NCBI GenBank assembly: GCA_037893245.1
Contig: JBAIAA010000095.1
Location: forward strand, 1,324,217 to 1,388,216
Length of the DNA stretch: 64,000 nt
From: Crossaster papposus
Lineage: Eukaryota; Echinodermata; Asteroidea; Velatida; Solasteridae
Direction: 5' to 3'
Of this stretch, positions 1 to 64,000 are shown piece by piece. Each line of letters opens with the position of its first letter. The stretch's first letter is position 1. The position numbers were made by a program, and so were the translations under genes. The notes beneath the pieces were generated by a model, which was not told the origin of the DNA, did not search any database, and saw nothing but the letters and a program-made list of their open reading frames with translations.

Positions 1-872
1 TGGGCCAAGAATCAAATTTGTGTAAATACAAAAATCATATTTTTGACAAATTTTGCCCCAAATTGTTGACAACATTTTTGCTTTTTAAACGTGAAATCGG
101 TTCAATTTCCAATTGGTATGGCTTTTGCATTCCACCGGGCATTTTCTCGAAGAGTTCAAACAAATTTAAATTTCGGCCAAAATTTATAAAAATATGATTT
201 TTGTTTTACTTTTAGACTTAAATGTAGCTAAATATTTACTTTTCTCCAAACGAGATAAATATCATCATAAATGCAGGAGGAATATCAATCAATAATTAGA
301 AAGTCAAAAGTTTCGATGATTTGGGCCAAAAATCTAAGTGTTTTAAACAAAAACATCTTATTTTTGAGTGATTTTGCCCAAATATGTTTGCTTAAAACGT
401 GAAAAAAGGGTTTAACCCTATTTTTATTTTTTTACATTTACTTTTTTTTTAAACGACTTATTAAACGCAATGGCATCCATTTTAAAAATTGCTTGTTATC
501 CACCCGAGAAATCTGCAATAGCCCTATAGCCAAATATATTTCTTATGAGATACAATGATTGTTTGCCAAACTGACAATCATCCCTATAGCAAAGCAGGTT
601 TGCATTATTGTTTTGAATGATCAGGTTCTGCTTCTGCTTCTATAAGGATAATTATCACTTTTGAAACTGGACCTACGACCATTGAAATGACAATAACTTC
701 GCTCCGCAACATCGTATCTCAACAATCGAGGTGTCAAAATACGCAGAACAAAAGTATGCACTGGGTTATTAGCTTCGATTAATCAATACCCTATCGGGCC
801 GTTAATTATTGGCTCATTTTAAAGTGTCTCGATACTGTTTGTGATGATGAGTATATTTCATGCTACCCACAG
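1..872. other. AT-rich intronic sequence of the MGST1-like gene
   Basis: No coding exon or known element is recognisable. The stretch ends at the 3' splice site (CCACAG) of the exon at 873. A diverged direct repeat is visible: about 1-103 and about 321-410 both start with GGGCCAA and contain TTTTTGA, TTTTGCCC and a terminal AAACGTGAAA. This suggests an old tandem duplication of about 320 bp. Confidence 0.5.
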
Positions 873-1116
873 ATGCCACCGCAATGACATGGAGAACACC
901 CCCCCGTTCCTCGTGGTCGGACTGCTCTACGTACTGACTGGTCCCGGCCTCTCATCCGCCACCTGGCATTTCCGTACATTCGTCGCGGCTCGTTTCTTTC
1001 ACACCGTGTCCTACCTAGCGCCCCTGCCGCAGCCCTCCCGTGCCCTGGGGTTCTTCGTCGGGTTGTGCGCCACCGTGTCCATGGCTATAGACGTCATGAA
1101 AGTTGGCCACATGTAG
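873..1116 (+). CDS. MGST1: Microsomal glutathione S-transferase 1-like (MAPEG), last exon, partial gene
   Basis: This is the terminal coding exon of a MAPEG-family membrane enzyme; MGST1 conjugates glutathione to lipophilic electrophiles and reduces lipid hydroperoxides in ER and outer mitochondrial membranes. The 80 encoded residues match the C-terminal half of MGST1: RNDMENTPPF answers the family motif HLNDLENIIPF, FRTFVAARFFHTVSYL answers FRLFVGARIYHTIAYL, and PLPQPSRALGFFVG answers PLPQPNRALSFFVG. The exon starts after CCCACAG with one base completing an Arg codon and ends at TAG 1114-1116. Three hydrophobic segments fit the last membrane helices of the four-helix fold. Earlier exons must lie left of the window. 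GC content is clearly higher than in the flanks. Family assignment is firm; which MGST paralogue is less so. Confidence 0.87.
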
Positions 1117-1625
1117 CGGTGGCCAATTTTCATGATCGGGAAGCGATACTTTTTTTTCTGCAGGTAGGTTGGTACATAAGCCAATCAGAACACAGATGGT
1201 GTTGACGTCATCGATGATGTTAGAGTTATCTGGGACAACCCTAAACCTAACCCTTAGCCCAGTCCGTTGAGATATGCTTGTCCGTTTTTGGGTACCCTGT
1301 CATAGTAACCCTATCCCGGAAATCAGTTTCAATGGTGGACAAATTACACAACAAAAATGCTGGTAGTGTGTACATTAAATGCATAAAAGTGTGAAAGTCA
1401 ACCCGCATTATTCCGTCAATGGCGGTTTTATGCTGGTTTTAGTATGCTGGCATGTCGGTATTTAAACAGCTGAATCTCAAGCGCCGTCGGCACCATTTAT
1501 ACCTTTGGCGTCGACGCACCGAACACAGCCAATATTCTGCCGACAGTGCTCTCGCTTGAAGACATCATTTTATAACCTCTGTCTTGTCCGGAATCTCGGA
1601 AGTCGTGTTTTCAAGTTTCGCAAGG
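1117..1625 (+). promoter_or_regulatory. Short MGST1-to-DHRS12 intergenic segment (3' UTR plus promoter)
   Basis: Only 509 bp separate the MGST1-like stop from the DHRS12 start codon, so this must hold the 3' UTR of the first gene and the promoter and 5' UTR of the second. A possible poly(A) signal ATTAAA lies at 1374-1379. A CCAAT motif is at 1529-1533, in a GC-richer block (about 1480-1620) that is the best promoter candidate. No clear TATA box was placed with confidence. Confidence 0.4.
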
Positions 1626-1651
1626 ATGTCTTTCCCAGTAGAATATGTGCG
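1626..1651 (+). CDS. DHRS12: DHRS12 exon 1
   Basis: The start ATG has A at -3 (CAAGGATGT). The exon encodes MSFPVEYV and two bases of the next Arg codon, then donor CG|GTAAGT. The VEYVRAGYE join aligns with REYTKSGYE of human DHRS12, so the missing residues are at the very N-terminus. A further small exon in the 2.8 kb intron is possible but not needed. Confidence 0.7.
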
Positions 1652-4600
1652 GTAAGTTGAAGATAATTTTATCTTTTAAAGATAGAACACACCATTAGTA
1701 ATTGCTTGAATGATCATCAATGTGTGGTGTATCCAACCTTTAAGGGACATTATACGTTTGGTAATTGGAACCCACTGTTTGTTTCAATCCTATATAGTTA
1801 TAGATATATACCATATAACTAACCTGTAAAAATTTCAATTCAAAAGATGGTAGCGATTTTGAGATATTGCCGAAATTGTGGAGCGGTTTTGTCCAAGCAG
1901 AAATAATAATTTGCATTGGAATACACAATCTGAGAAACGTCACTGCAGTAACGCTTCTCAAATTCATATCTTTTTCCATAACCGCAGTACTTCGAAGTGA
2001 AAAGTTTATAAAAATGCATTATACTACCAAAGCTGCTGTACTTCCTACCAAGTAAGATTTTATTGCCATTAAATTTTGGAGTAATTACCAAACGTATACG
2101 ATCCTTTTAAAAAGGTAGGATACACCATTGGTAATTGCTTAAATGATCATCAATGTGGATTTGGGGGTTGTATTTTATAGTAAATATCGTTTAACTGACC
2201 TGTCCGATTTTTTACAATCATGGATGCTGAGAAAAGCAAGCAAAACGACATTCGTTTTCAACCGGCGTCGGGCAGTGGTTCTTATGTTGTTTTTCGCGAT
2301 CGCCGCCGTAAATTTGTCAGAGCAATTACAGAATATCTAGCGCAATCATTTTGCTGGATGCCTACAATCGTTATTTACTTTCAAATAAGTAAGATATTTC
2401 CTAATAATTTGGTAGTACATTTTTTTCAAAATATCTGCAAATGGTGTATCCTACCTTTAAAATGTCTTATCTTTCTAAATGTTAAAAATATATTAGGCCC
2501 TCTTAACTTATTTGATTTAAATGTTAAAGAGTCGCGTCTCGTATAAAAACACTCCAACAAAAGTAAAAACCACTCCAAAAAGTGATATGTACACTCTTTT
2601 CGAGAAACCACAAAGTGTGTTTCAAAACAAATGAAAACAAAATATAACGGAATGCCACACTTAGAATCTATAACCAACATAGATAATATAGATATGGCTG
2701 GAAAGATATACCTTCTCACTTTAAAATAAGACATCCAACGTCCAAATCCGATAATTTTTGACAGAGTTATAAGTGATTTTCCAAGAGAGGTCAGATTGAC
2801 CATAGGACCAAGTTTGTTCGAATTTGTTTGGATGTGCAAGTGTTGCAATGTGTTGTTTGGATGTGCAAGTGTTGCGATGTGAATGAGTTGTTGGTGATTA
2901 GCAGCTAAACGCACGCTCAATGGTCAAACACTACCCATTCTCATGCTAAACATGTTTAAAAATAGCATGTAAACATGTTTATGTAGGCCAGGAAAAAGTA
3001 TCCAAACACAGGCAAATAGGGCCAAGTTCGATTAAGGAATATAGTTTGACTAACTCTGATCGAACTCGGTCTAGTCGACGATGGTTGGACTAGTCTAGCC
3101 GACTCTATTCACGACCAGCCTACCGCGGTTGGTCGCATCGATGGTAACCAATGGCCGCTTTGATAGCACAGTACAGAGAGGACCAGTCTGGCAGTTATCA
3201 ATAGTTCGACTAGAGTCGTTCGCACTTCAACTTCAGTGCGCATGCCCTAATGACGCCACGAACTAACCACTAGTTAACTATAGTTCCTTAATCGAACTTG
3301 GCCTAGGCTATAGGCAATTGGTCTCATGGTCAAGATGCAAGTTGGATATCTATCTCTACAAAACTACGATTGGCATTCAGTTGGAGACACACTGTATTTG
3401 GGACTACTTTTGTGTTTAGACTGGTACCTTTATAATTACCACTCCTCGTAAGAATAGAAAGTTCACCTTTTTGGAGTGGTTTCATTTTTTTTTAGTGGTT
3501 TTGTAAAGAAGTTCATTCTTTTTGAGTTGTTGATAACCAGTTCGCGCCGGGATTATTTTAACATCACCGAGCCGTGGCACGGGATTATTTCTAACGAAAC
3601 TTGATCCGAGGCGGGTTCAGGCCGATGGTACCGGAAAGAACACCCACGCATTCTCGGCCTTGCTCGCTGCTGACAGATATTTCCGGCCTTTGCTCGTGAC
3701 GTGTTTGTATGCGTCAGCCGTTTTGAATTTTGAAGAAAAAAAATTGCGTGTATATATACGTCCTCCGGCGCGAACTGGTTTTAAAGCGCTTGTATAAGTA
3801 CCAAATTCGACATCCGGGAACTTCTCGGTAAGCACTTAAAGAGAGCAACTAAAATGACAACCAAAGCCGAATGACAACCAAAGCCGCACGACGTTGTCGT
3901 TTTGGTTGTAGTCGGAACAGTGCCTTCCGATCATTATGAAATAAACATGCTAGAGAGAATTGTCTGCGGTACTCTCGGTTGCGCATTTTAAACCAGACCA
4001 ATACACAACGACGCGGCTCCTACACGAATTCATGCTCGTTTAACCAGTTCGCGCCGGATGACGTATATAAACGCAAATTTTCCGTAAATTCAAAAAGGAT
4101 GACGCATAAACACGCCAAGTTCAAGTTCGGAAATGTCTGTCAGCAGCGAGCAAGGTCGGAAATGTGTGGGTGTGCTTCCCGGCACTATCGGCCTAAACCC
4201 GCTTCGGATCAAGTTTCGTTAAAAATAATCCCGCCCCTCGGCTCGGTGAAAATAATCCCGGCGCGAAATTAAACAAAAAGGATTCACTCTTTTAAAGAGT
4301 ACGTTTTTTACTCCTTGACAATAAGAGAGATACTGTTATAATTTTTTTATCGACTTCTGAAGCAACTTCAATCAATCTTTGTTCTTGTTAATTTATTCAA
4401 CTGGACCAATTTATGACGCAGTATTTTCTCTCACATTCTCCATCAGAGCTGGATATGAAACAGCCTCGGCGACCTTTGACCCCAATGCCTTGAACGTTGA
4501 CGTGTCGGGCAAGTCTTACATGATTACGGGAGCCAACACCGGAATCGGGAAAGCCGTCACCATGGCAATAGCAAAACGAGGTAAAACGAACTTCCACAAA

Positions 4601-7600
4601 GTGTGTCAAGCTTTGTATAAACTGACTTACTAATAAAGCGGGTGGCTCTGAAGAGCCACCTCATACTTACGTCAATTATCACGATTTGTGATGTCCCTTC
4701 AGAGCATCCATAGTGATCATAATATTTTTGAGCACTTAATTGCTGCTTAAAACGATAAAAATGCCATCTGACGGAATTTGTATACCACCCTTTAATCCTT
4801 AAGCCGCGTTCCCATTAAACCTTTTTCTACCGCGGCCTCGCGGTAACTTACCGCGAATTTTCTTCGTGTAATTCTACCGCGCGTTCACACTTGGACTTTT
4901 TACCGCGACGTAATGTTTCATTCTCCGTGCAAGACTGGCAGAATGTCACACATGGCGGGCGCTGCGCACATTCACATTTGACCTTGAGACAAAGCAATTT
5001 ACCCGTGGTCGCGTTACTTCTACACGGCGAAGCTGATAACTTACCGCGAATGAGCTGAAACTTTCCGCGACCGCTTTCGGCCTGGTAGTTTTACACCAAC
5101 GCCGTAGTACGTTGACATGGACGCGTTAGTCTACCGCGCGTTCCCATTGCGTTTCATTATGTAATTCTACATTATACCCGTACGGGCGGTAACTTCGGAT
5201 GTATCTAGAAATGTGCCAACCAATCGGGAGTCGACTGACGTCATTTCGATTGAGCAGAAATGTTAACAAAGCTGCTGATTGGCCAATTGGGCTGCCGTGT
5301 TTTTGTACCTTAGCAACTGAAGACGCGATATCGCGATGGAACGCGCCTGCTGAATGGACAGTCTTGTTTTGCATAATTATTCCACGAATCTGCTCGCATC
5401 TTATAGACGTTCATCTAACGAGCGGATATTCCACAAATCAGGGATGTAGTCGAGTCCATCACAAGTCCCTGTAAGTCCCTGTAAGTCCCTGTAAGTCCCT
5501 GCAAGTCCACCACAAGTCCACCACAAGTCCACCACAAGTCCACCACAAGTCCACCACAAGTCCACCACAAGTCCACCACAAGTCCACCACAAGTCCACCA
5601 CAAGTCCACCACAAGTCCACCACAAGTCCACCACAAGTCCACCACAAGTCCACCACAAGTCCACCACAAGTCCACCACAAGTCCTTCAGTTCCAATAAGC
5701 TATTCAAATGAGCTTTGACATAAGCATTCCTTTGCCATTGTTCATCTAGTTACTTGTGACTGCCCTTATGAAAGGTCTTGTGACTGGCTTCACGAAAGGA
5801 CTTGTGAACGGACTTGCAGGGACTCGACTACAACTCTGCCACAAACTACCTTCCCAATTACTGTTTTAAAGACTTGGTTTCGTTTATACAAAGTCAGTTG
5901 ATAAAAAAAATGCGGTAGAGATGATGATGATTATATAGCGCCGGTATCCACCGTAAAACGGCGCTCATGGCGCTTCAGCGGCGCACTTTGCAGCCACTGC
6001 CAGGAACACCGGGGCAAACCACTCCTCTTAGCGACGAGTGTTACTGGGTTCTTGTACGTGCATTACACAACACACGGGACCTACAGCTTTACGTCCCATC
6101 CGAAGGACGAAGCAATAGTGGTTAAGTGCCTTGCTTAAGGACACACGTGTCAAGACCAGGACTCGAACCCACACTCTGCTGATCAGAAACACCAGAGCTT
6201 GAGTCCGCGTGCTCTTAACCACTCGGCCATAAAACGCCATATACCTCGTGGTCGCTGAAAAACATGGAAATCCATGTCCTCTTCGAATCTTTAATCCTTG
6301 AAAACAAAAACTTGTGCATGTTTGTTATTATTTATCATGACCTTTGACCTTGTTGTTACAGGCGGTGTTATACACATGCTGTGTCAGTTTCCAGACGACG
6401 ATGCGCGTAAGGAGATCACCGAAGCCAGTGGGAACAAGGTTGTAAACTCGATAGGACATATTACTTGGGGCGGGCGTAAAATGTGACCTGCCACGGCATA
6501 ATGGAGAATAACCCCCATCTTTAATTTGTAGATTTGTTTTTACACCATATAAAAGAGCAACTCATTGGCTTTTTGATGATACTAACATTACTTTTTGTAG
6601 CTCAATTAACTCCAAAGATCTACCACAGGAAATGTGACAGTGCGCCGCCCAAATAGACTATAACAATCTCATTTCGAGAAAAAGGGCTTTAAAAAAACAT
6701 ACGAGTTTCCGCCACCAACGGCAGTGAAAAGAAAAATCATAAATTTCCCTACTTTTGGGGGTAATTTTCAAAAATACAAATGCACTTTGAATCTCAGAAT
6801 TGATTTTTAAACGATTGTTCACGTATCTCAACCTTAGGTGCCGATTACTCGGGAAAAAAAAATGAAAAAAAATGGGGGACATTTTGTTTACATGACTTGT
6901 GACCGACTCGATTAGACTGTCAGTCAGTCCAATAAGTGCAATTTCTTTCGTCATAATTATGCCTTACCCCTTACAACAATTACATTTGTCTTTTTTTTCC
7001 AGAATGTGTTTTTGCACGTACTAGACTTGTCTCAGTCCCGACGCGTGTACCAATTTGCTAAACAGTTTGCAGAAAGCCACGACTCGTTGGACTGTTTGGT
7101 AAGTCTAGAAAAAACAAACACTTTTGGTCGATTTGTTTTTATTTCGCAGTTATCCATTGAAATTATGGCAAGGTTTCAGGTGATGTGTATTGTTTGTGAC
7201 TGGTATTCAGCTGGTTTTTACTTAGCATAAAAACAGATGAAGTTTTGGCTGGTAACCTGTTTTTACTGAGCAAAACTTGTTTTGTGCTAAGTACATTTTT
7301 GTGCTTACATGTTTTATGAAATTTGCCCCTGGGCGAATGTATATAGGTACGGGCCCCGTTCCTGATAACAAAATTCACTTTTAAGTCATTGGGCTTTCGA
7401 AACGAGCTAGCTTGCGACATTAAAAAACAAACCAGATATATTGTAGACAGAGGGAAATGTTAAGAATGACGACAAAACGCAACACGAAATGAAAATGGCT
7501 ATCACCGCGACGCGCTGGCACGCAAAACTGCGTTGATTTGCAGGATACCAACTAGAAAACGCATAAGAATATTTTTTTTTTACAAGAAAATGTTCACAAT

Positions 7601-10600
7601 TCCACGTGTCAACAGAGATGAAAATTGACAGGGTAGTTTTGGGTTTCCAGTTCAGTTTTGAGCAATCAATATTTTACTCAACCTTTGCTCTTGTTTACAC
7701 ACTCCAACGCACTTCAATAACATTCTCCCAAACGAAATGCCTGTGTTGATGATCCTCCAATGCACACAGCTGGAGTGCATTGGCATGTACCACTGCCATG
7801 CAATAAACAACTCTCACAGCGCAAGGGTTAAATAAACCTCAATGCACAAAAATCTGTCTTACCTTTCATATCTTTGCTTCACGTTGTCCATCATTCTTAC
7901 CCATATTCTAGATAAACTGTGCCGGTTGTATGCCGGAGACACGTCAACTTACAGAAGACGGCTTAGAGCTCTGTTTTGCCGTCAACACGATGGGGCCTTA
8001 CATTCTCACAACCTCGCTTTTTCCTCTGTTTACCAAGACCGCCGATGCGAGAGTTGTGAGTTCCAAGTTCGACAATTTGTTTTCTTCTAGTGTATACACA
8101 TCCAAAATTTACTACTGGGCACATGGGAAGCGCTGATGCGTTCACAGATTTTAGTGAAGGAAACCCACAGTATTCTGGGTAGCGTACCATGATCTTTCGA
8201 ATTGCACTAAAGGGTGCACTGTCCTAATTGAAGGGAGAATTTCTCCGCGGTCTCATTAGCATGAAATGTGCCACCACAATTTCTTTTGAAAAAGGAGTCC
8301 GTTTGGTAAAAGAAATGGTGGGATTGTGTAAATTTAGCATGGGATCAACTCCCTGGTTTCTGAGCTTCAATCTGAAGGCAGACTTGACAAAATTACGGTT
8401 GAAAAATGGGTCCTAATTGCCCAAGAACGTGGAGGGATGCCATTTGTAAAATGGCTGCGTGCAGGCTGGGAAAGTATCACTTTTCGGGAGGTGAGTTTCT
8501 TTTGGTGTGAATATTAAAAAATGTAATTGGCTAACCCACCCAAAATTGAAAAGAAATGGAAAGATAAAGGCCAAGACAATAATCTGATTGTTGTTTGATA
8601 AACCCCAGTGATGTTGGTTTGCATGAAACTTGGCCCTAAACTTTGTTTATTTTACACTGTTTTCAATGGGACTTGAATTAGGACAGTGCACCCACAACAC
8701 GGCAGAGCCGCGGAATGGGTGACCTCAAGTTCACAGGTCACATCAATCTATCCACCAATCAGAGCTCAAAGCGCACCAGCGCCCTCCAGTGCCCATTGGC
8801 GGCGGGCACGAGCGAATTCCGTAATCGGCCGTATTCGCAGTAGAGACGCCATTTTCTGGGTACCAGCACCACCAGCAAGTTTATTGAAGTAGTTTAACGC
8901 TCGGTTCAGACAGGCGTTCCACAGTCGCGCCGAACCAAATTGAAATCAAGTCGCTCCTGAGTCGCTCTAACAACTCCAGCAGTCGATCGTTCGCCGTCTG
9001 GCGCGCCTTGTCGCCCTTATTCGTTTCAGACGTCGGACTCAATTCACTCATTTGGTTCAGCGCGACTGTGGAACGCCTGTCTGAACCGAGCGTAACAAAC
9101 CTATTTTGAAATCCAAGTAATTATTAAACAAAAAATCGCTTCATTATCGATTATGCCAACAAAATACCGTATTTTTAACCGTAAAATAATATACGGAAAA
9201 TCCCGTGTCGTCGTGGCGTGCTTTTTATTTTTAGCCCCTGAAATACCCGCCTATCGACGTCAGCAAAAAAAAATAAAATAAAAATGAATGCAGTTGCACA
9301 TGGCTACACCAAAATGATGCCAAATGCGTTTGTCTCCCAGATTGTTATTATTTCAATGAGTTGATATCGCCAAAAACACAAAGTTTTGAAGATGGCATAG
9401 CGTCCCCCCCCCGTGCAAATTGTTGATACATTTAATCTTACTTACCTTTTTGTAAATCTCAAGGTGGCGATTCAGTCAACAATTTTCATGTTACCATTCC
9501 AAAATATCGGCCCAAAGGTTCGTTGGCTGCCATTTTGGATGTGACGGGCGCCACTTCAGAATTCCTTGAATTGTGTTAATTACAACCACACCATTGCATT
9601 GCATCCTCTTGTCATAAGGGTTCAGAAAATGTGTAGTTCGACCTGTCTGGGACGGACCGTTTTGGGGTTATTACTAAAAAGATCAAAGTTCAATTTTATG
9701 ACCCTATGGGTAACAAAATATGTAAACAAATCACCAAATTTGTCGAAATTTTGTAGGACGTTTTGTTACCATACCTAACACATCAAAATGACTAGGTTAA
9801 TGCCTATCATTGAATACCCATTGGTCTTTTATGACCTGTTTTGTCGCGTTACGTGGGTAAAGATTGAAACATCCAAGATTGGACAAACTATTTCTAATTT
9901 GAAATGTTCTGATAACACGGTTTACATTTTATGTAGAAGTGCTCTAGAACATTGCAAAAAGAAAGAAAAAAACAATAAATTTGCAGTGTGACACTTAGCT
10001 TGGGTACGGAGGTAGAATTCTAGGTTAGTCGGGTCCTTGTGCTCCATGTCTTGCCAAACGTAGGAAAAATGACGCACACACATGATATCTAACTCGAGAA
10101 AAAACTCTACTGTTGTAGCGTGCATCGACACCGCTATAGAACCACAACTGATTCCTGTGGCCCAGTATACAAAATCACAGCTTGTTACAAAGTATAAACT
10201 AGCCTGCCTTGGAACTCAGCCAAGCCCGTTGGGCGTTAACAGAACAATAGCCTCCTTTATTTAAGGGGTCTATTTTAAGAAACCAATTTCCGGAACACCT
10301 GTCAATTGAACAAAGAAACTAGGGCCGTTTCCCCAAACCCCTGGCCTTGGCTACGACACTGGCTCCAGCCTGTTGCTAAACTGCATGAATGAAGCCTAAA
10401 CTAAGACAAAACTGGGGTTTTGAAAACGGCCTTGGTCATGCGCCGTTCCTGGAATCTCAGGAATTCTGTTCAGTTATCTTGGTTATAAAAAAGTTACGTA
10501 ACATTCAAAATGGCCTATTTTCTTTCCTCAGGTCTCCGTTTCGTCGGCAGCGGCTTACTACGAGAAGGCCGATGTTTCAGACCTCCAGTGCGCCCGGATG

Positions 10601-12416
10601 GAACCTTACAATAAAATGACTTGCTATGGACAGACAAAGGTTTTCATATTTAATAACTTCATTGACATTTCGATTTTCAAAAGACAGACGGCAAGACGTT
10701 TACTTGTGCTCTGTGTAAAGTGGGCGTGGGTAATAAAGCCTTTGTCACAATTCAAACATAATAGCTCGGCTTTACCTTTGACTACATAGTGATGTCTTGT
10801 TAAAAGGCTTTTGAGGGATTGCGGCGGAGTGTCGTGGCCTCGTGGTCTGGAGCATCGAATTTGTAACATTGTGGGTTCGAAGCCGGCCTGGGATACTACA
10901 CGGTGCTTGTGCCCTTGGGCAAGGCACTTTGTCACTCGTTGCTTCTCTCCACCCAGGAGTAAATGGGTACCTGTGAGGGCAGAGGTAGTTATTGTGGTTG
11001 ATTTGAGCTTCCGAAATGGCAGCATTGAGCTGTATACTCCCCAGGGAGCTAAGATGGTATTTGAAATGTTTCGTGGGCCCAACGACCGGGGTAATAACGC
11101 GAGAGCGCCTTCAGTACCAGTCTAGGTAGATATGTGCGTATAAGAACTGCCTATTATTATTATTTTGTTATTGTTGTGGTGGTGGACTTGTATGGTTGAT
11201 AACATTTAGTGCCCTTTCAATTTTGCTTTCATGTTTTTGTTTTGTTTTTAATACTAGCGCGAGGTACTGATTATGACCGAGATGTGGGCCCGAGCGTACC
11301 CCTCGGTCCACTTCTCAGCGATGCATCCCGGGGTGACAGTGACGGGGTTAATGCAATCCACGATGCCCGAGATGTACAAGCAGACCAAGAACGGCATCGC
11401 TCGGACCCCGGAGCAAGGCGCAGACACGATCGTATGGCTGGCGATCGCCGAGGCCGCAAAACACCAAACCAACGGACAGTACTATCTTGGTTGGTAGAAC
11501 TTATACAAAACATTTCCTTACCCCTGCGAGCTGCGCGAGCCAACAATTTACGCGCAGCTTCCTTGAAACCTAAAAGGAATTCCTGAGATTCCGGGAACAC
11601 AATGGTCAACACAAAAGAGGGGGGGGGGGGGGGGGGGGGGGTTTCTCTGCCACATTTCGTAATATGCATGGCTGCTCGCGGGGTTAACTGTGAATAATTG
11701 TAGCTATGCAGGTGGCTCACGTAAATTCTTCCAAATAGGCACTTGGGGAGACAAAGTAGCGTAAGTGTTTAGGTAATAAGGAGACAGTGGCACTTAGGGA
11801 GACATTTCAGTGTCTCCCTAAGTGTCTAGCTACCCTAAAAAAAAATATTTGGGAGATATTTTTTGTCCAAGAACGACAGATTTTGGTCTAAATAGCATAA
11901 ATCTCGAAGATCTTAGAGAAAAGGGTTAGGGTAAACAAGTTGGGACTGTTTTAAGTTTGTGTACATCTCTATGGGATTGTCTCCCCAAGTGCCTATTTGG
12001 AGGTATATAAAATCAGACAAGCATACTTTGACTACACTGAGGCCAAAACAAATGGATGGAGAATATTTCTAGAAGAACAATGATACAAGATAGTTCCAGC
12101 TCTAGACCCTATTTTTTGAAGCAAAGTCGGACTCCTTTAGCTATATTAGGACCTCTGACTTCGCTTCACACAATAGGGTCTAGGAGCTAAAACTATACTG
12201 GCCCAAATCGAGATATCTTGGTTTCATTTTTTACCTGGAATGATTCCCACCGACAAAACCAATTTTGACTTTGAACAAATCTTGTGTCTTTCAGATCGAA
12301 AGGTGGTTCCCCGATATCTGCCAAACAAAGCTCCACAATGCACGGAAGTCGAGATGCAAACGTTAATGGACAACCTAGAAAAATTAGAAGCTGACGTCCG
12401 AGGAAAGGCTCAGTAG
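1626..12416 (+). CDS. DHRS12: Dehydrogenase/reductase SDR family member 12 (whole gene, 8 coding exons)
   Basis: Joining 1626-1651, 4447-4580, 6362-6438, 7003-7098, 7912-8055, 10532-10639, 11258-11489 and 12295-12416 gives 939 nt, 312 residues plus stop, close to human DHRS12 (317). It is a classical-type NAD(P)-dependent Rossmann oxidoreductase; the substrate of this subfamily is poorly known. Visible motifs: cofactor loop TGANTGIG (36-43), LDLS with the adenine-site Asp (87), INCAG (112-116) where the family normally has NNAG, catalytic Ser in SVSS (163-164), and Tyr191-x3-Lys195 (YGQTK). Then MHPG follows, as in DHRS12, and a tail rich in Lys and Glu. All exon phases close. The N-terminus is about ten residues shorter than human. 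Three of seven donors are weak (GTT at +1 to +3). It lies head-to-tail with MGST1 and tail-to-tail with the laminin gene. Confidence 0.93.
1742..2107. repeat. Inverted-repeat element, TATACGTTTGG family, copy 1
   Basis: Starts AAGGGACATTATACGTTTGG and ends CCAAACGTATACGATCCTT, so it has terminal inverted repeats of about 20 bp. A second copy in the opposite orientation is at 12865-13256. No transposase is present. A 60-bp remnant of another family (AACACACCATTAGTAATTGC) directly precedes it at about 1674-1741. Confidence 0.7.
2111..2458. repeat. Inverted-repeat element, GGTAGGATACACC family
   Basis: About 348 bp, bounded by AAAGGTAGGATACACCATT and its reverse complement AATGGTGTATCCTACCTTT. 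The interior (ACAATCATGGATGC, GCGATCGCCG, GATATCTAGCG) recurs at about 32126, 41427, 54915, 56391 and 56775. It is non-coding; all its short ORFs are broken in other copies. Confidence 0.75.
2459..3534. other. Intronic stretch with outer inverted pair and one nested MITE
   Basis: Non-coding part of DHRS12 intron 1. A 20-bp inverted pair, AACCACTCCAAAAAGTG at 2568-2584 against CACCTTTTTGGAGTGGTTT at 3464-3482, may be the ends of an older element into which the MITE at 3020-3303 was inserted. Confidence 0.35.
3020..3303. repeat. MITE with GGCCAAGTTCGATTAAGGAA ends
   Basis: A 284-bp element with terminal inverted repeats GGCCAAGTTCGATTAAGGAA and TTCCTTAATCGAACTTGGCC, followed inward by related ATAGTTNACTA. 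The interior is rich in CTAGTCGA-type motifs. No ORF. Confidence 0.75.
3535..3780. repeat. TTAA-type MITE (AACCAGTTCGCGCC family), copy 1
   Basis: Ends are AACCAGTTCGCGCCGGGATT and TCCTCCGGCGCGAACTGGTT. The interior has the family landmarks: GATCCGAGGCGGGTTCAGGC, GCTCGCTGCTGACAGA and GACGTATATA (reverse). TTAA flanks are eroded on the left here; other copies are clean. Confidence 0.8.
3781..4039. other. Short intronic spacer
   Basis: Contains an imperfect direct repeat AATGACAACCAAAGCCG at about 3852 and 3870. Nothing else recognised. Confidence 0.3.
4040..4272. repeat. TTAA-type MITE, copy 2
   Basis: TTAA then CCAGTTCGCGCCGGATGACG at the left; the right end GGCGCGAAATTAA has lost the CTGG. 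Opposite orientation to copy 1 (GATGACGTATATA comes first). Confidence 0.8.
4447..4580 (+). CDS. DHRS12: DHRS12 exon 2 (cofactor-binding loop)
   Basis: Acceptor CTCCATCAG, donor CGAG|GTAAAA; phase 2 in, phase 1 out. Encodes residues 9-54 including AGYETAS and the Rossmann glycine motif TGANTGIG. Confidence 0.93.
4581..5438. other. DHRS12 intron 2 stretch with repeated TACCGCG motifs
   Basis: No gene. Between about 4801 and 5160 the motif TACCGCG or its complement recurs many times, with CGCGTTCCCATT at both edges (4805 and 5137), so this looks like a degenerate inverted-repeat element of about 350 bp. Confidence 0.35.
5439..5838. repeat. hAT-like MITE, copy A (expanded inside)
   Basis: A 400-bp element with ends CAGGGATGTAGTCGAGTCC and GGGACTCGACTACAACTCTG. 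It is flanked by the near-identical octamers CCACAAAT (5431-5438) and CCACAAAC (5839-5846). Ends beginning CAGGG and an 8-bp target duplication are hallmarks of the hAT superfamily. The interior carries an 11-bp minisatellite. No transposase. Confidence 0.8.
5461..5685. repeat. 11-bp minisatellite inside hAT-like MITE
   Basis: About twenty near-perfect copies, mostly CCACCACAAGT, grading at the left edge into CCTGTAAGT copies. Stop-free on the minus strand in three frames, so it produces spurious ORFs. Confidence 0.9.
5918..6242 (-). repeat. tRNA-derived SINE, family 1 (minus)
   Basis: On the minus strand a tRNA-Leu/Ser-like head (GGCCGAGTGGTTAAGAGCAC, and GTTCGAGTCC near 6160) is followed by a conserved body (CCTTAAGCAAGGCACTTAAC, GTAATGCACGTACAAGAACC). 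Other copies are at 21331, 49628 and 52012. The tRNA part cannot be a real gene: the arms are imperfect and a SINE body follows. Confidence 0.75.
6362..6438 (+). CDS. DHRS12: DHRS12 exon 3
   Basis: Acceptor TTACAG; encodes GGVIHMLCQF through EASGNK, matching human GGTVHLVCRD through RESGNQ. The donor is either AAG|GTTGTA (used here; keeps the family length) or GTT|GTAAAC three bases later (adds one Val). Both keep the frame. Confidence 0.88.
6439..7002. other. DHRS12 intron 3
   Basis: AT-rich; no repeat family or exon recognised. Ends in a polypyrimidine tract TTTTTTTTCCAG. Confidence 0.4.
7003..7098 (+). CDS. DHRS12: DHRS12 exon 4
   Basis: Phase 0 to 0; encodes NVFLHVLDLSQSRRVYQF onward to LDCL. 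The LDLS Asp is the conserved residue near the cofactor adenine. Donor TTG|GTAAGT. Confidence 0.92.
7099..7911. other. DHRS12 intron 4 with half of a GGCCAATTTCAT element
   Basis: About 7176-7331 is the right half of the family seen complete at 12559, 15449 and 37494 (GCTAAG motifs, ending TTATGAAATTTGCCCC). The remaining sequence to the CTAG acceptor holds nothing recognised. Confidence 0.45.
7912..8055 (+). CDS. DHRS12: DHRS12 exon 5
   Basis: Acceptor ATTCTAG, donor GTT|GTGAGT, phase 0 to 0. Encodes INCAGCM through TADARV; LTEDGLE and NTMGPYILTT match human LTEDGLE and NTLGVYILTT. The NNAG motif of SDRs reads NCAG here. Confidence 0.93.
8212..8693. repeat. Inverted-repeat element with GGGTGCACTGTCCTAATT ends
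   Basis: A 480-bp element; left end GGGTGCACTGTCCTAATTGA, right end AATTAGGACAGTGCACCC. Interior non-coding. Only one copy in the window. Confidence 0.7.
8896..9095. repeat. Foldback MITE with about 45-bp inverted ends
   Basis: Left end AACGCTCGGTTCAGACAGGC, right end GCCTGTCTGAACCGAGCGTT in complement; the match continues inward (GTTCCACAGTCGCG, GAACCAAAT). About 200 bp, little between the arms. Confidence 0.8.
9096..10531. other. DHRS12 intron 5, remainder
   Basis: No recognisable element or exon in 1.4 kb of mixed AT-rich sequence. A run of nine C lies near 9405. Ends in TTTCCTCAG. Confidence 0.4.
10532..10639 (+). CDS. DHRS12: DHRS12 exon 6 (catalytic Ser, Tyr and Lys)
   Basis: Phase 0 to 0. 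Encodes VSVSSAAAYY through CYGQTK; Ser of VSS plus Tyr191 and Lys195 of YGQTK form the SDR active site (human VSS, YAQNK). The donor AAG|GTTTTC is very weak, but protein continuity with exon 7 (K then REVLIMTE; human K then RQQVVLTE) requires it. Confidence 0.9.
10815..11165 (+). repeat. tRNA-related SINE, family 2
   Basis: Head GTGTCGTGGCCTCGTGGTCT with B-box-like GGGTTCGAAGCC, body GCCCTTGGGCAAGGCACTTT, GCAGCATTGAGCTGTATACT and a TATAAGAACTGCC tail followed by TTATTATTATT. A further copy is at 35655-35955 and a head fragment at 30500-30607. Confidence 0.8.
11258..11489 (+). CDS. DHRS12: DHRS12 exon 7
   Basis: Phase 0 to 1. Encodes REVLIMTEMWAR, SVHFSAMHPGVTVTG, RTPEQGADTIVWLA and NGQYYL. 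MHPG and EQGADT are shared with human DHRS12. Donor CTTG|GTTGGT is weak; reading through would stop two codons later (TAG 11495-11497), giving a protein shortened by the 40-residue tail. Confidence 0.92.
11619..11641. repeat. Poly-G run (23)
   Basis: An uninterrupted run of G in DHRS12 intron 7. The length may be imprecise in the assembly. Confidence 0.9.
11731..12000. repeat. MITE with CCAAATAGGCACTTGGGGAG ends
   Basis: A 270-bp element, left end CCAAATAGGCACTTGGGGAG and right end CTCCCCAAGTGCCTATTTGG, a perfect 20-bp inversion. The interior repeats GTCTCCCTAAGTG-like motifs. Confidence 0.8.
12001..12294. other. End of DHRS12 intron 7
   Basis: Contains a pair around CTAGACCCTATT / AATAGGGTCTAG (12104-12183), a small inverted repeat whose right part recurs near 53873-53945. 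Ends in GTGTCTTTCAG. Confidence 0.4.
12295..12416 (+). CDS. DHRS12: DHRS12 exon 8 (last)
   Basis: One base carried over plus AT makes Asp of DRKVVPRYLP, answering human DRKPVSTHLP. Encodes the acidic tail to KAQ and TAG at 12414-12416. Confidence 0.9.
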
Positions 12417-12558
12417 TGATAGGGTTAAAGGTCAAAACTGGTCCCAACTATAAGTATGAGCGTCCCAGCTGTTTGGGACTGGCTCTATAGTTGGGACTTT
12501 ACCATAGTTGGGGCGTAACAGAGCCTTTAGACCCGAGACACATTGCCTCCAATGATGA

Positions 12559-12806
12559 GGGGCCAGTTTCATATACATTTGTAACATGTAAGCACAACAA
12601 TTTGCTTAGCACAAAAATAGTTTTGGTCAGTAAAAACAGGTTACCGGCCAAAACACCATGTGCTTTTTTTGCTAAGCAAAAACTATACTAAACAATAAAC
12701 ATCATCTGAACATTTGATTTGTAACCCTGTTCCCCCCTCCCCCCCAGGAAGAATTTTCATGCTAAGCAAATGTTTGTGCTTACATGTTTTATAAAATTGG
12801 CCCCTT
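12559..12806. repeat. Foldback element, GGGGCCAATTTCAT family
   Basis: Ends GGGGCCAGTTTCATA and TATAAAATTGGCCCC with internal GCTTAGCAC/GTGCTAAGC inversions. An AATAAA at 12694-12699 inside it is the first canonical poly(A) signal after the DHRS12 stop and may serve that gene. Confidence 0.7.
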
Positions 12807-12864
12807 AAACCTTGGAATTTATAGCAAGCAGTCAAAAATTGGGAAATATAGAACACGATAGTTA

Positions 12865-13256
12865 AAGGGATCTTATACGTTTGGTAACTACTTCAAAAAT
12901 TATTGGCAATAAAAACTTACTTGTAGGAAGTACAGCAGCTTTGGATAGTATAAGGCATTTTTAGAAACTTTTCACTTCGAAGTACTGCGGTTATAGAAAA
13001 AGATATCACTTTTTATCCCCCAACAATTTGAATCTGAGAAGCGTTACTGCAGTGACGTTTCTCAGATTGTGTATTCCAATGCAGATTTTTCTTCCTGCGT
13101 GGACATAACCGCTCCAGATTTTCGGCAATATCTCAAAATCGCTACCACCTTTTGAAATGAAATTGTTACAGGTTAGTTTTATGATATATATCTATAACTA
13201 TATAGGATTGAAACAAACAGTGGGTTCCAATTACCAAACGTATACGATCCCTTCAA
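12865..13256. repeat. Inverted-repeat element, TATACGTTTGG family, copy 2
   Basis: Opposite orientation to the copy at 1742. Left end AAGGGATCTTATACGTTTGG, right end CCAAACGTATACGATCCCTT. Shares CTTCGAAGTACTGCGGTTAT and GTTACTGCAGTGACG with copy 1. Confidence 0.75.
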
Positions 13257-13930
13257 ATAAATTGGTATCACTAAGTATTACACATTGATAGGTAACATTA
13301 ATAATATTCAATAATGGCACATGGATTTATAACAAATACAGTTTCCCAGTTACATTTTTTTATTCTATAAAAAAAAGAGAGAAAAACACATACAAAATAC
13401 CAGTACTTCCGGGAAAATCTTTGTGACTCAATGCATGATTTTCTTTTAAATTAAAGGGGAACTCATTAAAAGTCGCTAGAAAAATAAGGCAACAATTATT
13501 TTGTAATGCTGAAACGGTGATTAAAAATTCATTAAAATATCTTTCAATGTTGGAAGACAGTGTGCTGTGGAGTATTATACAAGTGTACAATTTGTTTTCT
13601 AAAAAAAAACCAGCGAAAACAAAAAGGAACGTTTTGCATAGATTCAGGTTTTGGAAGACTGGGACGTTTTACGTAATTTGTTTACAAATACAACCACTAG
13701 TTCTAATCTATATGTTAACAGTACAGGCAGTATGTTGTCTATGTACACAATATAATTAATACAAAATAATGAAACGTGTGAAATATTAGCACCATGGATT
13801 GTAACGCCAATCATAAATTGATTGGCGTTTCTCTACGAAAAGAACAGAAATGATTGAATCATTACTTTTTACGCAACAAAAACTACTTGTGCAGGGCAAT
13901 CCCGTAAATTACAACGTACGTCGGCCAAAT
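13257..13930. other. Intergenic AT-rich stretch
   Basis: No gene or known repeat. A short inverted pair, GCCAATCATAAATTGATTGGC, lies at about 13808-13828. The minisatellite starts directly after. Confidence 0.4.
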
Positions 13931-14945
13931 CGTTAATCGCTAACCTCCTTGGCGCCAATCGTTAACACCTTGGCGCCAATCGTTAACCCCTTGGCGCCGA
14001 TCGTTATCCCCTTAGCGCCGATCGCTAACCCCTTGGCGCCGATCGTTAACCACTTGGCGCCGAACGTTAACCCCTTGGCGCCGATCGTTAACCCCTTGGC
14101 ACCAATCGTTATCCCCTTGGTGCCAATCGTTAACCCCCTGGCGTTGATCGTTAACCCCCTGGCGTTGATCGTTAACCCCTTGACGCCAATCGTTAACCCC
14201 TTGGCACCAATCATTATCCCCTTGGTGCCAATCGTTAACCCCCTGGCGTTGATCGTTAACCCCCTGGCGTTGATCGTTAACCCCTTGACGCCAATCGTTA
14301 ACCCCTTGACGCCGATCGCTAAAACCTTGGCGCCGATCGCTAACCCCTTGACGCCGATCGTTAACCCCTTGACGCCGATCGTTAACCCCTTGGCGCCGAT
14401 CGTTAACCCCTTGGCGCCGATCGTTAACCCCTTGGCGCCGATCGTTATCCCCTTGGCGCCGATCGTTAACCCCTTGGCACCAATCGTTATCCCCTTGGTG
14501 CCAATCGTTAACCCCCTGGCGTTGATCGTTAACCCCCTGGCGTTGATCGTTAACCCCTTGACGCCAATCGTTAACCCCTTGGCACCAATCATTATCCCCT
14601 TGGTGCCAATCGTTAACCCCCTGGCGTTGATCGTTAACCCCTTGACGCCAATCGTTAACCCCTTGACGCCAATCGCTAAAACCTTGGCGCCGATCGCTAA
14701 CCCCTTGACGCCGATCGTTAACCCCTTGGCGCCAATCGTTAACCCCTTGGCGCCGATCGCTAACCCCTTGGCGCCGATCGTTAACCCCCAGGCGCCGATC
14801 GTTAACCCCTTGGCGCCGATCGTTAACCCTTTGGCGCCGATCGTTAACCCCTTGGCGCCGATCGCCAACCCCTTGACGCCGATCGCTAACCCCCTGGCGC
14901 CGATCGTTAACCCCTTGACGTCAATCGTTAAACCCTTGGCGCCGG
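13931..14945. repeat. 21-bp minisatellite between convergent genes
   Basis: About 48 copies of a 21-bp unit, consensus CCCCTTGGCGCCGATCGTTAA, with HpaI-like GTTAAC at junctions and palindromic GGCGCC and CGATCG inside. Variants (GGCGTTGATCG, TTGGTGCCAATCG, TTATCCCC) occur in the same order in blocks near 14100-14330 and 14480-14700, so there is a higher-order duplication of about 380 bp. Because 21 is a multiple of three and no stop is present, each strand has an open frame over 300 codons (NPLAPIV on plus, GLTIGAK on minus), which is a by-product. Confidence 0.95.
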
Positions 14946-15448
14946 GGAGCGGCCATGGCCGCGGCCGCTAATCTATCCAGAATGCTCCTGTATTACACCG
15001 TAGAACACGACCTGTGTCACAGATGCACGCTCGGGTCGATTGTGCAGTGCAGCTATTGAACAAACAATCCTAGTGCTAAGCAGTCGTGCATATAATCCAG
15101 TGTATTAAAAAATTAACACCGGCGTCAAGGGGTTAAAGTGATAGTGTCCCCTAATTTGTAATAGTTTACGACTCATTAGTCACATAATTAGTGATGTGTT
15201 ATGTTCACTTAACAACAGCTACTCATTAAAGTGCTCGTGTGTACATCAAAACGTCAAGAATTGCCCTATGTGTCCAACCAAATTAAAAACCAACCAGGCA
15301 GTTTCCAACATTAAAATTAAACCCATATTTTGTTTTTTTACATCTGATAAAAAAAAAATAAGTACTGGATATATAACAGTCAATTATTAATCACTACTAC
15401 AATCGAATGTTAATTTCAAACATTTCGCCACTAGTCTCCAACACCAGG
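14946..15448. other. Intergenic stretch with dispersed repeat at 14985-15140
   Basis: Starts with a NotI-like GCGGCCGC. About 14985-15140 (TACACCGTAGAACACG, GATGCACGCTCGGGTC, TGCATATAATCCAGTG) recurs in the same order at about 42005-42170. The rest is AT-rich without recognised content. Confidence 0.5.
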
Positions 15449-15688
15449 AGCCAATTTCATAGATCTGCTAAGCACAACAATTTGCTTAGCATGACAATTT
15501 GTCTTTGGCAAAAACAAGGTTACAGAAAAAATTTTTACCAGATCTTTATTGTTCTGGATTGATAATCAGCTGTTTTTTTGCTTAGCATGAAAAACATGTA
15601 TAATTTTGGGTGGTAACCTTTTTTTAATGAGCAAGACTTTTTGTGCTAAGCACATTTTTTTGCTTAGCAGCTCTATGAAATTGGGCCC
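15449..15688. repeat. Foldback element, GGGGCCAATTTCAT family
   Basis: Left GAGCCAATTTCATAGATCTGC, mirrored at right by GCAGCTCTATGAAATTGGGC; CTAAGCAC and GTGCTAAGC are repeated inversely within. Confidence 0.75.
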
Positions 15689-15801
15689 AGACTGAACCAC
15701 ATAATTTCTTGTAAAGATTTCAATTTAAACACAGATTAAATAAATAACAAACCACTACACAACAAAAAATATTTTCTATTTTCATACAAAAGGTATACCC
15801 C

Positions 15802-16074
15802 TTAACCAGTTCGCGCCGGAAGACGTATATACACGCAATGTTTTCCCCAGATTCAAAACGAATGACGCATAAACACGCCACGATCAAGGCCGGAAATGTC
15901 TGTCAGCAGCGAACAAGGCCGGAAATGTCTGTCAGCAGCGAGCAGGGCTGGAAATGTCATGGGTGTGCATCCCGGTACCATCGGCCTAAACCCGCCTTGG
16001 ATCAAGTTTTGTTAAAAATAATCCCCCGCCTCGGCTCGGTGATGTTAAAATAATCCCGGCGCGTACTGGTTTTA
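15802..16074. repeat. TTAA-type MITE, copy 3
   Basis: TTAACCAGTTCGCGCCGGAA at left, GGCGCGTACTGGTTTTAA at right. Contains two copies of the internal GGAAATGTCTGTCAGCAGCG unit that is amplified at 36.3 kb. Confidence 0.85.
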
Positions 16075-16770
16075 ATAACACGTTTTCACGGTCTACACAA
16101 AACACTAGAATAAGTACATGTTGTCTACACTAATATTCAAACAATTAGTGTAAAAAAAAATCACATATATTTCAAATAGTGTCTGAAAAATAAAATGCTT
16201 TTGTTTACTTCGAACAACACAAACTTGCATAGTTTTTGTGGGATATTGACCAATAAAACAATTTGTTTACGTTGTGTCGCATAAAATTGTTTTCATATAT
16301 GACCCGTTCTAAATAAGTACATTTAAATCCATGCATTTTGCAGGCTTAAAGGTAGGATACACCATTGGTAATTGCTTAAATTACCTGCTAACTGAAGTTC
16401 AGACTTTAAAACACGCTATGAAACTTTAAAGAACTAACTGAACGCTTACTCACTAAAAACGAGTCAAATCTTTGACTTAAAAACATTAACGGATAGCACC
16501 TTCAGAAAATTACGTCCGAGTCTGAATCTGAATCATTTTTTCGTTGTTTTAAATTAGCACCACATATAAAGGGTTTCCACGGCAGCATATTTGTCTGGAT
16601 CTGTGATGCGCAATTTGCATAAGTACGATAGTCGATATATTTAAGTAAAGAAACTTTCAACTTTTAATTATAAAGGCACTCGTTGTAAATGCAACACTAA
16701 CTCAAAACAATTTAAGCATTTGTTAAACTTATTCATGTCATTTACGGCCGCAGGACACTAGAAACAGGCT
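16075..16770. other. Intergenic AT-rich stretch
   Basis: A 35-bp fragment of the GGTAGGATACACC family lies at 16351-16385. A minus-strand ATTAAA near 16664 is one possible but distant poly(A) signal for the laminin gene. Nothing else seen. Confidence 0.35.
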
Positions 16771-17244
16771 TGATGTGATTTTGCATTCAAAGCGGACACG
16801 GCCCTTAGAGAGATTTCATTTTAACAAACGATTTCCAAATTCACATCCTCTTCCAAATTTGCATCCTCTTCCAAATCCCAATCCTCTTCCAAATTCGCAT
16901 CCTTCTTCCAAATTCGCATCCTCTGCCAAATTCGCACCCTCTTCCAAATTCGCATCTTCTTCCAAATTCGCATCCTCTTCCAAATTCTCATCCTCTTCCA
17001 AATCTCAATCCTCTTCCAAATTCGCATTCTCTTCCAAATTCAGATCCTCTTCCAAATTCCCAAATTCGCATCCTGGATAAGATCGTCAAAATGCAAATTA
17101 ATTTGGAGTTTAACGAAGTAACCCAGGATGTGGATTTTGACCCAGGATCTAAATTTGGAGCATTTGGATGTGATCTTGGAAATCTTTTGTTGAAATCACA
17201 TCCTGCTAAGGACCGCGTTCGCTTTGAATGCAAATTCACATCAT
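16771..17244. repeat. Foldback element with about 65-bp inverted ends and internal minisatellite
   Basis: Left arm GATGTGATTTTGCATTCAAA with GCGGACACGG, right arm GACCGCGTTCGCTTTGAATG and CAAATTCACATC. Between the arms (16832-17070) an 18-bp unit, consensus TCCAAATTCGCATCCTCT, is repeated about 13 times. A related full element is at 39990-40262 and a half at about 20401-20605. Confidence 0.8.
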
Positions 17245-17583
17245 GTCTATTACTAGTGGGAGTACCATACATAATTTAAAACTATGAATTTAACGTTTAA
17301 CCAAAATATAAACATTTGCATAAAAAGGCGAGCGTTTCAATATTGTATTCCTTTTTCAATAGTGGCACATTTCCCCCACCACACAACACACCACCCCCCA
17401 CCACCCAACGACTCACACTTGTAAAAGACTTAAGTAATCTGAATGCTATAAAGGGTACTGTCAAAATAGAAAAACCGGTTACAACAAGACTAAATAATAG
17501 AAAACACTAAAAAATATACCAAAACAATTAAATAGGGAGTTTACGATAATGCGAGGCAGCTCATATTTTGTTGTTGTTAATGC
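17245..17583 (-). other. Laminin gamma 3' UTR region
   Basis: Immediately downstream of the laminin stop (minus strand). No AATAAA on the minus strand was found close to the stop, so the 3' UTR may be long or use a variant signal. Confidence 0.35.
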
Positions 17584-17843
17584 CTAAGGTTGTTCCAACC
17601 GGTCGAAGTTTGGACAAAAGTCCGGCAGGGAGTTGCTGATGTCCTGGATGTTCTCCACCTGCGCTACGAGGTCGTCCAGGGAGAACTGGTAGGTGTCGAT
17701 CCACCCCTCTTGTTGCTGCTCGGCGTCGCGCAGGCCCTGCATGACCTGCTCGATGTTCAGGTCCTTCTCAAAGGTCCGCTTGACGTTGCCAAAGTCGTCT
17801 TCGATGTCCCGGAGGCGGTTGGGATCCAAGGGGTTCAGGGAAT
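17584..17843 (-). CDS. LAMC1: Laminin gamma exon 25 (last)
   Basis: Acceptor TTCTTCTTAG; first base group completes Asn of [11 protein letters not shown]. Encodes the end of the coiled coil, [14 protein letters not shown] and TAG (17584-17586). The Cys pairs with the beta chain in known laminins; the Glu of LEQP matches the gamma-1 IEKP Glu needed for integrin recognition. Confidence 0.96.
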
Positions 17844-20800
17844 CTAAGAAGAAGAAGAAGAAAACAGTAACGGTAAAACCAATTGTGACCCGTCATAACA
17901 AAATGAGTGAATAGTCGGACTTTTAAAAAAGAATTTGAGATATATATATATATCTAGATTCTGCAGAACAAGAGTTTTTAAATGGTATACAACATTAACC
18001 AGTTCGCGCGGGATTATTTTAAACATCACCGAGCCGAGGCGCGGTATTATTTTTAACAAAACTCGATCTTAGGCGGGTTCAGGCCGATAGTACCGGGAAG
18101 CACACCCACGCATTTTCGGCCTTTCTCGCTGCTGACAGACATTTCCAGCCTTGATCGTGACGTGTTTATGCATCAATCGTTTTGAATCTGGGGAAAACTT
18201 TAAATTTATATACGTCATCCGGCGCGAACTGGTTAAAATGAATTAGAGGAAGTGGTTCTTTATAGATATAAGTAGCGTGCTTACTGAGAGCATCCATCAA
18301 ATCTTGGACGCCGTCTAGCGCCCTCTGGACGGCATTAGTGGCTTCGTCTGCCTTACGCCTGGCTTCATTAGCCTTCATTTCAGCCTGAAAATACAACAGA
18401 AAAATTTGTCAGAAAAGGTTTAAACAATTTTTCAAGCTTTTATGATCAATTAAACAATGTTATCGTATTTTGCACCAATCTGCCAGACTAAGAGTAGTGG
18501 AAACTTACTGTCCAAAAGTGTGGCCTGATGGATTTGTAAACAAATTTACCTATGAGCTCGGGGAAACCGATCGTAAAAAGGTTCTGAAGGGCTTGACAAG
18601 CTCTTGGCCATACTTTGAATTTTTTTAATTAGAACTTGGACCTTTGTCTTAGAAAAATACGCCTCAGCATTCTTTCATCAAACAATGACACCATAAAGCA
18701 TAGTTATTTAACTGCCTCTTATTTGACTGGAGAGGTCCTGGAGAGGTCCTGGAGAGGTCCTGGAGAGGTCCTGGAGAGGTCCTGGAGAGGTCCTGGAGAG
18801 GTCCTGGAGAGGTCCTGGAGAGGTCCTGGAGAGGTCCTGGAGAGGTCCTGGAGAGGTCCTGGAGAGGTCCTGGAGAGGTCCTGGAGAGGTCCTGGAGAGG
18901 TCCTGGAGAGGTCCTGGAGAGGTCCTGGAGAGGTCCTGGAGAGGTCCTGGAAAGGTCCTGGAAAGGTCCTGGAGAGGTCCTGGAGAGGTCCTGGAGAGGT
19001 CCTGGAGAGGTCCTGGAGAGGTCCTGGAGAGGTCCTGGAGAGGTCCTGGAGAGGTCCTGGAGAGGTCCTGGAGAGGTCCTGGAGAGGTCCTGGAGAGGTC
19101 CTGGAAAGGTATCGGAGAGGTCCTGGAGAGGTATCGGAGAGGTCCTGGAGAGGTATCGAAGAGGTCCTGGAGAGGTATCGAAGAGGTCCTGGAGAGGTAT
19201 CGAAGAGGTCCTGGAGAGGTATCGAAGAGGTCCTGGAGAGGTATCGAAGAGGTCCTGGAGAGGTATCGAAGAGGTCCTGGAGAGGTATCGAAGAGGTCCT
19301 GGAGAGGTATCAAAGAGGTCCTGGAGAAGTATCAAAGAGGTCCTGGAGAGGTATCGAAGAGGTCCTGGAGAGGTATCGAAGAGGTCCTGGAGAGGTATCG
19401 AAGAGGTCCTGGAGAGGTATCAAAGAGTTCCTGGAGAGGTATCGAAGAGTTCCTGGAGAGGTCCTGGAGAGGTCCTGGAGAAGTCTTGGAGAGGTCTTGG
19501 AGAGGTCTCAGAGAGGTCTTAGAGAGGTCTTAGAGGTTTGTTATTACAATGCCAACTGCACCTACCTGTTGAATGAGCTGGGAATCGTCATCAGCCTGCG
19601 TCTCCAACGCTCCAAGCTCCATCATGGTCTGGGTGGCATTGCCTTGCAGATCTTCGGCACGGTCATTCTGTCCCTGAGCAACCTTGTTTATATCATCCGC
19701 AGCTACTTTGATTTTCTCAGCTCCCTTAAAAAAAGGGGAGGGGGGGGGTTATCACTGGAATTTGCATATCTGCGTTGGTATTCTATATAAGTATGTTACC
19801 GAGGCCGAAACGCCCAAAACCAAAATTCACGATCAGCAAAATATTCACATTAAATTTACATCCTCTCCCAAATTCACATCCTCTCCCAAATTTACATCCT
19901 CTTCTAAATTCACATTTTCTTTCAAATTCACATCCTCTTCCAAATTCACATCTTGGGTTAACCAGTTCGCGCCGGGATTATTGTAACATTCACCGAGCCG
20001 AGGCGCAGGATTATTTTTAACTAAACTCGATCCGAGGCGGGTTCAGGCCGATAGTACCTGAATCACACGGGAATCACACCCATGACATTTCCGGCCTTGC
20101 TCGCTGCTGACAGACATTTCCGGCCTTGTTCGAGGCGTGTTTATGCGTCATCCATGTTTAAATCTCAGAAAAACTTGTGCATATTCGTCCTCCGGCGCAA
20201 ACTGGTTAAGTCGTTAACCAGTTCGCGCGGGGAATATTTTAACCGGGAAGCACACCGGGAAGCACACCCACGCATTTACAGCCTTGGTCGCTGCTGACAG
20301 AGATTTTCCGAACTTAAACTTGGCGTGTTTATGCGTCATCCGTTTTGAATTTGGGAAAAACTTTGCGTTTATATACGTCATCCGGCGCGAACTGGTTAAA
20401 GTCCAAATTCACATCCACTGGGTGTGAATTTGCATTTTAACGACCTTATCCAGGATGTCAATTTGGAAGAGGATGTCAATTTGGAAGAGGATGTGAATTT
20501 GGAAGAGATTGTGAATTTGAAGCATTTGGATGTGATATTGGAAATCTTTTGTTGAAATCACATCCTGCTAAGGACCGTGTTCCGCTTCGAATGCCAAGAT
20601 CACATCTTGTCCATTCCCAAGTGTTTACCTCAGATGCCTTGGTGGCGTTGATCTCGGCCATCGCAGCTTGCTCCCTGGCCTTGAGGGCATCCTCCTTGGC
20701 CGCGTCGATGGTCCCCTGGGCGTCCACCGAGGTCCGGTTGGCCAGGTCAATCTTCCTCTCAATCTCGGGGATTCTCAACATGGCCTCGGCGGCCTCCATC

Positions 20801-23800
20801 TTGCTTCTCTCCACTTTCTCGTTAAAACCTGAAGAAAAAAACGCAATGGGTGCGATAAAAGGGGGTGGGTTTAAAATAGGGTTGTGCATTTACAAGTAGT
20901 TTGTGAAACGGATATCCGATTAAAAACAAGGTATCCAGGTGCCTGCTAAAAAACACAACCCCCCCCCCCCATAAAAAAAGTCTCAAAAGTTGCTGTTTAG
21001 CGAAACATCGTTCTCAAGTGACCCGAGAACAGTTTTTACGGGTTGCCAATTACAAACGCCCGAGTGTGTGTGTTAAGTGCATGCAGACAAAAGAATTCAA
21101 GATGGCAGCCTCAACCTCAAACTAACAAAATTATGAATATAACTTACATCCCGAAACAGCAATAAACAACGGACAAAGCTAATCTTACCTCTATGATCAA
21201 GAAACGATTTAATTTTTTTAACATTTGTAACTGTTCACGCTCTGAATTGATGGCTTCCAATTTTCTGCAGAACTAATTTTACGCAAGCTCCGAAGAAGCC
21301 CAAGTGCGCTATCTTTGTTCTTAACATGTGGTGTGTTATGGCCGAGTGGTTAAGAGCACGCAGACTCAAGCTCTGGTGTTTTTGATCAGCAGAGCGTGAG
21401 TTCGAGTCCCTGTGTCGATACGTGTGTCCTTAAGCAAGGCACTTAACCACTATTGCTTCGTCCTTCGGATTGGACGTAAAGCTGTAGGCCCCGTGTGTTG
21501 TGTAATGCACGTAAAAGAACCCAGTAACACTCATCGCTAAGAGGAGGGGTTTGCCCCGGTGTTCCTGGCAGTGGCTGCAAAGTGCGCCGCAGCACCTTGT
21601 AAAAACTCTTACAAAGGTGCTACATAATGGGTCTCATATTCTCATAAAACTTCACTAACCTGTCTTAAAAAAAAATCAGAGAGTATCAGTATTGGTAAAT
21701 ACGTGCGCTATATAAGAACTGCCTATTATTATTTGCTTCGATATTTTAGGTAGTTAATCTTTACTTTTTTAGGATATGTTATTGCTTTCTGATGGCTGAT
21801 AGTAGGGGACAGTTTAGTGCTGTCCTCGTTTGGAATTTTTTCAAAGTGGGAGTGCAAAACTATGTTTATGAGCACCATTAAGATGTTGGTTCTCTTTATT
21901 TGGAACCCTGTTCGCAGGTTCGAATACACCCTGAATTTACGAGGAGATGACAAAGTCGAGGACTTCTTACCTAAGAGGTCCTCTAGGATTTCCTCGGCCT
22001 GGTCTAGGGTGGCTTCTCCCTGCGCCTTCGCATCCTGGGCATCTGCCTCGGCTCCGTGAGCCTTCGCCATGAGTAGATCAAGTTTCTATAAAGAAAAGTT
22101 TTCTCAAAATGAGCAGCCGATTCTATTGAGGTGGACAATCAAATAACAATCCCTTCACGGACGGTTCGGGGTCTAGCCACCAAGTCTAAGATATTGATCG
22201 GGCATATTGGTAACGGATCAGGCAGGATTAACCCAACTAGGCTTCCTTACACTCTAGTTCACCACAAAGAAACCAATCTGAAAGGCGCTAATCTTCCAAA
22301 AGGCAAACAATGGAAGGCCAAGAAATAAATCTTCCTCTCCACTTCACAGTTTACCTCAGCCATCTAAACCCAATAATCCTCCAACAATGGCAACTTTAAG
22401 ATACCTTCTGTTCACGTTCTGTGTTACCTGTTTGGACTGAATCATCGGGCATCATACTTCAGTAAACGGGTAGCTTATTGCTGAATACCAAGTAGGGGAA
22501 AGGGACTTGCTTACCGGGCCTGGTACCTGAACGATCTGTAATCTGATAGCTGCCATCTGTTCACGGTCTGAGTTACCTGTTTGGACTGATTGGGGCATCA
22601 TACTTCAGTAACAGGGTGGCTTCTGGCTAAATACTGAGTAGGATGAAAGGGATTGGCTTTACCAGGCCTGGTACCCGAACGATCTGTAATCTGATGGCTG
22701 CCATTTGTTCAAGTTATGAGTTACCTGTTTGGACTGATTGGGGCGTCATACTTCAGTAACCGGGTGGCTTCTGGCTAAATACCGAGTAGGATGAAAGGGA
22801 TTGGCTTTACCAGGCCTGGTACCCAAAAGATCTGTAATCTGATGGCTGCCATTTGTTTAAGTTCTGAGCTACCTGTTGAGACTGATTGGGGAGTCATACT
22901 TCAGTAACCAGATGGCTTCTGGCTGAATACCAAGTAGGGTGAAAGGGACTGGCTTACCGGGCCTGGTACTCGAACGATCTGTAATCTGATGGCTGCCATT
23001 TGTTAAAGTTCTGAGTTACCTGTTTGGACTGATTGGGGCGTCATACTTCAGTAACCAGGTGGCTTTTGGCTGAATACCAAGTAGGATGAAAGGGACTGGC
23101 TTTACCAGGCCTGTTACCTGAATGATCTGTAATCTGATGGCTGACGTTTGTTGAAGTTCTGAACTACCTGTTTAGACTTATTGGGGCATCATACTTCATT
23201 AAGCGGGTGGCTTTTGGCTGAATACCAAGTAGGGTGAAAGAAACTGTCTTACCGGGCCTGGTACCTGAACGATCTGTAATCTGATGGCTGCCATTTGTTC
23301 AAGTTCTGAGTTACCTGTTTGGACTGATTGAGGCATCATACTTCAGTAACCAGGTGGCTTTTGGCTGAATACCACGTAGGGAGAAAGGGATTGGCTTACC
23401 AGGCCTGGTACCCGGACAATCTGTAATCTGATGGTCTGCCCAAGTTTCTCAAGGCATGCTGCGATAACAAGGCATGCCTGACGTGCTGGGGTCGCTTACC
23501 TGTTGTGCCTTGGTGCCATCCTCCAGCAGCTTGCTGGCTTCTTGGGCCTGCTGCTCTACCTGAGCTAACAGGTCCTGGTTGGTTGCCTTCACCTCGGCCG
23601 CTTTCTCCTTGATCATCTCGGCCTGAAACAGTCATTTGAAAATGAGCCCTTAATAACTATTTGAATAAATATGAATAAGGATAAACCTGCTGCAAACTGC
23701 CTACTGGCTGGAATGACCTGAAATATACAAATCAAATAGTTAAGAGGACTTAATATTTGAATCTTAACCAGTTCGCGCCGGATGACGTATATAGACGCAA

Positions 23801-26071
23801 AAATTTTCCCAAATTCAAAACTGATGACGCATAAACACGCCAAGTTCAAGTTCGTAAATGTATGTCAGCAGCGAGCAAGGTCGGAAATGCGTGGGTGTGC
23901 TTCCCGGCACTATCAGCCTGAACCCGCTTCGGATCGAGTTTCGTTAAAAACAATCCCGCCCGTGGGCTCAGCGATGTTAAAATAATCCCGGCGCGAACTG
24001 GTTAACAAGATCTTCTTCAGAGACTAAATGACTGTGTACAAGAAACAAACATATAGGACAACATACAGCATGATGCACATCATGGATGGCGAAAGAAACA
24101 CAACAGAAAAAGCACAGAGCCCAAAGGAACAATCAACAAAAGGAGGATTAGGCTGAGGGATTAAAGGGTGAGGTCAGTGTGGGTTGGATCAAAGACAGGG
24201 TAGGAACAAAAACAGAAGGGGTAAAACCACAAGGAAGGGGGTCCAGGGTAGAGATCAAAGGGAAGAACTAACAAAGAAGTATGAATAGGAGTAATGAGGA
24301 GGGGGGGGGGGGGGGGTTAGGAAAACAAAAACAAAATCCTGGCAAGGAATAAATCTGAAACAGATGACAAATAGAAGAAAAAAATAGAAGTTAATAAATA
24401 AATATTAATTAAATAAAACCTTCTTTTGTTGGTTCTTCCATCCAACTTCTGCATTCCTCTTTTGTGTTTCTTCTACCAACCATGTTATGCATCATGCTTG
24501 TATGTCCCTCTGTTTCATGTACACAGCCATTTTGTCTCTGAAGAAGATCTCCTAGATCAGTGTACTGGAAGTTTAGGAGCTAATCTTAAAACTCTGACCA
24601 ATTTTGGAAGCGTGTTCGGTTCATGAATAAAGTTGCGAGGTGAAGCTGTACCTGTTCCTTGATGTCGGTGGCGCTGTCCTTCAGCGCTTGCCCGTCGTAC
24701 GAGGCCAACGGCTGCTTGGCCTTGGCCAGCATCGCGGTGGATTCCGTGTGGACGGCGTCGGCCTTGGTCTTGGAATCCTCGGCCAGTTGGGCAGCCTCCT
24801 CAAACAGTTCCTGGGCATCGCCGTAGCTTCAGATGAACAAAAAAATAAAAAATCGTAAAGAAATGAGAATTGATTAAACGTTGCGCAGACCCAACCGGGA
24901 ACCGACCAGATCCGAAACCGAAACTGACTCGAGCTGAAACCAGATCTGTTTCCGATTCCGTCCAGTTCAAATGGTCTAGTTGAAACAAGTCAAAACCAGT
25001 TTAAACTGGTTTCGACTGGAATTTTCACCTACGTACCCATGAATTATGTAGTCTCGTCTGTCTGTCGAAACAAATTCTCAATACACAAATAAACCGAACA
25101 AAGAAATCGGAGGTCGCAGGTTCGAGTCCCGCCTTGCCAATTTCTTTGTTCACTTTGAAATTTATTCCAATTTACATAGTCAGTTTCCCTTGCGGTTTAT
25201 TTGTGTATTACAAGGTAAAAAGTCGTATCCTCATTGAGTGATCCCCACAATGTCGCTTTCCAAGTTGTATCGTAAAATCGAGCGTGATCCCTGACCACAC
25301 GGAAATCTGGTGTTTATGACTTCTGACTAGCGCCCTCGAACAAAAGATAATGATATTTTGGGAGACCGCCAACATAGGGCAAGATAGGTCAGTTGGTAGA
25401 GCGCCGGTTCGGTATCCCAGAGATCCCAGAGATCCCGGAGATCCCGGAGATCCCGGAGATCCCGGAGATCCCGGAGATCCCGGAGATCCCGGAGATCCCG
25501 GAGATCCCGGAGATCCCGGAGATTCCGGAGATCATTTTTTAAAATCAAATCCTTGGTAAATAGTACTACAAAAAAGCCTACTTACTCCGCCTCCACTTTG
25601 CTGATCTGGTCCTCGATGCTCGAGTCCGCCCCCGTTTCTTTGACCAGCCGCAGGGCCTCTTCCGACGTTGCCTTCGCCTCGTTGGCAGTCTCTTCTATCT
25701 CACCGGCTAACTGTTCTTGACTGTGGCAACAATGAGAGATGACAACATCAATATCTCAAATGGATGAATATTACACATTCATGAATGCGAAGTGCGGCTG
25801 AAAAACTTCAGCAGGACTCTGGTGAGTGATTAAAAAAAAGAAAGGAATATCCACTTTGCCTTGATATTCACCTTCTGAAGAAAATTATCAAGTGGCAGAC
25901 AGATCAAGGGCAAGGACTCCAAATTAATAAGCCAGCGACTCAACCTGCCAACTAGCTGGCCACCAGGTTGGGAGCCTGCCAACAAACCAACCAACCAACA
26001 GCAAGTCAGAAAGTCAGCCAGTAAGTTAGCCATCCAACCAGCCAGCCAGCCAGCAAGTTAGCCATTTAACT

Positions 26072-26104
<33 letters not shown>

Positions 26105-29100
26105 ACACCACAGCAAGTTAGCCCTCCAACCAACCAGCAAGTTAGCCCTCCAACCAACCAGCAGCCAGCCAGCAAGTTAGCCATATAACTAGCCAGCCAG
26201 CGAGTTAGCTATCTAACCAACCAGCGAGCCAGCCAGCCATATGACCATCCCTAAAACCAGCCAGTCAATCAGCTAGACACCCAGCCAGCCAGCCAACCAG
26301 CCTGCAAATCAGTCAGCCAGTCAGCTTGCCAGTCAGCCAGCCTGCCAATCACCCAGCATGCCAGCCAGCCAATCTGCCAGCCAGCCAGCCGGCCAGCCTG
26401 CGAATCAGCCACCCTGCAAATCAGCCAGCCAGTCGGCCTGCGAGCCAGTCAATCAGCCTGCCAACAAGCAAGCAAGCATGCCAGTCAGTCAGCCTGCCAA
26501 TCAGCCAGCCTGCCAATCAGCCAACCTGCCAGTCAGCCAGCCTGCCAGTCAGCCAGCCTGCCAGTCAGCCAGCCTGCCAGTCAACCAACCTGCCAGTCAG
26601 CCAACCTGCCAGCCAGCCAATCAGCCAGCCAGCCAATCAGCCAGCCTGCCAACCAGCCAGCCAGCCAACCAGCCAGCCTGCCAATCAGCCAGCCTGCCAA
26701 TCAGCCAGCCTGCCAATCAGCCAGCCTGCCAATCAGCCAGCCAGCCAGCCTGCCAATCAGCCAGCCTGCCAATCAGCCAGCCTGCCAACCAGCCAGCCTG
26801 CCAACCAGCCAGCCAGACTGCCAACCAGCCAGCCTGCCAACCAGCCAGCCTGCCAACCAGCCAGCCTGCCAACCAGCCAGCCTGCCAACCAGCCAGCCTG
26901 CCAATCAGCCAGCCTGCCAATCAGCCAGCCTGCCAATCAGCCAGCCTGCAAACCAGCCAGCCTGCAAATCAGCCAGCCTGCCAATCAGCCAGCCTGCCAA
27001 TCAGTCAGCCTGCCAATCTGCCAGCCAACCAGCCTGAAAATCAGCCAACCTGCCAATCAGCCAGCCAGTCAGCCTGCCAACCAGCCAGGCAACTAGCAAC
27101 CCACCTGCCAGCCAGCCAGCCAGCCAGCCAGTTTAGCCAGCCTGACAAACCACTGTAAAACAAAGAAGCCCCTTACCCAGCAGCCAGATCCCTGGCCTCT
27201 TTAGCCAGTTGTTGCATCTCCAGTGCCTGTTCAGACATGTTCCTCGCTGTGTCATTCAACTCCTTCAGCACTTTCCAGCCGCCTTCGTCCAAGTAAGCCT
27301 GTGCCTCTGCCAAGGTTTTCTTGGCTCTATCGATGATGACAAATGCTTGGGCAATCTCTGTGGAATTACGTCAAAAGTAACAAGTGGTCAAAATTCCCTG
27401 GATTTGGCTCGATATAAAAAAATGATATACAAATGACGACACACCAGGTATCATCAAGTTTACACGATTCTTTTCATTCACCAACAGCCCAGTAAGGAAT
27501 TTCATAATAATTTAGTAGTTTTGTTATTTGATGTTTTGCAAACGGCGTAAACCTAACCCTGCCAGACGCAGGGGCACTTTGATGCATTCGGCTGTCGACA
27601 ACAGTGCATAAATACCACAGTCCAAGACTATTGGGAGCTAGTCCCCGTTGAACAATGCCAGAGATCGAGTCTGCTGCGTTAGGTGACCACAGACTCTGAG
27701 GCAGTTTGGCCATGAGATTTTTGACCTGATGGATCTTGCTGCCCTTGCCAGGGTTGTCACTTTGACAATGTTGCTGCGTCTGGCAGGGTTTCTAGCCGAA
27801 ATACCTTGGAGGGTTAGGGTTAAAGGAGCTCTTGAAGGGTACACTCACCTTCCGCACTGTCCGCCGAGTCTCCCTCGGAGACGTTGATGTTCTTCATGAT
27901 CTGGCCGAGCTGCTTCCTCAGGGCGTCAATGCTATCCTGGAGGTCTCCCAACTGAGTGGCCAGCCGAGAATCCATGTCTGGAAGCAAATTTGAAAGAATA
28001 AAAAACAAGCTCGATTGGATCTCAAAAGCTGCGGGTCAATCTAAGTAATCAACCATGCTCATCAAGGACGTGCAGCTGGGTTCGTCCTAAGAGACTACAG
28101 TCGCTCAAGTGTCACTGCAATGCTCAGTGAGCTAGGCTGGGATCCTCTGGAAGAAAGACGCACTAGAGCTTGATTAGGCACCATCTACAAAGACATTCAC
28201 GGTAGAACTCCAAGTAACATCTCTCACCTGCAATATCATCGACCCAGTGACCAGTTTACAACCAGATGCATTACAAGACAAACTAATAGTCTTCAACGCA
28301 TCCCAACAAAAAACAATCAACAACCTCCACTCATTATATCCACTCAGACAATCCCGGAATGGAACCTCCTACCTGACTCTTAGTTAAGGACCTGGCTGAT
28401 GTATGCACGTTATTTAGAAGAGAATAACTCAACTGTTATAGGCTAATATGACCCCAAGGAACAACTTGGGACGTGTGCCAAAATCTCTATCTGGGGCGAA
28501 CAGCCTGAAAATGACCATGTCCTTTTTAACAGAAGTGCTACTTCCGACATAAAAACCTACATACAGAAATGATCTACCACAAGACAACCCAAACTGAATG
28601 CTTTCAATCAACCAGACAAGGCAAATATCAACCAAATCAATTACCAACCAGCACGTCAACAGCGTTACCTGCACGTGATAGCCCATCTGCTAAAAAGATT
28701 ACAAGATGCAAAAAGAAATACATATCCGATATTGAGGTAATGAGGACCTCAGCAAACCTACAAGGTCTCCGCTAAGCAACTAATTTGGTCATCCCTCAAA
28801 AAACCCAGAAATACAGAGGACCTTGCCTTCTCTGTTGCTAAACCCCGAAATATGAAATTCTCTCCCTCTCCCCCTCCCCCTCTCTAATCAACATTAGGAA
28901 TTTGAGTTGAGGGAGTATTCATGTACAAAATACTGTTTTTCTCTTGATAGGAATTAAATGTAACTTGGAGATAAGAGGAGATTTGAGTTATCCACGTTTG
29001 ACTGGATTCACATCATTCTTACCTACGACCTCCTCAGCGTCAGCCCTGGTGTTGTCCAAGTCCTCCTCCAGCTCAGCGAGTCTCTTCTCAAACTCCGCGT

Positions 29101-32100
29101 CGTTGACGATGTCTGGGTTGTTGCCCACGTTGTCGATCAGGTCCTCCAGCTGCTGGAGCTTGTCCCGGTGGGCGTTGACGCGATCCTTGACCAGGCTGTA
29201 GCAGGCAGGGCACGCTACGGGAGGGAAGGAAAGATAGGCACAGAGTGACCACAGTGTGAGAATACAAACCTAACCATCCCAAATCCTCCCCGATCCTCCC
29301 CGATCCTCCCCGATCCTCCCCGATCCTCCCCGATCCTCCCCGATCCTCCCCGATCCTTCCCGATCCTCCCCGATCCTCCCCGATCCTCCCCGATCCTCCC
29401 AAAGTTTTTTTGCAAAATGCAGAATTTTGCAGGACCAAGGGCACTTTGGAAGTTGATGCACCGGAGGATTTTGCAGGAATGTGGGATAATTCAAGCAATT
29501 ACCAATGGTGTATCCTACCTTTAATGATTCTAAAGTCCCTGCGAAATTAGTCCGCCTGGCACGCTATCATTTAGAAAAAAACAAACAAAAGAATGCCATT
29601 TCCAAATATGCGTGTCACAGACGCACTTTTGAACATTTCCGCAAATAGTGCCCGCAGGAGTTCGAACGACGCGGCGCACGCGTTGGTGCTACCGTTGGTC
29701 TGTTCAGTGCGTGACACGCGACAGTGTGATGCTCGAAGACGTGAAAACCTTTTTTTAGAACGAAAAACGTAAGAAGTTAAGCACAGGCCCCATCGTCACT
29801 TTTGTAATACGTGAAAAAGGAACCTATTGTATTTTTCAAATGTTTCGTTCCTACAAAAAGTTTTCACATATTTATGCTTCACAGTGCAAGTAGCTGCAAT
29901 TCGCTGGCTGAAAACTTGCCTTCAACGCAAATTGTGGTCGGCGGTCGCAATTCAAATTGTGACTCGGCAAATGTTGAATTGAAATTGCAATCTTATAATA
30001 TTGTTTTCTCAGAACATGCAGTATTCACAGAGCTACAAACTTCATCTGGTTGTTTGTCAAGCATCTTTCTATATATTTTGAGTATTTTTGCTGCTTCAAA
30101 CTGATAAAAATGCACAACCGACAATTGGCATATCGCCTCTTTTAACTATAAACTAGCTGGCTTACGTATGCATCCTAGGGCAATGTTGTAATGGTTCTCC
30201 CGGCAGTTGTCGCATTTCTCTCCGATCACGCCCTCCTTACAGATGCACTCGCCGTTAATACTGCAGTTCAGCTGGGCGGAACCCTGGCGATCGCAGCTGC
30301 AAGCTACCAAATAAATTTAAAAAAAAAAATAATAATAATAATAATAATACTAACCCTAACTCCCTCACCATTGTTATTGAACAATACAATTCCTTCAAAA
30401 TCCTCCAACTTCCTTTGTTGTGTAGGGAGTTAGGGTTAATAATAAAAACAATTCATAAGCGGAACAAGTTCGGGCATAAAAGTTGCCTTGTAGTCTGGTC
30501 GAAATCATTGTCGGTGGTAATTATGCAGGTTGTGGGTTCGAGTCCAGCCTGGGTGTGCCCTTGGAGGGAAGGCACTTTGTCACTCACTACTTCTTTCCAC
30601 CCAGGGTTGGGTGGGGTGGGTAGAGGAGGTTGGGGAGGTTGGGAAGGGGAGGTTGGGGAGGTTGGGAAGGGGAGGTTGGGAAGGGGTTGGGAAGGGGTTG
30701 GGGAGGTTGGGAAGGGGTTGGGGAGGTTGTGAAGGGGTTGGGGAGGTTGGGAAGAGGTTGGGGAGGTTGGGAAGGGGTTGGGGAGGTTGGGAAGGGGGTT
30801 GGGGAGGTTGGGAAGGGGTTGGGGAGGTTGGGAAGGGGTGGGGGAGGTTGGGAAGGGGTGGGGGAGGTTGGAAAGGAGTGAAGGAGGTGGGGAAGGAGTG
30901 AAAGAGGTTGGGGAAGGAGTGAAAGAGGTTGGGGAAGGAGTGAAAGAGGTTGGGGAAGGAGTGAAAGAGGTTGGGGAAGGAGTGAAAGAGGTTGGGGAAG
31001 GAGTGAAAGAGGTTGGGGGAGGTTGTGAAGGGGTTGGGGGAGGTTGTGAAGGGGTTGGGGGAGGTTGTGAAGGGGTTGGGGGAGGTTGTGAAGGGGTTGG
31101 GGGAGGTTGTGAAGGGGTTGGGGGAGGTTGTGAAGGGGTTGGGGGAGGTTGTGAAGGGGTTGGGGGAGGTTGTGAAGGGGTTGGGGGAGGTTGTGGAGGG
31201 GTTGGGGAGGTTGTGGAGGGGTTGGGGAGGTTGTGGAGGGGTTGGGGAGGTTGTGGAGGGGTTGGGGAGGTTGTGAAGGGGTTGGGGAGGTTGTGAAGGG
31301 GTTGGGGAGGTTGGGTAAGTTGGGAAGGGGTTGGGGTGGTTGGGAAGGGGTTGGGGTGGTTGGGAAGGGGTGGGAAGGCCTGAAGGAGGTTCGGAAGGAG
31401 TGAAAGAGGTTGAGAAGGGGTGGGGGAGGTTGGCAAGTGGTGGGGAAGGTGGGGGAGGTTAGGAAGAGGAGGAAAGCCACAGTATTGTGGCGCGCCGGTG
31501 GTCACAAAATAACGTGGCTCGTCGCCGGGTTGAACCAAACACAAACCCACTATCCACTCACACTGGCATCCGTTGCTAGAGAACCCGTAGTGATCGTACA
31601 GGCAATCGTCGCACAGCGGGTTGCCGACCCCCTCCAAGCAGGGGCACTGGCCGCCGCCCACCTCGCACTGAACGTTGGTGGAGCCTGTGGCGTCGCAGTT
31701 ACACGGCTGGCAGCCACGCCCGCTCTCTAGCTCCCAGTAGCCCTCCTCGCACTGGTCGCACTGGCGTCCGACCACAAAGGGCAGGCATTCGCACTGGCCG
31801 GTAGTCTGCTCGCATTCGATGCTGAACGCGCCAGTGTAGTAACAGTCGCATGCTTTTAGAGTAGAAAAGAAAATCACGTAAAATGAGATACCACTATTCA
31901 ATAAAAACAGACCGACAATAGTACATAACTGCGATGGGATCAAGCATAAGGAATCTGAAGTTGACCCGGTTACATTTGAGTTTCTTTCATTTTCATTTGC
32001 AGGGCATTTCTTGATATGACTACTTTCGATTCAAAAGTTACGACATGTTGAGTAACAACAAATTTAAAAGAAGAAAAGAGAATAAAGTGTAAAGTGTAAA

Positions 32101-35100
32101 GTTACAGCATTCAATTGAGTCGTCAAAGGTAGGATACACCATTTGCAGAACCATTTTTTTACTACCGAATTATTAAGAAATATTTTATTTGAAAGTAAAT
32201 AATGATTGTAGCATCCAGTACAATGATTTCGCTAGAGATCCTTTAATTGTTCAACAACAAATTAAAAAATTAATAAAAAAAACGCTCGCCAGACGGCGAT
32301 TTATAAAACAAAAACAAGAACAACATAAGAATCACTGGCCGACGCCGGTTAAAAAAAAAAACGTGCTTTTCTCGGCATCTTTGATTGTAAAACTTCGGAC
32401 AGGTCAGTTAAACGATATTTACTACAAAATACATCCCTCCCAATCCACCCATTCATGATAATTCAAGCAATTACCAATGGTGTATCATACCTTTAAACTT
32501 CAATTTGGTAAAAACCCCATGTTGGTACGACTACTTTAAGTTTAGAAGTTACAACATGTTGAGTAACGACATATTGAAATAAAGAAATAAAGAAAAGAGA
32601 GAAAAGTCCCCAGCAATGGCGACTTTGGTGCAAAGTATGGCAATGAAACTTAGCATGTTTAACCAGTTCGCCCGGGATTATTTTAACATCACCGAGCCGA
32701 GGGGCGGTATTATTTTTAACAAAACTCGATCCGAGGCGGGTTCAGGCCGATAGTGGCGGGAAGCACACCCACGCATTTCCGGCCTTGCTCGCTGCTGACA
32801 GACATTTCCAAACTTGAACTTGGCGTGTTTATGCGTCATCCGTTTTGAACGGATAACGCATAAACCTGTCACGAGCAAGGCCGGAAATGTCTGTCAGCAG
32901 TGAGCAAGGCCGGAAATGCGTGGATGTGCTTCCCGGTACCATCGGCCTGAACCCGCCTCGGATCGAGTTTCGTTAAAAATAATCCCGCCCCTTGGCTTGG
33001 TGATGTTAAAATTATCCCGGTGCGAACTGGTTAAAAAAAGAGGGAAAAAAAAGAGAGATTGGATTCGTTTGGATCGGGTCGGTTTGGAGAGTTCAAATCA
33101 ATTTCGGTTCAGATTATGTTTATATCAATGATGTTTCGCGTCGGTTTGACGTTTGGCATACAAGTCCGCGATCGTCAGTTTCAAACTTACGTCTACATTG
33201 GCCCTTAGGAAGTGCCAGCGCGTTGCCGTAGAAACCAGCCAGGCATCTCTCGCAGGTGAAGCCACCCGTGTTGTAGATACACTTCAGGCATTCGCCAGTC
33301 TCGCTGCATAGGCAAAGGACAAACATTGATAAATGTGACCTGTCATCACAAAATGAGCGTAAAGTCGGCAAAATCAACAATTGAGATATGGGTATTTCTA
33401 AATTCAGTTGAAACAGAGCTTTCCAATGGTATATAACACTTGGAGGTTTAATACTCAATATTTTTTTTATTTTAATTTTTTAGTCTGGAGGCTTAATACA
33501 GAGAATATGAGAAAACGGGCATTACTTGAGAGAAATTGTGTGAACGCGCAAACTTTTTTTTTTTTTTATCTGATCGTCCTGAAAAATTAGGAATCGATTG
33601 TTGGGGATTTAGTCTTTAAACCCCATATAATCTCAAAATCGACCACCCCTTCAAATTTTGACTTTGACTGGCCGTACTGGGAAATCACTCCGTGCGACTT
33701 TACGCTCATTTTGTGATGACAGGTCACAAATGTGACCGGCTCTACAAAAAGGTGTATTAAGTCGCACTGTGCACTATCATGTAATGGCCCGCTCAACGTT
33801 GAGAGGGTAAACATTTCATCAAAATGTGATTTTTGTTTTTGTCATGAATGACATCTTTAATACCGACAGTTTCAGGTTTCATTCAAGGAAATGTTGAGTT
33901 TGATAAATAAAGTGGCAAAAACAAAAATTTTGTAGTACAACAGAGCCGGCTATTTCAAAGCCTGTTTTCTCAGTTGTGTAATTTGACTTCCAAGAAAGTA
34001 ATCAATAATGTAAACACGTCATATCTCCAACATGAGAGGGACTATGGAGCTCTATTATATACCAAATGAAAGCTTACATTGTGGGCATGTATACAACTCA
34101 ATTTTACTATTTTGCGACATAATACACCTTTTTGTAGAGCCGGTCACAAATGTGAAAGGAATATGGATTTGGGGAATAGCATTTTAAAGAAAGTGAGAAT
34201 CAGTTTTACCTATTTAATTTCGAGTTGATGATCCGAATTTCCATTACAAAAACCTGGTACCCCTTAATGTTGTATACCATTAGAAAGCTTTTGTTCTGCA
34301 GAATCCCAAAATGATAAATATCTAATCTTTTTAAAAAAATTGACTTTCTAACTTATTTTGTAATAATAGATCAAATATTATTACATTTGTCCAGTTGGAA
34401 GTTATGTGTAAAATTTAGGGTATTTTACCTGTCGCAGTTTGCGACGGCGTTCTCGTCAATGTTACCGCTGCACTGACACGAGATGCATGCCACGGGGGGT
34501 CCGTTGCGGCCGAGGGGGTCCCCGAAGAAACCATCGGCACAGAACTCACAGCGGTTACCTGTATTAAATGAAGGACAAGCATGACATGGCGTGAACTGTG
34601 GGTAATGAAATAACTTTATCAGAGTTGTATTTGAGTTCCTGTATTAAAGTGCGGTCCCGAGCGCGGTCCCAAGCGCGGACCCAAGCGCGGTCCAAAGCGC
34701 GGTCCCAAGCGCGGTCCCAAGCGCGGTCCCAAGCGCGGTCCGAAGCGCGGTCCGAAGAGCGGTCCCAAGCGCGGTCCCAAGCGCGGTCCCAAGCGCGGTC
34801 CCAAGCGCGGTCCGAAGCGCGGTCCCAAGCGCGGTCCGAAGCGCGGTCCGAAGCGCGGTCCCAAGCGCGGTCCCAAGCGCGGTCCCAAGCGCGGTCCCAA
34901 GCGCGGTCCCAAGCGCGGTCCCAAGCGCGGTCCCAAGCGCGGTCCGAAGCGCGGTCCCAAGCGCGGTCACAAGCGCGGTCCCAAGCGCGGTCCCAAGCGC
35001 GGTCCCAAGCGCGGTCCCAAGCGCGGTCCCAAGCGCGGTCCCAAGCGAGGTCACAAGCGAGGTCACAAGCACAATCCCAAATCCAAACCCAAGTCCGGTC

Positions 35101-38100
35101 CCAAATCCAAACCCAAGTCCGGTCCTAAATCCAAACCCAAGTCCAGTCCTAAATCCAAACCCAAGTCCGGTCCCAAATCCAAACCCAAGTCCGGTCCTAA
35201 ATCCAAACCCAAGTCCGGTCCTAAATCCAAACCCAAGTCCGGTCCCAAATCCAAACCCAAGTCCGGTCCTAAATCCAAACCCAAGTCCGGTCCCAAGTCC
35301 AGACCCAAGTACGATCCCAAGTCCGATCCCAAGTCCAGTCACAAACTCTACGCCACTTACCCACATATCCCATGGGGCAGTTTGTGCACATGATCTCCCC
35401 GGTGCCTGCCATCTGCATGCACTCGCTTCCCCCAGGGCAGGGGCACGGCTGGCAGTCGTTGCTAGCACCTCGGGTAGCGTCGCCATAGTAACCCGCGGCG
35501 CACTGCTCACAATTGTCGCCAACGGTGTTGTCCTGACAGATACAGATTCCTGCAGAACGATGAGAAAAGACCAAGTCTCAAAAACAAGTCCGTGTCGCAT
35601 TTATTTTGCTATCAGAACCGTTGTTCATCCAGAAAAAAACACTGCAAGTGAAACCTGCGGATCCCCCTGGCATGGTACGTGTGCCCTTGGGCAAGGCACT
35701 TTGCCACTCATTGCTTCTCCCCACCCAGGAGTAAATGGGTACCTGTGAGGGCAGAGATTGTTATTGTGGTTGATGTTAGCTGCTTTGCGCCGTTATGGCA
35801 GCATTGAGCTGTATACTCCCCAGGGAGCTGAGATGGTATTTGGAATGTTTCATGGGCCCAATGACCGGGGTAATAATGTAAAGCGCTTTGATACACCCAC
35901 ATTGTGGGAGTCTAAAGCGCTATATAAGAACTAACAATTATTATTATTATTATTATTATTTATACAGTCAGTTAATAGTAAGGACACAATGACCTCATTT
36001 GACCCTGAGATGACCTTTGACCTCAAATGTCTCAAGTCATCTGAAGATTATTGCAACAATTGAAATATAGATAAAAGCAGTCATTTCGGGGGTCAGTAGA
36101 AAGTACAGGAATATAACATTTAAAAAAAAGTAACAATTTTGTAATAAGATTAATAACATTAAAACTGCTGCAAACTGCTTACTGGCTGGAATGACCTGAA
36201 ATATACAAATCAAATAAGTTAAGAGGGCCTAATATTTGGATCTTAACCAGTTCGGGCCGGATGACGTATATATAAACGCAAAGTTTTCCACAGATTCAAA
36301 ATGGATGACGCATAAACACGCCACGAGCAAGGCCGGAAATGTCTGTCAGCAGCGAGCAAGGCCAGAAATGTCTGTAGCAGCGAGCAAGGCCAGAAATGTC
36401 TGTAGCAGCGAGCAAGGCCAGAAATGTCTGTCAGCAGCGAGCAAGGGCGGAAATGTCTGTCAGCAGCGAGCAAGGGCCGAAATGTCTGTCAGCAGCGAGC
36501 AAGGGCGGAAATGTCTGTCAGCAGCGAGCAAGGGCGGAAATGTCTGTCAGCAGCGAGCAAGGCCGGAAATGTCTGTCAGCAGCGAGCAAGGCCAGAAATG
36601 TCTGTCAGCAGCGAGCAAGGCCAGAAATGCATGGGTGTGCTTCCCGGTACCATCGGCTTGAACCCCGCCTCAGTTTTGTTAAAAAATAATCCCGCGCGTC
36701 GTCTCGGTGATGTTAAAAATAATCCCGGCGCGAACTGGTTAAACAAGATCTTTCTTCAGAGACAACATTTGTTAAACATTATAAATCACACTACCTTCTG
36801 ATATTTACCAACAGGTTATTCCTCCTTGGATTAGCCGCGACGAGCAAGCATAAACAAAAAATATCAGTGGCTAGAAGCTTTTTGTTATTTCAAAAACATT
36901 TAAAGTCACCTGATGTAGCTTCGCAGAAGTCGGCGTGTCCGTTGCACTCGCAAGGGATGCACTGGGCAAACGGCCCCCCCTCGGGCGGGTCGCGCCGGAA
37001 CTTGCCGTCGCAGGACTCGCAGAACTGACCCACGTAGCCAACGGGGCATCGGCAGAGCTCCACAAAGTCCACCCGCTCCGCCCCGGGACCTATGGCGCGC
37101 CGAACGGTCGGGAAGTCAAAGTTGTCCATAATGCCTTGTGCTGTGTAGATAAAACAACAAAATCGTGTCGGGTTTGAAGTTTTTTGGAAGGAAGGTTCAA
37201 AAAAACAAAACAGGTATGCAACTTAAAAGCAGGGTTGTAGTCGAGCCCCTGCATGTCCTTTCACAAGTCCTTTCGTGAAGCCAGTCACAAGTCCCTTCAT
37301 AAAGGCAGTCACTGGATAAACAATGACAAAGGAATGCTTTTGTCAGAGCTGATTTGAATAGCTTGTGATTTGAATTGGAACTGAAGGACTTGTGATGGAC
37401 TTGCAGGGACTTACAGGGACTTACAGGGACTTACAGGGACTTGCAGGGACCTGTGATGGACTCGACTACATCCCTGCTTAAAAGTAATAGACCAGGGGCC
37501 AATTTCATCTAGCTGCTAAGCACACAATTTTGCTTAGCACAAAACAGTCTTGCTCAGTAAAAGCAGGTTACCAGCCAAAACTCCATGTGCTTTTTATGCT
37601 AAGCAAAAACCAGCTGAATACCAGTCACAAACAATATAGATCACCTGAAAATTTGGTTCGTAACCCTGTTTTTGCCAAGGTAGAATTTTCATGCTTAGCA
37701 AATTGTTGTGCTTAGCAGCTCCATGAAATTGGCTCAGGGATGATCGCTTAAAACGTTCCAAATCGTGGTGCCCATTTTGCACTACATACAATGTTAAGAC
37801 AAGTTCAGTAAAAAATATGAATTAAAAACCGAACAAACGATGTTGCATGTCAAAAGTTGAACACATTTTAAAAATGACAATCGTTTAGTTTATCTAAATT
37901 TTTGAAATTCACCAATATAATTATACTTTAATATGAACAACATCGCCTACATAAAACACGAAATGCCAAAAATATGCTTGTCACTGGGACTGTCCCTGCA
38001 GCTAGTCTCCGCCCACCGTTTTCCGTCGTTATTATACACACAAAAAATGTTATTATAGATATAAATGTGCAGTTTTACAGTTTATTTGTAAACATTTATA

Positions 38101-41100
38101 TTTGGAATTTACACACTTCTCAACAGTGTCTAAAACAAAAATGCAAGCTAAATATAACGGAATGCCACACGTAGAATGTGTAACCAACTTTAAAATCAGA
38201 CCTCAAACGTCCAAATCTTATGTTTGAAATGTGACCTGGCACCACGAAATGGGTGTAAAGTCTCAAAATTTAAAAGCTGACATTATTTACATTTCTAGAA
38301 AGAAGAAGTCCTTAGCTTTCAAATGATGTATAGTGTGTTGCTGTAGCTTATTCCTAGCCGCCGCTATAATCTTTTGAAATAGCTGAAGTCATGCTCCCTT
38401 GTTTTTGAGAAAACAGAGTTCAAAGTCCGTGAACCGTGCCAACTATACTACCAATCAGTGCAATTTAGCCACAAAAAAAACCACTTTAGAGTTTTAATTG
38501 AGCTATACAATTTTGGAATATGATAAAGAAATGTTTTTTGTATGTAAAAACGTTAACAACTCCAAAACGACTTTCCACTTGAAAAATTGACGTTTCGGCC
38601 AATAACTCGTTTTGGCAATGTGCGACTTTCCGCTCATTTCGTGGTGCCAGGTCACAAATGTTTGACGGCAGCCGGCACATTGGCTCAGCACTGGTTCATT
38701 TCGGTGGCGCCCGCCCGGACAAAGACGACAGTGTCTAAATGACTCGATTTCAAGTCCACACTTGCACAGTATCCAAAACGAAATCTAAAAAAATTGGTCC
38801 CAATGTTTGGTCCTTTTACCTCCGTCGGCATATGTTGCCCTGATCATGATCGCTGTCAGGTTGGTGAGAAGACGCTGGAAGTCAAAGGAAGACGGTCTCT
38901 GACCCCAACCTAACTCATCCTCCTCACGAAGTCTGCAAGAAGAATTAAAACAAAAATACAATCTTAGGATTTGTTCCTTTTCATTTCGCCACTGTGCTTT
39001 AACACGAGGGTTTTTTCCCAGGTCATCTGGTTTTCCTCCCTCCTGAAAAATCAAACACTTTCGATCTCAGGCTGTGCTCCGTAGTCATATATAAGTCGAT
39101 GTGGCCGGCTGCCGTAGGCGCCTTTACGTGCCAGCGACTCGACCACGTTGTAGCCGCGTCCTTCGCAATTCAGCACACCAGCTGCGAGTAAGGATGACTA
39201 GCCTCCTCAATTATTATTGTTATTATTATTATTAACACGAACCGTCCCAATTCCTTCCATCCCTCTTGGCCAAATATAGGATTTTGCAGGATTAAACAAG
39301 TTCGCGCCGGGATCATTTGAACATCATCGAGTCAAGGCGCGGGATTATATTCAACGAAACTCGATCAGAGGCGGGTTCAGGCCGATGGTACTGGGAAGCA
39401 CACCCACGCACACATTCAAGTGGGTAAATACCGTCAATAGGGGACGGGGCATTGTCCGACCGTCTTCCCTCTTTTGTTTGTACTCTAACGTTTTCGGATG
39501 ATCGCCATAGGATTTGCACACGAGTCTGAATCGGGGACCTTTGCGGAATAGGGGACCCCATTGTTCCCTTTGTCATACGTCCCCTATTTCAATCAAAAAC
39601 AAACGCAAACACCCAACACGCTGTAGAGTGTGGGGTACCTCTATTGTCCGACCAGTCTTTCCTTCTTTTGTTTTCCTTTGTCCCCTTAGAATTCTCGAAA
39701 TACATAGCGTTACGAGTGTGGGGTACTTCCATTTCTAAAGAGGGGACTGTGGGGTACCATTGTTCCATTGTTGCCCTTTTGTGGCCGGTACCCCGTAAGT
39801 GCCAGTTCGTAAATGCACCCACACATACAACCAATGACCTCTAATGACCCATAAATGACCTCTAATGACCCATAAATGACCTTTGACCTCAGTAATCCGA
39901 TGAAGAGTTGTGTCTTCCCACCCAAAGGGTCGATCACTGCCTCCGAATTTTATCAAAATCAATGAAAGTATGTACGTACCACTAGAAAAAGGCATAATGT
40001 GATTTTTAATTCAAAGCGGACACGGTCCTTAGCAGGATGTGATTTCAACAAGAGATTTCCACAATCACATTCAACGCACCAAATTTACATGGATGTGAAC
40101 CCAGTGGATGCAACTTTGAATCTTAACGACTTGTTTAACCCAGAATGTGAATTTGGACTAATGATGTGATTTTTTGTTAGCATTTAGATGTGATTGTGGA
40201 AATCTTTAGTTGAAATCACATCCTGCTAAGGACCGTGTTCGCTTTGAATGCAAAATCACATGCCATTTTCCTCGTGCAGAAGTTATACATTTTGTTTTAA
40301 AAGCTCAACCTGAAACTTTAACATGACACATACACATGACACATATAGAGATACGGGGCCAATTTCATAGAGCTGCTTAAGCATAACAATTGCTTAAGCA
40401 CAAAACATTCTTGCTTAGTAAAACAAGCTTACCAGCCACAACTCCATGTGATGTATATTATGTGTGATGGGTATTTAGCTGTTGTTAGCTTAGCATAACG
40501 ATCACATGGAATTTTGGCTCCTTACTTGATTTACAAAGCAAGGGTTTTTGTGCTTAACCAGTTTGAGCATATAAGTTTATACACGCAAAGTTTTTCCCAG
40601 ATTCACGTCACGTCACGTCACGAGCAAGGCCAGAAATGTCTGTTAGCAGCGAGCAAGGCCTGAAATGTGTGGGTGTGCTTCCCGGTACCATCGGCCTGAA
40701 CCCGCCTCGGATCGAGATTCGGTAAAAATAATCCCACTAGTCGGCTTGGTGATGTTAAAATAATCCCAGCGCGAACTGGTTAAGCAGCTCTATGAAATTG
40801 GCCCCAGGCCATACAGAATTTAGGACTGGGACATATGAAAATGCCCCCAAAACTTTGTATAGGCGAGACACAGAAAAAAACCGTTACTGCTATCAACCTG
40901 AAGGTGTAAGTCTGTGGCAGGATCCCCGGGGTGGGGTTACCCTGGGCGACGATAGGCGCAGATATAGTCAGACCGTTGCCCATCAGTATGACATCCTCCA
41001 CAGTCAGGCTAGGCTCCACCCCCACATGGCGGAACGTGAAGGTCATCTCCTGGCCGTAGCCCAACCGTTTATCACCAAGATACTTGTCTAGGGAAGAAAA

Positions 41101-44100
41101 AAAAACAAAAAACAAAAACCAAACAAAATAAAAACATGAGACATTACTTTGGCAAGTATCCCTTTTTTGGGGGTTCTAACTCGGGCTGGGATTATTTTGA
41201 AATTGACCACGCCGGGGCTCAGGATTTTTTATTTTTGTTTACGAACCTCGATCCCAGACGGGTTTAGGCCGGTTAGCTGTGGGTAGCACACCCTGATATT
41301 TCTATCCTCAGCCTCGCTCGCTCGCTCGCTGCGAGCCAGTCACTGACAGATATTTCCGGCCTTGCTCGTGTGTGTGACGTGTTTATCCGTCATTCGTCAT
41401 CACGTCCTCCGACATGAACTGGTTAAAGGTAGTATACACCATTGGTCATTGCTTGAATTATCACGAATGAGTAGATTTGGGGGGTTGTATTTATAGTAAA
41501 TATCGTTTAACTGAGCTGTCTGAAGTTTTACAATCATGGATGCCGAGAAAAGCACGAAAAATAGCGTTTTTTTTCAACCGGCTTCGAGCAGTTATTCTTA
41601 TGTTATCTTTGTTTTTTCGCGCTCGCCGTCCGGCGATCACGAATTTTTCATTATAAAATTCTATTTTTCGGAAGAATTACAGGATATCTAGCCCAATCAT
41701 TTTGCTGGATGACCAGAATCAACATTTACTTTCAGATGAGTAAGATATTTCTTAATAATTCGGTAGTAAATATTTTCGATATCTGCAAATGGTGTATCCT
41801 ACCGGTACCTTTAAACAGATTCCGGAAATCTAGGTAAAGAACTCGGACTTTTGCAGGTTGTCTGTGTGCATTTTGTTTCGAGCACAATCTTTAAACAAAC
41901 AAATTCTGAAAGATGATTCAGATTTTTCAGATTTTTCAGATGTTTTTACTTGTTTTTATTTTCTGCATACTTTTCGTGTTCTTCAAGGTTTAGTGGACAC
42001 CATTTTATTCCTTCAAATTGTCAGCTGTGCTACACCGTACAACACGGCCTGTTGACAGCTGCACGCTCAAGTCCATTGTGCTGTGCAGCTACCAGACAAT
42101 GGCTGCTGTGCAGTCATGCATATAATCCGGTGCAGTGAGGATTTATTACCGGCATTCAGGGTTTAAAGATGGGTTGGCCCGCCCTCTTATCCAATTACAC
42201 AAAAGTGTAAAAAAAATTATACGGTATCACTTGCTATGAATTACATAATTTCGTAACAAATCTTTGTAGGCCAAATAAATAAGTCCGCGGCCGGATGAAG
42301 CAATTTCAGTCCTGATTTAGCTGTTAGCTGCTCAGTAATTTGTTGGGTTAATTAAAATACATGTAGTATCAGGGTTGTAGTCGAGTCCCTGCAAGTCCGT
42401 TCACAAGTCCTTTCGTGAAGCCAGTCACAAGTCCCTTCATAAAGGCAGTCACAATAGTCCAGGCAAAATACATAATTTTGTTTTGTTGACCTCAAACAAA
42501 TTGCAACAAATTGTTTTTCACCACAGTGCACTTTTATAAGGTCCCTAGAATTACATACTAAAAGTCTACAAAAATCCAAGTGGTGGAAATATGTCTAATT
42601 TGCATAAATCGTTAATCCCTGCCATGTAATATGTTTATATTCCCATATTTGGGTATATATATTTTTCATTTTTTGAAAAGTTTATTTTGGTGATTCTACT
42701 TACATATCCTTACTTTAATAACATTTGCTAAATCATATACATGTAAGTGACTGAATAATTATGAGAACATAGTAATTATCAAAAATAACAACTTCGTGAC
42801 CCTATAAATGTGCGCATATTACACTGTCTCCAGATATCATCAAGTAATCAGTATTGACGTGCTTCAAATTCACCAAGTTGCTCACTGGCACAGTTATCTT
42901 ATTAAAACCTTATGGAAAATCATATAAACAATGATAACATTGTGATATTTAGCCCAGCAATCAACAACTGGGAAAAATCGTTTGTCCATAAATTGGGCTA
43001 AAAAGTAGGTGAAGGGTTGCCTAAGGTGAGAGACTTGAACAAGTTCAAGGAAACCCGCCAAATTTAAGATTTTTGTTGCTTACAATAATCATATCTACGT
43101 TAAAATGTATTTTGGGGATTTCCTTGAACTTGTTCAAGTCTTCCATGTTAGGCAACCCTTTAACAAATTTTTAGCCCAATTTATAGACACACCATTTTCC
43201 CCCAGTTTTTGTTTTCTTGGCTAAATATCACAATGTTATTATTGTTCATATGATTTTTCATAAGGTTTTAATATGATAACTGTGCCAGTAAGCAACTTGG
43301 TGAATTTGAAGCTCACCAATACTGACTACATGATGAAATCTGGAGACAGTGTAATGTGCGCACATTTATAGGGTCACAAAGTTGTCATTTTGGATAATTA
43401 CTGTGTTCTCATAATTATTCAGTCACTTATATGCTTAAAGGCCCAGTCCCATTGCCAATGACGCATAAATCACGCATAAATCACGCATAAATCACGCATA
43501 AAATTGGTTTGTGCGTGATTGTTCGTGGAGAAATTGGTCATTTTCTGGGGTTGTGCGTGGTCAGAATCACCGATGAATCGCGTATAAACTACGCATGTAT
43601 CACTTACAATCACTGACAAAGAACATTCCACGCACAATAATAATTTTGGTAAGTGATTGTAAGTGGAACATACGTGGATTGTGCGTGTTTTGTAAGTGAT
43701 ATGTGCGTGTTCTGTAAGTGATTCGTCAGTGATGTGCGTGCTAGGAGCCAGTTCCTGACGCACAAGCACTGACGGAACACTGACAGAACACGGACATATC
43801 ACGCACCTTCCACGTCCAAACTACGTACAAACTGCGCATAAACTGCGTATAATCGCGCACGTTGTGCGTGGAAATTTTTTTGAACCGTTCAAAACCGGCG
43901 ATCGCGCACAAACCCGTCTCCGCGTACAATCACTTACAAAAACTGATGCTCCACGTGTGAAACACGTGGGATTTACGCACATCACTGACGAATCACGCAC
44001 GAAGACAATTTTATGCGCAATTCATGAGTAATTCGTGCGCAAGTGCAGTGGGACTGGGCCTTTAGCAAATGTTATTCAAGTAAGGATATGTAAGTAGAAT

Positions 44101-47100
44101 CACCAAAATAAACTTTTCAAAAAATAAAAATAAAATATATACCCAAATATGGGAATAAACATATTACATGGCAGGGATTAACGATTTATGCAAATTAGAC
44201 ATATTTCCACCACTTGGATTTTTGTAGATTTTTAGTATGTAATTCTAGGAACCTTATAGAAGTGCACTGTGGTGATAAACAATTTGTTGTAATTTTTTTG
44301 AGGTCAAAACTTATTTTTCCTGGACTACAAGTATTTGGATGAACAATGACAAAGGAATGCTTTTGTCAACAGCTGATTTGAATAGCTTGTGATTTGAATT
44401 GGAACTGAAGAACTTGTGATGGACTTGTGATGGACTTGCAGGGACTTACAGGGACTTGTGACGGACTCGACTACATCCCTGAATAGTATTAGGGCTTTCC
44501 TCTTTGGTCTGAGTGCAGTGTTAATCTTTAAAGTCTTGTGTACAAAGAGAGCAAACTTACCTGGAGCAACAAAGTAGTAACGCCGGTTGTTATCGGACGC
44601 GACGCCAATGTCTCGACGGATGCTGTTATACGCCAGGATGCCTTCCTGACCGTATCGGCCTCTGGCTTGCCAACCTTCGTCACCTGGAGGAAGAAGAAGA
44701 ACCACAGACCATTAGGAATCAAGATCATTTAGTTATCCCACGAGATCCAGTAGAATACATTACCATTACAACTGTCAACCGCTGTGATGTGAAACGCCGT
44801 TTGATTTGCCATAATCCTTCTGCTAAATTTTCCAACGGTGCAATCAGAAATTTTGGCTATTTTTGTATGTGCCACGCCAAAAAGTTAACGGATTTAACAA
44901 AATCTAATGTCCTTTGCTCCCAATTTTGGTGTCCAAACATACCAAACATTGCTGTTGAAAATATTTTTAGAAATCCACAGGATATACTGAATGCTTTTTT
45001 AATTTTTAATTTATTTTTATCACAAGGCCAAAGGCCACTCGAGGTGTTGGCTACTAGAGGAAGGTGTGGAAGAACCAGCCCCTCACACTGAAACAAGACA
45101 TTCTGATCTCTTCACAGCACGAATAGGGTTGGGATGGGTAACTAGTCCACAGCAAGGCATTAATAATGCCTCTACCCATATTATGTGTGGAAGTGTCCTA
45201 GCCTAGGCAAGCCTAGAACCCCCAACCTGCAGAACTACCAACAGACCACGAATTCAATGCTCCTGACAACTGGGTAATGGCAATCCCACAAAATTTGGTC
45301 GTGTTTTTTTAAAAATTCCCGAACGTCAAACTTTGGTTGCCTAATATGTTAAAGATGGCACCTGATGGACCGGCAGCTGAAAATCGCTATACCGAACGAT
45401 CGATATACCAAACAAAATCTGTGGGTCCCATGATGTTCGTTATACCGGGGTTCTGCTGGACCTAAATGCCTGATAAACATAAATGACAAGGTAGTCTAGG
45501 CAAGGGATGCTTCATGTTGGTATCAATTTTGTTTCAAAACCTCGTTTTTAGAAATTGAAGGCGAAACTACGAAACGGTGCGGCACACATTCCTCCAGTTC
45601 AAATACTAACCCTAAACCACCCTGAATATGTCCAAATCCATTTTCCTGTTTTGAAGGAAGTTTGGCGGATTCAGGATACCTTCATTATTGAATACCGGTG
45701 GAATCTTTAATGGATTGAGGATTGTAAGCTTAGCGTTACTGCAGGATTTTAATAGATTCAGGATACCTCCATATTGAGCTAAGATAAAGTCACTAACACC
45801 AACTTTGTTGTGCATGAAAATATTGGTTGACTTTGGTGGACTCAGGAAACTTTATAGTAAAAGCATTCAAGAGGTTAGTTTAAACAAAATAGACCAGAAG
45901 AGTGTACCTGAATTGAACCTGCTCTGCAGATAGGAGAACTCGTATCCGGGAGCGGACGAACACTCAGAGGAGTGGCCATGACAGAAGCAAGACATGCAGC
46001 CAAAGGGGTCATCCTCCTGGAGATTGAAGTAACCCAACTTGCATCTAGAACAGAGAAAGAACAGGGAACGACGTTAATCAATGTAGGAGTGGCCATGACA
46101 GAGGCAGGACCTGCAGCCAAAGGGGTCATCCTCCTGGAGATTAAAGTATCCCAACCTGCATCTAGAACAGAGAGAGACAGAGAACAATGTTAATCAATGT
46201 AGGAGTGGTCATGACAGAGGCAGCACATGCACCCAAAGGGGTCATCCTCCTGGAGATTGAAGTAACCCAACTTGCATCTAGAACAGAGAGAGACAGAGAA
46301 CAATGTTAATCAATGTAGGAGTGGCCATGGCCGAGGCAGGACCTGCAGCCAAAGGGGTCATCCTCCTGGAGATTGAAGTAACCCAACTTGCATCTAGAAC
46401 AGAGATAGCGACAGAGAACAACGTTAATCAATGTAGGAGTGGTCATGACAGAGGCAGGACATGCAGCCAAAGGGGTCATCCTCCTGGAGATTGAAGTAAC
46501 TCAACTTGCATCTAGAACAGAGAGAGACAGAGAACAATGTTAATCAATGTAGGAGTGGCCATGACAGAGGCAGGACCTGCAGCCAAAGGGGTCATCCTCC
46601 TGGAGATTGAAGTAACCCAACTTGCATCTAGAACAGAGATAGTGACAGAGAACAATGTTAATCAATGTAGGAGTGGCCATGACAGAGGCAGGACCTGCAG
46701 CCAAAGGGGTCATCCTCCTGGAGATTGAAGTATTCAAGTGTTTTATTAAACAAATAATTGAATGTTTCACACTCGTGCGATGGAATAAATTATTTCATTA
46801 GGTGACAAACACACAAGTTACAAACATTCATTGGCATCATGTCGCAGAATTATAAAGGGTTGTGTCATAATGATAATAATTAGACTCCACTCCTACAAAC
46901 TATGCTGTTAAAGACCGTAAAAGAGAAAAACTTACGATCAAAAGAAAAGTACTTTTGTAAAAAAAACTTGATTGTTTTTTAGATTTTTTCCATTAATTTT
47001 TTGGTCAATTTTTTGTCAATTTTATTTTTCTTTTTTTTTCCATTTAATTTTTTTTTGTTTTAACTAATATTTTTTGTTTGCCCTTAAATATTTTAAACAC

Positions 47101-50100
47101 AATGCCGTGCCTACCTGTCACATCTGCGGTCTTCCACGTTGGTCTTACACTCACACAGTCCCGTGATGCTGTCACAACGTGGCTCACTGTTTACGCTGCC
47201 GGATACCAGACAATCACAGCTCCTGCAGTAAAAGGATCAAGGTAGGAAGATTACAAAACGTCCACATTATCCTAACGATAAATGTGACCGGCTCTACAAA
47301 AAAGGGTCTTAAGTCGCGCTGTGCACTATCATGTAATGGCCCGCTCAACGTTGAGAGGGTAAACATTTCATCAAAATGTGATTTTCCTTTTTTTTGTCAT
47401 GAATGACATATGTGACCCACCAGGACAAAACCAGACGGAAGTCGGCAAATGCCATTTCGAGATATGGCATTGTACACCAAAAAATGTGTTGCCGGTCGAT
47501 TTTTAATTTTTTTTATAAATCGTTAGTTAAAACTCTAATTTATAGGCTGTTCATGTTTAAACCTTTTTAAAAATCCCAGAAAGTGATAATATCGGCCTTC
47601 TTCTGATTTTTGTTGTCGTTGCTATTACTCAAATTGAGCAAACTTTGAAGCGTCGTTACTTTTCATTCGATAGCGGTACTGGTGTATCATTTTAAAGCTT
47701 AAAACGCTAGCAATCCAATGGTATAAAAATCTCTCATATGAACAATATTGACTTTAGCCTGGTTTTGGGGTGGTGGGTCACATATTTAATACCTACGGTT
47801 TAAGGTTTCATTAAAAGAAATGTTAATTTTGATGAATAAAGTGGACAAAAACGACAATTATGTGTGCATCGTTCTGTTGTAGTACAGCAGAGCCGGCTAT
47901 TTCAAAGCCTGTTTTCTCAGTTGTGTAGTTTGAACACGGCGTAAACACGTAGGGCCAAATTCATAAACAGTGATGATCACCGGATTATTTCAGTCGCGTA
48001 CAACTATTGTACTGTGGCTAAAATAATAATTGGCTGTTTATCCATCCGTGTACAAGTTCCTGCTTAGCCGATGTTTAGTGGTCTAGCCGTACATCATTCT
48101 ATTCACAGCGGATTACATAATATGTTGAACAAAAGGGCATATCTATCTTCGAAAACACGGTTAGCTCAGTTGACACTAGTGAGGGGGTCGCTATGTCGAA
48201 AAAACGCGCTGATAGTTTTACTCATGACCAGAAAATGGGTCTCATTGAGTGTGTAACGTAGGATAACAGTTCTTTCTGTGCCATTTCAATGATACGCAGC
48301 AGTTCCATGGCCATACGTCTGTCCTACAAGCAAAATGGTAACTTGTACACGAGATAAACAAGCCCCTTGGGACGTTTAACATTTCCTTTGTTACTTAGAC
48401 ACATGTCACTAACCATGTACGTTTGGTAAACAGCAGCTGATCTAAGCACTCTTTATGAATTTGGGCCTAGATTGGAACGTTCAATCATCAACTGTTTATA
48501 CACAGTTTAGCCTAGTTAATCGTGATCAAGGGAAAATCACCGTTTATGAATTTGGCCCGTTGCGTCTCCAAAATGAGAGGGGCTATGGATCTCTATTATA
48601 TACTAAATGAAAGCTTACGTTGTGAGCTTTCTTACCATGTACAGTTTATAACTCAATTTTTTCGCGACATAAGACACCTTTTTGTAGAGCCGGTCACAAA
48701 TGTGAGGGGTTCTGGCAAATGAGACGGAACTGGGCAGAGGTTTAAATGAGGGTTCTCAAGTAGTAAACAAAAAGGATAACATTCTCCTCACAATGCTGTT
48801 TCGTGTACTTTAATGGACATTCCAATAACAAGTTATAGGTTTTTTTAAAGTTTGCATTTATCAACATGTCGCAAAAGTAAAATATTGAGAAAAAGGCCTT
48901 TGAAGTTTCAAAAAGATCAGAATGTCTTGTTTCAGTGTGAGGGGCTGGTTCTTCCACACTTTCCTCTAGTAGCCCACACCTCAAGTGGCCTTTGACCTTG
49001 TAATGAGCGATTTGCATTAACAAAAAAATACAAAATACAAAAAAATAAGACAAGCTGGCAGTCCTGTGCTCGGCTTTAATCAGTGTGTTTCTTTTTGGGT
49101 CAGCATGTTTGCTTACACTCAGGGGATACAAATTTGACCTGGGAGGCTTTCAGCACAGCATGTCATGCTAGCACGGGAAGATAAATAAATAGGACAACCC
49201 AAGGACCGTTTCGAGCTTTAGGAGAATGTCAGTTCATCTCAATACAGATTTGTGACCAGCTCCACAAAAAAAAGAACGTTGGGAGGGTAAACATTTCATC
49301 AAAATGTGAATATATTTTTCAAGAATGACATCTTTAATACCTACAGTTTCAGGTTTCATTCAAAGAAATGTTGATTTTGATGAATAAAATGGACAAAACA
49401 ATCATTTTGTGTGCGTTGTTCTGTTGTTCAACAACAGAGCCGGCTATTTCAAAGCCCGTTTTCTCAGTTGTGTAATTTGAACTCTAAGGAAACAATCAAT
49501 ATGCAATCTTGTCGTATTTCCAGAACTGGAGGTGCTATGAAATTGTATTATATATATCAAATGAAAGCTTATGTTGTGGGCTTTCCAACCATGTATAACT
49601 CAATTTCACATTTTTGATGACATTTTTTGGAGTGTCGTGGCCGAGCGGTTAAGAGCTTGGTTTTCTGTTCCGCAGAGCGCGAGTTTGAGTCCCGGTGTCG
49701 ACACGTGTGTCCTTAAGCAAGGCAATTAAACCACTATTGCTTCGTCCTTCGGATGGGACGTAAAGTTGTAGGTCGAGTGTGTTGTATAATTTATAATGTG
49801 TGTATATATCTTTCCCATTATAACATTAATAAAATTGTATAATGCACGTAAAAGAACCCAGAACACTTATCGCTAAGAGAAGGGGTTTGCCCCGGTGTTC
49901 CTGGCTGACACAGCCTCTGTCTACGGGTTTCTTCTGGCTTACGAGCTACAGTGCCTTGAGCGCTTTTGAAGGATCCTTGGTTTCATTACCAGAAAATAAT
50001 AATAATAATACCCTTTTTTGTAGTGCGGGTGACATTTAGGGTTGACATTTTGGGCATGGCATAAATCTAAACTTTTTTAGGTATCCCTTTTATTTCTATG

Positions 50101-53100
50101 GTATGGTTCTCATATTGTTTTGTTTATACGCCAACAACTAGTCGACTCTGTCGTATAGATTGTGCAGAACTAACGTACGTGTACGTGATTGTATTGCACA
50201 GACTAGTTTTCTTCTGAAAGTTTGTGTTAATGATCTATGCACGCGCCGGAAGTTGGTTTGCGCGTTTCTTTTCAACAACTGTTTCCTCTAGCGGTAAAAA
50301 CAATCATGAAACAGCCATCAAATTGGTAGTTGCGATGCGCCTTTCATATTAAGATGGGTTTTAGTGAAATCGATTTTAGGACACGTCTTAGCCAAGCTCG
50401 ATCTTTGACCTCGGACTCGTTCTAAGACCTAAGATGAGTCGTATTAAGATAAGACGCGTTTCGTGAAATCGGCCCCAGATGACTTACGTGCATCCGGACC
50501 CGCTGAAGTCAAAATAGTTGGGTAGGCACTGGTTGCACTTCTCGCCGCCTACTCCTAGCTTGCATGTGCACTGCCCGCGACTGTTGCACTGTAGATGCAG
50601 TGAACCTGCAAGAACAACAAATAATAATAATTAGTTGATACATGTAGAGCTAAAATGTAATCAATAAAAAAAAATTAAATGTTCCACGGTCCAACAAGTT
50701 TTGTCATTTTCTCTCAATTTCTCAGGTGTTCTGGGCACAGGCTATAGAAGAGAAAAATGGAAATTAGTGAATAGTAGTTTTTTTCCAAATTTTCAGATTT
50801 ATTGATATTTGTAATCTTTGTTATGCCTACTAACCATATTTTTAAAGAAATAGTAAGAAAGTAGTGGCAAAAAAGTGTTTTTTTGAAAAAACGATAGGCA
50901 TTTTTCTATATCACATGTACAAAACTCGAAACTTCAAAGGCCTTTTCTGAATTTTTTACTTTGGGGACATGTTGGGAAATGCAAACTTTAAAAAAGCCAT
51001 AACTTGTTAATGGAATGTCAGATTGAAGTACAAGAAACGCCATTGTAAGGAGAATTTTATCCTCGTTTCTAATAGAATCCCTAATTTAACCTCTGCCCAG
51101 TTCTGTCTCAATTTGCCAGAACCCCTCACATTTGTCTTCGAAAAAGTCCCTGAAATCATCATAGGTACATTTGTATTTCCCAAAAATTGTAAAAAGACCA
51201 ATGCATTACACTACAGAGTGTGCCATATTAAATGAAAGCTTATTTCCTGCTTTTTCTGACCAACTGTAAAAAATTGAAAAAAAAAAGAAAAAAAAAATTA
51301 AACCCTTTTTTTTGCAGAGTGGGTCACATTTGACTGTTCGATTGAATCCGCGTTTGACAAATCAAATTGCTGAATTATCCGAACATGTTGCACGGCGGCG
51401 CTACAAACAACTCACCGACGGAGTCACAGTTGCACGGCTGGCATACGTCTCGCTGGGAGGACTGGTAGTAGTTGTCACGGCAACGCTCACAGTTAGGCCC
51501 GTCCGTGCTGCCCTGGCAGTCCTGGCAATGGCCGCCGTGGCCGGTGCGGTCGTAAAGGTCCTGGTCAAAGTAGCATCGGTTGGAACGCCCATTGCACTCA
51601 CAAGCTGTTGGGTCAAACACAAGACACACATTTATTTATATACATGCACCGGTATATTTACCCCTACCAACCCAAATCCTCCAAAATCCTTTTTGCAGAA
51701 ATGCAGAGTTTTGCAGGATCATTGAGGGCACTTGGAAGTTGATACATCGGAGGATTTTGCAAGATTGAGGGCATTTGGGGTTTTTGTCACTGGGATCCAG
51801 GTCATCAGGCCTAAACTAATGCTGGATGATTTTGCAGGATTAAGGTTACTTGGGTATTTATCTAAATGAGGATTTTGGAGGATTTTAATTTTTTTTTGAA
51901 TTTTTTTTTTCAAATTTCTTTTCGGCAATGAAACCGAGGATTCCTCAAAAAGCACCCAGGGCACTGTAAGCTCGTAAGCCTGAGAACACCTGAAGGAGGA
52001 TGAACGAAATGCCAGAAACACCGGGGCGAACCCCTTCTCTTAGCGATAAGTGTGACTGGGAGTTAGTCTTGCATATGCACTGTGGACCTCCGAACAATAT
52101 AGGTCCACACGATGCGGGAAGAGGTTACGGTTTGTGGACTTGCACACGTCCACAATCCGTTTTTCAGTTTCCGAAAAAGAGCGCTAGAGGAAAAACGGGT
52201 TAGGGTTACATGTATATATAGAAAAGATAGAAGGGACAGCTGAGAGGCCCATAATCCAAATTTGAGGGTAAATTTGTTTTGGGGAAGCGAGAAAAATGAG
52301 TATTTAGTCAAAGTTTGTTAACTACACGAAGACAAAGGAATGTCCACAGTGCGTATGTAAGGTAAAGCTATGTGTTCTTTTACGTGCGTGTCCAGGTTCA
52401 ATATATACAAAATACACACACACGGGACAAACGGCTTTACGTCCCATCCGAAGGACGAAGCAATAGTGGTTTAATTGCCTTGCTTAAGGACACACGTGAC
52501 GACGGCCGGGATTCGAACTCGCGCTCTGTGGAACAGAAAACACACGCTCTTAACCACTCGGCCACGACACTCCACAAGAGGATTGAGGTTATTTGTTACT
52601 TTGTATTTTCACACTGCTCATGCTCTACCTGGCATCACGAAATGAGCGGAAAGTCGCACACGGCCCAAACGAGTTATTGGCCGAAACGTCCATTTTTCAA
52701 GTGGCAGGTCGGTTTCGAGTTGTTAAATGTTTTTACATACAAAAAAACCTTCTTTATCAGATCCCAAAATTGTATAGCTCAATTAAAACTCTAAAGTGTG
52801 TTTTTTTGTGGCTGAATTGCACTGATTGATAGTATAGTTGGCACGGTTCACAGACTTTGAACTCCGTTTTCTCAAAACAAGGGAGCATGACTTCAGCTAT
52901 TTCAAAAGAGTATAGCGGGCGGCTAGGAATAAGCTACAGCAACACACAATACATCATTTGAAAGCTAAGGACTTCTTCTTTCTAGAAATGTAATAATGTC
53001 AACTTTTGTATTTTGCAACTTTCCACCCATTTCGTGAGGTCACCAATGCCCATTCTCCATATAGCTTCAGTCAAGGTGTAAGTTATGTGTCAAGGATAGG

Positions 53101-53742
53101 AAACGTTTGCGTACTAAGTGTCATGTGTGCAACCCCTTGTTGTAAAAGGGAACTTAGCAGCTGTTTGTTCCATGTTTGGCTGCTTTTATAACTCATTGGT
53201 AAACACACTGCAGGATTTTGCAGGATTCAGGCAGTGGTCACCAGTAATTTAATTATATTGGCGGATTTTGCAGGGTTCAGGTTATATGTGTAAGAAAAAT
53301 GGTTTATGGGGTAATATACGTGATTTTGCTAGTTGTTACAGCACCCTCATACATCCAGAAAATAGTCTTTTGGTTTGTGATAGACTTAAAAACAATTTGT
53401 ACAATGTGACTGGTTTTTCAATATCAACTTCTCTGTGAAAAGTCTTGGGTATCAAGTCAGTAAAAAGTCTTTGAGATAACCACTTCCGACCAGGTTGACG
53501 CCGGCCTAACAAACAACAACCAGTTTAGCCATCGGGCAAACAAATGTGAAACCACAATTTTTAATGGAGTAATTCAGCCAGCGACTAAAACAGCTCCGTG
53601 TTTCCCTTTGTTCAAATGGCTGTTTCCGTTTCCGATGACCAACGGCATTTCCTTTGCACCCAAAAAAACAAAAAACGACAAAACCCAAATTTGTAAATGG
53701 ATACCTTAGTAAATTTCCAATAAAAAAAAAAAAAAGTTTATG

Positions 53743-53775
<33 letters not shown>

Positions 53776-56700
53776 ATGAAAAAAAAAAAAAAAAAAAAAA
53801 TTGACAAAGCGTGCTTCCGCTCAACTAGAGCCAAATTGGTTGGCAAGTCTTCCTGGAAGAAAAAAATACCAAGATAGGGTCCGGAGCTAAAACTACAAGA
53901 CTAAATTGAGATTTCTTGGTATCATTTTTCTTCTTGAAAAATTCACAATCCATTGGTACAGTTGAACGCCGCTATACCGAACACCGGTATACCGAACATT
54001 CGGCTATACCGAACACATCCTTGACTTCTGATTTTTATGTCCAAACATACTAACAATTATTGTTAAAAATACGTCAACAATTTTTTAGAAATTCACTGTG
54101 TATATAAATGATATTTAGACCGTGTTTTATTCCCGAAATTTTGTATTCCCCGACCACACGCCATTCTGGTGTTCATGACTTCTGACTAGCGCACTCGAAC
54201 AAAGATACTGACATTTTGGGAGACCGCCAACATAGGGCAGGATAGCTCAGTTGGTAGAACGCCGGTCCGGTATTCCGGAAGGTCGCAGTTTTTTTAGTCC
54301 CGCCTTGCCAATTTCTTTGTTCACTTTGAAAATAAAAATGTTCTCTAGATATAAAACAAAATAATCAACCTTGCCTACTACTAGTTCTGGGATTTACATG
54401 TAAAACTAAATTTTTCAATATTTGGTTTTAATTCCACTATTCGGTTTCGATTTTGAAAACCGAATTTTCGAAACCAACTTAAAAAAAGTTTAGTCTTTCA
54501 TTTTTGTGTGACACAGGCTGAAGAAGACAATTGTAACATCTTCCAATTTGCTCCATGGCCCCCGATTGTACTAGTGGTTTTATTATTAGCCAGCCCATTT
54601 GACTGAATTTGTGAGTTCCCATTCATTTTGTCCCCGCATCACAGCTCTGGGGTGTTTTTGTAAAGACCCAGTGGTCACTGAATCATCCCCACTATAACCA
54701 GTCATTGAGAGGGCATTTCTTGTTGCAAATCACTCATTACTTTTTAGCTGTTATGATTGTGAGCTGGGCCCAATTTCACGACGCTGCTTAACAGTTAGCG
54801 GAAAAGTTGTGCTAACTTTAGCAGACAAATTTGCTAACCTTAAGCGCTATTTTACGGCGTTTTTGTGCTAACGTTTGCGCGCGCATGGAGATTCTACTGT
54901 TACGTCACTGATTTAAAGGTAGTATACACCATTTGCAGATATCGAAAAAATTTACTACCAAATTATTAAGAAATATCTTACTCATTTGAAAGTAAATAAT
55001 GATTGTAGGCATCCAGCAAAACGATTGCCCTAGATATCCTGTAATTATTCCAAAAAATTGAATTGTATAAACCAAGATTCATTATCGCCGGACGGAGATC
55101 GCAAAAAAACAAAAACAACATAAGAAAAACTGCCTGATTTCGGTTGAAAACGAAAGTCGTTTTTCTTGCTTTTCTCAGCAACCATGATTGTAAAACTTCG
55201 GACAGGTCAGTTTTTTAATATGAAATATAACCCCCTAAATCCACCCATTCATGATAATTCAAGCAGTTACCAATGGTGTATACTACCTTTAAGAATTTTT
55301 TTTTTTTTTAAGCGTGCTTTTTGCTGTGCTTACTGCTTACGGTCCCCATGAAATAGACGGAGGCTCGGTCAGCAGAAAATCGTGTGCTTAGTAGCGCTGT
55401 GAAATTGGGCCCTGGATTAGAACCCTAGAAAAATCAAATAATCGATATTCAGTTCGAAGAAAAAAAACAAATTAGGATAACCGGATTCGGATAACCGGAT
55501 TTCGAAATCTCCGATTTCTCCCACCACTACCTACCACTACTACTACACGATGTAAATCTAGGAGATTCCTGTGAGGTTGTTGATAGTAACAGTGAATAGT
55601 CAACAAACTGTGGACCACGCCGTGTTGATATAGGAAGCTAGGTGATGAGTATAGGACCATCTAGGGTCAGAAAACTAGTACCGACTTAAAAGGTAGGATA
55701 CACCATTTTTGACCAGCTCTACAAAATGTCGCGAACAAATGAAATTGAGTTATATACATGGTTAGAAAGCCCACAGCGTAAGCTTTCATTTAGTATATAA
55801 TAGAGATCCATAGCCCCTCCCATTTTGGAGACACGACGTGTTTACATATTGATTACTTTCTCAAAGTTTAAATTACACAACTGAGAAAACAGGCTTTGAA
55901 ATAGCCGGCTCTGTTGTACTACAACAGAACGATGCACACAAAATGGTAATTTTTTCCAGTGTATTTATCAAAATCAACATTTCTTTTAATGAAACCTTAA
56001 ACTGTAAGAATTAAAGATTTTATTCATGACAACAAATAAAAATCACATTTTGATGAAATGTTTACCCTCTCAACGTTGAGCGGGCCATTACATGATAGTG
56101 CATAGCGCGACTTAATACACCTTTTTGTATAGCCGGTCACATTTGCAGATATCAAACAATTGTTAATAATAATTCCAGGCATCCAGCAAAAGTATTGCAC
56201 TAGATATCCTGTAATTGTTCTGTAAAATCGAATAAAAAAAATTTTTAAAAAATTATGATCGCCGGACGGCGATCGCGAAAAAACCCCAAGCACCATAAGA
56301 ACCAATGCACGATGTCGATTAAAAACGACCGCCGTTTTTTCTTGCCTTTCTTGGCATTCATGATTGTAAAACTTCGTACAGGTCAGTTGTAGGATACACC
56401 ATTGATAATTGCTTGAATTATCAGAAATAGGTGGATTTGGGGGTTTGTATTTTGTAGTAAATATCGTTTAACTGACCTGTCCGAAGTTTTACAATCATGG
56501 ATGCCGGGAAAAGCACAAAAAACAGCATTTATTTTCAACCGGTGTCGAGCAATCATTCTTATGTTATTTTTGGTTTTTTTGCGATCGCTGTCCGGCGAAT
56601 CGCGAATTTTGTTTTATACAATTCTATTTTTCTGAATAATTATTACAGGATATCTAGCGCAATAATTTTGCTGGATGCCTAGAATCATTATTTACTTTCA

Positions 56701-58259
56701 AATGAGTAAGATATTTCTTAATAATTCGGTACTCAGTAGTAAATATTTTCGATATCTGCAAATGGTGTATCCTACCAAAACACAAACAACATAAGAACCA
56801 CTGCTCGACGCCGGTTGAAAACAAACGCCGTTTTTTTTGTTGCTTTTTTTCGGCATCCATGATCGTAAAACTTCGGACAGGTCAGTTAAACGATATTTAA
56901 TATAAAATACAACCCCCCAAATCCACCCATTCATGATAATTGAAGCAATTACCAATGGTGTATCCCACCTTAGAATAAAACAAAAAAGTTTTCCACTTCC
57001 GCCAAGTCTGCCGAACATCTGCGTTTACTGTACAACATGGAAACGAAAACATCTGGAGGATTTTTCTACCAATGAATGCATGAATGCATAATTGTTGGCA
57101 TATACCCGTTACATGTACTTGACAGTTCGTTTTATTTATATAATTATATTAGTTCATCCATTTTTTATTTCTGTGGTCCTCACATTTTTGTTTGCCTCTT
57201 AAAAGTAGAATTGGTAAATGTTTGAATTATCATGGGTGGATGTAAAGGTAGGATACACCATTGGTAATTGCTTGAATTATCAGGAATGGGTGGATGTAAA
57301 GGTAGGATACACCATTGGTAATTGCTTGAATTATCAGGAATGGGTGGAATTGAGGGTTGTATTTTGCAGTAAATATCGTTCAACTGACCTAGGTACAAAG
57401 TTTTACAATCATGGATGCTGAGAAAACCCAGAAAAACAGTAGTGGTTCTTAGGTGTATCCTACAGTACTTTTAATTCCCAAACGTTAAAGTACCGGTGCT
57501 TTATGTTAAAGATGGCACCTGATGGACCGCAGGACCGGTAACTGAAAATCGCAAACCGAGCGATTGATATACTGAACAAAATCTGTGGATCTTGTGATGT
57601 TTATTATAGAGGCATTCGACTATCAAGTGTACTGTAACCCATATGAATGCCTAGGACGTTGGAGTAAAAAAAAAAAAAAGACAAGCCAAAAATCGGAGTC
57701 ACTTTTCCCCAGATCAGAATATTTCTCTTTTACAATCTTTCTGTGTGTACTGTGCAGAGGTAAAGTCTAAATATTATCATATCAGGGGGACGTTATATAG
57801 TTCTGCCAACAAGTCATAGTACAAAAAAGTAAAAAGAAAATAAATTGCCCTCAACCAAAAAGTTAAGAGGAGAATTTTTTTTTTTTAATTTGATACCTTT
57901 CAAAAACAAAATTATTTGGACGAGAAACTATTTTTTTTTTTACTGTATCTTTTTTTTATGTTTAAATTGACGACAAATTTCATTTATAAATGTTGTCTAA
58001 CTGGTATATTTTCATTATTTGAAATCTATTTTTCCTTTTCCAAAAACTTACCAAGGCATATTTTGTTTTAATTTATAGATCCACATAATCACATATAAAT
58101 GTACAAATAATAGTTTTAAACAAATCTTCACGAGGCTAAATAAAAAAACAAATTTTGGTTACCTTTCCACTGTGCACCGTCCCAAAACCAATATCCACAT
58201 GTCAGCGATAAACACTGAAGGAACAGAAGAATCCTAATGCTGCTAGGATAAATCACCAT
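17584..58259 (-). CDS. LAMC1: Laminin subunit gamma, LN-less (whole gene, 25 coding exons)
   Basis: Twenty-five exons join to 3936 nt, 1311 residues plus stop; every splice phase closes. The secreted protein would form the gamma arm of a basement-membrane laminin heterotrimer. In order: signal peptide (1-22), a short [10 protein letters not shown] linker, three LE modules (33-about 200), the laminin IV (L4) domain (about 200-375) inserted in a split LE module, six more LE modules (to about 722), CPAC at the start of the coiled coil (724-727), and a long coiled coil to the C-terminus. The chain ends with Cys1302 and Glu1309, third from the end. NIDENAV (531-537) answers the nidogen-binding NIDPNAV of gamma-1. 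The LN domain and LE1 (about 300 residues of human gamma-1, 1609 aa) are absent, as in vertebrate gamma-2 (1193 aa). Whether LN exons further upstream feed an alternative transcript cannot be seen. Sequence similarity is closest to gamma-1. Confidence 0.95.
17995..18236. repeat. TTAA-type MITE, copy 4 (laminin intron 24)
   Basis: TTAACCAGTTCGCGCGGGAT at left, TCCGGCGCGAACTGGTTAA at right; fills most of the 0.44 kb intron. Confidence 0.85.
18285..18384 (-). CDS. LAMC1: Laminin gamma exon 24
   Basis: Phase 0 in, 1 out. Encodes [15 protein letters not shown] and QDLMDAL, coiled coil. Acceptor TTTTCAG, donor CTCA|GTAAGC. Confidence 0.94.
18385..18726. other. Laminin intron 23, array-distal part
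   Basis: AT-rich; no element recognised between the exon 24 acceptor and the start of the 11-bp minisatellite. Confidence 0.4.
18727..19535. repeat. 11/22-bp minisatellite in laminin intron 23
   Basis: About 35 tandem 11-bp units CTGGAGAGGTC (18727 to about 19105) change into a 22-bp dimer CTGGAGAGGTATCGAAGAGG TC from about 19106 to 19450, then degenerate (GTCTTAGAGAG). The array ends about 30 bp from the exon 23 donor. In the sense of the gene it reads CCAGGACCTCT, giving many AG dinucleotides after pyrimidines. Open frames on both strands are spurious. Confidence 0.95.
19566..19724 (-). CDS. LAMC1: Laminin gamma exon 23
   Basis: Phase 0 to 0; starts [15 protein letters not shown] after TTTTTAAG and ends DDDSQLIQQ before GTAGGT. 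Coiled coil; one NATQ sequon. The first AG available in frame is TTAAG, not the later GGGAG. Confidence 0.93.
19850..19950. repeat. Short minisatellite related to the 16.8 kb foldback array
   Basis: About six units of AAATTCACATCCTCTTCC, the same unit as at 16832-17070, followed directly by a TTAA MITE. Confidence 0.8.
19958..20209. repeat. TTAA-type MITE, copy 5
   Basis: TTAACCAGTTCGCGCCGGGA at left, CCGGCGCAAACTGGTTAA at right. Lies 4 bp from copy 6, in the same orientation. Confidence 0.85.
20214..20399. repeat. TTAA-type MITE, copy 6 (deleted)
   Basis: TTAACCAGTTCGCGCGGGGA at left and TCCGGCGCGAACTGGTTAA at right, 186 bp; lacks the segment with GATCCGAGGCGGGTT and has a small CGGGAAGCACAC duplication. 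Confidence 0.85.
20401..20605. repeat. Partial foldback element next to exon 22 donor
   Basis: Related to 16771-17244: contains GAAATCACATCCTGCTAAGG and four AATTTGGAAGAGGATGT units. Its right arm ends about 25 bp from the exon 22 donor at 20628. Confidence 0.65.
20629..20828 (-). CDS. LAMC1: Laminin gamma exon 22
   Basis: Phase 1 in, 0 out; encodes [20 protein letters not shown] and [16 protein letters not shown]. Aligns with human gamma-1 FDRRVNDNKTAAEEALRKIP. Donor GAG|GTAAAC. Confidence 0.95.
20829..21330. other. Laminin intron 21, first part
   Basis: Holds a C run (about 12) near 20957 and otherwise no recognised element before the SINE. Confidence 0.35.
21331..21734 (+). repeat. tRNA-derived SINE, family 1 (plus)
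   Basis: Head ATGGCCGAGTGGTTAAGAGC and GAGTTCGAGTCCCTG (A- and B-box-like), then CCTTAAGCAAGGCACTTAAC, GTAATGCACGTAAAAGAACC, and tail CTATATAAGAACTGCC with TATTATT. The most complete copy of the family here. Confidence 0.85.
21971..22085 (-). CDS. LAMC1: Laminin gamma exon 21
   Basis: Phase 0 in, 1 out; [17 protein letters not shown] and [12 protein letters not shown]. Acceptor TTTATAG, donor TTAG|GTAAGA. Coiled coil. Confidence 0.93.
22380..23440. repeat. 148-bp tandem repeat filling laminin intron 20
   Basis: Seven copies with ACCTGTT landmarks at about 22425, 22575, 22723, 22871, 23018, 23165 and 23313. Each unit contains CTGATGGCTGCCATTTGTT, CATACTTCAGTAACC and ACCAGGCCTGGTACC. In the sense of the gene each full unit carries two donor-like motifs, AACAG|GTAACT and CCTG|GTAAGC. 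Confidence 0.9.
23500..23622 (-). CDS. LAMC1: Laminin gamma exon 20
   Basis: Phase 0 to 0, 41 residues; [19 protein letters not shown] and [10 protein letters not shown]. Acceptor TTTCAG, donor AACAG|GTAAGC. Coiled coil. Confidence 0.95.
23764..24005. repeat. TTAA-type MITE, copy 7
   Basis: Cleanly bounded by TTAA on both sides: TTAACCAGTTCGCGCCGGAT to GGCGCGAACTGGTTAA. A good reference copy (242 bp). Confidence 0.9.
24006..24651. other. Laminin intron 19, purine-rich stretch
   Basis: Purine-rich on the plus strand, with a 16-base G run at 24301-24316; no repeat family or exon recognised. Confidence 0.4.
24652..24826 (-). CDS. LAMC1: Laminin gamma exon 19
   Basis: Phase 2 in, 0 out; begins at TGAAG|CTACGGC completing Asp, then [17 protein letters not shown] and ends ATDIKEQ before GTACAG. 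Coiled coil. Confidence 0.93.
25079..25420. repeat. tRNA-like SINE halves in reversed order plus foldback
   Basis: The 3' tRNA-like half (GGAGGTCGCAGGTTCGAGTC, CCGCCTTGCC) is at about 25106-25140; the 5' half (AGGTCAGTTGGTAGAGCGCC) comes later, at 25386-25410. The same SINE is in normal order at 54140-54345. The 3' half lies in a hairpin, GAACAAAGAAAT / ATTTCTTTGTTC, itself inside a longer inversion AATACACAAATAAACCG (25079) / CGGTTTATTTGTGTATT (25193). Confidence 0.6.
25421..25530. repeat. 9-bp minisatellite in laminin intron 18
   Basis: About 13 copies of AGATCCCGG, continuing from the tRNA-like 5' half at its GGTATCCC, so it seems to have grown out of the anticodon region of the SINE. It ends about 55 bp from the exon 18 donor. 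Confidence 0.9.
25586..25720 (-). CDS. LAMC1: Laminin gamma exon 18
   Basis: Phase 2 to 2; [18 protein letters not shown] and [11 protein letters not shown]. Acceptor GCCACAG, donor GGA|GTAAGT. Coiled coil. Confidence 0.93.
25895..27135. repeat. CCAGCC-based complex minisatellite in laminin intron 17
   Basis: Over 1.2 kb of interleaved CCAGCCAGCCTGCCAAT-type units built from a CAGC/CCAN tetramer theme. It starts irregular on the left (AAGTTAGCC interruptions) and is most regular at 26500-27000. It ends about 40 bp from the exon 17 donor. All three plus-strand frames are open for long runs; none is a gene. Confidence 0.95.
27177..27357 (-). CDS. LAMC1: Laminin gamma exon 17
   Basis: Phase 1 in, 2 out; [19 protein letters not shown] through ARDLAAG; NDTA and NMSE are sequons. 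Acceptor TTCCACAG, donor CTGG|GTAAGG. Confidence 0.94.
27358..27848. other. Laminin intron 16
   Basis: Contains diverged direct repeats around AACCCTGCCAGACGCAG (about 27553) and its inverse CTGCGTCTGGCAGGGTT (about 27773), the ends of a 240-bp inverted-repeat element not seen elsewhere in the window. Confidence 0.45.
27849..27977 (-). CDS. LAMC1: Laminin gamma exon 16
   Basis: Phase 1 to 1; [20 protein letters not shown] and [16 protein letters not shown]; one NVS sequon. Acceptor CTTCCAG, donor GAAG|GTGAGT. Confidence 0.94.
28060..28383 (+). pseudogene. Non-LTR retrotransposon reverse-transcriptase C-terminal fossil
   Basis: One frame reads [20 protein letters not shown], then [14 protein letters not shown], a TGA stop, [10 protein letters not shown] and finally [12 protein letters not shown]-like [11 protein letters not shown] before TAG. 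This is the typical end of LINE ORF2 proteins (AARFVxxDYSRxSSVTxML, W-LxxRR, IPxWNxLP). Only 108 codons remain with one stop, in laminin intron 15, antisense to the gene. Not functional. Confidence 0.75.
28384..29022. other. Laminin intron 15, remainder
   Basis: Probably begins with the 3' UTR of the LINE fossil. A CTCTCCCTCTCCCCCTCC pyrimidine tract is near 28860. No exon seen. Confidence 0.4.
29023..29214 (-). CDS. LAMC1: Laminin gamma exon 15 (start of coiled coil)
   Basis: Phase 1 to 1; opens with [20 protein letters not shown], matching human ECPACYRLVKDKVADHRVKL. The two Cys make inter-chain disulfides at the trimer neck. Acceptor CCCGTAG, donor GTAG|GTAAGA. Confidence 0.97.
29277..29400. 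repeat. 10-bp minisatellite in laminin intron 14
   Basis: Twelve near-perfect copies of CGATCCTCCC. It lies 62 bp upstream of the exon 15 acceptor in the sense of the gene (GGGAGGATCG), one of the few arrays nearer an acceptor than a donor. Confidence 0.95.
29401..30165. other. Laminin intron 14, remainder
   Basis: About 29400-29480 is a dispersed AGAATTTTGCAGGA-type repeat also seen at 51660 and 53210; 29490-29524 is a fragment of the GGTAGGATACACC family. The rest holds nothing recognised. Confidence 0.4.
30166..30303 (-). CDS. LAMC1: Laminin gamma exon 14 (LE module)
   Basis: Phase 1 to 1. The acceptor is TTGGTAG, not the later TGCAG, because only it gives the LE spacing [12 protein letters not shown]. 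Ends [12 protein letters not shown] before CATAC|GTAAGC. Confidence 0.93.
30304..30600. other. Laminin intron 13, SINE-derived left flank
   Basis: An (AAT)n run near 30333 and a partial family-2 SINE head (about 30500-30607: GTGGGTTCGAGTCCAGCCTG) that runs straight into the G-rich array at its CCACCCAGGG. Confidence 0.55.
30601..31470. repeat. G-rich minisatellite in laminin intron 13
   Basis: About 870 bp of 18-21-bp units: GGTTGGGGAGGTTGGGAAGG, then GTTGGGGAAGGAGTGAAAGA G, then GTTGGGGGAGGTTGTGAAGG blocks. The plus (template) strand has continuous runs of 2-5 G with short loops. The pre-mRNA carries the C/T-rich complement. Ends about 90 bp from the exon 13 donor. ORFs up to several hundred codons on both strands are spurious. 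Confidence 0.95.
31562..31852 (-). CDS. LAMC1: Laminin gamma exon 13 (two LE modules)
   Basis: Phase 1 to 1, 97 codons; [20 protein letters not shown] and [18 protein letters not shown], ending [10 protein letters not shown]. Human gamma-1 has GCERCDCHALGSTNGQC here. Donor CAGT|GTGAGT chosen by phase and LE spacing. Confidence 0.96.
32126..32494. repeat. Inverted-repeat element, GGTAGGATACACC family
   Basis: AAAGGTAGGATACACCATTT at left, CAATGGTGTATCATACCTTT at right; opposite orientation to the copy at 2111. Confidence 0.75.
32659..33034. repeat. TTAA-type MITE, inverted head-to-head dimer (copy 8)
   Basis: Both ends are the same family end (TTAACCAGTTCGCCCGGGAT and its complement with ATTATCCCGGTGCGAACTGGTTAA), and TTTATGCGTCATCCGTTTTG meets its inverse at about 32830-32870. 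It is a 376-bp near-perfect palindrome of two fused MITE copies. Confidence 0.85.
33191..33303 (-). CDS. LAMC1: Laminin gamma exon 12 (LE module)
   Basis: Phase 2 in, 1 out; [20 protein letters not shown], identical in 11 of the first 13 residues to human [16 protein letters not shown] region. The Tyr of CIYN also contacts nidogen in gamma-1. Acceptor ATGCAG, donor AGAC|GTAAGT. Confidence 0.97.
33333..33728. repeat. Inverted-repeat element, TGTGACCTGTCATCACAAAA family
   Basis: Ends TGTGACCTGTCATCACAAAA and TTTTGTGATGACAGGTCACA. Further copies at 61278 and 63211. Directly abuts the next element. Confidence 0.8.
33729..34150. repeat. Inverted-repeat element, TGTGACCGGCTCTACAAAAA family
   Basis: Left TGTGACCGGCTCTACAAAAA, right TTTTTGTAGAGCCGGTCACA; contains AACGTTGAGAGGGTAAACAT. 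Other copies at 47283, 49248, 55708 and 62154. Confidence 0.8.
34429..34558 (-). CDS. LAMC1: Laminin gamma exon 11 (nidogen-binding LE module, first part)
   Basis: Phase 1 in, 2 out; [20 protein letters not shown], then [23 protein letters not shown] aligns with the gamma-1 nidogen-binding NIDPNAV; Asp, Asn and Val, the residues shown to matter in gamma-1, are kept. Acceptor ATACAG, donor ACAG|GTAAAA. Confidence 0.97.
34648..35345. repeat. 12/24-bp minisatellite in laminin intron 10
   Basis: About 33 copies of 12-bp CAAGCGCGGTCC (34648 to about 35045; very CpG-rich) change into a 24-bp unit, CCAAATCCAAACCCAAGTCC GGTC, from about 35070 to 35340. The array ends some 15 bp from the exon 10 donor. 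In the pre-mRNA the donor-side part gives repeated GGACTTGGGTTTGG, a G-triplet-rich sequence. Confidence 0.95.
35361..35549 (-). CDS. LAMC1: Laminin gamma exon 10 (LE modules)
   Basis: Phase 1 to 1, 63 codons; [33 protein letters not shown] and [10 protein letters not shown], closely matching human [26 protein letters not shown] and CTNCPTGTTG. Donor GTGG|GTAAGT. Confidence 0.97.
35655..35955 (+). repeat. tRNA-related SINE, family 2, 5'-truncated
   Basis: Shares GTGCCCTTGGGCAAGGCACT, GCAGCATTGAGCTGTATACT and CGCTATATAAGAACTAACAA with the copy at 10815; ends in (TTA)n. Confidence 0.8.
36243..36742. repeat. TTAA-type MITE, copy 9, internally expanded
   Basis: TTAACCAGTTCGGGCCGGAT to GGCGCGAACTGGTTAA, 500 bp. 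Between about 36331 and 36630 the unit AAATGTCTGTCAGCAGCGAG CAAGGCCGG (29-30 bp) is repeated about ten times, against one or two in other copies. Confidence 0.9.
36910..37140 (-). CDS. LAMC1: Laminin gamma exon 9 (end of L4, LE)
   Basis: Phase 1 to 1, 77 codons; [17 protein letters not shown] closes the L4 domain, then [15 protein letters not shown] and [15 protein letters not shown]. Human: SCTCPVGYGGQFCEMC, CACNGHSETCDPETG. Acceptor CTACACAG, donor TCAG|GTGACT. Confidence 0.96.
37230..37476. repeat. hAT-like MITE, copy B
   Basis: 247 bp from CAGGGTTGTAGTCGAGCCCC to GGACTCGACTACATCCCTG, flanked by perfect 8-bp repeats CTTAAAAG (37222-37229 and 37477-37484). The cleanest target duplication of the family. 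Confidence 0.9.
37494..37737. repeat. Foldback element, GGGGCCAATTTCAT family
   Basis: GGGGCCAATTTCATCTAGCT at left, AGCTCCATGAAATTGGCTC at right, with GCTTAGCA inversions inside. Confidence 0.8.
38230..38658. repeat. Inverted-repeat element, TGTGACCTGGCACCACGAAA family
   Basis: TGTGACCTGGCACCACGAAA at left, TTTCGTGGTGCCAGGTCACA at right. A second copy in opposite orientation at 52626-53043. Confidence 0.8.
38820..38932 (-). CDS. LAMC1: Laminin gamma exon 8 (L4)
   Basis: Phase 2 in, 1 out; [20 protein letters not shown] then [18 protein letters not shown]. Human: LHEATDYPWRPALTPFEFQK LLNNLTSIKIRGTYSE. Donor GGAG|GTAAAA. Confidence 0.96.
38933..39990. other. Laminin intron 7, first part
   Basis: 39293-39416 is half of a TTAA MITE. 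About 39410-39800 holds diverged tandem segments (TTGTCCGACCGTCTTCCCTC and TTGTCCGACCAGTCTTTCCT; GGGGTACC motifs). About 39835-39890 is a triple AATGACCCATAAATGACCT repeat. No exon. Confidence 0.45.
39990..40262. repeat. Foldback element related to 16771-17244, without array
   Basis: Left arm ATTCAAAGCGGACACGGTCC and TTAGCAGGATGTGATTTCAA; right arm is the inverse, TTGAAATCACATCCTGCTAA and GGACCGTGTTCGCTTTGAAT. Arms about 65 bp. Confidence 0.85.
40357..40804. repeat. GGGGCCAATTTCAT foldback split by a TTAA MITE
   Basis: Left GGGGCCAATTTCATAGAGCT, right AGCTCTATGAAATTGGCCCC, a perfect 20-bp inversion. It is interrupted at TTAA by MITE copy 11 (40554-40783); removing it restores GTGCTTAAGCAGC. 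Confidence 0.85.
40554..40783. repeat. TTAA-type MITE, copy 11 (nested)
   Basis: TTAACCAGTTTGAGC at left (diverged), CAGCGCGAACTGGTTAA at right. TTAA duplicated on both sides of the insertion. Confidence 0.85.
40898..41087 (-). CDS. LAMC1: Laminin gamma exon 7 (L4)
   Basis: Phase 1 in, 2 out; [42 protein letters not shown] and LPQTYTF. Human: KFLGKQVLSYGQNLSFSFRV, AEDLVLEGAGLRVSVPLIAQ. Donor CAG|GTTGAT is weak but protein continuity (TF-R-LREED) needs it. Confidence 0.95.
41173..41426. repeat. TTAA-type MITE, diverged copy 12
   Basis: Keeps GGGATTATTTTGAAATTGAC, GACGGGTTTAGGCCGG and ACATGAACTGGTTAA; left TTAA end eroded. Next to the following element. Confidence 0.65.
41427..41814. repeat. 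Inverted-repeat element, GGTAGGATACACC family
   Basis: AAAGGTAGTATACACCATTG to AATGGTGTATCCTACCGGTA; same interior as the copy at 2111. Confidence 0.75.
42005..42170. repeat. Dispersed repeat shared with 14985-15140
   Basis: CTACACCGTACAACACGGCC, GCTGCACGCTCAAGTCCATT and CATGCATATAATCCGGTGCA correspond in order to the sequence right of the 21-bp minisatellite. Confidence 0.6.
42455..44327. mobile_element. Large palindromic element
   Basis: TAGTCCAGGCAAAATAC at left mirrors TTATTTTTCCTGGACTA at right. The arms match over about 600 bp (for example TTATGAGAACATAGTAATTA against TAATTACTGTGTTCTCATAA), with the centre near 43090 between GTTCAAGGAAACCC and GGGGATTTCCTTGAAC. No transposase. Arms have diverged by several percent. 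Confidence 0.8.
43437..44064. mobile_element. Foldback element inside the right arm of the palindrome
   Basis: TAAAGGCCCAGTCCCATTGC at left, GCAGTGGGACTGGGCCTTTA at right. The interior is built from ACGCATAAATC and GTGCGTG / CACGCAC motifs in both orientations. Flanks suggest a TTA target duplication. Confidence 0.8.
44561..44683 (-). CDS. LAMC1: Laminin gamma exon 6 (L4)
   Basis: Phase 1 to 1; [20 protein letters not shown] and NRRYYFVAP. Human: DEDGWRAEQRDGSEASLEWS, FPRYFIAP. Acceptor CCTCCAG, donor CCAG|GTAAGT. Confidence 0.95.
44684..45907. other. Laminin intron 5
   Basis: About 45020-45115 (GCCACTCGAGGTGTTGGCTA, GAACCAGCCCCTCACACTGA) recurs inverted at about 48925-49005. About 45355-45460 (GATGGCACCTGATGGACC, CGCTATACCGAACGATCG) is a dispersed repeat also seen at 57495 and partly at 53960. 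No exon. Confidence 0.45.
45908..46044 (-). CDS. LAMC1: Laminin gamma exon 5 (LE4 / start of L4)
   Basis: Phase 2 in, 1 out. [19 protein letters not shown], then [19 protein letters not shown] and LQSRFNSG. Human: CKPGFFNLESSNPRGC, FCFGHSSVCTNAVGYSVY. Acceptor CTGTTCTAG, donor TCAG|GTACAC. It is the only copy in the 46 kb array that continues into L4 and has a donor. Confidence 0.97.
46045..46740 (-). repeat. Tandem array of exon 5 fragments with splice acceptors
   Basis: Units of 116-118 bp. Acceptors followed by ATGCA(A/G)GTTGGG lie at 46161, 46277, 46393, 46511 and 46627; a sixth copy (about 46655-46735) lacks the acceptor. Each holds TTCTAG, the first 76 bp of exon 5 ([16 protein letters not shown]...CHGHS), then TACATTGATTAA, a stop, instead of the rest of the exon, and about 40 bp of intron. 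Copy 46277 has changed CHGHS to CHDHS. Confidence 0.95.
46741..47114. other. Laminin intron 4, donor side
   Basis: AT-rich with T-rich runs near 47000-47090. Nothing else recognised. Confidence 0.4.
47115..47222 (-). CDS. LAMC1: Laminin gamma exon 4 (LE module)
   Basis: Phase 2 to 2; [20 protein letters not shown] and [15 protein letters not shown]. Human: SCDPSGSIDECNVETGRCVC. Acceptor ACTGCAG, donor ACAG|GTAGGC. Confidence 0.96.
47283..48700. repeat. TGTGACCGGCTCTAC element with two nested elements
   Basis: Outer ends TGTGACCGGCTCTACAAAAA (47283) and TTTTGTAGAGCCGGTCACA (48700). Inserted are 47411-47782 (TGTGACCCACCA / TGGTGGGTCACA) and 47953-48559 (GGGCCAAATTCATAAACAGT / CGTTTATGAATTTGGCCC). 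Confidence 0.75.
48701..49247. other. Laminin intron 3 stretch
   Basis: 48925-49005 is the inverted partner of 45020-45115. Nothing else recognised. Confidence 0.35.
49248..49620. repeat. TGTGACCGGCTC element, truncated
   Basis: Shares GAGGGTAAACATTTCATCAA and GAGCCGGCTATTTCAAAGCC with the copy at 33729; right end missing. Confidence 0.65.
49628..50010 (+). repeat. tRNA-derived SINE, family 1 (plus)
   Basis: GTGTCGTGGCCGAGCGGTTA AGAGC head, GAGTTTGAGTCCCGG, CCTTAAGCAAGGCAATTAAA, and a short internal duplication near 49790-49845. Confidence 0.75.
50488..50605 (-). CDS. LAMC1: Laminin gamma exon 3 (LE module)
   Basis: Phase 1 in, 2 out; [20 protein letters not shown] and [16 protein letters not shown]. 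Human: SLSTQCDSYGRCSCKPGVMG. Acceptor TTGCAG, donor GCAC|GTAAGT. Confidence 0.96.
50606..51415. other. Laminin intron 2
   Basis: AT-rich; the segment around 50880-51320 resembles an inverted-repeat element (GAGTGGGTCACA at 51318), not delimited. No exon. Confidence 0.35.
51416..51604 (-). CDS. LAMC1: Laminin gamma exon 2 (first LE module present, LE2-like)
   Basis: Phase 1 to 1; [27 protein letters not shown], matching human gamma-1 PCDCNGRSQECYFDPELYRS TGHGGHC, the second LE module. Acceptor CCCAACAG, donor GTCG|GTGAGT. It joins exon 1 (ending AAAG) as Lys-Ala-Cys in frame. Confidence 0.97.
51605..52011. other. Laminin intron 1, exon 2 side
   Basis: Diverged tandem units of about 62-75 bp around GGAGGATTTTGCA(A/G)GATT (51660-51890), a dispersed repeat also at 29400 and 53210. 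No LN-domain coding sequence seen. Confidence 0.5.
52012..52577 (-). repeat. tRNA-derived SINE, family 1 (minus), with an insertion
   Basis: Minus-strand head GTGTCGTGGCCGAGTGGTTA at 52575 going down; body ends near 52012. Interrupted at about 52066-52360 by an element with ends CTTGCATATGCACTGTGGAC and GTCCACAGTGCGTATGTAAG. Confidence 0.7.
52626..53043. repeat. Inverted-repeat element, TGTGACCTGGCACCACGAAA family, copy 2
   Basis: CCTGGCATCACGAAATGAGC at left and CACCCATTTCGTGAGGTCAC at right; opposite orientation to 38230. Confidence 0.75.
53044..54139. other. Laminin intron 1 stretch
   Basis: Two poly-A tracts near 53721-53800 separated by the repeated AGTTTATG, and a CGCTATACCGAAC repeat near 53970. 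No exon, in particular no LN-domain sequence. Confidence 0.45.
54140..54345 (+). repeat. tRNA-related SINE, family 3 (intact order)
   Basis: GGGCAGGATAGCTCAGTTGG TAGAAC is a clear tRNA 5' half; the T-arm part has a run of T in place of GTTCGAG. Followed by CTTGCCAATTTCTTTGTTCA. The anticodon region is GGTCCGGTATTCCGG. Too damaged for a tRNA gene. Confidence 0.65.
54767..55413. repeat. Foldback element interrupted by a GGTAGGATACACC element
   Basis: GGGCCCAATTTCACGACGCT at left and GCGCTGTGAAATTGGGCCC at right. The inner element spans about 54915-55291 (AAAGGTAGTATACACCATTT / AATGGTGTATACTACCTTT). Confidence 0.7.
55688..57470. repeat. Cluster of GGTAGGATACACC elements
   Basis: At least four copies or parts: 55688 to about 56395 (split by a TGTGACCGGCTC element at 55708-56149), 56391-56776, 56776-56976 (partial) and 57241-57470, where a 56-bp GGTAGGATACACCATTGGTA unit is duplicated. 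Confidence 0.7.
57471..58162. other. Laminin intron 1, exon 1 side
   Basis: 57490-57620 is a GATGGCACCTGATGGACC dispersed repeat. The rest is AT-rich with poly-A and poly-T runs. No coding sequence. Confidence 0.4.
58163..58259 (-). CDS. LAMC1: Laminin gamma exon 1 (signal peptide)
   Basis: ATG at 58259-58257 in a strong context (GTCGCCATGG). Encodes [22 protein letters not shown], a good signal peptide, then [10 protein letters not shown] and one base, and donor AAAG|GTAACC. Phase 1 fits exon 2 exactly. In-frame Met codons further upstream (58370) would put a long hydrophilic stretch before the hydrophobic core and are less likely. Confidence 0.8.
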
Positions 58260-59508
58260 GGCGACAGAAACAACTTCACTTCTCCCTCCGACAGAATAAT
58301 AAAAGTCCCACTCCAACAGTTTCAACGAAAGTTCCAGCAAATCCACAAAAAAGTTTCCGAAAAACGGCAAATAAATTTATCCGACCCAGAAAAAGTAATT
58401 ACTCCCACAGAAAAATCCTGCCACCGAAAGTAAAAAGAAGTTTGAGCAATCAATAAAATTCAACGACGCGTAAAAGAATTACGTCCAAAAAAAAAATCGC
58501 TCAGAAAAAATAATTTCACTTCAACAAATCAGAATAAACCTAAACGTACTCCAGCCAAAAAATATCGCTCTCCGACAATTGAAAGTAAGTTCAAGCAATT
58601 AACGAATCCAGCGGTGAGTTTCAGAAAATAATCGTACTCCAAGAAAAATAATTCTACTCCAACAAAATAATTCTACTCCAAGACAAATTTATCTCCATTC
58701 GACAGTTTGAAGTAAGTTTAGGCGATCAACAAATCCAGATTTAGTTTTCAGCAAACTTTGAAAAACTGTAGTTTAACACAGAACACACCAACAAAACTAC
58801 CAAAATCACAAAGACATTGTCAGGAAGGACTAGCGGTTTCAAAGACAGTAGGGCGACTCTCTAAAAGTCTCAAAGGCAGTTGAGATGGATACTGAAACCA
58901 GCTCAAACTTTGAGTAGTTACAGAGCGAAAGTGACGTCGAGAATTCCTCACCGGGTAAGACAGAAAGGTTATGAAGCAGAAACCACAATCGCCAAAGCGA
59001 AGAATGTTGATTTACATAGCAGTACCCTAGCGTAGCTGTCTAACTGAACCCAACAAACAAGATGCACTGGAGTTTGCAGAACTCATGAAGGTCGCGGCTT
59101 AAAACTTCTGAAACAGTAGTTAGTAGCAGAGAGAGATCCTCATCCAAAAATAAACCGGTGCAGCCTCATAAACAAAACAGACTGGTGCTTTTTGAAGACT
59201 TGGGTTTCACAGCAGAGAGGTTGTACACGCAGTAGCTGTATTTACCCAGATGCACCAAGTGTATAAAAGGCAATTTTCTCATGAAGGTTCTGGCTTAAAA
59301 AAAAGTTCTTAAACATGAATTAGCTGCAGAGAGAAGTTCTCGTCCATAAAGACTAGTGCATCATCATGACAAAAAAAACTGGTGCTTTTAAAGACTGAGA
59401 GCGAAGAACATGTCTGACCCAGGTGAGAGTGATACAGGGTGATCTGGAGTACGTCTAATGAAGCCTGCGGCCAAATTTCACGCAGGGCAGAAACCAGCTG
59501 CCAACCGC
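58260..59508 (-). promoter_or_regulatory. Laminin 5' UTR and upstream region with tandem duplications
   Basis: 58420-58740 has diverged repeats around GAAAGTAAGTTCAAGCAAT (near 58432, 58581 and 58704) with ATAATTCTACTCC between. 59081-59205 and 59281-59395 are a diverged duplication (CATGAAGGT, GGCTTAAAA, GCAGAGAGA, ACTGGTGCTTTT). A TGACGT motif is near 58931. The transcription start cannot be placed. Confidence 0.4.
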
Positions 59509-61277
59509 CTAATTGATGACTAGTGTGGTGAGAGAAGTGTTCGGGCGGGTTTTCAAAACACTGGAGAGTAAAGGACAAGTTCCGAGGCTAGTGGGAGAGC
59601 TAGAGTTGACTGGGTTTGGCAAACACCTGGGTTTCGATGAATTAGTGGACTCAGTCAAGAGTCGGACGGGTCGATGGTCTTCGCTCTGCTGTGAAAATCG
59701 GTAGGTGGCATTTTTGATCACTTCCTTTCCTATTGAATTTCAGAAACCTCGAAAGTATCGGGATGTTTTAATTTGCAGATGAGCAGTTTTCAACAAAAGA
59801 GGTTTGCTCTGGCAGGATGTGCAGACATTTTGATGGATGTAATTATTTCAGATGGGTTTTTTTTTGAAGAAAACCGCAAAGTTTATGGTATATTTGTCAG
59901 TTTAAATTTATTTTTATCGTTTGAAGCAGCCAAAATTCTCAAAATCTAAAGAATAGTGCTTGAAAACTAACCTGACTGAATTTTTACTTTGTGAATTCTG
60001 TATATTATTATTCGGAAAAAATTATATTCTAAGATTTCGATTTTGAACCAACTACTAATGCAAATTAAAAAAAAATGTGTCTCTCTCTGAGATGCACCTT
60101 TGGCAACTGTGGGTAGCAGAAATGTAGTAGAAATGTATTCAATATTTGCGAATTCGCAACGCGAAAAACTCCCCGTGACGTCAAGAATTAGCGTTCGCTT
60201 CGGCTTTCGCGCCTAGTGACTGGGCTTTAGAATAATTTACTAATAAGTCGAACAAGGTACATCCAATAAGTGTTTTAAGCAATAAATAACTAAATGTGTC
60301 CTGCTCGAACGAAACCCTGACAAAGTTGACAATTGTTGTTTTTTAGATTTAGCTTTTTTTTTTTTTTTAATTCTCTAGGTTCTCAGCTTAAAAATGATGT
60401 AGGGCCCTATCAGTTACATACATGTATGTACCCCCACCCTATCTCCCCTGGGGGAAGGATTTATTGATAAAACCCTGACAACCTAATTATTATTATTATA
60501 AATGGTTTATTGATACAAAAATTGACATGGCAGCCCAGGGGCTGAATTACATCAAAATTTACACATTATTTAAAAAAATGTATACTTTATGTATAAACAT
60601 TAAAAGGGTCTAAGAATAAAGACCACTAAAAATATAGGGAAGTTCGTAAATAAAATAAAATTAGCATCAAACAATTTACGCTGTAACTACTACGGTCTAT
60701 CCAGCAAGTTTGGTAGTTTGGTGCCTCTTAAAAAGAGGGTGTTTGTGGATTCGAATCAGCAAGCCAAAAACAAGACAAGGCAATGTGTAAAACAAGACAG
60801 TGTATAAAATATAAAATATCACGTTCATAGAGGGATTATTCAGAATTAATTAAACTGATCATGTAGGGTACAGCACTGTCTCTAAATCTGTTGGTTTTGC
60901 ATTTCGGTTGTGGTATCAAGTTAGTCTTGCGAAGGACTGCGATAAACAGCTTTGAAGTTCAGAAAAGCGTATTATTTCTACACACAATTGCTTCACAAAA
61001 TCGACCAAAAAACCCCAAACTTCTGGGTGACGGATTATGCTCAAATTTGAGAAGATTCTAGATTATTAGTTCGTGATTCAGAAAAACCCAAAACCTCAAA
61101 ATGGCAAAATCCACCCCGAAATGACTTCACGAGTACATTGTAATAAAACACATTGTGCAACTTTGTCCGGGTTTCGTTGGAACAGGTCATAAATGGTATG
61201 AATCCAGTTTGGGAATGTCGAAGTCAATCCCTAAACAAAGTTGGGTCTCACAAGGTGCAGAATGTTCCAATCTTATA
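59509..61277. other. Upstream region, no recognised gene
   Basis: A plus-strand open frame at 59513-59704 ends at a possible donor (CG|GTAGGT) but matches nothing I know. 60484-60560 looks like the 3' tail of a retroposon on the minus strand (ATCAATAAACCATTTATAAT followed by AAT repeats). A TGACGTCA site is near 60176. Confidence 0.35.
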
Positions 61278-61715
61278 TGTGACCTGTCATCACAAAATGA
61301 GCGTAAAGTCGGCAAAATTAAAAATTGAGATATGGGTATTTCTAAATTCTGTGGAAACAGAGCTTTCCAATGGTATATAACACTTGGAGGTTTGATACTC
61401 ACTATTTTTTTTTTATTTTTTTTTTTTAGTCTGGAGTCTTAATACAGAGATTATGAGAAAACGGGCATTTCTTGCCAGAAATTGTGTGAAAGGCATAGAA
61501 AGGCATAGAAAGGCATAGTCAAAATTGTCTCAAAAAACTAATTTCGTTTTTTATCTGATCGTCCTGAAAAATTGGGAATTGATTGTTGGGGATTTAGTCT
61601 TTAAAAAAAAACCATATAATCTCAAATCGACCACTCCTTCAAATTTTGACTTTGACTGTCGGTACTGGGAAATCACTCCGTGCGACTTTAAGCTCATTTT
61701 GTGATGACAGGTCAT
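61278..61715. repeat. TGTGACCTGTCATCAC element, copy 2
   Basis: TGTGACCTGTCATCACAAAA to TTTTGTGATGACAGGTCATA; includes a triple AAAGGCATAG. Confidence 0.8.
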
Positions 61716-61886
61716 ATGTTTAAATATGTGCTACCCCAATTTGAACTTCGAAACTTCTACTAATGAGGCTCCGGAGAGTTCCGCATCAATAAACGGGGGC
61801 CAATTAGAGCCCTGTGCAGACCCTTAGGGTTGAAATCTTAAAGCATTAGACTCCTTTGTGTCAAAGGTCAATATACCCCCATGGGA

Positions 61887-62113
61887 GGGGGGGGGGGGGG
61901 GGGGGGGGGGGGAGGGTTCTATGTGAAGGGAAACAGGCGACCATGGTGCCAGATGTCAATTTTCTAGTTTTTGTTAAGTACATTTTTTTGGGGGCAAAAA
62001 CAAAAGTCAACTAGACTTTGAATATGACAACAAACCAAATCTATACGTACCCAACCAAATTTGTATACAAAATATTTTTAGTGAGCGGGGGGGGGGGGGG
62101 GGGGGGGGGGGGG
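61887..62113. repeat. Two poly-G runs
   Basis: G runs at 61887-61912 and 62087-62113. Lengths could be unreliable in the assembly. Confidence 0.85.
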
Positions 62114-62153
62114 TTTCCCATTAAAAAACCAAACCAATCAATAATTTAATATA

Positions 62154-62592
62154 TGTGACCCACTCCACAATAATGGGTATTATGTCACAAAATTGAGTTA
62201 AATATACTTGGTTGGAAAGCCCACAACGTAAGCTTCCAGTTGGTATATAATAGAGCTCCATAGCTACTCCCGTTCTGGAGATATGACATGTTTGCTTTTG
62301 ATTACTTCCTTGGAGTTCAAATTACCCAACTGAGAAAACAGGCTTTGAAAAAGCCGGCTTTGTTGTAGAACAACAGAACGATGAACACAAAATGGGCGTG
62401 TTTTCCACTTTAATCATCAAAATCAACATTTCTTTGAATGAAACCTGAAAATATTGGTGTTAAAGATGTCATTAATGGCAAAAAATGTAAATCACATTTT
62501 GATGAAATGTTTATCCTCTCAACGTTGAGTGGGCCATTACATGATAGTGCACAGCGCGACTTAATACCCTTTTTTGCAGAGCCGGTCACATA
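62154..62592. repeat. TGTGACCGGCTC element, copy 5
   Basis: TGTGACCCACTCCACAATAA at left, TTTTTTGCAGAGCCGGTCACA at right; interior AACGTTGAGTGGGCCATTAC. Confidence 0.75.
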
Positions 62593-63210
62593 TACATTGT
62601 TCTGTTTCTTCAGACGTAGGGTCAGGGAACCAGACTACAAGAACAGCAATGTTCCCTTCCAGGGTTCAATTTCACGATAAACTAAGACCAATCTTAGGAC
62701 TAACTCGTCCCGACTTGCGTTGGATCTATTGCAAGTTAGGATGAGTTGCTCTTCCAAAGATTCTTAGTATTGGTGAAATCGGCCCTTGCATCTATGACAC
62801 AAAAACTTTAAATAGTTTCTACAGCACTGGTACATGTGATGCGATCAAGCAATATCAGTCGGAACTCGGCAATTATTGTTTTGAGATAGGGCCAAAATAC
62901 CGGTATGTTCGTGGGGTGGACAAATCCAAATTGACTTTTTTACAAAAAACAGATGGGGAAAATATTGTTCTTTTACACGAAAATTCTCTTTTAACCAAAT
63001 TCAGAAGGGAAGTGATACAAAAACATGATTTTCTCAGTTTCTTTATTTTAACGTGCTGGTGTTCAAATGGTTGTAATTGTTTAACCAAAGGTCGTATTCA
63101 CATGGGGTGTTCACTGAAATGGAGCCTGAAGTACGCTACAAAGGAATATGTTAAAATCCCAAAATGACCAGGGCCTACTTCAGACTGATTTTGCTTGATC
63201 GCTTCACATA
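62593..63210. other. Upstream stretch
   Basis: 62660-62790 has the inverted pair AATTTCACGATAAACTAAGA / TTCTTAGTATTGGTGAAAT, a small MITE. Nothing else. Confidence 0.4.
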
Positions 63211-63634
63211 TGTGACCTGTCATCACAAAATGAGCGTAAAGTCGCACGGAGTGATTTCCCAGTACGGCCAGTCAAAGTCAAAATTTGAAGGGTGGTGGTC
63301 GATTTTGAGATATATGGTTTTTTTTAAGACTAAATCGCCAACAATCAATTCCCAATTTTTCAGGACGATCAGATAAAAACAAAATTAGTTTTTCGAGACA
63401 ATTTTGACTATGCCTTTCTATGCCTTTCACACAATTTCTCGCAACAAATGCCCGTTTTCTCATAATCTCTGTATTAAGACTCCAGACTAAAAATAGAAAT
63501 AAAAAAATTAGTATCAAACCTCTTAAAGTGTTATATACCATTGGAAAGCTCTGTTTCCACAGAATTTAGAAATACCCATATCTCAATTTTTGATTTTGCC
63601 GACTTTACGCTCATTTTGTGATGGCCAGGTCACA
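63211..63634. repeat. TGTGACCTGTCATCAC element, copy 3
   Basis: TGTGACCTGTCATCACAAAA to TTTTGTGATGGCCAGGTCACA; opposite orientation inside to copy 2. Confidence 0.8.
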
Positions 63635-64000
63635 TATATAATCCTCAAATCGGCCCCATTTCTAAAAATTACAACAAAACTAAAAATTAACTGCAAAATT
63701 TTCACTTATTGTTTAGACCACACAGTTCCCTTTTCCCCCACCCACAATTACCACAGTCCAGTCCACCAAAATGAAATGACAAGTTATAATAAACAACATT
63801 CTATAAGGCTAGTTACTGTCAACGCTATCAACACGGTGAGGGCCAGGTATTCCCTGGGCAAGATTAATGATCGCCAATTGGGAAAATATTGCTGGTAAGG
63901 AATTCGTGATTGGAATTTAAAATTTATGTACCGGGATTCTTAGGTACAAAGTGTCCAGATATTTTGGCTTGATTCAACCAAATCTTTGTAATCATGATTG
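63635..64000. other. Right edge, nothing recognised
   Basis: No gene, repeat family or LN-domain coding sequence seen. Confidence 0.4.

Follow-up and report, generated by a model that had tools for sequence, protein, structure and literature searches.

Does this locus encode a laminin gamma chain that has lost its LN domain, or is it part of a longer gene? The window, the whole stretch of 64,000 nucleotides analysed here (C95:1324217-1388216), carries a minus-strand gene in which a signal-like exon is followed by LE2. The original prediction read this as a gamma chain without LN that falls outside the gamma-2 lineage, arising either from an independently truncated gamma gene or from a second promoter of a longer gene with LN exons beyond 64 kb. 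Were a second lineage to have a gamma chain without LN, this would bear on the evolution of non-polymerising laminins. Gamma-2, alpha-3A and alpha-4 are described as lacking LN in PMC11260871 and PMC8388930 (basement membranes in general are treated in PMC11200632), and no invertebrate gamma isoform without LN was reported in the excerpts of the literature searched. Our analysis indicates that the window very probably carries the 3' part, from LE2 through the C terminus, of a conventional gene of the laminin gamma-1 type that includes LN, with the 5' part on contig C111. The apparent loss of LN is most likely an artefact of a contig end that splits an ordinary gene.

The gene body and the end of its contig

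A tblastn search of the window with human gamma-1 matched LE2 and what follows it: L4, more LE repeats, segments of the coil and the C terminus. Splicing of 14 exons of the window, from 51604 to 29023, gave the short arm and the start of the coil, and the exon phases were consistent. Exon 2 (51604-51416) has CCCAACAG before it and GTGAGTTG after it. The solved structures that best matched the spliced body were 1npe, a laminin gamma-1 chain, and 1klo, a laminin; perlecan and laminin beta-1 came next. By its sequence the body is gamma-1-like, in agreement with the resemblance originally noticed. A laminin B domain (L4, PF00052) is present inside the LE repeats (PF00053). The body carries NIDENAV at residue 499, inside the part matched to 1npe (437-596), and we take this stretch to correspond to NIDPNAV, the nidogen-binding stretch of gamma-1. 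The C terminus reads ..RLEQP and then stops, which places Glu third from the end, and it was aligned by tblastn to ..SIEKP of human gamma-1. A review links a Glu third from the C-terminal end to integrin binding (PMC11260871).

Coordinates of the laminin gamma-type exons and related features. Positions refer to the window unless a contig is named.
Feature	Position	Strand	Basis
Exon with signal peptide and first LN part	C111:43279-42853	-	PF00055 match and flanking sequence, splice
LN exon	C111:27736-27435	-	PF00055 match and flanks, splice
LN end exon	C111:8790-8660	-	PF00055 match and flanks, splice
LE1 exon	C111:6128-5950	-	flanking sequence of LN matches, splice
C95 part of LE1-LE2 intron, to contig end	51605..64000	-	contig end; repeats in last 1.8 kb
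Putative signal-peptide exon 1	58163..58259	-	open frame, phase-1 donor; inside LE1-LE2 intron
LE2 exon (exon 2), phase 1 at both ends	51416..51604	-	tblastn, splice; would continue C111 LE1
LE3 exon	50488..50605	-	tblastn, splice
LE4 exon, first part	47115..47222	-	tblastn, splice
LE4 exon, second part, copy carrying the frame on	45908..46044	-	splice; adjoins decoy-copy tandem array
L4 (laminin B, domain IV) exon a	44561..44683	-	splice, Pfam
L4 exon b	40898..41087	-	splice; sole match found in genome
L4 exon c	38820..38932	-	splice
L4 end and LE5	36910..37140	-	splice
LE6 to LE7 exon	35361..35549	-	splice
Exon with NIDENAV stretch	34429..34558	-	splice; within part matched to 1npe/1klo
LE9 exon	33191..33303	-	splice
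LE10 exon	31562..31852	-	splice
LE11 exon	30166..30303	-	splice
Coiled coil start	29023..29214	-	tblastn, splice
C-terminal coil, gamma-1 end, ..NFDRLEQP then stop	17584..17847	-	upper end is tblastn boundary

The gene is accompanied by several tandem repeats. At 45968-46760, the beginning of the second LE4 exon part and its acceptor side are repeated in seven tandem copies, in units of about 117 bp. Over 92 bp, five copies are 92 to 96% alike to the gene's own copy and the outermost 76%. Translations of five of the six other copies hit a stop after HSYID; the copy at 46044-45908 continues the gamma frame. The tandem copies are an array of decoy exons. Minisatellites lie within the gene or flank its 3' part at 13936-14944, 18727-19537, 26015-27131, 30628-31450, 34647-35345 (which stops 15 bases short of the LE6-LE7 exon end) and 36324-36629, and in several of them more than one reading frame is open over a long distance.

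The absence of LN and LE1 from the window, as first claimed, was borne out. In the tblastn search with gamma-1, neither LN nor LE1 had a match of its own with E below 1; what appeared were cross-matches among LE repeats. The Pfam LN model (PF00055) had no match on C95. However, C95 is 1,388,216 bases long, and base 64000 of the window is therefore the end of the contig, 5.7 kb above the putative exon 1. Because the window and C95 end together, the 5' side of the gene is cut by the assembly, and because C95 stops at base 64000, the absence of LN upstream was read from 5.7 kb only. The final 1.8 kb of C95 contains repeats also found on tens of other contigs, and such repeats are a usual cause for a contig to stop. 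Among the copies of this last 1.8 kb (106 matches listed; best 40 of 7,786 candidates scored), no contig bridged the end of C95.

A gamma-type LN and LE1 half on a second contig

The original prediction had named a genome-wide LN search as a check, and we carried one out with PF00055. In the 1.02-Gb genome PF00055 gave 21 matches, of which three were on C111, one was on C5 and 17 were on other contigs. The three C111 matches are all on the minus strand. The LN-LE1 sequence spliced from them and their flanks (305 residues) scored 449.7 bits against laminin gamma-1 (4aqt) and 316.9 bits against netrin-1 among PDB sequences. Judged by its sequence, the C111 half is laminin gamma-1. Among the LN matches examined, C111 carries the only LN of gamma type. 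This LN is followed by LE1 on a contig separate from the window, and its bearing on the window gene is conditional on the join of C95 and C111.

Several observations bear on this join. First, the gene half on C111 points out of the start of its contig, and the window gene enters over the end of C95. A tblastn search with gamma-1 found no LE2 in C111:1-5950. In addition, the LE1 exon ends in CAA G immediately before GTAAGC, in phase 1, exon 2 of the window begins with CT TGT GAG, also in phase 1, and the two join in frame. Human gamma-1 reads ..ASECLPCDCNGRSQECYFD.. at the equivalent LE1-LE2 join. The LE1 donor and the LE2 acceptor are both intact. Splicing the C111 exons to the window exons gave 1,100 residues free of stops, in which Pfam recognised LN, laminin EGF (PF00053) and laminin B (PF00052) domains. 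Finally, the LE2 exon had one 100% match in the genome, on C95 (the next matches were 44% on C162 and 31% in the C5 netrin), and L4 exon b had a single match, on C95. This uniqueness of the body refers to the two exons searched, each with one gamma-type match, and to a search that scored best candidates only.

From these frames, phases and orientations we infer that C95 and C111 are neighbours and that one gene extends over the two contigs. The signal peptide, LN and LE1 would then have been assembled as the start of a separate contig. Of the first proposals, one combined LN exons of a longer gene beyond 64 kb with a second promoter. The C111 exons support its LN half; a promoter near 58.2 kb would be a hypothetical addition. 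The claim of an LN-less chain outside the gamma-2 lineage is not supported, given a gamma-type LN and LE1 on C111 and single body matches on C95. The other proposal, that LN and LE1 were lost independently as in vertebrate gamma-2, draws on the window alone, where a signal-like exon precedes LE2 in the gamma-2 layout. It is highly improbable given a gamma-1-type LN and LE1 half that stands without a body of its own in the C111 sequence analysed, lies at the start of that contig, fits in orientation and phase, and has no second gamma LE2 or L4 found for it in the genome.

Another explanation is that a break or translocation left two separate genes, an LN-only fragment on C111 and an LN-less chain on C95, and the junction itself is indeed absent from the assembly. 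Two separate genes would call for another gamma body, that of C111; none was found in the searches with LE2 and L4 exon b. Moreover, both pieces end at contig ends, with repeat-rich DNA on the C95 side, the orientation and intron phase match, and the splice sites on either side of the gap are undamaged. We consider this explanation very unlikely. For the single split gene, the chain is predicted to act like other gamma-1 chains, forming a trimer via its coil, binding nidogen via its short arm and polymerising via its LN domain.

An overlap between the end of C95 and the start of C111 was considered and rejected, as the two have only repeat families in common. A dispersed repeat family (..AAAGGTAGGATACACCATT.. 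/ ..GGTGTATCCTACCTTT..) has many copies in the C95 part of the LE1-LE2 intron (window ~54.9-57.5 kb) and at the start of C111 (C111:1-8610).

The second gamma-like LN, on C5, was rejected as a gamma laminin, with 474.5 bits against netrin-1 and 328.4 against gamma-1. Its LE2 at C5:4098112, 22.7 kb downstream of LN, scored 128.2 bits against netrin-1 and 34.8 against gamma-1 (4aqt). No gamma-1 match was found in the 10 kb directly 3' of the C5 LN exon. This netrin gene (C5:4073071-4076775) holds a signal-like start, LN and LE1 in one open frame, with LE2 near C5:4098112.

The other 17 PF00055 matches lie on C162 (2), C641 (2), C43 (1), C210 (3), C298 (3), C120 (2), C28 (1), C830 (1) and C803 (2). 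All except C298:614173-614355 were compared with gamma-1 by tblastn, and some pieces gave no match. The LN parts of these 16 resembled gamma-1 weakly, with identities of 25.7 to 37%, although on C210 and C298 short runs of 35 to 45 residues reached 40 to 46%. Stretches that include LE1 reached 34 to 52%. The LN of C162, the source of the 44% LE2 match, was 26 and 37% identical to gamma-1. As a group, the matches are taken as other chain classes. C210 and C298 carry LN-LE1 pieces of another class that are alike in their aligned parts, and C210, which is 45,937 bases long, may represent an alternative haplotype of C298.

The open frame at 58.2 kb

Given an LN-bearing first half on C111, the putative signal-peptide exon at 58163-58259 lies inside an LE1-LE2 intron of at least 18.3 kb (C95 and C111 parts together). 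The coordinates, splice sites and phase first described for it hold on the sequence. The frame leaves one extra base (phase 1) before a GTAACC donor and joins exon 2 in frame. The start context is a Kozak GCCATGG, and the donor is good. The frame and its donor are present, but the exon is putative: at loose thresholds the window contains 11 similar frames (an ATG, a hydrophobic start and a phase-1 donor), itself included, 7 on the minus and 4 on the plus strand. With slightly different limits the number was 10.

We compared the 18.3 kb intron with 200 first-order Markov resamplings of it at four settings, and the intron itself held one frame at every setting. At loose thresholds, the mean was 1.31 frames per resampled intron and 69% held at least one. 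Requiring a strong Kozak context lowered these values to 0.12 and 11%, and thresholds set by the candidate lowered them to 0.125 and 10%. Candidate thresholds combined with Kozak gave a mean of 0.03, with at least one frame in 3% of resampled introns, at thresholds picked after the candidate was known.

A second, internal promoter could account for this frame. Transcripts from about 58.3 kb would then yield a secreted gamma isoform that lacks LN, alongside the full-length chain, an addition to the split-gene explanation that does not contradict it. The well-formed frame, its rarity at the strictest setting and the alternative promoters that LAMA3 uses, according to PMC8388930, all speak for it. 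The 801-bp surroundings turned up nowhere else in a genome search, which passes over simple repeats and very common words. The sense strand above the frame is also G+T-rich: 21 of 1,274 windows of 300 bp, itself included, are as high, and all of the 25 most G+T-rich windows except this site overlap tandem arrays. A decayed 20-bp tandem repeat was rejected as the source of this stretch, being clear at 58623-58688 only and not reaching the ATG.

The 300 bp above the frame have 36% GC and 13 CpG, similar to the 37% GC and 9 CpG above the first exon of C111. This likeness would suit a promoter, but since the values are alike above both candidate first exons, base composition does not decide the status of the frame. 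The idea that a CpG-rich promoter marks the true first exon was rejected, as the GC-rich DNA (up to 63%) is the C111 coding exon itself (58% GC); with this argument gone, an alternative first exon at 58.2 kb becomes slightly more likely. Against an internal promoter stand the frequency of such frames at the loose and intermediate settings, the post hoc choice of the strict thresholds and the presence of comparable frames on both strands of the window. We therefore regard an internal promoter as rather unlikely and the open frame at 58163-58259 as probably fortuitous, or an alternative first exon at most. If true, an internal promoter would let one gene produce polymerising and non-polymerising chains, as a gamma counterpart of LAMA3, and would offer a possible route to gamma-2-like chains.

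Comparison with known laminins

Where a domain loss is read from a single window or contig, the contig ends and the remainder of the assembly need to be checked. Netrin-1 has LN and LE1 of gamma type, as does the C5 gene, which is separate from the window gene; netrins are not known to have an L4 or a coil. The window alone, with a signal-like exon and then LE2, resembles laminin gamma-2 (LAMC2). In contrast to LAMC2, the gene would have LN and LE1 exons, those on C111, if the two contigs join; their gamma-1 type was set by comparison with netrin-1. The alpha-3A and alpha-3B products of LAMA3, an alpha chain, provide the model for a short LN-less chain made via an internal promoter (PMC8388930). 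The joined gene is most like laminin gamma-1 (LAMC1), with which it shares the signal peptide, LN, LE, L4, LE with NIDENAV, the coil and Glu third from the C terminus. It differs from LAMC1 in its large repeat-filled introns and in the decoy-copy array at the second LE4 exon part; in domain order, no difference was seen between the two.
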